Assembly (NCBI GenBank): GCA_964036155.1
Contig: OZ038422.1
Span: 18,437,201-18,501,200 of the forward strand
DNA length: 64,000 nucleotides
Direction: 5' to 3'
Source: Diploscapter coronatus
Lineage: Eukaryota; Nematoda; Chromadorea; Rhabditida; Rhabditidae
This document shows, in pieces, positions 1-64,000 of the stretch. Under the pieces are notes generated by a model that saw only the letters and a list, made by a program, of their open reading frames with translations, was not told the DNA's origin and ran no database searches. Position 1 is the stretch's first letter, and each line of letters begins with the position of its first letter. Position numbers and translations under genes: made by a program.

Positions 1-22
1 TCGGTAACCATTTCTATTTCAG

Positions 23-1914
23 TCTTGTTGTACTTATTCCATCCAGCTATCCATCCATTCATTCATGCATTCAGATTTAATGTTCTACACCCAATCAGTG
101 CCTGCGTCTACTTCTGCCTCTTTCAATGCTCTGTCTCTTGGAATGGGCGGCGGTACAATTAATACGATCATTTCCAAAAACTTTCCTAATGTAAGACATT
201 TCTTAAATTAATTAAATTCTGATATAACTTTTGGGCAATTTACATGAAACTGGTGAATTGCAACTCTAAGAATTAAATAATTTCAATTTCCACTCATAAG
301 TAATTGAGTAACACGAATATGTTCAACGTTTATTCCAATCTGAAACTTTATTATTGTTGGTGGAAAAATGATTTTGGTTGCAGTCGAATATGACGGTGGT
401 CGAAATCTCCAATCTGGTCTATGAAATGGCCAAGAAGTGGTTCGGACTGGAAGAGAACGACAGGCATCACGTTATCATCGGAGACGGACTCAAATTCGTA
501 CAGGAGGCTTCCAAAAGACGTATGGTTTGCCGATTCATTTTTGAAAGATGAGGATATTGTGATTTCGAAATTTTTGCAAGTTATACAATTGTCTCAGGAG
601 ATTACATGCAAAACTTCATTTTTTATTTATCGTTTATTTCTTGTCTGGAGGTGTGCCAATAAGTGGAATATTTCCCGCTATACTAAACCCTTTGATGTTT
701 TCAAACTGTTAAAATTTACCAAGATCCCGATTCCCGATTCAACAAAACCATTTTCAGATGACCAATACGACGTTATCTTTCTGGATGCGTGCAGAGAGTC
801 GAAAGAAGAGGAAACGCAGTGTCCCATTGCTGAGTTCTACCAGCCAGACATTCTTCAGTACATGCATGACATTCTCAAACCAACTGGTAAGTTCATTCAG
901 CCGTGTAAATTGGCCATTTTATTTTTTTTGCAAAATACGATCCAAGGAAACTTACGATCCTGCATTTTTCTAATTGATTTTCTCAGTATTTTATTGTGTT
1001 ATTAGCTAATGTACAACTCTGCTAATAGTATTTTCATGGCTGTCATTGGATCTTGGTGATAAGCTAATGCCGTCATTTTTCACTACTTTCATCCTCACCC
1101 CTTGTCTTTTTTATCCGAATTTAACAAAATTATCGAGATTTACGAGATTTATCGAGGTTCAAAATCAGCCGTTTGCATAATTTCAGGCGGAATATTCGTG
1201 AATTTGGTGATAATCGATGAGAGAATTAGCAAGCAGGAAGAAGAGAGGCGAATGGCGATGGTGAAGCACAAGTTCGATCAGGTCTTTCCGTACTGCAATA
1301 GTCACACGGTTGGAAGCGATTTGAATGTGGTTAGTTCGTATGTTTTTGAAAACAAAGTTTACTACCATAATTACTTTTCAAACAACTCGAAAATGTTTAT
1401 TTATGATCTTTCTTCATATATTCTCTGATTCTAGTAAAATGCCTCTATTTCCTAAATCGTTGGAAAATTAAAATCAATGATCTATATACATTTGATTTTT
1501 CAATGGCTTTCTGAATTTAAAAAATAGGGTCCTTTTCTTGTCTGCACTTTCGGACATGAATGGCAATGCAGAATTTTAGTTGAGAATACACATTTTAAAA
1601 TGACAATAACTGTTTGGATAACTCAATAATTTTTGCGACTCGAAAATAATAAGACTTTTCAGCGACATGGCATGAAATAGTGGATTTAGAAACTTGAATA
1701 GATATAAAGGTGCATAGATTGTCTAGAGAAGAATTTGCTATGACACTTCAAATTACTATTATCTCAAGGTCATATTTTTCCGGGTTTTCATAATTGACAC
1801 CCATATTTTAAATTTCAGGTGTTGGCCTGTAGAAAGCAACCGTTCGTCTCGACCCCTCAGAAAGTTATCGACTTCGTGGAGTCGATTGTTTCGCACACGG
1901 ACAATTTCATCTGA
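23..1914 (+). CDS. Spermidine-synthase-like / METTL13-like class I methyltransferase, 5'-truncated by the window
   Basis: Exons 23-190, 384-519, 758-886, 1187-1329 and 1819-1914 join in one frame (224 codons including TGA); all introns are GT-AG. The gene continues left of the window. An alternative first acceptor at 74 would shorten the first exon. Seen: motif I LGMGGGTIN (SAM-binding GxGxG loop), the acidic post-I segment TVVEIS, an IIGDG segment and DQYDVIFLDA, then a C-terminal strand region ending VESIVSHTDNFI. This order is that of spermidine-synthase-fold methyltransferases, of which METTL13/eEF1A-KNMT is the best-known relative. The substrate is not readable from the sequence: protein lysine or N-terminal methylation is as possible as polyamine synthesis. 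A poly(A) signal follows about 100 bases after the stop. Confidence 0.72.
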
Positions 1915-2015
1915 ACTCAATTCGAATTCGAGTTGAAGAGGGGCTTTTCCATCTTTTCGGGTTTAAATCAAATCTTTCGGTTATCTCATTTCGGATGCAA
2001 TACGTGTAGAGTAGC

Positions 2016-2021
2016 AATAAA
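2016..2021 (+). promoter_or_regulatory. AATAAA poly(A) signal of the methyltransferase gene
   Basis: Perfect AATAAA 102 bases after the stop codon at 1914, at the distance expected of a short nematode 3' UTR. Confidence 0.6.
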
Positions 2022-2992
2022 TCCATAATAGTTAGTCATTCCAAAAGGAAGTAAATTTCTTCACAATTCAATAAATGGTAAATAACCTTTCACAATCCTG
2101 TGATAGCAATACTTTTAAAGAAATTTGATGACAATTCAGTAATAATCATGTCTCCTCTCAGATAGTCCGAGTCAAGTCAAAGCTTATTAGGTACACTGGG
2201 TTATTTGCTTGCATCAGAGGCAGAGATTGATAATTCTCATTTCTCTAATAATGCTTCTCTTCTTTTCCTCCATTCGTTATCTTTTCTTTATTTATGATGA
2301 GTCTTTTTTGCTCTCTTATCACGAAATGTACAAGTTTCAACTCACATTTTCTCGACCATCAAAACCTTTAATTTTTTCATGATCACTAGAAGTAGGTTTT
2401 ATTTCTATATTTATTTCATGATTATGTTCTCTTTGGAAAAAGTTGGACTCTTGGATGTTTGACCAGTTTTCAGATCAGCTAGATTTTAAAAAATCGAAGA
2501 GCTTTCCTTCCTTACCCACATTTTTGCTCAAAAATCTTTAGACTTTCTAAATAACAACTGACCAAGCTCTTCAAGAATTCGAAAATTTAGGAATTGTAAA
2601 TTTAGTTAAATCACTTGTTGATAAATTTTTTTTTAAATTGCAGATGAAAGGGCAATCGTTTTACGACCAGAGATAAAATCAATGATTACTTTTTCTTTCC
2701 AGTTCAGTAATCGATGCTGACAATTCTTGCCTCTCCTCTCCTTTTTCCCTCCCCATTCTCTGAACTGAACTGTCTGTCACGCTCTCCATAATCTTTTTTA
2801 CCCAATGTGAATCTTCAAATCTGATGCAATTCTAAATATTTCCGCCTCTACCTTTTGTTGTTTATTTGCCTTTAGGTTATCGTATTCTAATGCATTCTTA
2901 TCACCACTAAACGTGGTGAATTATTTCCGGACACAATTGTGCAAATAATACGTCATTTTTATACATTTATAGACTCGTTTGGTATTGATTAG
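2022..2992. other. Intergenic stretch upstream of the nuclear receptor
   Basis: No coding frame or structural RNA recognised. It holds pyrimidine-rich tracts on the + strand (about 2255-2320 and 2725-2760), like those upstream of other starts in this window, so it probably contains the receptor promoter. Confidence 0.5.
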
Positions 2993-2998
2993 TTTCAG
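2993..2998 (+). promoter_or_regulatory. TTTCAG acceptor two bases before the receptor start codon
   Basis: TTTCAG followed by AA and then ATG at 3001, with no donor needed for the coding frame. This is the arrangement of a spliced-leader trans-splice site or a 5' UTR intron. Sequence alone cannot tell the two apart. Confidence 0.45.
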
Positions 2999-3000
2999 AA

Positions 3001-6000
3001 ATGCCAATGAAATGTTCAATTTGCGGGTTGGCAGGTGACGGTGCACATTTCGGTTCGTAATGTTAATTAGTTTAGTTTACAATATCTGAAGTTGTAAGTA
3101 GAAATTATAATTTGGAAATATAATGTTTGTAACACACAATATCCTATTCTGAAACATGACTATTTTAACTATTTAGCTATTCTTATATTTTTATCAATCA
3201 ATATTTTATAATATAGTTATTCGAAAAGTTGACTACTTTGTGCTATTTCTAGATACTAGAAATAGAGACATTTCCTAAAATTTAATTCAGATCATTAATT
3301 TCTGCCAATACTGTCTTTTACCTTCTAACAGACTTATTATATCATCTAGAGTCGAATTTAGCACGAATGATGGTAGCTGAAACATAAATTACAGGAGCAG
3401 AGGCGTGCCGTGCATGTGCTGCCTTCTTCCGAAGATCAGTAGCCCTGAGGAAACAATATGTCTGCAGGAATAATGGGAAATGTGTCATTGAAAGTTCGGT
3501 GCGGTGCATGTGCCGAAGTTGTAGATTTAGCAAATGTCTGGCTCAAGGAATGAAACGAAGTGGTGTGTCGGAAAATGCCATTAGTTATTTGAAATTAGGC
3601 AATTACTATATGACGAGATGACAAGACCTATAGCTAGAGATAGGAGAAGGAAGGAGAGTAGGGAGAAAAGTATGGGAAAAGATAGGCATCGTCAAATGGC
3701 AGTTGTCTGAAATTGCATGTCATCGTTAAATAAACGATCGAAATTCTGATATCATAATTGTAATTACAGCTGTTCAACGACATCGAGAAGCACTTGGCAA
3801 AAGAGACGAGCAGGGCGATTCAAAGGAAGGACTGCAATCGATGAGTGAAGTTGGCAGTCCTTCCTGTTTGGACGACGATGGAATGCCGACTTTGGCTCAA
3901 CTCAATTTGGGATATTTGCATATGAATGAAATCAGAAATGTCATACATGCTAAGGAGAAGAATAAAATGTTCGGGGTAAGTCTTATGAATGGAGTCGTTC
4001 AAAGCAAAAATTAAAAAATGTCGAAATGGAAGCTCTTATTTCTGTTGGTATAAATAGCCAATCAGTTTTACAAAGTCCATAAAAAGTCTGGACCGGTTTA
4101 AAAGTTCATTTTTAGATTCATAGTGATTAGAATTTTTTATAAACTTAAATATCATTTCCTCTTCTAGCAATATTTTATCTATCTCCATAATTTGATTTTA
4201 ATTGGGCATGAATTTTCGATGTTAACGGCTTCTATTTGAAAGTAGAAGACGGGCCCGACTTTTTGCTCAACCTGTATTTATTTAGTAAAAAATATTACAT
4301 TCACGATGACAATGACTAATATAAGAATGGTGCCATCTAAAGATATTTTATTTGAGGGCAAATCCCCTCGCGCGGTTGCATACAAGGAAGCTAATGCTGT
4401 TCACACGCGGGAAGTCAGTCTAGTAGCCGACTGGGTTCTGTCCAGCCATCCTCATTTCGAAAAGCTCGACTCTGATCAGAAGAAAGTCCTGTTCAAGAAC
4501 TTCTTCTTGCCCTTTGTGATGTTGGAAACGGGCTATTATTGTGTGCTGCACGACAGAACTGACATAATCTACCTGCCTTCTGGCGATTACATCGACACGG
4601 CTCATCCAGAAAGCTTCTATCACGACGAGGAGGGCAAGCAGAAAATGAGCACCGAGGATGCTGTCAAGTATGCTCATTAGGAAATGAAAGCATGTTTTTT
4701 TTTATCTTCAGACTATTTGCACCATCATTTGAAATCTATCGTCGAAATATTTTGGACCCTATGCGAAGGGATCGAGTCGATGCCTACGAATTCTACACGA
4801 TGTGTTCTCTCGTTCTATGGGATCATGGTAATACGTTTAAAATGATCAAATGGTAGCGAAAATGATTAGCTAAGGGATATTTAAATTTTCCTTTTCAATT
4901 CTAAATTAGGTTTCGATGTAGATTTTAGGCGCTTTTATTGAATCTTCGGTTTTCAAAATTTCCACTTTCTTAACAGCTCCGGTGGATTGCTTTGAGAAAT
5001 TTACCAAGGAAATTTTGCAAGTTGATAATCTGGGGTTGAGAATATTTTTGACAACTGGATTGGATTGAGAAAGTAATTCGTCAAAGGCCGAAAAATTAAC
5101 TTTGTGAAAAGCATATACCCCTAAATACATCATGTCATTATTTTTGAGAGCAATATCAGTTGGTTCTCGTTTGAATTATCTGGAGCTCAAATATAAGCAG
5201 TTACTTTGAAACTTTGTTTTCGAACCAAACTGCATTTCTTCAAGGAAGATCTTGCTGGCGGTTACCGAATATCCCGAGATTCGACCAGCGAGATTCATCA
5301 TGTTAAAGTTTTCTCGAATGTAATGCAGCACTTGTTTCGCAGTTTGATAATTTGGGGTCGACCATAACATTTATTAATCCTAAGAAAAGAATCAATAAGT
5401 AATTTGCCAAAATAAACAAAAATCACTGGGCCTTCCCTAAACTGTTCACAATAATCCCATTAATTTGAACTCTATAAATTAGAAGATATCCTGTCGTCAT
5501 GACCGAAAAATATAATGACATTGATTGTGGAAAGTCGTTGCCATTATGAAGTATCCTGTCTTTCTTTGTATAAAAGTAATTCATTCAGCGTAAGTAGGAA
5601 AATAGAGCGACATTTTTTGATAACGAATCTCACGATATTTCTTAGTTATTCAAAATAACTGTTGTATGCAATAAGTGGTATAGCAAAAATACGCGCTTAT
5701 TTTCTAAAATAACATTTCTATACTTCTGAAAGTCTAAAGCACTTAATAGTGATTTTGATTGTCAAGTTTCAGGCTTGGAAGGTCAATCTCCTGAAAGCGA
5801 AGAAGTTTCACGAAGTGCGAGAGAAGTCGTAATCAAGGAGCTCATTTTCTACTACAAACACGTCAAGAAACTGAATAACTTCGCTGCTCGAATTGCATCG
5901 TTGCTTATTCTGCTGCCTTCTCTTCTGGTCTGTTCCTATCATTATTTTGATGACTTTAGATATATATCACTTCAGCGAGCTGTACGACGTTTCCAAGAAG

Positions 6001-6077
6001 ATGTTGAAATTTCTCACGTCTTCAGTGTATATTCGGTTGACGATCAATTTTATCAAATGGTGAATGGAAAGTTCTGA
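3001..6077 (+). CDS. Nematode nuclear hormone receptor (C4 zinc-finger DNA-binding domain plus ligand-binding domain)
   Basis: Exons 3001-3052, 3395-3562, 3770-3975, about 4286-4667, 4712-4827, 5773-5927 and 5976-6077. The start gives MPMKCSICGL. Two C4 fingers follow: CSICGLAGDGAHFGAEACRAC with the P-box region ACAAFFRRS, then CxxNxxKCxIxxxxxxxCxxCRFSKC. A hinge follows, then a helical ligand-binding domain with HFEKLDSDQKKVLFKNFFLP, WDHGLEGQSPES and LLRAVRRFQEDVEISHVF, as in the HNF4-derived supplementary receptors of nematodes. It should be a ligand-regulated nuclear transcription factor; ligand and targets are not readable. The junction after 3975 is unresolved: the best acceptor (4285) is out of phase with the donor at 3976, so a small exon or other site is missing from my model. 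Intron 5928-5975 is 48 bases, in frame and stop-free. Confidence 0.85.
4906..5370 (-). other. Possible antisense coding relic inside the receptor's largest intron
   Basis: Two minus-strand open stretches (5176-5370, 64 codons; 4906-5133, 75 codons) lie in series within the receptor intron 4828-5772. The first begins just after a TTTTCTTAG acceptor-like sequence, and a TTTAG lies just after the ATG of the second. Composition is protein-like (mixed charged and aliphatic, little low complexity), but I recognise no family and could not connect the two parts with certainty. It may be a nested gene, a decayed gene fragment or chance. Confidence 0.25.
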
Positions 6078-6141
6078 GCTTAAGAAGAAAATCTATAAAC
6101 TATCCAAAATTAATAACGTTCACAATTTGCATATAATTCTA

Positions 6142-6147
6142 AATAAA
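6142..6147 (+). promoter_or_regulatory. AATAAA poly(A) signal of the receptor gene
   Basis: Perfect AATAAA 65 bases after the receptor stop codon at 6077. Confidence 0.6.
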
Positions 6148-6317
6148 TCTATGATATGATATGATATCTTTCTGCTCTTAAATTAGCGTTGTTAAATTTG
6201 AAATATACAGCGACACTCAAATAACATTGAACAATTTATGAACTTTATCTCGTATCGTTCGTTTATCTTTGATATATCGATTCTCCTGGATTTTGGGAGT
6301 TCCTAGATTCATAAAAT

Positions 6318-6548
6318 CTAACAAGGGAAGTTTCCACATAGGAACTCACAGATCTTGATGAAACTCTCCAAATAGGGGTTTTCAATGTTGCTGATCACTA
6401 CTATCACGTCAAAATCCGTAAAATAGGGACTTGGAAGTAGGAAATTGGTGAAAATCCTTTCTTCGCTTATTGTTTGTGAAATTGCAAAATTTGCATACAT
6501 GTTTGACAAGTGAATTTGCCCATTACTTGCACAAGATACGAGCAAAAA
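6318..6548 (-). repeat. Dispersed repeat with coding-like motif, copy 1
   Basis: Minus-strand translation includes SNIENPYLESFIKICEFL and ends NFPC. It aligns without gaps over about 44 residues with copy 2 (8500-8738) and more weakly with copy 3 (8768-8872, opposite strand). The DNA is also alike: acaagggaa near one end, ccaaatagggg in the middle and tacgagcaaaaa near the other end. Pieces of an unknown coding sequence or mobile element; family not recognised. Confidence 0.55.
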
Positions 6549-8253
6549 CGGTCAATCCACATTTATGATGTGTGTAATGTGTATTGCGATTTGTGAAAGG
6601 TGTGATAATTGCACTGCCCATAATTGAAATGATTGATTAAAGTACAGCTGCAATGGAGATAAGTTCAACACAATTCAACTCCAATTCTCCTTCTCCTTTT
6701 CTCTCTGATTTCATTTTTCCATCTTTTCCTTCCCCTATTTCCCACTCTTCTGTTGTAATGCCATTACTCGAAATGTATTTTTGATTGTTTGACATTGGAA
6801 ATCCACAATTCACGTTTTCGTTAATTTTCTTGATGATTGCCGCTCAGTTGGCTATGTTCATTTCCAATCAATTTTCGACTCCTTCCTTCCTTCGTTTCTT
6901 GATCAATCATATTTCGTCGAAAGACACATGTGATCTTGCAATATTATTGGTGTGATTTGTCGAGTTTTCTACAGAGCAATTGTCACTTTTTCTAGGATGT
7001 TGTTTGTTAGTGCTAGAGCGACTGCGGAGATTGCAGTCAGGTATTGGATGTCATTGCTTTAGTGCTCTAGTGCTTAGTGGACAGTTCATCTCTGTTTCTG
7101 TCATGAGCTTCGTCGACTTCATAATGCCAGCCTCAGAGTCAGTCAGCAGCTTCAGCCATCATCCTCTGTTCCCTCTCCTGCCTCTATTTCTATCTCTATC
7201 TCTGTATCACTTTCCTACAACATATGCTGCTCATCCTCTAGTCTTCTAGCTCTCATCCACTTTATAGCTCTTTAGCTCTATCTTTTTTTCTTGTTTCTCC
7301 GACTCCCCTCTATCTTCCTCTTTATCAATTTCTTTATCAATCTCTTTATCTGTATCTTTCAGCTCTTTATCTCTTTATCCCATTCAGCTCGAACTGCCAT
7401 GTCACATTTGGGTGTAATCAGATCGAAGTCAATCGAGAATCATGACTGGCAGTCTGGCAGAATCTGTGACACATGTTATTTTGTTCCTTTTCAGATTATC
7501 AACACACATTTCATGGCCCTTCGGAAATTATAAAAATTGCGCGTTTTATTGCGAATCGTAATCATCTGTCCGGAAAAATTTCCCTCTCATTTATATATTA
7601 TTTCATTTGTCTTAGTGTAAGAATGTGGAACATTTGAATGTAAGTCACAGGTGTTATTTGCTGCATGTCGAATTTGTTCTATATTGAAATGAGATAGATC
7701 CAGATGATCACTTTTCAGGCAATTTGAAAATATCGTAGCATTCGAAATAGTTTAGACAGCAATAGGATGAAGAGTAGAGCAGAGATTCTGCTTTATACTA
7801 TTTTGCACGTTACGATGCTATGACTGTAACAGTTGATCGCTTTTAGTTTATTCTTGGTCATCTATCCTCTCAACTTGATTATTTAGCAGTGAATAGTCCA
7901 TTGTTTCGCATCGTTTGTCGATGATCATTTGACTCTTTTTGCAGTGCAGAGGATATTATCGATCCATTGCATCATCGCCTGCGAAAATCAGCTCGTCTTA
8001 CATTTCCTGCTTTCCTTCTCCCCTTTCATATTTTCAATTCTCAATTAGCCATCTCAGTTCAGTTTCAGCTGAGCTATTGGTTTATTTCTTTCCGTGTTTA
8101 TATTCAGCAGCTTCATCCTCATTTCCCTCTCCTTCCCTTTCTTCTATCATAATCCCCCACTCATTGTTCGATTTCCTTTATCCTTTTTATCTCCTCTCTA
8201 TACGAGTCTAAAGATAATCTTCTTTATCATTCGAGGAACATATCCTATTTCAG
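6549..8253. other. Upstream region of the acetylcholinesterase gene
   Basis: No gene recognised. The + strand is strongly pyrimidine-rich in blocks (6660-6750, 7150-7400, 7990-8200), which explains several low-complexity open frames here. It most likely holds the promoter and 5' UTR of the downstream gene. The acceptor CTATTTCAG ends at 8253. Confidence 0.5.
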
Positions 8254-8300
8254 TCGATGTTCTGCTGTATGGTCACAATGCTAGTCAAGCTAATCGAGTG

Positions 8301-13041
<4,741 letters not shown>

Positions 13042-15076
13042 TGAAACCACGGATACACGGATAAGATACAGCCTCACTAAAGTACACTCAACATTACCCC
13101 CGGTTAATAAGAAAGGATAGGAATTCAGTACAGTTCATTATGACTGAATTATGCCTTCCAATTCCTTCCTCATCCAATTCACTTCCTTCTGTGATATGCC
13201 TCAACGAGCGTTCCCTCATAATTGAGCTTATTTATAATTTAGAGTAGTTCATTTTTTTGTTCTTGCAGAAGATTTTATTAGACCACTTTTAAAATATTGC
13301 TTCGTTTAATTTCGAGTCTTTTTCTCTCAAATTATCATGTTTATTTACACATCTTACAGATTCTTAAGAATTCTGCTCATGCACGTCAAATTCGACCGAC
13401 GCTTGTTGTCTGTAAATTATTCAGATGCGTTATTATTGTCATAGCTATCGATTATTTATCACGATATCTTAAGTGATCAATATCTGATATTAGTTTGGTA
13501 GGAAAGTTCGTTCTGATATAATATTTTTCGAGTCTACTTCGCCAATTATTTAAGTCAGTTTCCTCGAAATTTTGTTATTTTTCATATTTTCACAGTAAGC
13601 ATGTCCAGGTTAATCATCAAGTCCGCTCTTCATTTTTTGGAGAATGGAGAATGAAGAAATCTGGAAACCGGAATTTGACGAAACTTTCTTACCAATGCAT
13701 TATTTTATCGTTTCGCATATCAATTTGCGCTTACATATTTCGTCAGAAATTTTATCTTCTTAGATTTCTAATTTTAGTCCATAAATATGTTGATAAAATT
13801 TAATCTTGCCATTGAAATACCTTTGTTCCAATTTTGAACATTTTGCGTGTCCTGTCGTATTGAATCTTATTCAAAGAAGGGTTTCTTATTGTAAATTTTA
13901 TGAGTATTTTTCTTATTATTTTTCATTATTATTGAATCGACAAAATATCAGCATTGTTTATTCGTAAACTAAAAAAAGATCTGACCGCTTTATATAACTT
14001 ACATCTAGCCATTTTCTAAACTTATCACTAAATTTTTCGTCTTCTTATAAAAATTAGTGATTTTCATATTAAATTCGTATGACTTTCGACTCTTTTCATT
14101 ATCACGAAAATCAAGTAAATAATAAATTTATTTCTAAAACGCAACGATAGACAAACAAACTTTTGAAATTAAGTAAAAGAAGAAAGTGCACTTCATTAAT
14201 CAATGGTTATTAATTTAATAGTAAGGGGATGTGCTAAATAAAATGGTAAATGATAAAATAGCTAGAAGAAAGATAAAACCTCACTCAAATATAATGGCAG
14301 ACAAAGGCTAAACCAAGGCAGTTACGAACGAAATCACATCCTTTTTCATCCATAATGGATGAAGAAAAATACGTAGAAAGGGAAAGAAAGAAAATAGAAC
14401 AATAACAGAAAATTAAGAAGATAGAGAGATAGAAGAAAATAAAACCGAGAAGAAAGAACAAAGCGGATGATTGCGCAGTGAATGTTCATATCGTGAAGAA
14501 TATTCCAATCGATTCTAAATAGTTTATCAAAAATAGTGTGAATTCCGACGATCATTGGCCTGTAAAGTATGACTTCTTTGATGAAGAAAAAAGAATAAAA
14601 TAGCCATAGACTAATTAGCACCGAAATTCAACTCTTTAAAGTAAACAAATAATCGATTGAAATACAAACGACAATAGAAAGGCGGGAAAACGGCAATGTT
14701 GAACAACTGAACGTAACTACCATCAATTTGAAATAATTCACCAATTTTATAGTAGTGATATTTGAATATTGCTGGATAGTTATATGAGAATTAAATATAA
14801 CTCTAATTAAATTAATTGATAAAAAATCGTGTGGGGATATTAATACCGATATAGAAACAAATAAAGTTAAATTTAATCTAGAAAAATCGTAATGACTTTA
14901 TGGCAGTTTATTGAACTTGCGTCAAGTGCATGTAGGAGAAAGTTAGTGAAGATTCTCAAGCTATTTGAAAATGCTAAAATGCTCAGAGCGGACATACAAG
15001 TAGTTCAATAATTATGATATAAAAGAAGAAGGATAAGAAAAATAATTAAATTAATCTAAACAACACTCAGCCGTCG
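13042..15076. other. Convergent intergenic region between acetylcholinesterase and collagen genes
   Basis: AT-rich, no coding frame of note. It holds both 3' UTRs. A possible collagen poly(A) signal (AATAAA on the minus strand) lies at 14907-14912. No RNA gene or mobile element recognised. Confidence 0.5.
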
Positions 15077-17021
15077 TTATTGCCTGCTGTCTGTAGCTTT
15101 AATGCAAACTTGGCATCGGGAGACTCGCGTTCGCAAGTTACCCGACTTCAGTGTTTGACTTTCAGGGACCTGAAAATTAAATTTTTAAATAAGATATATC
15201 ATACTTTAGAATATATAAATATAATATAATTATTTTATGACGAGATAAATTTCTAATTTCACTCCGATTTCGATTCTAAATCAAACTGAAAATAAATCTG
15301 GCTCGTTTTTCTCAAAACTGGAATTCGAAATACACCAATCCACGTTTCGATAAAAATAACTGTCAATTTTGAATTCAAGAATATTACATTTCTAGTGTTA
15401 GCAAAATTTGGCCATAATGCCGGGATAAAATACGAATGTCGAAATTCGATTTGGGAAAGATAATAATTTCCCATTATTATTTTCAAATTTAAATTTGACC
15501 CGTGCTAAAAATCAATTTCGATCTCTGAAGTACAAAATTTGCTTGTATCAAAAATGTCTTTTTTGGTAAATGTTTACTGTTTTCAACATCAAACAAATAA
15601 AAACAAAGCTGACCTTAAATTCTTGATCATTGTCAATAGTCGTCAACCAGAAGGAGAATTTGTTGGCGAAGTAGTGACACGATCCTCGCGCTCCGTTACA
15701 TTCGATGAATGGCGTTGCTCTGAAGTCTTCCAGGCACGAGCCAGGAGAGCTGCAAATGGATGATATTGGCATTGAAAGACGGTGTTATTTGTTTTTGATT
15801 CTCTGGGTCCATCATTTTCCAAAGAATTTACCTCAACGATTGTCCGCCTCCCTCAGCACCAGCACCCGTGTGCATGGCGAATGAGTATCCGATCCAAAGG
15901 CTGTTCCATCCAGCAGGGCAGTTCGGGATCTGGATCGTCTGCGAGTGCACTGCGATCACGTTGGCAGGCGCCTCACAAACTGCGCATCTAAACATTCAAA
16001 TTGCATAATGATCGCGGAATATTTGAATCCCAATTTTTATGGTAAAGAAATGAAAGATTTGAAAAAATTACAATATTTGTGATCGTCGTCATATCTTTGC
16101 TATCTTAGTTTTCGAAATCAATATCCTCTCTTTTATCTATATTTGCCCGGTAGACTTTCTTGTTATTCTATCTCAAAAGCCAACCCTATTTTTAGACAGC
16201 AATGCTCCTCATCAATTTCTTCATCATTAGAAAAGAAAATTCCGTGAATCGAAATTGAAGATCTACCTCGAGATGTATGGCTGGATTTCTCCCTCGTTGA
16301 CAGGCATCATGGGAATGGGCGCTGTGGTCGAGAGCCAGTAGGATTTGTCGTTTCGACTGGCGTAGTTGCACACGTTGTTGAAATCGCAGAACAGGAAGGG
16401 CATCGTTGAGAATCGCTGGAGGCATGAACCCGCATGTCCTGCAAATCATATCATTCCTGGAGTAGATTATCATCGAATAGCATAAATAATGCTAATTTTC
16501 TCATTCTGTCTTTTTGTCCAATGCCGATAAGAGACGAGGAAAGGAGGCAACGTTTGGCATCCATTTCTTGTTTAATTTTAGCGCATTTGTATTAAGTTGT
16601 GAAGACCAGCTTCTTGGAAATTTAATCTTCAATGTTATTGATGTAATGCAGTATTTTATAAATCGAAGCGGAATAGTCTCTCAAAATTGAAGATTCAATT
16701 AGTTTCACTACTGTGGTATACTAAAGTTTAGGTTTTAATTGGATTTTTTAATTCGAATTTATTCGTTCTTGTTTACCGTTTCTTATATCCCTCTAAAGTT
16801 ATTTAAACTTCGACCAAAAAATCTAAAAATGAACTAACCGAGATCCTGGTTGTGTGATTTTTCGTTTCCTTCAATGTAGAGCAATGAGTATCCGTCCCAG
16901 AGTTTGGTGTGTCCATCGGGGCAGCGAGGGATGTCCGTGGTCTGTGAGTGCTTCACCAGCACGAAACCGTCCCTGTAGGCCGGGCCCGCAGGTCCAGGGC
17001 CACCGGGTAGACCAGGGGGTC
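15077..17021 (-). other. let-2: Collagen NC1 domain exons
   Basis: Five exons: 16839-17021, 16267-16438, 15832-15987, 15614-15749, 15077-15169, all GT-AG. The first begins with the last helix residues ([14 protein letters not shown]) and enters NC1 at [18 protein letters not shown]. Both NC1 repeats are present, with [14 protein letters not shown] / [14 protein letters not shown] and [10 protein letters not shown] / SRCQVCIK as matching pairs. NC1 drives chain trimerisation and head-to-head network joining. A short extra tail ATDSRQ follows the last cysteine motif. Confidence 0.95.
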
Positions 17022-20000
17022 CTGAAATTGAAAAATTATTCGGGTAATTTATTAATGGAAAAATTAAACTTTCAAAAAATGATAAGGCAGAAGCTTGGAA
17101 AGCATTTCATTTTTATGAACTTTTCAAAATCTATAAGTGTCGTACAATCTCGACTTTAAGATCATATCTAGCAGAGTATCGATACAATTCGAAAAAAGGC
17201 TCAGAGCCCTTATCCTTTTGTTATTCGAAAAATTAATTAGAAATAATGACATTTTGGGACAAAAATTCATATTAATTTTAGCTTGAAAAATTTTCAAGTT
17301 TCTGATCATGAGTTTTCGAGTCACGTAGTTTATAGAAACGATAAATTTTTACCAGGAGGACCCATCGGACCGTCCAAGCCGGGGAATCTTAAAACAGAGC
17401 CATTATTGGACGATATTGATCATTATTAAATTTTCGTTAGCATATTTGATCTCTTTCAAAACAGTGTTATTTTGAAGAAATTTGCATATTAGGAGTTAAA
17501 TACTCGAAATTATGTTACAAAAGGTATGTAAACTTATCTGGCAAGCCAGGCTGACCCTTCTCACCATTCAAACCTGGGCCACCTGCAAAAATAATGATTA
17601 ATGATGTTATATATATTTTAAAGCTAAATAAATTTAGAATTGAAGATCAACTTTAACATCTCAAAGCTTCAACAGAAACGCGATATTACATTGAGAGTTT
17701 AATTAAATTTAGTTTTAACAAGTTGGAAAAAATTCCCTAACCTGGATAGCCATCTCGGCCTGGGGCGCCATCAATTCCTGGAAGTCCATTCGGGCCTGGT
17801 GGGCTAAATTAGGCAGTTTATTTTCGGTTCGAATTTAGAGTCGTCTTAATTGAGATTATGCCTAATTTCAGATAAAACGCAATAATTCATTATATTACGG
17901 CATTTATAATTTGAAAATCATGCATCATCTCGATAAATCTCATAAACTTATACCCATCGAGTCCTGGCATTCCCTTCTCTCCTGAAAATTTACCATCATG
18001 AACATTTTCTGGCACAAAAATTTAATATTTGAACAAGGAATGCAAGTTATGTAAATGTTGAATCATGCTCAAAATCTGTAGGCAACTCCAACCGAACACA
18101 CTGATCACGATGATTAAGTCCGAAAACGCTAAAGGTCCCGAATAGCTCTGCAGCTTAGCTCCGAATTTCAACTATTCACTTCAACAATGCACCAATAAAA
18201 ATTCAAAATTAGCCTACATTGTAAAATTAAGCATTGGCAATGCCATTATTCGCTGCAGCAGCGAAGGGAAATTTGCACCCAAATTGCAGTACTATTTGGG
18301 ATCGTTAGCAATTTTTTGATTTGATTATCGTAATCGACGTGTTCAGTTTAGGTTATCACAAATTTTGAGCAGGACCCGTGATTTATATTGTTTGCATTCC
18401 TTGCAAGATTTAGAAGAATATTTTTCTTAGGCTGACTTTAAAGTACCACAAATAACTGACCTCTTATTCCAGGAACTCCTGCTGGGCCCATCGGACCTTA
18501 AATAATAGGTTTAGAGTTTCTTTTGCAGAATATATTTTAATGAAAAGCGAAATTCATTAAATTTGACAAGTTTAATGTGGAAAAATAAATAGCTAAAATT
18601 TTATGAAGCTAAAACTAGCATAAAAGTTACCTGGGGCTCCTGGTTGAATGATCGGCATCGGAGCAGGCTGTAAAAATTAAATTTTTAAATCTGCGATTAA
18701 TAAAATATCCCACCTGTCCTGGAAGACCGGGCTGACCTTGTTCACCTTAATTTTATTAATTGATTGGATTTTCTTCACTAATTGAATTCAACTTTTAAAG
18801 ACACATTATAAGTCTTTGGGAAAAAAATCGTATTTCAGAGAAATTATGAATCACCCTTCTGTCCTTCACGACCAGGAACTCCATCCAATCCGCGATCTCC
18901 CTTCATTCCCTGCAAATTTTAGCATTAATTTCAACTCGTTTTTGTCTTAACTATGGAGAATAAGCAATATTTTATTACTAACATATTTGGGTATTGCTTA
19001 CGCCCCAAAATATCCTGATAAAATCTCACCTCGAAACCGGGTTGTCCTAAGATTGTATTCATAAATGATTTTAATTTATTATTAAATTTAACTCTGACGT
19101 TAAAAGTTGACATTTCAACCTCAAAGTTAAAATTAACTATTCAAAATCATTTATGAATATCAGACCTGGAAGGCCGTCCAATCCTCGCTCGCCCTAAAAA
19201 AAAGTTGGATATAGCGAACATTACTTGAGTCTTGTAATAACAAGTTTAGTATTTCTAAAGTAAACTAAATTTCATAACATGAAATTTTATACCAAGACGA
19301 TTTTTGAAAGTTAATGCTATTTAAGTGATCTTGGCCGACAAACCTGAGGTCCTTGAGGTCCAAATTCACCCTTCTGGCCTGGCAATCCGGGCAAACCTAA
19401 ACATAAAATTATTTTCGAGTTTATAGTTGGTCTGGTAAAGATAGCATCGGCTAAAGATAAAAAAAAGATACAGATATGAATTCGAATTTAACCAAAAATG
19501 CATAAAATAATAAGTTTAAACTCACCATCTTTTCCTGGGTAACCTGGCTGACCGGGGGGTCATGAAATAGTAAAAATTAGGTTTAGAAATAATTTTTAAA
19601 AAAAAATATTTTTGCGAACTTTCTATCACATTAAAGAGTAAATATCATGAGAAATTTGATTTTCTAGCAGCTCTCATCTTAACTTCATTAAGGAACTAAT
19701 TATCATAAATCCTACCTTGTGGGCCTGGGAATGTTTGGCCGGGAGCTCCGGGAAGTCCGTCCAATCCTCGTTCACCCTAAACTCAAATTGTATTACTAAC
19801 TGCAAGGCTATCTGTGAGTTTTAGCTCGTTTCTAAGTAAGTTAAAATTTAAACAGTCCAAATTTTCTTGGCCAACAAACTATTTTATTTTCAGATGGTTC
19901 ACCCACCTTCTGGCCAGGAATTCCGGGCAATCCGGGCTGGCCCTGATTACCAGGATAACCACGTTCACCTATAATTTAAATTAGCGCATATTTAGTAGAA

Positions 20001-23000
20001 TTGTTGAATTTCAGAGTGAGTCAAAAGTTTGAAAAAATTCAAATTTTGAGAATTGGTACAGTACGTTCTTTGTCAAAGTTTCAGTTGATTTTAGGTATAA
20101 TTTAAAGTGAGGACACATAATGAACTTGTTAAGAATTTTTTTTTTTAAATCGAAATTCATAGATTATCATTCAAATACTATATATAGTTTGAAGATGCTT
20201 CCAAACTTTCAGCGCACTTTATACCGTAAGCAATAATACTTTCATCAGAAATAAAAAATGTTTTTAACCACCAACCTGGGGCGCCCTTCAAGCCGGGGAA
20301 GCCTAAAATAAACATGGTTAGACTGATTGAACCAGATTCATACATTTTTAGTATCATTTAAAACTCGCTATAAGAATTATTCAAAATTATTGTTCACGTT
20401 TTAGAATTACTGAAATGATTTTAAACTCTTACCTGGAGCTCCATCCATGCCTCGCTCACCCTTCTGGCCTGGGTATCCGTCCTAAATTAGGGGTTTTTAT
20501 CATCAGTAAAGGCTTAATTAGAATTACCTGTCCACGTTCGCCGGGCAGACCTAGGCAGAATTGTTGGTTTATCGTACGAGAAATTTAAAACAGCGATTTT
20601 TTGTTTTAATTCAACAAGATAATAGTTTAGAATTTCTCGTATAATAAACTAAATTTTCTACCTGGCAACCCTGCGTCACCCTTCTCGCCTCGCAGTCCAG
20701 GCAATCCTAAAAATAGATTGTTAAAATCAAGTTCTGTAAGGTCAAATTGATCATTTTTAGGATAAATTGACTAAATATGGTCCGAAATTTTTACCTGGTG
20801 GACCTTCAGGCCCAGGAATTCCATCTCTGCCACTGGGTCCAGGCAATCCAACTTCACCCTTAAAATAAACAACTTTAGAAACCTTCAAATTTAGAGTCGA
20901 TAAAGACGATATCTAAATTAGTTAAAGTTGACCTTGATGCCAGGAAGACCGGGCGCTCCTGAAATAATCAATTTATGGTCAAAATCCAGTGCTAATTTAT
21001 TTCAACCAACCGTTTTCACCAGGATAACCAGGTTGACCCCTCTCGCCCTGAAAATACATTTTTATGACATTAGATTACGCTGAGTTTAAATTTCGAATTT
21101 AATAAATGGTCAATTCTTCCATTTTTGCATTTCTACTAAATAAATTCGTCGATCAGCCCACCTTCTTTCCGGGGATTCCTGAGAATGGGAATTAATGAAT
21201 ATCGTGAAGATCACAATATTAAAAATTCGCAAAATACAGTTTTCAATAAATAAAAAGCGAATTCTTGATATTGATCGTTTGTGATATCCGTTAATTACCA
21301 GGAAGTCCACTGTGTCCTAAATTAGAAATATTAGGATGAATTTTTAACCTTTATTATCAATTTTTTATTAAAAATATCGAGAAAATTTACCTTTCGGTCC
21401 AACGGTTCCTGGAAGTCCAGGAAGTCCTGGTTCGCCTAAATTTGATTGATTATCTCGAGTTAATTTTTCCTGACGAATTTTGATTGTTAGTGGAAAATCT
21501 TGTTATTTTAATTATCTTCACAAAATAATTAAGAATCGATAAAGAAATTTAACATCCATAGAATGATACGTTCGGCAAAATGCTTCTTACCTCTCTGGCC
21601 TTGAACTCCTGGAAGACCTGGATTTCCCTAAAATTGAAAGAAATGGTCAAATTGTTCGTCTTTGTCTAGGAAAAAATTCTCCATCGGAAGTAAAACCAAC
21701 CTTCATTCCAGGATAACCCGGATTTCCTGAAATAAAATATTAGACTTTCTGTTAATCTCAAGATTCTAAAACCTGGCAATCCATCAAGTCCATTTCGGCC
21801 TGGAATTCCTGCTTCTCCCTAAATTTGAAATATTATTACTCTTAAATACTCAATTATTTTGAACTAGAAAAGGTAATGTAAGCTAAAGTTTTGTATTGAT
21901 AAATTTGCAATATATGATTGCTAATCGATATACCTTCAAGCCAGGAACTCCTGGCGATCCTCTAACGCCTTCCAAACCAGGCTGGAATTAAATTTACTGT
22001 AAGTTTAATTGAGAAATTAACGCTAGCAATTTCATATAGTTTCCATTTTATTTCATTATTAAACTTCAATTTCATTGCTAACGTCGATATTCGAAAAAAA
22101 ATCGCCAGAAAATTCAAACCTGTCCAGGTAAGCCGGGCAAACCTGCAAAAATTCATTAAATTTTGTTTGATTGATTAATTCTAGCAATACTGATCAATTT
22201 ATAGCTATGAGAAAAAGCCTTGTAAAAAATTATGTTTGAACAGTAATGCTTCAATATTAACTAAGTAATAACACACCTGCGTCGCCTTTCGCTCCAGGGA
22301 GTCTTAAAATTCAAAGATTATCCTCAAGTAGTAAAAATAAATAATAAAGTCAGACGGTATTAACTAATTTCAGTTTTTTTTCTGGCATTAAAAATGAATT
22401 GGTTGACTACTTGCATTAATACCGACTGCTGTGATTCACTTTTCCAGTAATTCTTTATATTCCAAACTAAAACTTATCTGGCATGCCGGGCGCGCCTTGT
22501 TCACCTTTGGGTCTTAAAACGGAATCATTAGACTTTGAAATAAATGCGTTTAAGAGATTTACACGCTGTCGGATTCGTATGTAAGTTTGACATAAATTTG
22601 TACATGACTTTTCACCCAAAATTCATTGTAAAGAAGTTAAAAATTGATTCAGAGGGTATAGTATGTGTAAGGTTAAGGATAAACCCCTTAAAAATCCTGT
22701 TATGTGTCGGGACAATATAAAATTCAATACAGAAAATTTTTGGAGATCAAAATCGAAGTCAAGATCGATTTCCGTAATCTCAAAATCGTTCCCTCCAGGT
22801 AATAACATTACCCTTCTTTCAAATTAGTTTCGATGGTTTCAGAAAAGTCTATACCATCATAATAAATTTGAATCAACTCAAATCACCAATTTAGTTCTAC
22901 AACTATTCTGCAAGAAGTACTTGCGAGATTAACCATTATGCCTCTGCATCTCTGCCCCTCTTACCCGCTCTTTCACCCTTCGCAGATACGCGTTGAACCC

Positions 23001-26000
23001 CTCTCTGCAATCTATTATCTTGGGGACAATAGAAAGTATATTCAATGACAGGGTCAGACTAAAGTGAATATTCAAATTCCAAGCTAAAGAATCAATTCGA
23101 AATGTTCCAAGAAAATAATTGCAATTGTGATAAACATTTTCGACAAGCTTGGCTAAAATCCTCATTAAGCTTTCACTAACTTTTCATTCGAAAAGATGCC
23201 CATGTGATTCCACATCTTCTGAAATCGATTATGAAACTAGACTGGTTTTATGAATATTTCTGTCTAAATTGGGAAGTTTCGAAACTTGGTTTTGAACTGA
23301 TACATAACTTTCTCGAAACTTGGCAACATTTATGTTCGAATTCCTCAAGCATAATCGCCGCAGAATGCGGAAAGGGGTGTAACAGCCAAACTTGTCGTAG
23401 ACGCTCTTAACACTAGCTTGACCTTGAGTGGAGTGCCAAATTGAGTGTAGTCACGCCTTTGATTCTTTTATTTCCCGTTCGTGTTTGCACGTTTTTTCAT
23501 GTGCAGTTTCATAATTTCTGGAAAAATCGGTTTCGAAGTGGTGATTTCAAACCTATTTTTAGCAAATTCTTGCGTGAAATTTGCCAGGAGTCATGTAATG
23601 GAGCACGCGCAATTTGGGCACTCAACATGATTCGAACTCGACTCCAGACATTTGCAGTGTTCAGCTTCTCCTATATAAGCCCAAGCAGGAGTCAGTCAAA
23701 CCATCAACTCATTGAAGGCTCTCATTCCTTCTACAACTTCCAAAACTCCCAAAATGGCCAAGCTGTTCGTTCTCGTCGCCTGCCTCGTTGCATCTCTCGC
23801 CCTCATCGTAGAAGCCAGCTACTACCACGTAAGCATTACAGATCCAGACTCGATATTCTATTCTTGAATTAATGATTTTAGAAGGACTACTACCAAAAGG
23901 ACTATGGGTACGGTTACGATAAATACAGCTACACCCCCAAGAAGTACTATTCCCCGAAGAAATACTATTCCAAATCCTACGGATATGAGGTCAGTCATTG
24001 AGACAATGAACTTCAAAGTAAAAGAGTGCTTGCAGAAGAAAGACTACTACTACTCGAAGCCATACTATGGTTATTCGGACTACTCGTCCAAGAAGGACTA
24101 CTACAGCTACTACTGAACAACACCAACTGTAGTTCTAAGATAGTCATAGTTTGAACTAGATCTAATATTATTTCTAAGCAGATAAAATAAATATTTTTCT
24201 CACGATAAACTGTCGTACTTTTTGAACTGTTGCAATAGCACAACATAACACAAAATGCTTGCTTTGAATAATCAAATTAGCCTTTTTAGAATCATAGAAA
24301 AGATTACGAATATCGAAACATGAAGAAATTATGGCATACAGTGGCGAGCAAAAGCTTTGCATCGCCGCTAGTTTTTACCGAAGAAAAGCTAGGAAATTAG
24401 ATTCCTTCACGTTTACTATGAAAAATAGTGGAATTTATTTTATATTTAGAAACTATTTATCATAGCATATTCGACCAGTTTGTTTGGTTATTGAAAAAAT
24501 GTTCTTAAAAATTTAGAATTTCCTTAACTATTGAAAAACAAAGAAAATTGTCGATTTTTCAGTTAAAGCCACCTTAAATTATAAAGATGTTTTCCGGGGA
24601 TAGGCCAATTTAGGATATAATGTCTATATATAAGGGCTTTCAAATGCGTCATCAATCAACTTCTGCATTTACTCACATGGACCTATGGAATTTTTTGAAA
24701 TCGATAAATTTTCGATTTTCTCGCCTGATAAAATTTCTCAAAAATCCATAACTTCTATAAATGTGATCGAACCGGGCTGAAACTTGGTAGATGGTCATGA
24801 TATATTCATTACAATATGCGTACAAAATTTTAGCCGGATTGGTGCACCACAAGTGGGTGAACCAGCATCATATCAAGATGTATGAGGTGATGCAAAACTT
24901 TTGCTCGTCACTGCATAAATGAACGAAATTGCTTGCGTTTGATTTTCTTCAACATTTTCGAATAGAAAATAAGGGATTGATATTTCGAAAGAAAGTCAAA
25001 GCGGATATAAATACACAACTTGCAAAATTGTTCGAATCCAAATTCGGTAGTCTTTTCTGAAGAAATTTTGTACGAAATTCCGATTTAAATTATGCATTTA
25101 AAAGTCATTTCGCTTATCCTGGGCCGAAGGTCTCGAAAGATTTATATATATATTTTTGAAAGATGAAAACAATTTTCTGTAAATCATGTTGAAAGAATAA
25201 TATGTTTTCTTCCGAAAAGTTAAATTGGGAGGGCTTTTTTAAAAGATTCGCAATCAGGGACTAGAGAGAACTCTATTTCTTCATCCAAATTTTGTTCTTA
25301 TTTCGATAAAGTTCAGACAGATTTCGAAAAAGGAGGCTAATTCCATTTGACTTTCAAAAATGTGATTTCGCTTTAAAGTGGGAAAAAATTCGCTCAAAAA
25401 TAGAGATAATACCTCTTAATGAAATTTATTAAAAAAAAAAAAACGAAATCCAGAAATAAATGCAGAATTGATTTTTAGCTGTTCTCGCGAATTTTGAAAA
25501 AAAAAAACATAAAAGCGCAATCCCCGATCTTTTGAAGTCCTAAATTAGAAATGGCAGGGTTAGAATTGCACGATATTTATGGATTATCCTAAATTAAAGG
25601 AAAAATTTTCAAACAATCGTCAAAAATAGTTTCCCAAGTTACACGAGTGCTATTAAATTCAATATCGATATTGTATTGTAACTCTTCGCTATTCTGAAAG
25701 TTCAAGAGAAGTAAAAGGAATTTCATTTTTCTAGCATTTTACGCAACGAAATCTCATGGTCATCGAGATTCCCTCCAATTAATTTAATTGCAATTTTCAA
25801 AAGTTTCATGCTGACGATCACTTACTAGATGGTTCATTTGCAATTTGACATTTTCACTATTTCTAGACTGAAGTGGTTTAACAGTGCATGGGGCATCGAA
25901 ATTTTGGCAGGAAAACTTATTTTCGACTGCAAATTTTGACGCGTAGTAAATGATGTCGCGAGTTCCGATGATTTGAACCGAACGTGAAATGGTTTTCCTG

Positions 26001-29000
26001 CCGCCTGAAGTGAGTTGTAACACAAGCACTTACTAAAGTATTGACTAATGCGTAATGCGTAATGCGCGTATGCCTCAAGTGAATGACCTCGAAAAAATAT
26101 TACCTAACTAGGGCCTATGAAAATGCGCTCTTCTGCTTCTCTAATGTTTCCGTACCTTGAAAGTGTGCGCTATCGTACATTTCGACTTTCTAACATGTAT
26201 TTTCAGTAAAAAAATCTGTAAAACTCTCCAGGGCAATTAGTCATTTCACGCATTTCAACACTAACTCGAAATGATCGGTCTTCTAATTTTTTCTCGTCTC
26301 TTGCTCACACTATATAAGTAGATATGAAGCTTGGAGAAGAACTAATACTCCAAACCAACTCTAAATCATCATGTCCAAATTTCTCATTCTACTTCTATCC
26401 ATTGCCATTATTGTTGCCATATACAATCTATCAGTCGATGCTCAAAAATACTACTTCGTAAGATTTTATATTGTTTTCTCACATTTTTGTGCTGATTTTC
26501 ATAATAATTAGTTAATTTCTTTCTCACTTAGCTTCTTTGGGATAGATGATTCGTGACATGACCCGAAAAATATCAATTACATTTTGCACACACTCACATA
26601 TCACTTAATTTCAATTTTTCAAGAAGGAAAACGATGAGTCTTCCTATTCAAATTTGCAAAATTATGAGAAAATCGAATAATTTACGATTCACAAATAATG
26701 TAAGTATATTTTTCAGAAGGAATATTTCCCAAATAAATTCAGTAGAAGACCTTCTCTCCAGGATATGATCGATAACATGCCATCTTATCTTAAACTCGCG
26801 CAAGAATAGAATTCAGCATAATTGCATTTTAGTTGATTGGTCAATAAAATTTTATTTTCTTAATTGAATTGAATTTCTAAGACAACTAATGACACTTGAA
26901 ACATTCTCATAAATTGATGTGAAGAGGGACGTCGGATAATTTAATCACATAGAAAATTCTTAGGATATTTTTCTATTGTTATCGAAAAGCTTTGGTTTGT
27001 AAAGAAATCATTATTTTCAGGAAAAATCTCGCTCGGTTTTTGCATATTACTTCAAATTGATTCTAAAATTTATTTTCTTATAATTTAGTCGTAGATTTTT
27101 TTTGCATAAAATTCTATTTCTCTTAAGTTAAATAGAAATTAAAACCGAGACGATTTTGATATGTTGAAAATTTACTTTGCATTTTAACTCGATTTTGATT
27201 TTCGACTAGCTCATGATAGGACTTTAATTTCTAATTTCAAAATTTAACTCTAAAATATTAGTTAGCATTGTTCTAGATCTAATTCTCATACTTCCACCCT
27301 TTCTATCTTCAAATCCCAGGTAAATGGTAACTTCCTAATCTTTTCAGTTTAAATCCGTGGCCAGTGAGTTAAAATGGGATGAAAATATTCACTTGTTGAA
27401 CTCTCAACATTCAACAATAGCTACTCCTTATTCTGGGGTGCAAACCACTTCACGGTTGAGTGTCATTGCAGTTTTCACTTATGAGAAAAGCTGACTATTC
27501 ATGCGAAAAGATATTCTAATAAAATTAATGCTATCAATATTTCAGAAAATAATCCACATGGATTAAGCCCATAGGTCGTTCATAATTCTTCAAGAATTAT
27601 TCATTTTACCCTTGAAAAATCGACGATAGTAACTCTACTGAGCCCGACAACGTGCATAATGATTGAAAAATGGACTTATCTGGAATTCCGGGCAGTCCTG
27701 CGATTCCTGGCAAGCCCTTTTCTCCTGGAATTCCTGATGATCCTGGCACTCTTAAAATTGAATCATTAGGAATTGTTTGGGATTTATTCAAAAAATTTCA
27801 ATACTTATTAGTGGCAACCGAAAATTTGGAATCTAACGTGACTTTTTAAAATTTATTCTAAAATGATTCTTTTTAAATAATTTTTCTTGACATTTGGCAG
27901 ATGTTCGCCAGAAAGCCCCTTACATGTGTATCAAATTTGAAAAGAATAATTCGATCATTACAAGTCAATTGACGCTTTGTGTTAAAATAAAGCTTTTGTT
28001 CCAAATTATGCTCGCCACTGTATACTTCTTTGGCAAAATTTAATTAAAGTTTTCATTATAAAAAAAAATTAGTTTGAATAAAATCAAAACTTATCTGGTT
28101 GGCCAGGATAACCACTCTCGCCCTTCATTCCAGGTAATCCTGAAAATTTAATTGATTAATTTCATAAATTAGGATTCAAGATATAATATTATGAAACTGT
28201 TAGGATAGGTATTGATTTAAAACATAAAATTTTTACCTGGCATTCCATTTTGGCCGCGCTCACCCTGAGGTCCCATGGGTCCGATATCGCCTGGGGGACC
28301 CTGAAATTTTATTTTAGTAGAATAGTATCTCAATTTTATCGTATAGCTTATGAACCGAGGCTACTCTTTCCAAAATTATGGTCTAACAAAATGGACAGAA
28401 TTTGAAAGTTATTTTCTTTCCGAAAAAAGGTGTTTAATAAGATAATATTATTTACCTGAGGGCCATCCAAACCTGGCAGACCTGGCTGGCCAGGCTCGAG
28501 AATGTTGGCTGGTGCGGGAAGTCCAGGCAAACCTTGCTCTCCCTGAAATATTTAGATTTTAAATGATATTTTAGCTGAATATGTAGTAAATTTTGGTAAA
28601 AAAGATCCCTTCTTAATCTCTCATAACAATGATAATTTGATAGTTGGAAAAACTTACGGGCAAACCGGGCATTCCATCGTTTCCTCGGTCTCCTAAAATT
28701 TCAAGAATTAGCTTCTAAAATATAGCTTTTTTTTAAAAGAATATTGCACATGAAGCAGAGATAATTCGATTAGGAGTGCAAAATAAGTACGATTTTATTT
28801 TGAAAAATTGCCATAATTTTATCATGATTTTCAACCGACCTTTATCGCCAGGAATTCCAGGCATTCCGGGTTGACCATATCCAGCTTCTCCTTTCAGGCC
28901 TAAAATTGAAAAGATGACTCTTTCTTTCTCTCAAAAATATGAGAAATTAGGCAGTAATAAATGTTAAACTTATCTGGCATTCCAGGAAGTCCATCTTGTC

Positions 29001-32000
29001 CTAAATTAAAATAATTATTCAATAGTGTTGAAGATATTATTTTCTCAGCGATTTTATAACAACACATAAAACCGGCCAGAAAAGATTCTGATAATAATCA
29101 CCTGGTTTTCCCATCAGACCAGGCAAACCGGGCTCGCCCTGAAATATTTTTTTATGATTTAAAATCAGCTAATCGACCCACTTTTTCTCCAGGATAGCCC
29201 GGATTTCCGGGGGTACCCATCGGACCTTAAATTGATCAATTTGAGACCGTATTTTTTTATCTTAGATAAATTGTCAAACCTAATTTTTTTTTTTTTTTTA
29301 ATTTATCGAATTTTTGATTTAAAGTTAAAAAGGAATATACAATATCTTAGGCTACACTTTAATAATTTAGAAATTAGAATTACCTGGCGCACCACTCAGC
29401 CCATCTTGTCTTAAAACAATACCATTATTTAGGTTCAAGATAAATGTTTAAGTTAGTTTGAATGGATACTACAATTTAGGAATTTCCCATTCGTACTTAG
29501 CTATTACCGTTATGAAAAAATCAGAAATTCAGATTAGAATTAAATTTGTTAGTCAAAAGATAGGCTTAAAAGAAAACTTATCTGGAAGTCCAGGGAAGCC
29601 GGCTTCTCCCTTAAATTCATTAGTTAGTTTTAACAGGTTTCGACATAATTTCAATGCCAAGATAAAATAATTGAAAATATTAAGATATGAATTTTAAAAT
29701 ACCCACCTTAGCACCCGGATAACCTGCAAGTATATTCATAGTTGTTTTAAGCTAAGAATTAACTTCGGCTTTAAAATTTACTTTAACTCCAATATTAATT
29801 CTTAGGTTAAAACAAGAATGAATATCGAACCTGGTGGTCCAGGTCGAAGCGTCAATTGAGTCGGCTCTCCTTTCTGGCCTAAAATTTGATGTTGAACAAT
29901 GACCATATGAACAAAAATTCGACTTGAAATTACACTGCATAAATTAAATAAAGATTTCAAGAAGCTGATCTTCATCGATACGAATCTCAAATCGAAATTA
30001 ATTCATTGAAAATTTACCTGGCAAACCGGGGAGACCGTCGATTCTTAAAATAAAACGATTAGATCATTGAAAATTTTGCAAATATTCTAGAACTTAAAGA
30101 TCTTAAGTTAATCTAAGATACTCAAATCGATTAGGTGTTGGTATATAAATTGAAATAAAACATATCTGGCGGACCAGGAGCACCAGGACGTCCTAAATTA
30201 GGATTGATTAGGAAAATGTTTGATTATTTTTTGGTAATATGAAACTTCATAAAATTTTAGATCCAAAGAAAATGCTCATAAGTTAAAATGAATAGAAAAT
30301 TTAATTTAATTTTTTGAAAAAGTTTTACGTGAAGTTTGCAATGAAACGTCATTGCGCATATCTCCAGTCATTATCTTTCAAAGCATCTATAGAATTTTAA
30401 CATAATTTCTCAAAAATCTAACCTGACGGACCAACCATACCGTCGTCACCTGGATCTCCTTGAGGGCCCGGAACTCCGGGAAGTCATGAAATTAAAAGTA
30501 TTAGGATTTTAATTTTATTAATAATATTTTTCTTTAAATTTGCATTTAGAAAATCAAAAGTACGGCAATTTTCGGCTAAGAATGAATTAAAACTCGAGCT
30601 CAAAAAGAACCATTCGTAGTTTTTTACATTGAGGATTTCGGCAGTATGGGTTAAGTTTTCGAAAAAAAAAATGTTGAAGTGCGAGTCTTCAAGTCCTTTC
30701 AAATTTAAGACTTTTATAAGTAGGAAAACAGTTAAAGCATGAAAAAGGAGCTCTAATCGAAAATCTTCGTTATAAAGATTGTAAAAATCGTTGGTTAGTT
30801 TAGATAAAATAATTTACTATAAGGTATTTTTTAAAAATCTACCTCGATCGCCTTGAGGTCCAGGCTGTCCAGGATAACCGGCAGAACCTAGAGTTTAATT
30901 GATTATGGTCATGTTTGATCGATATTTTCATGATGTCATGATTTTAGCACCGAAAAGTAGCGTGAATAGTCAAATTTCTATAATAATAACTTACCTTTCT
31001 CTCCCTTCATTCCTGGACTGCAAACAGAGCAAGTGCCACCGCGATCACCCTTCTGGCTTAAAACAGAATCATTAGATTAAATGGTGTATTTTAAGTGATT
31101 TTTTCAAGTTACTAAATTCTTGGATTGAAAAATCTTCAAATTTGAGATTTAAGAAAAGTAGATAATTTATGAATAGAGATGCCAAATGAACTTTCGGAAT
31201 TGATAATCATAAGAAATTTTGGTATTAGGATGATCGGCGAGATTAACTGGAGCAGAATACTTTTTAAATGTCCGAAAGTGGCCTAGTGGGAGCAAAGTTA
31301 TGCCCATAATTTTCGAGATACCGGGGTTGCGATGCACAAAGTTCACGATTTTTGAGTTTTGGAGAAAGTTTCAAACTACAAAGCTTGAGAAAGAAATCCA
31401 TAGTATATTATACAGAAACAATGTTCAATGATTATCAATTAGGAATTTGATTAGATGAGTCGAAAAAGTGATCGAAAATTTCTAGCGCATAATTCGAATG
31501 TTAATTTTAGCATTCTGGCATTCCTATTTATAAACAAGTAAAAAACTTATCTGGTATTCCGGGAAGACCTAGAATTCACTCATAAATGATTTTACACTGG
31601 AAGTAAATTTAAATTTGCAGTTAAAAGTTTTAACTGCAGATTTAAATTTAAACTCGAGATAAAATCATTTATGAATTCGAGACCTGAGAGACCGTCGCGA
31701 CCATCGTAGCCTTTCGGGCCCTGAATTTTAAATAGATAAATAGAGAATTTCCAAATATTTTATAATGAATTTCATGCAAAAATCAGCCTATGTGGTTAAT
31801 TCATTTATAGCTAATTTCTCATATTCAAGACTTCAAGAATCAGTTAGGCGGACATCTAAAGATTAAATTAATTTTTAAATCCTACCGGTGGGCCTCGGGG
31901 ACCTGGGGCGCCTAAAATAAATTCATTAGCTAGTTTAAAAATTGGAATTTAGCGATAAATTCAGAGCCAATATTTTAGCGATTGATGCTATCGCAGGTTT

Positions 32001-35000
32001 CCTTAAATTGAGTATAATCTTGTACCTGGAAGACCGTTGAGCGAATCTCCGGGAGGACCTAAATTATTCTGCTTAATCAGATGAGGTAAATTAAAATAAT
32101 TTTGCACTATGGAAACGTCGGAAAACGGGAAGTATGCATCTGTCTTACACTATTTCTCCTTACTCCCGCTCTCTGATATATCCCTAGCTGTGTTCCGACA
32201 TTCGGATTTTCCGTATTCCAAATTGCCAAATAGTTTCAGTTCTTAAATTTTTACCTCTAACGCCGGGCAATCCTTGTTCACCCTTTCTGCCTGGGGCACC
32301 GTCCAAACCTAAAATAATTCATGATTTCTGACCGATAAAATGCTGTGGCTTTGATATAGTTCTTATTATCTTTATTTCGGCACTTAATATCTATTTTTCT
32401 AGCAAACTCTTTACCTGGTCTTCCATCCTTTCCTGGAATTCCTGGGATCGACTGACCAGGAGTGCCTCGGGGTCCCGGTTCTCCTGAATTTAAAATATTA
32501 GGCTTTTAAGGGGACTAGACTTTAATGTAGAGATTCAAAGAAATCAATTCCATCCATTTTCACTTTTTCCCAATCACAACATTATTCGGGTATTTCGAGA
32601 TTGGCAAGATATCGATTTGACCATAATACAAAAGTGATCTTCATTTATTAGTTAGTCATACTAAAAATTACCTTTCGGTCCAGGAAGACCTGCAAGCAGA
32701 TTCATAGATGGTTTAAACCCAGATTAAAAATTTTTAAACTGGGTTTAAATCGTCTATGAAAGTCGAACCTGGAAGTCCTGGCGAACCTGAAATTGAACGA
32801 TTTAGCACTGATAAATTTAACTAAAGAGTTGCTGATGATTAGAAACTGTTTGGCAAAATTTGCAGCACTATTGAAAATTTGAAATCGATGATTAAAATAC
32901 GGGGTGTGGAGCGATTTGTTGGCAAAATTGCGAAGAATTCCCTGTAAACTTGGTTACAAATTGACCCACACCGAAAATATGCTTATCGTCAACAATAAGA
33001 TTTTATGTATGCGAGAACTCACCCGCTGTTCCAGGATAACCCGGATTACCAGCATCACCCTTAAATAAATTAATTTGGAATAATATGTGTTAAGTTTTTA
33101 ATTGATCAACAACTCGTTTTGAGTGAGAAAATCTTTTAGATTCTATAAGTGATTATTGAAGATAAAAATTAAGGAAATTCTAGCAACAACTATCAATAAA
33201 TTTTGTTAAGAAATGGCAAAATTTAAATATAGTTAGTAAATTTTTAAATGAAAAGATATTGGGAATAAATATTGCTTCTCTATAGCCTAAATTATAACTT
33301 TGAATTTAAGTTGAATTTTTCTCATTGTCAAAACTCTATCTTCCTAAAATCTCACTTCAATTTAATTTCTGATTTTCTCTTATTGATCCCTGAAGATCAT
33401 CATGAAAGTTTTGAGGATGCGAGCTAAATTGCTCACAATCGACACTGCAATGCGCTATTTATTATCCCTGAGAGAAGTAGAAGCAGCAACTGACTGCCAG
33501 ATATTAGTTAGAAAGGGAGCGGCATCACAGTGAAGCGCAGAATATGTTGAAAAAAACTGACTATCAGAATGAATGGATTACAACTCATCAATTCACTCGG
33601 AACGACTGACAAAGAAATGATCTACTCGAACGCTAATCGATACTGGTTTAGAGAAATTGAATCAAAATTAGAGAAAATATGTTATTTAAACAGAGCTTCT
33701 CGGGTTTTGGTTTTTTTTCGAAACTCGGAATAGGAATTCCGAGCAGCTCTGATTATAAATCAACCTACCTTCTCTCCTCTTTCGCCGGGCAATCCTTCAT
33801 TTCCAGGCATTCCTAAAATTAGTCTATTGAAATGGGTGATGATAGAATATTTGGCTCAAAGTTATCTAGAGATTTTGAAAATTGTCAGAAACTCGAACAT
33901 GAATTGACAATTACAGCGAAAAAGCCAGGGGTTTTTGATTTTCTTTGAAATTTCCTTGCCAAATTAGCGCAGGCAAAAACGTTCTAAAGACTTGAATATT
34001 ATCTTCGACTATGAAAATTCGATCATTTTGCATAATATCATTTCATTTGGCAATAAATTTGAGACTTTACAGCGCAATTTTTAACGAAAAAAGCGGATCA
34101 GATTTTCTTTCACGAGCCATGTAACTTAGGATTATTTCCATCGATTATTCAAATCCTAAAATAATCAATTCGCTTACCGGGCATTCCGTTTCCGCCTGGC
34201 AAGCCGACTGGGCCTGGGGGACCCTAAATTAGGCAATTAGAATGTCGTAATATTCACTAGATTGATTCATAATTTTGGCACAAATTTTTCTTGTTGATAT
34301 CAAAATAATCATAAGATTTTGATGCTATAAATTAACTTACTTGTTGGCCAGGATAGCCATCATTTCCTGGGGGTCTTAAAATAGATTTCATTAGCTTAGA
34401 ACAGATAATAATTTGCTTTAATATTCAAATTATCGAAGCGAATGGATATTATTTCGAAAATTAAAAGGAGAAAAAAGTTTTATGCACCCATTATCTGATA
34501 ATGTGAACTCAAAGAAAATATCATCTTATTTCAAAATAGAAAAAAACGCGTTTTTCTAAATGATACGGTACTTTCGAATATCGGATAAAAACTTATCTGG
34601 ATTTCCAGGTCGTCCGGGAAGTCCGGGGGGTCATGAAATTACACGATTATAAATTATAACAAATTTTTAATTTAGATACTCAAATTTTGAACCGAAAATA
34701 TAAAAATGCAAAATTGTTCGAAAAATGTAACGGCTTTTTGCGAATGAAGAATAATGCTAACCTGGTGGGCCATCAGAAACCATGTTGCCGCCAGGAGGAC
34801 CCTGCAATCTCAACCCATCATATATCATAGTCGATTTAATCATGAAGTTAAATTTAAATTTGTGGTTGAAATATGAGAAGATTATTGTTGAATCACAAAT
34901 TTAATTTTAGCTAATAGACAAATTCGATTATGAATATCGGACCTGAGGGCCTTTGTTTCCTTTCAATCCTTCACGACCAGGATATCCAGCCTCTCTGAAA

Positions 35001-38000
35001 TCAGAATCTCACAATGGAATAAATTCAGATTAATTTAATCACATTATTTTCTTATAAAAGTTGTTATTTATAATCTAAAAATTTTACCCCTTCTGTCCAG
35101 GCAAACCAGCGAGTCCAGGAAGTCCATCCAAACCTCGGTCTCCTAAAAAATTGAATTTAATTAGGATTTAAATTGCAGTTTAGCGATATTTTTTCCTATC
35201 ATTTTCGATAGCGCAAAAAATCGACATTCGTAAATTGATTGTCATTGATATAGACAACAAAAAAATTACCTTTGAAACCTGGAGGTCCTGGGGCACCTAT
35301 AATTAAATTAATTGTTGTTTAGCCAAAGTATTTATACTACTAATTTATATATACACACACACAAATCAAACATTATATTAGTGGTTTCAGTATCGATCAA
35401 TATTCTGGATTGAAAAGATGGTAGATTATTAAAATTTTAGTAAACTCCCAACCTGGTCTTCCTTCTTTTCCTCGTGGACCAGCGGGGCCGCTCAATCCCT
35501 TCTCGCCCTTCATTCCAGGCAAACCGGGCTGTCGTAAAAATTTAGTTCGTTAGAATTTGTGATCAATCTCGTTATTTTAGAAAGTGAAAATCTCGATATT
35601 TTACTAGCGAACTTGATCATAATCAAATTTATACATACAGCAAAAATTGCTTTGAAATTTTTTAGAAAGTTTGAAATTATTTTTTTAAGACTCATCTGGA
35701 AGACCTGCTCCTCCTGGGTAACCTCGAGCGCCCAAGTCTCCGGGCTCTCCCTGAACAAAATAAGATTAGTGAATTTGAAATTATAATGAATGAATGAAGC
35801 TTCAACTAAAGGGCGTGAATTAGGGCGACTAATCTACTTTTGCATAAATAATATTACAAACTAAAATGATTACATGCTGCTGCCAGATATTGTGTCCGTC
35901 CGATTATTTGATGAAATTGAAAAATATCGCATTTTGACCGTTTAAATGAATGATCATTTCGCAGATGCACACATGCATATTATTTGATGACACGTCTAAT
36001 GGATAAAATGAGAAATTATCATCAAATAATGTGCATGTGTGCATCAGCGAAATGATCATTCATTTGAATGTTCAAAATTCGATATTTTCAATTTCATCAA
36101 ATAGTCGAATGCCTACAATAATGCTTACATACACTCTCGCAGACCGATTTGGAAGAGACGTAATGACAGAATGACGTTATGCGAAATGACGAAACGTAAA
36201 AATGACAGAATGCTTCTTCCCATTCACAGTTTCTATCAGTTACTACTGCGCTTCGTTATTTTCGCGTTTTGTCAAATTCAGGAAAGTGTTTCGTCGTTTC
36301 GGATTACGCAAGTTCGCCATTACGTCAAATCCAGGTTGTCCTCTCGCAATCTCTACTTACTAGTTTATAATCAACCTAGTCAATCTACTGTCGATTACCA
36401 AATATTTTCCTAAGTGTTAGTACACTCTACTAATGCTAATCTAATAACTAAATAAAGCGTAATAAATCATAAAATGTTATTTAGCTCTAAAATTAAAGAA
36501 AGAAATCTGCATATTTTGTTATTCTAGTCTATTATTGCAAAACTACTCTATGAAAACTACTAATTGAAGCGTGATCAGCTTTAACTAAATTTGGCACGCG
36601 AATTTTTCTGCCAAACCTTCTCTCCTTTCTCGCCCGGGTTTCCTCTGTAATCATATTCATAAACTAGATGACTTTTTTTTTATCTGATAAAAATCAACTG
36701 ATGTCTACTTCAATGTTGAATCTACTCTAAAAATAGTCAAATAGTTTATGAATAAGTTCAGACCTGGGTCCGATCAGGGAAACCTTCTGTCCTTCGATCG
36801 GCAATGGGCCGGGACTACCGGGAGGGCCCATAGGCCCTGGTTCGCCCTATATTTGGAAATATTAGTCGGTAAATGAATCACCTTTTCTCCTTTCTCCCCA
36901 GGGTTGCCTCTCGGGCCGACTATTGATCCAGTGCCACTAAACTCTCTCGGACCAGGAGGCCCTGGCATGCCTGGCGGCCCAATATCACCCTGTGTGTTTG
37001 ATCGATTTATCACAAATTATGCGATTCTATATCAATTAAAAAACCAATTGGAAGTAACTTAATGTCATTAGGAATTGCTTCAAATTGAGATTTTCCTGAT
37101 TATGGTATGAAACTTGGCTCTAGATATTCACAAAATGGTGATAGGCTAAAACTGTTTGAACGAACTCATTTAGTAGAAACTTTCTAAATTTAGGCACGAA
37201 TTTCAAACTTTAAGGCTGAGATATACGTTAAAGTGAATCTAATGATTTAACCTCGCATAATTTGTGAATAATCTTGGAAAAGAAATTTCGTTTCTATTCT
37301 GAAATTGTTTACTCATTCTCCCCTTCCTGAAATGAATGCATTCAGGGTACATGAACAGATTATGTCGATTACATTTGGTCATGAGCATTAGACGAATGAA
37401 AATTGAAGCTAGAAAAATGAGAGTCAGGGCCAAGTTTTGATCAAAAACAGAATAGCGCATATCAGACTAAAATTGAGCTCTAAGTGATTCAAATTCAGAA
37501 ATAATGAGCAATAAGTATAGAAAGTTGTTGTAAAGATTTGCTGTATTATTATTTCTAATTAATTCAGATTCTTCATGCCAATATAAAAGGGTTAAGCAGT
37601 GTCAAATTCTAATGAATCAGTAAGACAAAGATGAAGATTGGAAAAAAGTCCATGAAAAATTGTCTATTCATGTACCCGAATTAAAAATAAATGAAGTCAA
37701 ATATAAACTCACGGGTTCTCCTTTGGGACCAATGCTTCCGATTCCAGGATTTCCAGCCATTCCAATATCTCCTGGAGGACCTCTGGAATCAGGATCGTAA
37801 AATACTTAACCTCCTAGTGTATCAAAATTCCAAGATTAAAATTACGAAAAATTAATTTTAATCTCGAAGTTTCCTTTAACCCTGATGGGGTTAAATTGCT
37901 TATGATTAACCAACCTCGGGCCCTGAAAATTGTTCAATTATTAATGAATATTCGGAGAATAAAAATTTAGTATAATTTAATTGAAAGATACAGATAAAAT

Positions 38001-41000
38001 CAATTTTGGAAATCAGAGATTTTAGGAGTTCGAATCGATATATTAGTCAAATTTAAAATATCACATACAGGGAATCCGGCGTCTCCTCTTTCTCCTTTTG
38101 AGCCAGGATAACCATCTCTGCCAGGGGGTCTTGAAAATAGAATCATTAGGTCGTGAATTCGAGGTAGGCATTTTAAATATGGACGAAAAACTTATCTGGC
38201 AGGCCGGGCATACCTAAAGTTGGAAAATTATTGAATAAAGTAGTTTTAAAATTAATTTTGAGAGCAATAAAAACTAAGTTGCAGTCAAAATGGTCTTGAT
38301 AAATCAGTAAAATTTACCAGGAACGCCGCTGTTTCCTTTCTCGCCGGGAAGTCCTGAAAAATGATGATAAATCGAATAAAACTCTTTTCGGTTCATTTTT
38401 GAAAATTTACCTGGTGGTCCCCAAGCAGGCTCACCAGCGTCACCCTTGTCACCAGGGGTACCAGGGAAGCCGGGTAATCTATATTGAGAATATGCATTAG
38501 ACAAGATGAACTAATTATGAAGTAAAAATGCAATACTACTGATCAGATAGGTGAAGAATAATTGCGTTTTTCTTTCAAAGCATAGTGAAACATTTCGATA
38601 GATTTTTCCAGCGAACTAATGGCCAAACTTACCCAGGCGGACCCATTCTACCGGGGATACCTGAAATTTTAATCATTATTCGATGTTCTCAAGTTATAAG
38701 TGATCAGTTTTTTTGCTTATACAAAATTATATTACAAACGAGCCTTGGTCTTTGCTTCGCAAAAGCTCCAAAGCGAATAAATTTCAAATCAAGCACAGAA
38801 ACAAACAATAGTCGATAACAAACAAAAATAACACAGCTATCCCCCTCGCTCATTCTTTTCGATAATGATCAATTCATATGCAAAGCTTTGCCGTTTATGA
38901 ATTTCCAATTCGAGACTAATCTGCTAATTTTGGATACAAAATTAGTCTGTATAGAAGAATGAAAGCAGTTTTTTTTTTTACCACAAATTAGCATATATCT
39001 AACCAAAACCGATTTGGACTTTTACGTTGCCACCTCCCATTAAATTACCTATCTAACTAGTGCTGAAAACCGCATCCCGATCCAATAATCACATCGCCAG
39101 AGCTAAGCTTGGACAACACACAAACAAACAGACAAACCCAACAAAAATACTAATTGGTTAGACTTGAAGATCTTGAAAAATTAGACCAATTTTCCTATTT
39201 ATCGTGATTTAACTAAAAATTTTAGAACTGTTAATATCTCACCGGGAGCGCCGTCAGTTCCGTTGCAGCCATCCCAGCTAAAATAGTTCTTTATATTCAA
39301 ATTAAGCAAGATAAACTTACCCAGGGGCTCCTGCAATCCATTTCTATAGTCGTTTTAAATCAGAAGTTAAGGTTAATTCTAAGGTTAAAATAATAGATTT
39401 TAAACTCAGAATTAACTTCAACTCAAGGCTTAAATCGACTATCAAAGTCCAAACCTGGAGGACCGGGCTCTCCTAAATTTTTAAAAGATTATGATCGAGT
39501 AAATATAAAATATTCTTTAATTCAATTTAAAGGCAACTCGTAAATGTCGTGATGCCATGATATCGTAAGCTATCGTTCAGACACTATTTCGCCTTACTTT
39601 CCTTCCCTCTCTTATCCCTAATTACAGCACATATCCTCACAACATCACAACATTTACGAATTGTCAAATTTAAATAATTTTTAGAGTATCAAATGTCGAT
39701 ATTGTTTCGCTTTAATTAAAAAAAAAGAAAAGAATTAGATTATAAATCTCACCAGGTCTTCCATTCAGACCATCAGCTCCGGGGAAACCAGGAACTCTGA
39801 ATAAAAATTACTAGATTAGATAATGAACATATTGGAAAAATATAAATTTGCAATTGAGACTTGGTATAATAAGACACGAACTCTTTGAAACTTACCCGAT
39901 TGGGCCCCTGTCTCCTTTGATTCCAACAGGACCGGGGGGACCTAAATTTCAATCGATTAATCTTTGGGATTATTTAGGCTTATGATAAATGTTATGATAA
40001 GAAAATTCTCACCCATAGCTCCTTTTTGACCCTTCGGACCGGCTAAACCTTCAGGTCCAGGAAAGCCGCGAATTCCCGGCGATCCGCTTGGGCCTTGGGG
40101 CCCAGGGGCACCCTTAAATGGTTTATTGTAAGTTAAATCTAGGGTTGTTGATGTTGATCATCTTTATTTTATAAATTTTAGTAACATTGAATTCAGCTAG
40201 AGTCAATATTTCGACGTACAAATTATCTGGGCAATTAAAAAAATATTTAGAATTATTGAACACCTTAGTTAAAGAAAATAACACCTATACGAGAGAAGAT
40301 GGAGATAATAATTTTCACGACAAAACAGATTGCGTGAGTCTTTGGTAATCATTCTCAATAGGACTAATTCAAACGAAATATGGGAAGATGCAAGGTATTC
40401 TATTTGAATTGCTGGTATGGTTCTTAATTTCATTACTTGAAACATCTACTAGTAATTCTTGCATTTCGTTCCACATATCGATTATCGTAACTGATTATAT
40501 TCTTAGATCAAGATTCAGGTCCGTAAAGAACTCAAAGGATTTTTCATATCTGTCAAGTTGATAATAACTTTTCCCTGAAAGTCGAGAGATTAGACTTCAC
40601 ATTTTTGCTGCACCAAAGTCCGGAAGCTAAAAGATAATACCGAGTGGCACATTTTTACATCGCTACCAAAAAAAATAAAAATTTCGTGCGAACTGCGAAC
40701 AACTGTCTTTGGATTTTTCTTTTGATGATATGAAGAATGGGGCCAATCCTCATAGTCGAATTTTTCTTCAAAGCCAGCTTTTGGGTCATGAAAATAATGA
40801 AAAAGTTGAGGCTTGTAATTTTGATCGCATTGTTGGTAGACACAAGTAAAACAACTCAAGTTTCAAGATTCTTGATCCACAAGATATTATTGATTCAAAA
40901 TGGCATATCGGCAAAGTGAGTGAAATTTAATCTAATGAAAATACCCGATAGTTTTATTAGAGAATTATAAGCTGATCGATAACGAAAAATAACATAATAA

Positions 41001-44000
41001 TTTAGGGAATATTATCTTGTTCGTAATGAATTTCAGTAAAATTTAAGCCACTGATTTGTCACAAAATTCCTTGATTTTGAATGATAGACAAGCTGGTGAC
41101 AGAGATAATTAGAAAATAATGCCTTTGGAATCAAACATGAGCATTTTCTTTCAGAAATTTCTACATAGCTTGAAGAAAGAGTAAAATTAGCACTTCAAAT
41201 GTGATTATGATATCAATAGTGTATTGGAACATCAAATTTTGAAAAAATTGAATATCTTATTTCAGAACAAAATTGGAGATGGAATGAAGCGCAATATAGA
41301 TCTCTAATGCGTATGTTTCCTTGCATTTTAGGGTGATGTTTTGATTAGTTTCTAATTTTTGTATTGGTTAATGAGCAGATGTTGGCATGTGAATCCTGTG
41401 ATAGGATTTTGCGTTGTTAAGGCTTTTTAGTTTCAAAATGAGCGGTTTTATAGATCTTCACATTCTTCTGCTTTGTACATATATTTTTCGATTGCTATTT
41501 TTCTTTGTTATTTTCCGTTACAGCTTTTCACTTTTACTATCCATCAAAGATTCTGTCTTGATCGTAGAGATTCAGAAATATTACAGCATGTGCAGCTATT
41601 GTCTGTGACTGCATGGCTTGGAGAACTAATAATAATTGCGCGCTGAGGATATTCATCTAATCGATACTTGCGGCTATCATTTGGTGTCTGGCACATCTTC
41701 TCCTCCATTCACTCAATCTGGCTCTAAAAGTTCACTTGGATGTGAGGCAGACAGCTGCGCTCGGCATCCAGTGCATTCCGAGATTGATGTAAAGCCATTG
41801 ATTGGGAGACAGATTTAGAGGCAGAGCCCTGAGATAAAGGAGATATAGAGGATAAGGGTATAAATCGAGAGGAGAATCGATTGGTCGAAAGAGATCAGAG
41901 GAGAGAGGAGAAGCTGCAAATTGGAGGAAAGGCTGACGTGGCAAAGAGGGCACAATTACACATGCCATTATGCGAGAAGAGCATAGCTAACAGAACGCAT
42001 TAGGTCTGCAGATCGGGATTGAAAGGGAGTGACAGAAAGAGCGATCCAGTGACATTCGACATTCGACCTGCCTGCACAGATCAAGCACAAGCACGCGCAA
42101 AACATCACTGCTCCCCTGGAAATAGACCTGAAGGGAGCAGAAGAGAGGATATGTGAAACTGAAACAAAAACTGAGCATGTCATGAGAGAAGAGAAGAGGA
42201 CAGTGTAATGAGGAATGAGCACAGGAACAACGGCACAAAATGAATAGCGCATAGTAAACTGATACATTGACTATTTTCGAAAAAAAAAAACGAATCAATA
42301 AATAATGCATAATTATGAAATAGACTTCAAATATAGACTCACCATAGATCCCTTTTCACCAACGCAAAAACAGCCTCGGTTGGAGCAGTCGCGACATGTT
42401 GCTTGCTAAAATTCTATTGTTGAGGAAAATATCGAATTACAGAACGTTATTGATCTGTTGTTTCAGATATATTTTGATGGTTATAAAAGATATCTATTGT
42501 ACTTTGAATTGGTCAATATTTATATTATAGGTTGTGCATAGTTGAAGTAGGCATGAGCAAGAAATCATTTAGAAACAGAATGTGCATAGAGTCACACTCA
42601 TGATAATTTGAAGACTTCTTCAAAGAGCTCCGCCTTTGATAATAAGACCTTCTACACTAGTTACTCTTACCCTTTTGCAGAAGTTGCCCTCTTTTTTCTC
42701 TTCCTTATATTATTTTTTCAGAAAAAATAATCATACAAATTTTCAAACAAGTTCAAAATGAATCTAAACGCACGGAACTCCAGGAATTTCAGATTTTCTA
42801 AATCAGAATTTGAAGTCCGAAATTTCTTACTGTATTTCAGTTGAGTTCTAATTGATTTAGCAATTTTATGCTGTCAACTGATAGTATTCAAATGTCAAAG
42901 GCCAAATGCATGATTGATCGCAGCTTGTTTACCACGCATAATCATAAGATCCGAGATTTTTCTAAGTTATTCAAGCTTGAGAGTATTTGAATTTTCTAAC
43001 GACTAAAATATTAACGGATGCTAAAATCAATATGCTCTGATTGTTTTTTGCTTCACTTGCCACTTTTAGAATACTAAAAACAAGGGATAAGATATGAGAG
43101 TAGAGACTAGGCAGTGTAAAATCGAAGGCTAAATACTTGATTTCAGATAAAAACTCATATCGACATTGAGTGCTTTTACTGGAAGTCAATATGATTTCAT
43201 ATCGAATTTTAGCAGCAGCCAACATTTTTATTTTTGAATATGAGATTGTCAAATGCTCAAGTTGATCTTCAGATTGTTCGCTGACTCAAAAGCTGTTATT
43301 TCCATTTTTTTACATTTAAAAATCAAAGTTTCGGTATTTTTCTGAAGATTCTATTTCTAATGTCGGTTTCGAAATTTCCCTAAGTTTAAGAAAATATACC
43401 CTGTCTTTTACAAATAAAACTGGTACGGTCATTCTGTTTGTCCTACAGTATTCGAACAATTTTCCCTTTCCCTTACTTTTTCTGTCTCTCTTCCATCTCT
43501 CCGCTTTGCTCCAAACCAATGGGAGATTTCGTAAAAATAAACAATTCTTTGTGAAATGCTCTGCCTGATCTTTTCAAAGTACAATAGATCAATTATTTTC
43601 TGCAACAAAATTGAGCGACGAATATTGAAGTGAACTCAGCAATTTAGAAATGACGTAATGATGTGAGCTCATAAAGTTGGAGCGAAGTGGGTGAAAGATG
43701 AAAATTTCCCGTCATTGCGTCAAATCCAAGCTTTGTTAATGAACTCTTCTTACCGAATCAATCGACTGCAAAATACTTAGAAGGAATAAAAATGTCGGCA
43801 GAAGAGGCCTGAATATAAAATCCGTCATTGACTAGGGAATTCAAATGAAGCTATCGATTCATCAACTTTGATTGTTTTGAAGGACTCTTTCCAGAAACTG
43901 CCGTACAATTACACGAATGCGAAATATGTCGAACATCTGTCTCTAACTTCTTCGAACACTTTGCACACTCATTTCATAATTCATTGGAATAAATCGATGA

Positions 44001-44603
44001 AAACGTTGATTGATTTTCTATAGTTATCATGAAAGAATTCAGGTGATTGACACTTGTTATGCTTTTCTGTCAAGCTCTGACAACTAACTCAAAAAATCAA
44101 TCATATTACGGAAAGAAGTTTGATACGAAAAAGTTCTAGCGCATCATATTTCACTCGCTTTCTGATCTCCGAAATATTGCGAACGTTTTATGCTAACGAT
44201 TTTTTTGTCTTCGTAAAGCCCTAGATACAAAACAAAGCTGATTTTCATCAACATTCGCTCTTAAAATTAGCATACATCGATTTTATTGAAGCGCGTATCA
44301 CTCATCTTTTCTGGATAAACAGTTGATATAAAAATTTTCTCAATTTAACGGTAGATTCCAAATTTCAAATGCCGAAATATTTTACTAAAAATCGCAGAAA
44401 ATTATAGTAAAAGTACAAGCTTCTGGAGAAAAACCAAGTCGATAGATTGGAATACGGTAATCCCAGCTATAATAATGATGATGAGCTTACCATATAGGTG
44501 GCACTCTGAGCCGCATGTTGCCTGCTTTTGTGGCTACTGGCTGCAGGCTGCCTGTGCAAGGTGGAAGCCAAAGGCAAAGACAAAGCGATGAAGGCAAAGG
44601 GAT
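15077..44603 (-). CDS. let-2: Type IV collagen alpha-2 chain (LET-2-like), about 91 exons
   Basis: Basement-membrane network collagen. Minus strand, N- to C-terminus: candidate signal exon 44491-44603; Cys-rich N-terminal exon 42343-42405 ([16 protein letters not shown]); about 80 Gly-X-Y exons between 40112 and 17353; NC1 domain 17021-15077; TAA at 15079-15077. Coding exons sum to about 1,447 codons with phase kept at every junction. NC1 wording ([55 protein letters not shown]) fits alpha-2 better than alpha-1. Exon detail is given in the sub-features. Odd points: very many tiny exons (8-108 nt in the helix), seven hairpin introns, about fourteen introns with non-GT-AG boundaries, an apparent mutually exclusive exon pair at 36617-36989, and two genes nested in intron 22514-27679. 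The chain looks shorter than C. elegans LET-2 (roughly 1,760 aa as I recall), so exons may be missed. The 5' end is uncertain. Confidence 0.93.
17389..17537 (-). other. Candidate AT-AA intron 1
   Basis: Transcript strand: exon ...CTTGCCAG, then ATAAGTTTAC...CTGTTTTAA, then exon GATTCCCCGG. This keeps Gly. Canonical reading: donor AA|GTTT with acceptor TTAAG|A, giving Asp-Lys in place of Gly. Confidence 0.5.
19047..19165 (-). repeat. Hairpin intron 1 (introner-like)
   Basis: GT-AG intron beginning GTCTGATATTCATAAATG. Perfect 16-base arms (attcataaatgatttt at 19057-19072 and its complement at 19143-19158) lie about 8-10 bases inside the splice sites. Confidence 0.75.
19562..19715 (-). other. 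Candidate GT-AT intron 1
   Basis: Donor GTAGGATTT after CCACAAG. The exon must begin GACCCCCC for the Gly-X-Y frame, leaving TTTCAT as the intron end. No AG that keeps the frame is nearby. Alternative: the 36-nt exon 19526-19561 is skipped. Confidence 0.45.
22304..22477 (-). other. Candidate AT-AA intron 2
   Basis: CCAG, then ATAAGTTTTAG...GAATTTTAA, then GACTCCCTGG. Gly is kept only with AT-AA ends; canonical ends would give Asp-Lys instead. Confidence 0.5.
23673..23679 (+). promoter_or_regulatory. TATA box of nested gene A
   Basis: TATATAA (then G) 81 bases before the ATG at 23754. The same TATATAAG octamer lies in front of nested gene B. Confidence 0.6.
23754..24116 (+). CDS. Nested gene A: small secreted Tyr/Lys-rich protein
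   Basis: Exons 23754-23828, 23882-23989 and 24036-24116, 87 aa, GT-AG introns, all phase 0. Exon 1 is a clean signal peptide ([20 protein letters not shown] then ASYYH). The mature part is almost only Tyr, Lys, Ser, Gly and Asp in repeats such as [26 protein letters not shown] and KKDYYSYY. No cysteine, dibasic-amide processing site or known domain is seen. Such composition suits a secreted structural or cross-linkable protein (for example a dityrosine-forming cuticle or eggshell component) or a small peptide family; this is inference. It lies antisense in a collagen intron with its own TATA box and poly(A) signal (24186-24191). Confidence 0.8.
24186..24191 (+). promoter_or_regulatory. AATAAA poly(A) signal of nested gene A
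   Basis: AATAAA 70 bases after the stop at 24116. Confidence 0.6.
24339..24913. mobile_element. Non-autonomous Tc1/mariner-like element
   Basis: Left end (TA)CAGTGGCGAGCAAAAGC; right end, read inward on the other strand, CAGTGACGAGCAAAAG, continuing to gatgcaaa on both sides. Terminal repeats are about 25 bases. A TA flanks the left end; the right flank reads CA then TA. About 575 bases with no transposase frame, so a deletion derivative or MITE. Confidence 0.65.
26311..26318 (+). promoter_or_regulatory. TATA box of nested gene B
   Basis: TATATAAG 60 bases before the ATG at 26371, the same octamer as in nested gene A. Confidence 0.6.
26371..26809 (+). CDS. Nested gene B: small secreted peptide, likely paralogue of gene A
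   Basis: Exons 26371-26457 and 26717-26809, 59 aa. Exon 1 encodes a signal peptide ([20 protein letters not shown] then SVDAQKYYF) and ends in a phase-0 intron right after a Tyr-Tyr-aromatic/His triplet, as in gene A (SYYH). Exon 2 begins Lys-Glu-Tyr and ends [10 protein letters not shown]. Shared start (M-x-K-hydrophobic), intron position and phase, TATATAAG box and closeness suggest tandem duplication and divergence. No known domain. Poly(A) signal at 26843-26848. An alternative last exon may exist at 26624-26680. Confidence 0.75.
26624..26680 (+). other. Possible alternative terminal exon of nested gene B
   Basis: After TTTTTCAAG, an in-frame 18-codon exon begins Lys-Glu (AAGGAAAAC), like the main exon 2 (AAGGAATAT), and ends TAA. 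It would give a different acidic tail ([18 protein letters not shown]). No transcript evidence is available here. Confidence 0.3.
26843..26848 (+). promoter_or_regulatory. AATAAA poly(A) signal of nested gene B
   Basis: AATAAA 34 bases after the stop at 26809. Confidence 0.55.
27752..28094 (-). other. Candidate AT-AA intron 4
   Basis: CCAG, then ATAAGTTTTG...ATGATTCAATTTTAA, then GAGTGCCAGG. A solo Tc1-like terminal sequence (tgctcgccactg, ending at 28020 before TA) lies inside. Confidence 0.5.
28900..28973 (-). other. Candidate AT-AG intron
   Basis: CCAG, then ATAAGTTTAAC...CAATTTTAG, then GCCTGAAAGG. The canonical GTTT donor four bases in would shift the frame here. So either AT-AG is used or the 27-nt exon 28974-29000 is skipped. 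Confidence 0.45.
29411..29581 (-). other. Candidate AT-AA intron 5
   Basis: CCAG, then ATAAGTTTTC...GTATTGTTTTAA, then GACAAGATGG. Confidence 0.5.
29724..29830 (-). repeat. Hairpin intron 2 (introner-like)
   Basis: GT-AG intron beginning GTTCGATATTCATTC and ending ATATACTTGCAG. Arms of about 31 bases (29733-29763 with 29793-29824), about 28 of 31 pairing. Confidence 0.72.
30045..30165 (-). other. Candidate AT-AA intron 6 (ATATGT donor)
   Basis: CCAG, then ATATGTTTTA...CGTTTTATTTTAA, then GAATCGACGG. The only member of the group with ATATGT instead of ATAAGT. Confidence 0.45.
30486..30842 (-). other. Candidate GT-AT intron 2
   Basis: Donor GTAGATTTT after GATCGAG; intron end AATTTCAT before GACTTCCCGG. 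An in-exon AG at GGAG|TTCC would keep the frame but lose three codons and break the Gly repeat. Confidence 0.4.
31058..31550 (-). other. Candidate AT-AA intron 7
   Basis: CCAG, then ATAAGTTTTT...ATGATTCTGTTTTAA, then GCCAGAAGGG. The following base pair is GC rather than GA, still restoring Gly (GGC). Confidence 0.5.
31569..31683 (-). repeat. Hairpin intron 3 (introner-like)
   Basis: GT-AG intron beginning GTCTCGAATTCATAAATG. Outer arms pair around cataaatgatttta, and the inner part (aaatttaaatttgcag with ctgcagatttaaattt) pairs as well, so nearly the whole intron folds as one stem. Confidence 0.75.
32100..32217. repeat. Hairpin element related to 39535-39662
   Basis: Arms share gtcggaa/ttccgac with neighbouring bases. 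The interior cactatttctccttactcc...tatccct closely resembles the interior of the element at 39535-39662, so these are two diverged copies of one small family. Confidence 0.4.
32690..32768 (-). repeat. Hairpin intron 4 (introner-like), shortest
   Basis: 79-base GT-AG intron beginning GTTCGACTTTCATAGACG. Arms of about 30 bases (ttcatagatggtttaaaccc and its near complement) leave almost no loop. Confidence 0.75.
34376..34596 (-). other. Candidate AT-AA intron 8
   Basis: CCAG, then ATAAGTTTTT...GAAATCTATTTTAA, then GACCCCCAGG. Confidence 0.5.
34633..34761 (-). other. Candidate GT-AT intron 3
   Basis: Donor GTTAGCATT after CCACCAG; intron end TAATTTCAT before GACCCCCCGG. The exon 34597-34632 has no usable AG at its start and carries an AT donor at its other end, so it may instead be skipped without changing frame. 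Confidence 0.4.
34802..34942 (-). repeat. Hairpin intron 5 (introner-like)
   Basis: GT-AG intron beginning GTCCGATATTCATAATCG. Partial stem: cata(g/a)tcga ends pair, and aaatttaaatttgtgg pairs with ccacaaatttaa-like sequence inside. Less perfect than the others. Confidence 0.6.
35534..35695 (-). other. Candidate AT-AC intron
   Basis: CCAG, then ATGAGTCTT...AAATTTTTAC, then GACAGCCCGG. The neighbouring phases do not allow the 55-nt upstream exon to be skipped, and no canonical pair I can find keeps the frame. This is the best-supported single non-GT-AG intron of the set. The donor does not match the U12 type (ATATCCTT). Confidence 0.55.
35902..36106. repeat. Large palindromic MITE-like element
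   Basis: Arms of about 85 bases: the left arm starts gattatttgatgaaattg and includes tgatcatttcgcagatgcac; the right arm includes gtgcatcagcgaaatgatca and ends caatttcatcaaatagtc. The loop is about 30 bases. No coding capacity. In collagen intron 35751-36616. Confidence 0.75.
36148..36333. repeat. Possible short element with GATTTG...ACGTAATG ends, copy 1
   Basis: Left end gatttggaagagacgtaatg; right end, reverse-complemented, ggatttgacgtaatgg. A similar end pair lies at 43635-43727. Weak, but the two places resemble each other. Confidence 0.3.
36617..36989 (-). other. let-2: Tandem-duplicated, probably mutually exclusive collagen exons
   Basis: Version 1 is exon 36882-36989 (36 codons, phase 0 to 0). 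Version 2 is exons 36764-36846 plus 36617-36644 (37 codons, phase 0 to 0). Both begin G(D/E)xGPxGxPGxPGP, carry a non-collagenous break and end [13 protein letters not shown] / [13 protein letters not shown]. The gap between the versions is only 35 bases, shorter than any other intron in the window, so both are unlikely to be joined in one mRNA. C. elegans and Ascaris let-2-type genes are known to switch such an exon pair in development. Version 2 alone is interrupted by a hairpin intron. Confidence 0.75.
36645..36763 (-). repeat. Hairpin intron 6 (introner-like), inside one of two duplicated exons
   Basis: GT-AG intron beginning GTCTGAACTTATTCATAAAC, ending ATGATTACAG. Arms tattcataaactagatgact and its complement (about 22 of 26 pairing). 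It splits an AGA codon (AG|A) that is intact in the paralogous exon. Confidence 0.75.
37915..37922 (-). other. let-2: 8-nt micro-exon of the collagen gene
   Basis: TTTTCAG|GGCCCGAG|GTTGGT. The preceding exon ends in phase 0 (GGATTCCCT) and the next begins with the single base A. The eight bases GGC CCG AG supply Gly-Pro-Arg and restore frame and Gly-X-Y; direct joining would shift the frame. Confidence 0.65.
38131..38195 (-). other. Candidate AT-AA intron 9
   Basis: CCAG, then ATAAGTTTTT...ATGATTCTATTTTCAA, then GACCCCCTGG. Only 65 bases, the shortest of the group. Confidence 0.5.
39321..39330 (-). other. let-2: 10-nt micro-exon of the collagen gene
   Basis: GATTGCAG|GAGCCCCTGG|GTAAGT. It supplies (G)GA GCC CCT GG(C), completing Gly at both sides. 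The intron before it in the transcript (39331-39454) is a hairpin intron, which may have created this tiny exon. Confidence 0.65.
39331..39454 (-). repeat. Hairpin intron 7 (introner-like)
   Basis: GT-AG intron beginning GTTTGGACTTTGATAGTCG, ending ATGGATTGCAG. Long imperfect arms (atagtcgttttaaatcag... with ...cttaaatcgactat; gttaattct pairs with agaattaac). Confidence 0.65.
39535..39662. repeat. Hairpin element related to 32100-32217
   Basis: Arms aactcgtaaatgtcgtgatg (39535-39554) and catcacaacatttacgaatt (39643-39662), 18 of 20 pairing. Interior cactatttcgccttact...tatccct is shared with 32100-32217. In a collagen intron. Confidence 0.6.
40113..42342 (-). other. Long 5' intron of the collagen gene
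   Basis: 2.2 kb, GT-AG, no further Gly-X-Y exon seen. The + strand is purine-rich at 41810-42240 (pyrimidine-rich on the transcribed strand), explaining several low-complexity open frames. Could hold intronic regulatory sequence. Confidence 0.5.
42343..42405 (-). other. let-2: Collagen N-terminal Cys-rich (7S-type) exon
   Basis: 21 codons, [19 protein letters not shown] then SM, phase 0 at both ends. Four clustered cysteines directly before the helix are typical of the 7S region, where four molecules cross-link through N-terminal disulphides. Confidence 0.85.
42658..42693. repeat. Solo arm of the repeat seen at 10702-10810
   Basis: ctagttactcttacccttttg... matches the arm gcattagttactcttacccttttg. 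The opposite arm is not found nearby. Confidence 0.5.
43635..43727. repeat. Possible short element with ACGTAATG-type ends, copy 2
   Basis: gaaatgacgtaatgatg at the left and gtcattgcgtcaaatccaag at the right, inverted relative to one another and alike to the ends of 36148-36333. Confidence 0.3.
44491..44603 (-). other. let-2: Candidate first coding exon of the collagen gene
   Basis: Open frame ending ...[15 protein letters not shown] in phase 0, matching the next exon's phase. It includes a hydrophobic stretch [14 protein letters not shown] that could be a signal-peptide core. An acceptor ATTTTCAG lies at its upstream edge, so the ATG should be in a further small exon, or the frame extends to an in-frame ATG at 44796. 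Not resolved. Confidence 0.45.
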
Positions 44604-45250
44604 CTGAAAATCTGGAGGCGGGACTCACAGCAAATGTGAAGCTTAGACAGAAAGACAGAGAATGAGAGGGGAGGGGAAGAATAAGAAATGGCACAGAAGC
44701 ACAGGGGGAACAGCTCTCTGCAAAGAGGAGAGGAGAGGAAGGGAAGGTGTAAAGCCAATCCCAATCCCAGCAGAGCCAAGCAGCCAAGAGGCACAACCAA
44801 ACGGACTCAATGATAAATTTCCCATCAATTCAGTCTATCGGGCCATTCAATCGACCCTCTCGACACATAAATATAACCACTCCCATCACATACTTACACA
44901 TCGATTTATTGAACTCCAACCCGCATAATTGACAACAAAAGAGAAACAAATCGAAAAATGATTCCGGCAATTTGAACTGTTTGTAAAGTTAAAAAAATTA
45001 CTTATTCATAAATAACTTCGATGTAGTAAACTGAAAATTACTTCGCCTTACTAATTATGAAATATCGTAAAATAAAATTCGATCTAAAGTGAAGATCAGC
45101 TTTAGAGATAGTTTCGAATCTAACACACAACATACAGGAACAATTTCGCTATTTCCCCTAGTTGTGTTTAGTTCATTTTCTATCTAGTCATTTCGGATAT
45201 TTCAAATTGTCAGAATTCAGATAAATTTAAATAAATATAAAATGACACAT
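44604..45250. other. Upstream region of collagen / 3' side of RBMX2
   Basis: Purine-rich on the + strand at 44630-44790 (pyrimidine-rich on the collagen coding strand), then AT-rich. Should contain the collagen promoter and the RBMX2 3' UTR. No other gene recognised. Confidence 0.45.
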
Positions 45251-48200
45251 TTAGTTGTTCTTCTGGTATCGATTGGATACGTAGTGCTGCTCCGGTCCCC
45301 AGGCCTCTGTGGACTCGCCTCTGGCAGCCTTCTCCGCCTTTTCCCTTTCTCGAATGACTTTCCAAATCTCGATGTCGCGCCAATCCGCCTAAAATATTTT
45401 CTTTTATAGTTTTTAAAGATATTACTCGTGTCAAAAGGTAAGGAGGAAAGATCGATGTTGGAACTCGACTTGATTAATGACAAGGTGAATTGGAGGGGAC
45501 AGGGATGCACATCGATAACGTCTCTTCGAAAGAATGGGGATTTTACGAAATAAAAGAGGGATAGGAATTATGGAACAATACAATTTTAATCATTGAAAAT
45601 GATCTTTTTTCCTTCAAAAACAGGCTTGTTTTCTCGACATAGATCATTTTTGTTAAAAGTTAGTTTTAAAAATAAGTGTTCGTATCCATGGGATGGAGAT
45701 TTCGAAAGTTTGGAATCGGATTTGCACCCTTATCAAAATTGAGGGTACGTTTTTCATCTCAAAAGATGGGTGTTATGAATTCGTTGAGCCTCGTTTAGAT
45801 TACTGCTAGGGAATAATTTTCTCTGATTAATTTTTTAAAATTTTTTATTATAGTCTGATATTGATTACCTTTTCGAAGTCGGGTCTCGGATTGTGAGTAG
45901 GCTCCTCTTTTTCCTCCTTCTTTTTCCCGAAGTCGAAATGCGAATTGACCCCGTAGAAGTCTTCGTCCTGAATTTCACAATTTCGTACAACTATTCCAGT
46001 GATTTTTTCGTGATATTTTTCTTTGTTTCCAGGTTCAATAGTTCGTCAGGTTGGAACACATTATGAAGGAAGATGGAGAGAGAAGAAAGGGGAGAGAAGC
46101 AGACAGCTGGCAGAGGAAGGACTCGCAAATGGAACGAGGACGAGGCAAGATCGGCGCTCTCTTTGACTCTCTAACTTTGACACCTCTCATCATTTATCAT
46201 TTTTGCTGCACTCAAAAAATGCAACACTTTTTGCTCGAGCTTCTCGCCTTTCACAGATCGCCGATGCAATTAATGAACCTAGTTTAATCTTAATCGCGAT
46301 CCATCCAACATCTTGCAATAACAAGAAGGTTGGATCGGGGAGATCAAAAGGGCCGTGATGAATGGCTGAAGCACGCCGTTATGTGAACATTTTCAAGAGG
46401 AAAATCGATTTTTCAAGATTTGGAAAAACGAACAAGAGACTAGGTCTTTTTGCAACTAGTGATATGAAAATGCAACTCAAAACTTAGTAGATACCGTACG
46501 AGATAATACAGTGACAGTCACAAGTTTGGAGCAATTATGATTATGGATTCAGCCTTATGGGCACGATATAAACGTGGACCATTTTGAATTTCTACCAAAT
46601 TTCATTCAAATTGGCTCAGATGTCTGAAAATATCAGGCTCTATTCATGGTCATAATTGTTTCAAACTTTTGTTCGCTGCTACATAACATTTTCGTCTTAT
46701 CAATTGTTAGTTCGGAACTTTTCACATTTAAAAATCAAGGTTAAAATACGGAAATGCATACGTTGAGAATGGTGTCGATCATCTTGGCCTGGTCTTTCCA
46801 GTCTCCCTCTGGGTCCGTCTGTGCCTTCTTCAGCAGTTTCTTATGTTTCTTCTTCAATTTCTTCATCTCCTTCTTCTTTTTCTTCTCTTCCTTTTTGATT
46901 TTCTTGGCTTGCTTCACGAATTCGAGATCGTCACCCTGAAATTTCACGATTCAATGAAGACATAAATAAAACGGTAAAAGTATTACCTTGAGACGAACTA
47001 GATCGGAACTCTTCATCGACTGTTTTGGAGCTTCTAAAAATGGTAAAATTAGTGAAGACCACACAGCTTTAAGATTTGAATAAGGTCTGGATGAGACAAT
47101 TTATTTCATGATCATTGTTTAGCGCTAAAATATTTGCAATTCAACAAATCTAGTCATTTAGAACTACATTTGAATGAAGTGATGAGGTTATAAATGTAAT
47201 TAAATGTCAACCTTCAACAACCCTGCGAATAGGTTTGGGAGACACAGCCCTCTTCCCACAGTCGCTTTGTCTCCTCATCTGCGTCCTCTCGATATTTCGG
47301 CACTTTGTATTCCGCGACGTGGTCGACACGAAGCATGCGACCTTTCAGCTGAAAATTAAATTATAGCTTAAAAATTGATAGTAAGTTTAAATACTTTACC
47401 GAATTATCAGAAATAAAAAATGGTCTAAAATCATAGAAAACAGGTGCTATTTTGATCGATTTCACAACGCTTCTATCTATGATTATTTCAAGACTTTACG
47501 CGCGATATTAGTGTCATGAAGTACACCTATGATAAAAGTGCTTGTAAATTTCAATTTGTAAATTCGAAGCCAAAATTTCAAATGTATTTGTACGCAATAA
47601 TTAGCTTTTGAATTATAAAAATTCCAACTCACGGTGATTCCATTGAAATTGTCGACAGCGAGAACGGTACTTCTCTGGTCCTGATAGCAGAGGAAGCAGA
47701 AGCCCTTAGATTTGCCTGTTTTCCTGTCGCGAATCAGGTTGATGTTCATTACTTCCCCATACCTGAAAATTCATTTTTTTGTATGTTTAAACTAATTTTC
47801 TGATTCATTCATTCAAACTTCAAAGTTCAATTCTTCATTCGTTTCGCATTCCCCTTCCACTTCTACTTCGTTCTAAAAATCTCCCTCTCTCAATATGTGT
47901 GTGGCGCTGTTTATGTTGTGTCTTCAATTTGGCTTCCTCAAATTGAGCTGCCCGGCCACATTTCGTCGATTCGCCTGCAGCATAGTTTACAGAAAATAAA
48001 CATTCTCGGTCTATGGCTCAATGGTCTGTCTCATCCCTCATTCGCACTTCTAATTGTCCTGCACATTTTAAGATGCGTCAATACAAAGGGAAGAGAAAAC
48101 TAATCGCCTCAGGCTAAAAGGTTAAATCAAAGGGACTTTTATTTTAAATATGACAGAATTGAGTCCGGAAAAGATGTTAAATTTGCGCGCGCCAATTTTC

Positions 48201-49822
48201 ATATTTTTTTCACAAAATTAAATGCCAACCAATGACGAAGAATTTTTGAAGATTCAGTTTGATCTTTAGCTCCTTTTCTCTCGTCGATGTGGTTAATTAT
48301 AAAATAATTTGAGCACTCTTTTGATTCGAATCTTTTCTTAAGAATTGGCTAATTTAACATTTTCACAATTCTGTTCCAATAAAAGTACATCGATATGTTG
48401 CGTGTAACAAAGTATAAACATATCGGAACGGCTACAGGTGTACGGGTGTGCGGATTTGATGTATTTTGATCCTCTTGTAGCTAAAAGTAGGCAGGGAAAG
48501 GAAGGCAGAATGAGTATTGTGGATGGGCTGTTACTTTGCCTTCTCCACCTAGCTTTAGCCTATCCTTACGGACAGCTCTTTATCTTTCTCCCTTCTCCCC
48601 TTCTTCTTCTTCAACAGCTGCTCTCCTTCTTTCCTGCTTTCTCGAGTTGTGACTCATCATTCTTTTCCCTTCCCCTTTCCTCTCTTCCAGATAATTGTAA
48701 CATTCGAACGAAGATTCCATCCAATTCCAGGGACTTTATATCCACCAATCGACCAATTACATTACAAAAATTAGACCTGAACCAATTCAAAACAATCCAA
48801 CATGTCGCATCCATTTCAGAAGTTTGTTGCAATCAAAATATTTTTGATAGAAAAAAACTTAAAACAAAAGTATCCAGTAACTCGGAAGTTACTGGTTGTG
48901 ATTTATAATTAAAGATCACTTTAAAAAGTTAATCTAAATGGATAAAGTTTGGCATCGATTGATTAGGATTATAATTCTAACTTTTAAGATTCAAATGGTG
49001 TAAAACTAATAAAGTTAGGTCCAAAGTTTCCAGAAAATGGCACCAAATTCCGAAAAAAAAATTAATCCGCACCCGCGCACACAACATTTTTTTTTTAAAT
49101 TTAAATCCCACGACCCGCACTTTTTTCCTTAAAACAATCAGTTTTAGGTGCTATGCCGATTAAAATTGAGGATGCGTTGATTAGAAACGCTAAAAATACA
49201 ATTTTATTATACGCAACTTCAACTTTTTCCAACTCAAACCCTCATCCACCACGATTCGCAAAAATAGGGAATTAGGTGTGGACTTTTTGGAGAAGTTTGT
49301 TGAAAATGCAAAAAGTCGGTAGACAACGTCAAGAAAATCGAGGGACGTGATTTCCTTTAGAATAGAACGCGCTTTAAAATTTTATTGTGCAAAAAGTATT
49401 TAGCTTTAACCTCAAAATTTATCCAAAGTCCCCTAGGTATTAGCGTTTCTTTGTATTTCGAATATTTTCCTCAAAATCCACGTTATTCAAAAGAATCGAA
49501 AATAACGACCAAATCTGTCATTTGCAGGAGGAAGCAAGGAATTTCGAGGCCGATTCATAGTTGATGAATTTCCCCGTAATTTTTCTCAATTCATTTTTTC
49601 GAATTTGTATCATTTTGAAAACAAAAAACAAGTAAAAACTAACTGTGAGAATACGCAGATGACATCGCCCTCGGTGAGCCCGTACTCGAGTCCTCCGACG
49701 TAGATCCAGGCAGAGTCCTTGTAGTCCCTGTGCCACGATTTGTCCACATTGCCTGCAGTGCCCAGACGCAGCTCCCTCTCGTTCAGCGCGTTCTGATTCT
49801 TTATATTCGTTATCGGATTCAT
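45251..49822 (-). CDS. RBMX2: RBMX2-type RNA-binding protein (spliceosome-associated, Ist3/Snu17 family)
   Basis: Seven exons: 49644-49822, 47633-47762, 47222-47348, 46987-47033, 46762-46935, 45869-45967, 45251-45388; 297 aa. The N-terminus ([20 protein letters not shown], then [17 protein letters not shown]) is the family signature. One RRM follows (RNP2 IYVGGL at about 40-45, RNP1 [10 protein letters not shown] near 77-86), then [18 protein letters not shown] and a lysine-rich helix ([20 protein letters not shown]). The family acts in activated spliceosomes with Bud13 and Pml1 (the RES complex in yeast). The donor at 47221 (G|GTTGTT) was chosen because the stronger-looking site eight bases further is preceded by an in-frame stop. 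Intron 45968-46761 holds a Tc1-like MITE. Confidence 0.9.
46509..46680. mobile_element. Short Tc1/mariner-like MITE in an RBMX2 intron
   Basis: Left (TA)CAGTGACAGTCACAAGTTT...caattatga; right tcataattg...AAACTTTTGTTCGCTGCTA. Imperfect terminal repeats of about 30 bases, TA at the left flank, 172 bases in all. Ends resemble the larger element at 24339-24913. Confidence 0.55.
47763..49643 (-). other. First intron of RBMX2
   Basis: 1.9 kb, GTTAGT...TTTTCAG. Contains a pyrimidine-rich block on the + strand at 48540-48690 and AT-rich sequence. No exon recognised; the 156-codon open frame here is low-complexity. Confidence 0.5.
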
Positions 49823-50382
49823 TTCCTGAAATTATGGCAAAATAGTCGCGAGAAAGTGAGACGAAACGAATTCAGCTGAAAGAGCGCTGTTCTGGACGAT
49901 TATCTGAATCAAGTGGAACGTGATGATAGTAAAAGTATTGATAAAAGTATCAAAAATTACGGAAAATGAGTGAAAATTGCTAATTGTGAAGCAGTTGGTC
50001 AACTTCGAAAACACAATGCTTGCTTTAGTCTGTACTCTCTTCAATGCCGTTTTCCCTTTTTCTTCAACTTGCCCCAGGCTGTTCTCCCCTTTCTCCTCTC
50101 CTTTTTTGTATCAACTTTTCGCGTCAATCCGGTTTGAATGTACAGTCTATTTGTGTATTGAAATTGCTCGCTTCCAATGCAAAGAAATGCTTCAAGATCG
50201 ACGCTGTTTCATTTGAATTCATTTCGGACGACTCGCGAACATTTGACACATTTCTTCGTCCTCAAGTTCTTCTCGGATTCTGAACACTTGCCTCGCTTTT
50301 TGATCTGTTCTCATGAGTGTGTCAATTTTGAATGTGTTCAGGAATTGACCAGGACTGACTAACTGACTGACTGACCGGCTAG
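49823..50382. other. Divergent promoter region between RBMX2 and the copper transporter
   Basis: 560 bases. On the RBMX2 side a TTTCAG lies three bases before the ATG (trans-splice or UTR acceptor, 49826-49831). On the transporter side the + strand is pyrimidine-rich at 50045-50110. No gene recognised. Confidence 0.55.
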
Positions 50383-52092
50383 ATGGCGCAGGGCTCATAC
50401 AAGGATGAATTTAAGAAGGACGCCATGTCTTTCCTGAACAACCTCGACGCGATGGGGGACTCGGTCACAGTGCCCTCTGCTCATCACGACCACAGTGCTC
50501 ATGCGGGAGGGGAGCATTCACATGCTGCTGGAGGACACGACCGTATGTGTTGATTTTACCTATTTTTTTTTTCTAAATATTGCTCATCCACAAACCATCA
50601 ACCCCTCAAAGTCGAAGTAAGTGTTCGATATTCAAAATTTTACTTTGGCAACTTTTATAGAAAAATCCGAGTATTATTATTTTTTTTCAAATTTGAGGTA
50701 TACTGAACATCTCAGACCAAGTAGAAATATCAATGAAGTGGCTATGATTTCCTATTTCTAGGATAAGCGCTTTCAGATGGCGGAATGAAAATGTACTTCC
50801 ACTGGGGCGTCACGGAGACGATTCTCTTCGAATCGTGGACCACTCAGTCTGAATGGGGTAATTCTGAGCTTCGTTTCCTTATTAAAAATCCGAACCTAAT
50901 CCAGGAATGGTGCTAGCGGTTGTACTCGTGTTCGTAATGGGCTTCCTGTACGAGGGACTCCGCTGGCTGCGCATCTACCTACAGAAGCGGAAGCCGGCCA
51001 ATCCCAAAGCAAAGAAAGCGACCAGCTCGGTTCAGATGCTTCAGATGCCTGAGTCGTCTGGCGCTGCAAGTCGAGCTGACAATCAGGTTAACTTTTATGA
51101 CATAATTTTGAAAATTCTGTATTATATTCAATTAGAGATTTGAGAATTCGAGGTTATTGGAGTTGTTGAAGGCTGGAAAAAACGTGAATTTATGGAATTG
51201 AAATTGTAAATTATATTTTATTCGACAGGAATAAAAACGAACAAGTAATGATAGTTACGGGCTCATAAAATGCGATTTAAAAAAAAATCTTACTCTTAGT
51301 TTCAGACTCTTTTGAACTCTTCACCAAGTCGGGCAGAAGACGGCAGAGGCGATACGATTGCAGCCGGTCACGAAGCTGTAGAAGTCGAGCCCAAACGCAA
51401 CGGGGCTGCGAAAAGCTGTCATTCCGCCAACAGAAACCAGTTAGTGCTCATTTTATTTTTCTTCGTTTATTAGTTTTGAACAATTTATTATTGGCCGATG
51501 TATCGTATCATTTTCAAGACGAGCAAAATCGCAATTTTCACCTTCTCTCATGTAGTAATGGATTCAAAATAACGCAAGAAGAATTTCAAATCTTGAAAGC
51601 TGAATTCTTTCAGCTCCTTCATCCACCGCAATTTCGGCGACCTGAATCGACTTCTGTTCTCTGTTCTGTACATGATCCAGCTGGTGTTGGCCTATTGGCT
51701 TATGCTCATCGTCATGACTTACAACAACTGGCTTAGTAAGTCGTAATCGAATAATGCAATTCTTTTCTTGAGTTAGCGTTCGTCTGATGATTCACGAATT
51801 CCTATACAGGGTTCTATTGAAACGCATAATTTATTCGCTGAAAAGAATGACGATTTTTGATAGTAGTATTTCGGAGAAAAATGATCGTTAATTCGAATAA
51901 TCTTGAACCATAAAACTGCTGTAAACTGGAGAAGACGATTGGACAATTAGTGTTTTCTGAACAAATAATTTTATTTTGAAAAAAAAAACTGTTTCAGCGA
52001 TCGCTGTGATCTTTGGAGCAGCAGCGGGTCACTGGATGTTCGCTGATTGGGCCTGTTTGGATGACGACGTCACTGCCGATGCCTGTCACTGA
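50383..52092 (+). CDS. Ctr-family copper transporter (SLC31-like)
   Basis: Exons 50383-50542, 50777-50857, 50905-51086, 51306-51439, 51614-51735, 51998-52092; 257 aa, all GT-AG. The N-terminus is His/Met-rich (HHDHSAHAGGEHSHAAGGHD then HGGMKMYFHW), the copper-capturing outer segment. Three membrane spans: MVLAVVLVFVMGFLYEGLRW; LLFSVLYMIQLVLAYWLMLI with the MxxxM copper-path motif at Met216-Met220; and TIAVIFGAAAGHWMF with the GxxxG packing motif (Gly233, Gly237). The C-terminus ends ACH, a Cys-His tail as usual in the family. Between spans 1 and 2 is a long charged cytosolic loop (about 105 residues), longer than in human CTR1. It should bring Cu(I) into the cell or release it from an endosome as a trimer. 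Confidence 0.92.
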
Positions 52093-53982
52093 ATTCATCA
52101 GCCTTCTTGTTACAGCACAACCAATAAGTGGCTCAATTAGCTTTTAAAACCATAGTTTGATAGTTTTAAGAGTTTGCATATAGGATTAGGTGATGTACAA
52201 CAAGCAGAGATCTTACACATAGCGTCTATCTCTATTCTTTCATTCTTCTAATTCGATGATATTTATTCAAATTACGAGGGTGTTTCTCCTATCAATTAAT
52301 TGCCGATTAATGTTGATGATCTACAAATTCTGAGCGTGCTTCAAGGACTTTAAACGAGCAGATTATTTCAATGGTTTGTGGTTGAGACTAGCTGAATGGG
52401 ACGATTTCTAAAATTTCTAAGGTTTCATCTATTTTTTAACGTTTACCTTGGGGCTAAATTCTATCTCTTTATCATTCGTTTTGCACGTTCTTTCATTGCT
52501 CTTTTGCCATTTATCTAATCTCGTTTTATTTATTCCTTTTCTTCTCTTCGAGCCATATCAAGGGCTGTCCAAAAATGTATATCAGATCCGAGTGCCGATT
52601 TTTCGCGATTGTTGAAGATAAAATTAAGATGTTCTATTTGCAGTTAAGAAATAAATTATTCTTGGTTATCGATGAGTTTATTCAAACAGTCATGAACGAA
52701 AAAACATGTTCCTTCATAGCAAAGAAATACCTGACCTGATTTGCAGTGAATTTGTTTCTAATCAACCTCAACTACGAACTCTAGTCATTATGTTTGAGAA
52801 GATAAATATTCGAACAAAATCTTCCATAAAAGATTTTTGGAAGTAAAACAAAGATCGACAAAATGCTGAGTGTTCAGTTGGAAATGATTGCATTGCAATC
52901 AGATAGTGATAATCAGTGCAAGGCTGATTTGTTATCAGTGCTTTGCCCTGTTTTGGAGGAAACAACCCAGCTTTGCCTCTTGGTTAAGAAGAGCAACCAA
53001 AAAGTAGAGGGAAAATGAAATGTAAACAAGGCCAGCAGCAACTTATGACTAGGCGGCATTACAAATATGTCCTAAATAATATGGTAGTTAAATTTTCAAA
53101 ATTAAAACAACATGAAACGAAATAAGGAAATAAAGAGCCGACATAGAATTGCAAGTTCTGCTAATTGATATCAGAGTCTTGAAGATTCTGCGAAGCTTGT
53201 AATCAGTAAGATATAATTATCGAAATATATACTTTCTTTTTGAAAATAACTCAATACTCCCATTAGCAAGATCTTACAATTTTGTAATTCGCAGAATTAT
53301 CGAATACTCGATTAATAAAATTAAAGCAGATGATACTTGATAAATGAGTGAAATAATGAGTGAATATTGAAGACAAATGATGATCTTCTGAAGAGATGAG
53401 TGATTCGAATACCGCGGAGGAAAAAGGCTATCCTGGAATGTTCTTACGAATAGTAAATAGACGCTAACGTTTTAGATTACTGTTTCTATGTTTAGAATAA
53501 TGAATTAATAAATTCCATTTCTTTTAGTTCGTCAAATTCAATCTTAATTTTAATTTTTTACTTCCTAAATTCTAAATGTCTGAATTGAATAGACCTTTGT
53601 CCTCGATGGTGACGACGAAATACGGCATTTGAAAGTGGATACAATTCTGACTAAATCATATCATATCTGTATTCGAACAAAAGGCAACGTATCCATTTTG
53701 TAGCTCCGCAACAATGAATTCAGAAAGTGAAAACAAGAAGATTTCAACATAATCTGACATCGGACATCTTCACTTATTCGACATACATGTAATGGAGTAT
53801 GGCAATAGGCGTATTTGTAGAAGTGAACAAACAAATCAATTGCTGATATCTTACTTCGACTACAACAATACATTGTTTTCTATTAAGAGAGAGAATAGAA
53901 TGGAGAAGGAATACTGTGATTGATTTGCTGAGGAAGAGAGCATACCGATGTGCATAGACCCGTTGTGTGTGGGTGGAGTGGC
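52093..53982. other. Convergent intergenic region
   Basis: 3' UTRs of the copper transporter (+) and the zinc-finger gene (-). AT-rich; no coding frame, RNA gene or mobile element recognised. Confidence 0.5.
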
Positions 53983-56315
53983 TCAGATGAGCAGATTAGG
54001 CTCTGGCTGCTGCGAATTGACGGCGGCCAACTGCTCCTCTTCAATGCCATCCGATGTGTCCGGCAATAGAATTTCGGGGACAGATTTCTGAAAGCAATAA
54101 ATCGCATTGGCTCAAGAAAATGCAAAATTCACGTCGATTTCTCCGTGCTCCATCATGAGCTGAACCCGCTTGTGGTAGCTGTCGTGCTGATCGAACGATT
54201 TCTGCAATTTGGTCGTTTCTTTCTAAATTATCCAATGTGGAGTATTTGAAATTTTCAGGACTAATAGCATCAGACTTGGAACTTTAATCCGATCCGACTT
54301 CCAAGTCTTTTCGTAAAACAATTAGATAAACAATGTTCTAAAGAAAAGTTTAAAACGTATGATTACCTGATCAAGGAAGTTCTTGAGGCAGATCTCGCAG
54401 AAGAACGATCGATCGCGCTTAACCGTGGAATGGTCGACCTCGCTATGATGGAAGCACTCCACTCGCGACAGGAACGCAGTCTTACAGTACGGACAGTCGT
54501 ACCTTAACAAGAGATAATAGTTGGAGATTTGTAAAGAATTGAGGCGTTTCGTAACAAAAAGTAAAATGGGCTGTTGTTCTGTAACACAAGTGAGACGCTT
54601 TGTAACAACGAAAGCTCCGTGCTAATTCCTGTTACAAAACGTCTCACGCCCGAAGAAATGAGTAATCACGAACCGTTCGAAGGGAATGCATTTGGCCTGC
54701 TCGAAAACTTCTTCCAGCGTCAATTGATGATCAGCATTGAAGAACACGCTCTGTAGCTTTTGAATCTGGAAGTTTCATGAAAAATGATAGAAAAAACTCA
54801 ATTCGCTACCTTCTGCTCGATAGGCAGCGATGGCAGCAACTCGCCGCGTCTGATTTTCTCAACCCAAATGCGAGAATCGTTGCCGAGTCCAAGCTTCCTG
54901 AAAGAAACTCCGTCGATCATTCAAAAATATGCTCTAAACTGCTTTTTCAGAGAAAAATAAAGTTTACTTTGGCGAATTGACAAAACTTTGTTTAAATTAA
55001 CGACGGGGGGACTCTAAACTTCAAGTCGAACTAGTCATTAGCATAAAGATTAGCAAATAAAGACCGTCGTCAGCAAATAGTTGAAATAAAATCGTTGGAA
55101 ATGTGTAAAAGCCTACTTTTTCCTGGACCTTGAAGGCGTACTCGAAATGAACGGACCTCCAGCGCTGCGGACAATGATGGCATCGTCAGGAATGTCTGCA
55201 GGCGGGCGGCGATTGCTGAAAAAATCCCCAATTAGGCCTCGGGACTAAAGAACTACGATTTGTACTTTTGCAAAAAAAATAATTCAACACAATCTCATTC
55301 ATAATCTGGAAATTCTTTCCATTTGACAAATGAGTATGACAAAATTAGCGAGGAAAGTGCATAATTTTAAAGAAAAACTGCAAAAATAGCTGGTAGTGAA
55401 AAATGTGAACTATCGTACCTAGCAAACGGTCTCCAAGCATCCTCCAGCTCTTCCTTCGTACTCACGTGCGTCTTCAAGTGTTTCTTCAGGTTTCCTTTCA
55501 GCCTGAAAAAAACCGATTCATAACTCAAAGAATCTAAAAGTAATAAGTTCCTACCGGCAAGTCTTTCCGCAGTAGGGACAGGCATGCGGAGTAAATCCAG
55601 TGTGAACGGAGCGGTGCTCGAACAAGTTCGACTTGAACCGGAAGCTCTTACCGCAGATATCGCAGTTGAATGGCTTCTGAAACGAGTCACCAATAAACAT
55701 TTCACAGCTTGCATTTTTCAAATCATATAAGAAAATCTATCGTACCATGTCTGTGTGAATGACGGAGTGCTGCTGCAGGCCTGCAATTTGATAATTATCC
55801 TCTTGTCCTACATTCGTAAAGAATATTTTTTGAGTTTCGCATAAAATCAAGTAAGGAAGATAAATTTTGATTTCGAAGACTACCGTATACCTTTGTAGGA
55901 GACGAAAATCTTGTTGCAGACGTTGCACTGATGAACGGCACGTTGCTGCGCCATTCCATCCGTGAGTTCGTCTTCCTCCGCATACTGAAAATGGAAAGAA
56001 TCCATGAAAAGCTCAAAGTTCCTACTGTAGTTGATTACAGTAGGGTTAAAATTCGCAAGTTTCATTTTCCCATGATTTCTACTTCACAAGTCATTCCGTA
56101 TTTCTGGTGAATGATTTCGTATTCACTGATTTTCGGAATTCTATCTTTCCATTGATAAATTGATCGACAAATTGATAAATAAAACATGAGCTTACAACGA
56201 AATTCTGTGGCTCGATGTGCTCTATGTCGTCCTCAATGATGCGCATGCCCTCCTCGTCCTCCACCATCTGTCCGTGTCCCTGCTGCTGATGGTACATCTC
56301 CACTATTTGGTCCAT
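53983..56315 (-). CDS. Five-finger C2H2 zinc-finger protein, LSY-2/LSL-1-like
   Basis: Eleven exons: 56196-56315, 55891-55984, 55746-55780, 55555-55676, 55419-55502, 55117-55215, 54810-54897, 54674-54765, 54367-54502, 54133-54201, 53983-54087; 347 aa, frame kept throughout. Fingers: 1 [19 protein letters not shown]; 2 [19 protein letters not shown]; 3 [19 protein letters not shown]; then a linker [16 protein letters not shown] and [20 protein letters not shown]; 4 [19 protein letters not shown]; 5 [19 protein letters not shown]. Split fingers 1-3 and 4-5 with that linker recall C. elegans LSY-2 and its relative LSL-1, nuclear regulators of neuronal asymmetry and germline expression. I make the match from memory. 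The start is the ATG at 56315; the exon opens at 56329 after TTGCAG, so a further 5' exon is possible. Confidence 0.85.
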
Positions 56316-56794
56316 TCCCACGTCCGCCTCTGCAACAACAACACCACATCAACACGCAACACGAAATGCACTGATATGACAACGAAAGTGGCCGAAGTGA
56401 GATGGCGGAGTAAAGCGAGAATGAGGAGGGGAGAGACAGGCAAATGCAGCGAGGCAGAGCACTTTGAAAAGAAATTCCTCCCGGCGATGGATTCAAGAAG
56501 CCCTAGGATATGGTAATACAGTATAGGTTGAAGGACGATGAAGGAAGGGTGAAGGGAGAGGCGAGGAGAGGAGAGAGGGAAACGACTGCGACGCGTGGGG
56601 AGGGGCAAGCGTGCCCAGTCAGTGCGAGGCAATTGTCGCGAAGGGACCTGTGCGCAAGACATTTGAAAAACTGCCCCACTTTATGCATAATTCACGGCTG
56701 TAGTTTTGCTATGATTTACTGCTGATTGCGCGCGCACAAGTGTCTAACACCTATAGCATGGAATGATCGAATTGGACAACTAGATCGATGCCTC
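56316..56794. other. Divergent promoter region between the zinc-finger gene and SAMD8
   Basis: 480 bases. The + strand is purine-rich at 56395-56600. An acceptor TTGCAG lies just before the zinc-finger start. No other gene supported; long open frames here come from composition. Confidence 0.5.
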
Positions 56795-59364
56795 ATGTCT
56801 GGAGCAGCGCGAAAAACAAGCCGAAGCACAGATGATTGTCGATTTTGGACAATTCAGCAGGTGGCCTTTCACTATCTTTACTACAAAACCCTAATCGTAA
56901 ATTGTCAGCAATTTGCTCCCTTTATCAGTAGCATTGTCAAATGGATTTAACAATCATTCGACATTTTGTCAACGCAGCATATGACGAGTGCGACTAGTTG
57001 ATATTATTGATTGCTTGGCCTGGATAAGATTAGGATTGACTTGCGATTACTGCTTCATGCTACTCTAGTCTAGAAATCCGATGGTTTCGGTTGGCAGAAC
57101 ATTCGTAAAAATTTAGCTTTAAAGAATAAATAAAGTTATTATGAAATAACGAAATAATAAATGTTAGCAATCATTTGCAATAGACGTGTCCTAGTTTCAA
57201 GCACCTGCATGATAAAGTTGATAGGAAAAAGAAATTTTTAGTGGGACTTAAATGAATGTAGAAACGACTAATGGATAATTTTAGTGTCTTTCTTTCAGGT
57301 GAAAGAATGGATGATTGCGGAGGGATTCTCAGATTATGTCGACTTGTTCGTCAACAAGCACAGGGTAGTTTTGTAAGTTCTATCTTGCTTCATTATTTTT
57401 ATTAAGATCGATGGTCCCGCACTTTTGATGCTGAGCGAATTCGATCTACGAGATTCGATGAAAATCGATTGCATCGGTGATGTTAAAAGAGTTTTGCTAG
57501 CCATCGAACGACTCAAATTATCGCTGAAAGTTAGAGTAAGAAGAATAATGCTGTAATATTGTAGAATCTTATTACTCGATATATCAAATATCAAATGAAA
57601 AATAATGCATTTTTAAATCGAAAAATAAAGAGTCTACTGCACGAAAATTCATCCTTATCACATTTTGTTATAGCATACAAATCTGTGTACTAATTACAAT
57701 TTATTTCACATATTTAAGAGATGTGTATATTCATTCGTGTCATACATTTGATATAAGTCATTTCAGAGTCGCTCAGTTTCGAAATGCATGGAAAACGATG
57801 TACTGTTCCATGTGGAATATGATCGGCCACGGAGAGTTTCACTTTCTGGGGAAGACGTCTTTATCAGAACCCGCAATAGCGTCATCATTTCGTAAAAAAA
57901 CGACATTCTGTAAATCATTATATTATGTGTAAATTTTCAGTGACGATGAATTAACAGAATCCATCGGTCCCGAATCTACAATTAAGTCAATCCATTTGAT
58001 TTCTCGAGAAGAGGTAAAGTTGCAATAAATCTATATCGAAATAAAGCTCCTTCCAGATTATTCGTCATGTCGAGAGTCCAGATACAGAATTGAAAAGTTT
58101 CCTGAAGATGGTGATCGCATGCGGGTATTGTCTCCTCGCTCTGCTCGTTACTGCATTTGTGATGGTCGTTGTGCACGATAGAGTTCCCGATATGAAAACG
58201 TACGAATCTTAAAGACAATAAATTTTATTTAGCCTTTAAAGGTACCCCCCTTTGCCAGATCTCGTTCTCGACAATTTACCTCTAATTCCCTGGGCTTTCG
58301 AAATGTGCGAAGTCATTGGACTCATACTCTTCTCATTATGGGCAATAATACTCGTCTTTCATAAATATCGGTAAAAACATTTTCATAGTCTTGTGGTTAG
58401 AGATAATAAGTTCAGAATCATATTGCTCCGTCGAATGTTCTCTCTAGTAGGCACTGTATTCTTGTTAAGATGCATTACGATGCTGATTACCTCCCTTTCG
58501 GTACCCGGAGTTCATTTGGAGTGCAGATCGAAGGTATGGCTAACTTTATAATATTAGTATTTAGAAGTCATATGGTATTTTGATAGCGTTTTAGCAGAAA
58601 ATGATGCCAAGAGTCCTCTGTTTGTATTAATTTAGAGTTACGGTTCGTTGAAGGATAAACTTGCCCAGGCATTTGTAATTTGGTCTCATGGTGGAATGTC
58701 GATTCAAGGAGTCCGAACGTGCGGTGATTACATGTTTTCTGGACACACAACTGTTGTAACGTTGCTCAATCATTTTATTACTGAATGTATGGTCAGCTTT
58801 AGAAACCACATCCTATTAGAATAATTTTAGATACGCCACAATCTTGGTCTTACCTTCACACAACGACTTGGGTGTTAAATTTCTTCGCCATATTTTTCAT
58901 TCTAGCTGGTCATGAGCACTATTCGATCGATGTCTTTATAGGTGGAAATATATTTGTTAAAAACTAAAGAATAATTTTTAGCATTTTATATTAGTTCCCG
59001 AATGTTTCTCTATTATCATGCGCACGCGTACACTTTGAACATTCACATGAACTCTGATAGTCGATTGAGACTTTGGTTCCCACTCGGATGGTTCTTTGAA
59101 TCCGGTTCTATTGGAAGAGTTAGTATTTCAATTCATTTTTCTTTAAATTAATAACTAATAATACAGGTACCAAATGAGTTCGAAATGCCGATTTCAATTT
59201 ATTTGCCTCGAAGAATTTGGCCGTTCAAAAATAGGAGTAACGGAATCGAAACGAATTCTAATGGATCATCAAATGAGAAACTAGAAGAAATGAAGCAAAA
59301 CGGAGGGAAACATAAGAAAGCGGGTAGAAACAGAAATGCAAATAATAAGCCGAAAATGCAGTAG
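56795..59364 (+). CDS. SAMD8: SAM-domain sphingomyelin-synthase-related protein (SMSr)
   Basis: Twelve exons: 56795-56860, 57299-57364, 57407-57535, 57767-57891, 57941-58013, 58057-58199, 58242-58370, 58416-58533, 58636-58786, 58831-58941, 58982-59118, 59167-59364; 481 aa. An N-terminal SAM domain (about 17-85: [50 protein letters not shown]) is found in SMSr but not in SMS1-type enzymes of most animals. Hydrophobic membrane spans follow (for example [17 protein letters not shown]). Catalytic residues of the lipid phosphate phosphatase-like fold: His320 in [10 protein letters not shown], His363 and Asp367 in GHEHYSIDV. Known SMSr proteins are ER enzymes that make ceramide phosphoethanolamine and help control ceramide. 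The tail is Lys/Asn-rich. Introns are very short (42-49 bases several times). Confidence 0.9.
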
Positions 59365-61182
59365 GCCAGATTTGTTATTTATCTAGAGAGCGCAAGTGCT
59401 CAAATGTTAATATGACATTTGGCACGATTTTTCGTCAATATAACTTTCGGTTCCTGTTTGAGTAAACCTGGAATTTTATCGAGATTTCAAACAGGGCTTC
59501 GTAAAAATTTTAAAGCTCTACAAAAGTCCCCGTCAAGCCTACCCTGAAAAATCAGTGAAAACATCTATTTTGAGATTTAAAGGATGCAAAAAATGCCTAG
59601 AATCCGATCTGTTGAGAGCACAGTCGAGCACACTTGATAGAATGTTTCTGCCAGTACGAAAGTGATATCCTGAAAGTTTCGAGTCCTTACGATGAATGCT
59701 CAAAAATGCCCTACTCGCTAAAATTTCTCATTTCTTCTGCAGAAATTGACAAAAATTAACAAGTTTCGTGAGTAATTTTGCCATTCCAGCATTTGTGAGA
59801 ACGAAGTTCGAACATTTCCATTATTTACCACCAGCATGGAGACGAGAAAATTGAAAAATGAGTATGAAATTGATGAATCCTTGAAAGAGAAATGAACGTT
59901 TTTCGAATCAAATGCTTCAAAATCGAGTAAAGTTCTGTTTTAATGACGAAAAATCGCGAAATTTGTCAGAACAATTATCGAGTTAATCAGGAGGCTTAGA
60001 ATTGACCAAATTGGAAATTTCTTTTTGGTAATTGTATTTGAGGGATCCAGCAATATTTTTACCAATTCGAAATCCCACCAACACCAAATTTGAAAAATCA
60101 CTTGCGGTCTCTATATTTATTAATTTATTTATCCAAGAATTTATTTCTCAAACTCAGCATAATAAACTTATCGTCTTTTAGAAATGAAATAGCATGAAAT
60201 AAGCTAGTTAACGAAAGACAAAATGATTACTTTGAAAAGCGATTGAAGCGAAAGATCAAAGTTGTATGCGATCTAATAAGTGAATTTGTATCATCAATTT
60301 ATAGTATTCACAACTAAAGAACAGACTAAGGAAAAATGAGGAATCAAGGAAAATATCAAATAAAAAATCTTAAAATTCAAAAGATATCACCAATCGAAAT
60401 TAATGATATTTTTCGTAATTTTGATTATGATATTTCAGAAAAAACGCAATGAGATGTTATATTGCACATCTTGATAGGGGTTTAAATCAAAAAAGCAAAT
60501 CAAAATGTCTATCAAATTCGTGCAAATGAATAACTTAAAGATTAGGCTATACTAAATTAAAGAAAACCAAGCAGATTATATACGCTTTCTATACGCAGAA
60601 CACGTCTCTAATTAGATAAAATAAATAAATTGGAACAAAATAAAATAAGATAATAAATTAATCAATAAATAATTACTAATATATCATCTACTAAGCGATT
60701 AACACATACACTATTAAAACCGGCTGACGACGATATTTTATGTGATAAAGAAAAAAATAAAACTAAAAATGAAACAAGAATGTTAGGAAAAAGTCTAAAT
60801 ATTTGCAGGCCAGATTATAATGAATAATGCAGTTGATTTGTAAATTTGAAAAGCACATTTATCCCGTATTTGAAGCTGTCACACTGATTTTTCGACGCTT
60901 TGTTGGATAAAATAATAATACTATACAATTAATTGGACGAATGCAATGTCTTAGAAACGATGCTGAAAATCGGAGTAATTTGTGTGAGTCTTGGTCGTGT
61001 GAAAAATCGTATGCATGAGCGCGAATCGTTGTTACTATATAGGGCTTCAAACTCGGTGCGCATGAAGAATAAGCTATGAAAGTGAAATAGTCTAATTCTA
61101 GAGATATAATCGAAAGTGTTGTTGAGGTTGTGAAGGGAGGACCCGTGTGCAGCATTGTGAGCGGTCTGCTCTGCTGCCATAT
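59365..61182. other. Convergent intergenic region
   Basis: AT-rich 3' flanks of SAMD8 (+) and the dehydratase gene (-). No coding frame, RNA gene or repeat recognised. Confidence 0.5.
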
Positions 61183-63048
61183 CTACCCCTCCTTTCTCCC
61201 CTGCTGGATCAGCTGAACATCCTTCTGCTCCTTCTTGTGCTCCTCTACGTAGTACTCTATTGTCTTGAGCAGTCCGTCCTCGAATCGAGTCGTGCACTGC
61301 CAGCCCATCGACTCGTTGATCTTCGAGAAATCGATGTAGTAACGTCGATCGTGGTAGGGACGGTCCTCGATTGGCGTGAAGGAGGGAGGACTTTCTTCTC
61401 TGAATTAATCCAATAGTAGTTTTAAATCATGTGCCCAACCTTTGCATGATTTTGTTGACGATGGCATGAATTTTGTTGGTTAACTCCAGATTGGTGATCT
61501 CGAAATCCGTGCCAATATTGTACACTTCCCCCAACTTTCCCTCGATCGCGACCTTTCGTATCGCTTCCGAACAGTCTTCCACATACATCCAGCTTCTAAA
61601 ATTCAAGTGATTCAGTTATAAAACTTTCATATTTTAAAAACGAACAATTACCTCGTGTGAAGTCCATCGCCCATCAAAGGGTAGGGTTTCTCCTCGAGAG
61701 CCAGTTTCGTAAACTTTGGGATAAGTTTGGTGTCTGCCTGCCGAGGACCGTAAACATTGTTCATACGAACCATTACGCAAGGCAATTTGTAAGAATGCTA
61801 CAATTAGAATTGTGAACGATATTCGATGTAACGCAACACATACACAATAGGCTCGAATAATGAGTTCGCAAGATGCCTTACTGGCTGCATAAGGATTTGT
61901 AGGGTTAAATGCTGAAGCCTCTGTCTTAGGAAGGTCGTCTTCATGTGAATCCCCGTATACTTCATCTAAACTCTATTCGTCCTTCTTGAAGATAAGACGT
62001 CTCAATACCTGTACTGATATGAACAAATCTTTTAACGCCCGTGTAATTCCTGTTTACGATGCTTTCGAGCAGAGTTGCAGTGGAAATGATGTTGTCTTTG
62101 ATGGTATCAATGCGATGTCTGTAGGACTCGTCCACATGAGTTATAGCAGCAAAGTGAATCACCATATCGACCTAGTTTTAAGCTTGGATACAATTTTAAG
62201 ATACTCCTTATTTTACCTGGTGTTGCCGAAAGCATTGATCTAACGTTGGCTGATCTTCCAAATTTGCCTCAACGAAGACATATCTGTTCGAGTCTCGAAC
62301 CCTTTTGTCCACATGCGACTGCTTCGCCCCAAAATCCAATTTATCGAAATTCACTATTCTGAAATGAATTGCATTTCAGTGTCTGGTAAATGGTAGGATA
62401 ATTTAAGTAGATTATATTATGGTTACTCAGCTTTACAACTATGTCAGGAGAACCACTTTCCATCAAGATCATAATTTTAGGTTCAAATCTTGATAAGCTT
62501 GATTCTTGGCTTTCATTTCAGTGGCTGGATTAGAGTTCAGAATTTAGAAGGAAAATGCAATGTGAATGTCTGAACTCTGAGATGATCAGATATTCGATCT
62601 TGACAGTCAATGGTCTTTAGCTATTCGAGGACAGTCAAAGTACCACCCTGACAATTTTCATCGGGCTTCAAACGTAATTGAAAGGAGCAAGACAATCATG
62701 GGAAGAAAAGAATGGTCGACCATCAGCATAACATTCTTTCATATTAGTATTTTGGAAAATCCTAGAAGGATAGTCTCGCTCCACTCGTTTACTTTGAAGA
62801 TCAAAGAACGATAGTGGTACGTGAGAACGAACTCTCAAGCCTGGACACTATATTTCCTGTGATACCTTCTTGATAAACTATTGGAAAGATCTCAAAATTC
62901 AGTAGACTAAAAAACCATATTCTGATAACAACCGCAACTGCACTCACTTTGTCTGTTTCCAGTGGTCGTAGATGTAATTGATGAAATTGGACCCGATGAA
63001 CCCGCAGCCGCCCGTTATGAGAACGGAATGCGGCTGTTCTTCCTGCAT
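61183..63048 (-). CDS. TGDS: Nucleotide-sugar 4,6-dehydratase (TGDS / RML-2-like, extended SDR)
   Basis: Exons 62948-63048, 62217-62358, 62009-62171, 61844-61965, 61652-61797, 61440-61595, 61183-61399; 348 aa, all GT-AG. NAD-binding loop ITGGCGFIGSNF at 11-22; VDMVIHFAAITHVDES; STDEVYGDS with Thr135-Asp136-Glu137, the dehydratase-specific residues; PYAASKAS with catalytic Tyr161 and Lys165; RMNNVYGPRQ and SWMYVEDC in the sugar-nucleotide half. This matches dTDP-glucose 4,6-dehydratase relatives such as human TGDS and C. elegans RML-2. In nematodes these are linked to rhamnose precursor formation; the exact substrate is not certain. The start is the ATG at 63048; a TTCCAG acceptor lies 46 bases upstream. 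Confidence 0.92.
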
Positions 63049-64000
63049 GAGAGCAGTGGACTGACGGGCTGGCACGAAATGAGCCTGAGCTGGAAGGGAA
63101 TCAGATGGAGGTGCAGGGGAAACGATCGATAGATTCGAGGACCAGAACAGGTTCAGAACAATGCGGACATAGTACGAGGATTTGAGAGGGACGAGAGTGA
63201 CCAGGAAAAAAGTGATAGCCACAGGCAAAGCAGAAGTGGCAGTGATGTGGCAGATTAGGAAGAAAGCAGACAGAAGATGAGAGAAAAGGCCGATTGGAGA
63301 GAGACAGACGGGAGGAGAAAAGACGACAAAGGGATAGGACGATGATAAAGAATGGAAGGGAGGAGGAAGGGGGGCTAGTTAACGGGAGACGGCTAATGGA
63401 AAGGGCTTGAGAAGCTGCAGATATCGAGGCAGAGGGGCAGAAGCAGACCGAGGAGACGCCAAGTTGCTTGAATCCATGAGACAAAGACAGACTGTTTAGG
63501 GGGGAAAGGGACAACTTGGTAGAGAGGCAGGGGGAAACCAGTTAGGAGATTACTGTTAGAGGAACGAGGATAGATGAAGACTTGGGTGGATGACGAGGGA
63601 AAGATGAGAAGATATGGACGAGGAAAACGGGATCCGCGACGGGTTAAGAAGTAAGAAGCTGTAGAAGCGAAAAAAAAAAATCCGAATCCGATGGCAGCGG
63701 GCAAAAATCATACTGTCACACAGATTAAAACAGGGGAAATGACGCAAAACAGGCAGAAGATCGAGAATGAGACAGGGACAGAGATGGAGGCAGACAAAAG
63801 GAGTGGATTCGAAATGGGAAGAAAGGGAGAAGGGAGGAATGAAGGAGAGGGGAGGGCAGGACAGCCAGAGACAGAGACAGAGACAGAGACAGAGAACCCG
63901 TCGGAAGGCAGCCGTAGGCCGCAAGTCGAGGGATGGCAAGGATGCCCTTCAAATGGTCTGCAACTGTCTCTGCATGCATTCACACATTTCAATGGTTCAC
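63049..64000. other. Purine-rich upstream region of the dehydratase gene
   Basis: The + strand is strongly purine-rich (the gene's own strand is pyrimidine-rich) through most of the region, producing several Ser/Pro/Leu-rich false open frames. No supported gene up to the window edge. Confidence 0.55.
63866..63895. repeat. (GACAGA)n microsatellite
   Basis: About four perfect tandem copies of GACAGA inside the purine-rich tract. Confidence 0.8.

What the first reader, a model, noticed from the sequence alone, without database searches (positions are those of the whole stretch)
19047..39454. Family of hairpin introns resembling introners
Seven GT-AG introns (19047-19165, 29724-29830, 31569-31683, 32690-32768, 34802-34942, 36645-36763, 39331-39454) share edges: donor side GTYYGATATTCATA, acceptor side TATGAAT...TTGCAG or TAG. 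Arms pair over much of the intron (up to about 50 bases in 31569-31683). All sit after AG in the exon. Related sequence, terminal inverted repeats and exact coincidence with introns are what DNA-transposon-derived introners look like. The stems would also bring the splice sites together.
Basis: partly seen in the sequence, partly recalled or inferred. Interest (0 to 1): 0.9.

Follow-up and report, generated by a model that had tools for sequence, protein, structure and literature searches.

The report
Transposon-born introns in a nematode
A worm genome (likely Diploscapter) carries a family of look-alike predicted introns, likely more than a hundred per chromosome set and eight of them in one collagen gene, which were likely planted by a small DNA transposon that would make its own splice sites when it inserts at CAG; this would give a visible source for new introns in animals, where most have none.

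Summary
The seven listed introns are hairpin GT-AG introns on the minus strand of one type IV collagen-like gene; an eighth lies at 37783-37914. They belong to a genome-wide family with edges CAG|GTAYCANATTCATARRCGATTTAA ... TTTAAAACRACTATGAATNTGATTNCAG|R. Edge matches over both haplotypes: 233 against 5 control (donor), 278 against 6 (acceptor). A profile built only from 22 introns of other genes finds six of the seven, and the C2 allele of the eighth. In 33 of 33 curated copies outside the window the intron holds an in-frame stop; three of ten joined junctions tested pass a Pfam cut-off. The ends are inverted and the target is near-palindromic, CYNYCAGRNRG, centred on CAG, as a DNA transposon with a 3-bp CWG duplication would leave; the second CAG would be the 3' splice site. 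One paralogous gene lacks the intron but keeps its neighbours. Against: all 16 alleles tested and all 8 window introns are on both haplotypes, so insertion is old; the CAG repeat cannot be told from splice consensus; no parent transposon was tied to it; no related species or RNA was available; the stems show no covariation. A likely introner family, new to nematodes as far as my searches show.

The parts
19047..19165 (-). family intron, 119 nt, phase 1, hairpin of 46 pairs
   Evidence: found by outside model R2, E 1.9e-9; on both haplotypes
29724..29830 (-). family intron, 107 nt, phase 1, hairpin of 40 pairs
   Evidence: R2 E 3.2e-9; both haplotypes
31569..31683 (-). family intron, 115 nt, phase 1, hairpin of 44 pairs
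   Evidence: R2 E 3e-9; both haplotypes; my gene model mis-joined this one as 31013-31683
32690..32768 (-). family intron, 79 nt, phase 1, hairpin of 27 pairs
   Evidence: R2 E 7.7e-6; both haplotypes
34802..34942 (-). family intron, 141 nt, phase 0, weak hairpin (z -1.4)
   Evidence: R2 E 1.8e-8; both haplotypes
36645..36763 (-). family intron, 119 nt, phase 2, hairpin of 43 pairs
   Evidence: NOT found by R2; its acceptor edge matches the family consensus without mismatch (C1:18473838) and it is in R1's training set; both haplotypes
   Evidence: found by R1, which was built without it, E 0.0073; not found by R2 on C1, but its C2 allele is, E 5.1e-5; both haplotypes
39331..39454 (-). family intron, 124 nt, phase 1, hairpin of 43 pairs
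   Evidence: R2 E 4.5e-11; both haplotypes
16978..40115 (-). host gene: Gly-X-Y exons of a type IV collagen-like gene, rough model of 84 exons, some wrong
16263..16439 (-). best stretch of the C4 (NC1) domain that marks the gene as type IV collagen-like
   Evidence: PF01413, E 6e-32 in the read-through translation of 12000-17000 minus; coordinates converted by me

Best explanation
The seven introns and an eighth at 37783-37914 are copies of one genome-wide family of predicted introns, which likely arose when a small non-autonomous DNA transposon inserted into exons at near-palindromic CYNYCAGRNRG sites. Shown: shared edges in unrelated genes, inverted ends, CAG at the insertion point, a two-sided target motif, and in-frame stops inside all 33 curated copies. 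Inferred: the 3-bp CAG of the target would be duplicated, the left copy staying as the last exon bases and the right copy becoming the 3' splice site, while the element's own end would supply GT, so that splicing restores the frame. Also inferred: insertion predates the split of the haplotypes, interiors then decayed, and the edges stayed because splicing needs them. A CWG duplication would place the parent near the NuwaI group of the PHIS (PIF/Harbinger-like) superfamily; this last step is the weakest.
For: Edge counts far above the reversed-pattern control: 233 against 5 and 278 against 6, 219 against 68 and 1244 against 358 with looser patterns. Model R2 from 22 introns of other genes finds six of the seven listed introns at E 4.5e-11 to 7.7e-6, with no other place below E 0.07 except their mirror hits. 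33 of 33 curated copies hold an in-frame stop; in the longest open frame 31 join to 36 or more codons. Of ten joined junctions, RRM, SNF2 and tyrosine phosphatase pass the Pfam cut-off across the junction; C2 is just below it. Inverted ends TCANATTCATA / TATGAATNTGA. Target: C at -7 32/69 and G there 4/69, Y at -4 51/69, R at +1 59/74, G at +4 34/74, symmetric about the A of CAG. A paralogous RRM gene is contiguous at the site of copy L101 and keeps the introns on both sides. NuwaI elements have CWG duplications (PMC4482050).
Against: No polymorphism: 16 of 16 loci with a readable C2 allele and 8 of 8 window introns are on both haplotypes. CAG on both sides is also splice consensus, and no longer duplication exists. 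The one empty paralog reads CAA where the filled copy has CAG, so it does not show the duplication, and loss of the intron fits as well. Against a half-real acceptor control, R at +3 is hardly raised (53/74 against 52/81) and G at +4 only moderately (34/74 against 21/81, P 0.012). None of the 42 one-mismatch rows listed follows CTG, although a symmetric transposase should leave such copies in non-coding DNA. The element would begin GTA, not the usual GGG of NuwaI. No transposase with these ends was found; no RNA and no other nematode was examined.
Confidence: 0.74

Rival explanations
1. The family likely spread as RNA: excised introns would be put back into other transcripts by reverse splicing at CAG|R proto-splice sites and then copied into the genome.
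For: All recognised copies sit at CAG or a near variant (29 of 36 CAG); no CTG row among the 42 one-mismatch rows listed; the exon joins without change in length.
Against: Reverse splicing does not predict inverted ends or a target signal at -7 and +4.
Confidence: 0.1
2. The introns are likely kept as functional RNA hairpins: the stems would bring a weak donor and the acceptor together, and the shared edges reflect selection rather than descent from a transposon.
For: Ends change less between haplotypes (12/479) than the ends of 56 other introns of the gene (175/3299, P 0.0065) and than their own middles (31/452, P 0.0016). Donors GTAYCA and GTYYGA lack the usual GTRAGT.
Against: No covariation: across 21 of 39 copies with both end motifs 242 pairs are kept against 239.3 when shuffled; of 26 allelic changes at paired bases 13 keep and 13 break the pair, none is double-sided; the 22 outside introns have no consensus fold.
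Confidence: 0.08
3. Old introns were likely invaded by a miniature transposon that now fills them, so that no intron was gained.
For: Other introns of the same gene do hold unrelated hairpin repeats inside larger introns, e.g. 39473-39752.
Against: The conserved edges begin at GT and end at CAG (copies were curated by these signals, which weakens the point); one paralog lacks the intron entirely but keeps its neighbours.
Confidence: 0.08

Closest known systems
Introners, intron-generating transposable elements (PMC9860276: abstract, section 7 and passages read)
   Same: Many similar introns in unrelated genes; inverted ends; a duplicated target that supplies the 3' splice site, as described there for Chrysochromulina (4-bp duplication).
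   Different: Here a nematode, with a CAG (3-bp) core. That survey's main text does not name nematodes and reports introners in only two groups among animals and land plants, both animals. Here the copies are old and diverged rather than near-identical.
NuwaI transposons, PHIS superfamily (PMC4482050: passages read)
   Same: CWG target core, inverted ends, mainly in animals.
   Different: NuwaI ends usually begin GGG and lie in 16 animal genomes with no nematode listed; here the end would begin GTA and no parent was linked.
Novel introns of Caenorhabditis (PMC9169325: section 13 and passages read)
   Same: Intron gain in rhabditid nematodes.
   Different: That study found no source sequence for its 168 novel introns; here a repeated source family is visible.

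Membership tests
Introners | Many introns of similar sequence at non-homologous positions in different genes | tested here: met
Introners | Copies are spliced introns | tested here: inconclusive
   33 of 33 curated copies hold an in-frame stop and 31 join to 36 or more open codons; no RNA data
Introners | Positions gained, absent in relatives | tested here: inconclusive
   One paralog without the intron; 16 of 16 readable alleles and 8 of 8 window introns present on both haplotypes; no related species held
Introners | Terminal inverted repeats and/or target-site duplication (a feature of the DNA-transposon kind, not of all introners) | tested here: inconclusive
   Inverted ends met; CAG on both sides fits a 3-bp duplication but equals splice consensus
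NuwaI (PHIS superfamily) | 5'-CWG-3' target-site duplication | tested here: inconclusive
   Target centred on CAG and symmetric; the empty paralog does not show a duplication
NuwaI (PHIS superfamily) | Ends usually beginning GGG | tested here: not met
   Ends would begin GTA / NAA; the source says 'usually'. Not filed as a member
NuwaI (PHIS superfamily) | Autonomous copy with DDE transposase and Myb/SANT protein between the same ends | tested here: inconclusive

The most novel reading that the evidence does not exclude
A nematode introner family: a CWG-targeting, PHIS-like miniature transposon seeded hundreds of introns into the genes of an asexual two-chromosome worm and explains part of the extreme fragmentation of its collagen genes. 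Each insertion makes a working intron at once, because the target's duplicated CAG becomes the 3' splice site, and only CAG-oriented insertions survive.
Probability: 0.58. Interest if true: 0.88.

Novelty: new member of a known kind. Interest (0 to 1): 0.8.

Why it matters
Where new introns come from is an old open question. A large survey found introners in only two groups among animals and land plants (PMC9860276), and a nematode study found no source sequence for 168 new Caenorhabditis introns (PMC9169325). A visible source family in what is likely a close relative of Caenorhabditis would make intron birth testable in a tractable worm: empty sites can be sought in sister species and splicing of the family can be measured.

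Tried and rejected
CAGGTYNGATATTCAT with 2 mismatches: 1267 against 294 control, but of 42 loci read (two exact, 40 one-mismatch) I recognised only L072 as a clear member, so I do not use that excess. BLAST with one whole intron found only itself, its allele and their mirror hits. Rfam: no match in the window. Target-motif controls: the ordinary-donor control was no better than its reversed pattern (21 against 27) and is not used; the acceptor control is about half real (81 against 36), and against it G at +4 is 34/74 versus 21/81, P 0.012, R at +3 is 53/74 versus 52/81 and R at +1 59/74 versus 48/81. Consensus fold of 22 outside introns: no pair. A duplication longer than CAG: not found. Rows dropped: 100 listed donor rows became 69 and 100 acceptor rows 74 after requiring CAG and collapsing near-identical flanks; the 36 curated copies are 35 of the 60 loci plus L072, the other 25 being left out for unclear edges or as collagen copies; three second alleles were then dropped, leaving 33. 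In one search the longest open frame was taken, which can be the wrong one. Part of the output was cut; one search showed some of the missing loci.

Literature: searches were seen as listings (one search found none). PMC9860276 was read as abstract and outline, section 7 and passages; PMC9169325 as section 13 and passages; PMC5483258, PMC4482050 and PMC11139335 as passages. No supplements were read. The library holds open-licence papers only, so a report elsewhere would be missed. That Caenorhabditis is a close relative rests on PMC11139335 and PMC5483258; the usual GTRAGT donor is recalled.
Full report
What was checked. The seven intervals are introns of the minus strand. They lie in one large collagen gene whose Gly-X-Y exons run from about 40115 down to 16978 in a rough 84-exon model, followed by a C4 (NC1) domain, so the gene is type IV collagen-like. 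The genome (G000) has 169.7 Mb in three contigs; two, of 87.7 and 82.0 Mb, are homologous, and over the window the long aligned blocks are 92-95% identical. That fits Diploscapter, with two chromosomes and 5.7% allelic difference (PMC5483258, passages); the name is my inference.

Hairpins. Among 76 introns of the gene model of up to 400 nt, the five lowest z-scores are listed introns (-10.6 to -6.4); 36645 has -4.0, the eighth member -3.0 and 34802 -1.4. Two other introns, 20551-20661 (z -5.4) and 21179-21298 (z -3.6), are hairpins without the family edges.

A family beyond the window. A covariance model of 13 sequences (the seven, four C2 alleles, and one intron of another collagen gene on both haplotypes) found the eighth intron at 37783-37914, which was not in its training set, at E 0.0073. 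Fixed edge patterns then showed a genome-wide family: 219 against 68 (donor) and 1244 against 358 (acceptor), sharpened to 233 against 5 and 278 against 6. These are counts of edges on both haplotypes, allele pairs and duplicated genes included (for example the collagen copies L133-L137). More than a hundred per haplotype follows from the sharp patterns; several hundred is likely from the loose ones.

Same family. To avoid circularity I aligned 22 family introns from other genes and searched the window with that model, which has no base pairs. It returned 39331, 19047, 31569, 29724, 34802 and 32690 (E 4.5e-11 to 7.7e-6), with mirror hits on the other strand for five of them, and nothing else below E 0.07; on C2 also the allele of 37783 at E 5.1e-5.

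Are they introns? The 36 curated copies were chosen for a recognisable GT edge and CAG edge, not for reading frame. After dropping three second alleles 33 remain: all hold an in-frame stop; in the longest open frame 31 join to at least 36 codons and two to 32 and 35. Of ten joined junctions sent to Pfam, three pass the cut-off with a match across the junction (RRM, SNF2, tyrosine phosphatase); C2 falls just below it; two had weak scores and four none. The C2 junction matches phospholipase C delta-1 and the SNF2 one DDM1. No RNA evidence was available.

How it likely works. The edges give inverted ends TCANATTCATA ... TATGAATNTGA. Flanks of 69 donors and 74 acceptors from two separate searches give C-Y-N-Y-C-A-G-R-N-R-G: C at -7 in 32/69 with G in 4, Y at -6 in 48/69, Y at -4 in 51/69, R at +1 in 59/74, R at +3 in 53/74, G at +4 in 34/74, each at P of 4e-4 or less against exon composition further out. 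The motif is a palindrome about the A of CAG. The control from ordinary acceptors is poor (half real) and weakens the right side: G at +4 still differs (P 0.012), R at +3 hardly. A palindromic target with a 3-bp core is what a DNA transposase would leave; CWG is the duplication of NuwaI elements (PMC4482050). The inferred event is insertion at CAG, duplication of CAG, GT from the element's end and AG from the second CAG. CTG would not give a working intron; none of the 42 one-mismatch rows listed reads CTG.

Age. Every allele that could be read on C2 carries the intron: 9 loci, 7 of the 9 loci sent (L112 and L116 had no C2 match) and 8 of 8 in the window. Ten of the 28 loci stayed untested in this way. 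Insertion therefore predates the haplotype split. One empty site was met: a paralogous RRM gene at C1:73233112 (and C2:68387416) is contiguous through the site of copy L101, with no change in length, and keeps the introns on both sides. It is not a retrocopy. It reads CAACAG where the filled copy reads CAG|CAG, so it does not itself show the duplication, and gain in one or loss in the other both fit.

The stem. The eight window copies change less at their ends (12/479) than in their middles (31/452, P 0.0016; another alignment gave 32/452) or than the ends of 56 other introns (175/3299, P 0.0065). Yet pairing shows no covariation across 21 copies and no double-sided change between alleles. I read the conserved ends as splice signals plus transposon remnants and leave a role of the stem open.

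What is not settled. No other nematode was available; the parent transposase is unknown; the CAG repeat cannot be told from splice consensus by itself.

Verdict. I file this as a likely introner family, a new member of a known kind in a phylum where none turned up in the titles and abstracts that my searches listed, and I leave the NuwaI link as a lead.

Noticed in passing
window minus strand, starts at 38195, 34596, 30165, 29581, 28094, 22477, 17537 (also 35695, 31550, 28973, 27679): Eleven places read CCAG|AT(A/G)(A/T)G. In seven, an intron read as AT...AA restores a perfect Gly-X-Y register (CCA G|ATAAGTTTT...TTTTAA|GA), while the GT-AG reading leaves a PD(K/M)-like interruption each time; by eye 35695 would fit AT-AC. 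Possible AT-AA/AT-AC introns; needs RNA.
   Followed up: partly
window 20551-20661 and 21179-21298 (minus strand): Two more introns with strong terminal hairpins (z -5.4 and -3.6) but other edges; perhaps another intron family.
   Followed up: no
window 39473-39752: A long hairpin repeat, MITE-like, lies inside this larger intron.
   Followed up: no
L154, L155, L156 (C1:53476027, 62692119, 79351809): PF13359 transposase copies found on C1 only, in 3.4 kb stretches 99.97% identical to each other: likely recent movement after the haplotypes split.
   Followed up: partly
L118 (C1:24600596-24600727) and C2:23135024-23137171: The C2 allele of this family intron has about 2.1 kb between the same exon flanks, against 130 bp on C1: something inserted inside the intron.
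   Followed up: no
genome G000: CAGGTAAGTWT-type donors are no commoner than the reversed control pattern (21 against 27), so the donor consensus of this genome may be unusual.
   Followed up: no
L133-L137: Several near-identical collagen gene copies each carry a family intron with edge GTTCGCGATTCATAAACG or a near variant, so part of the copy number comes from gene duplication.
   Followed up: no
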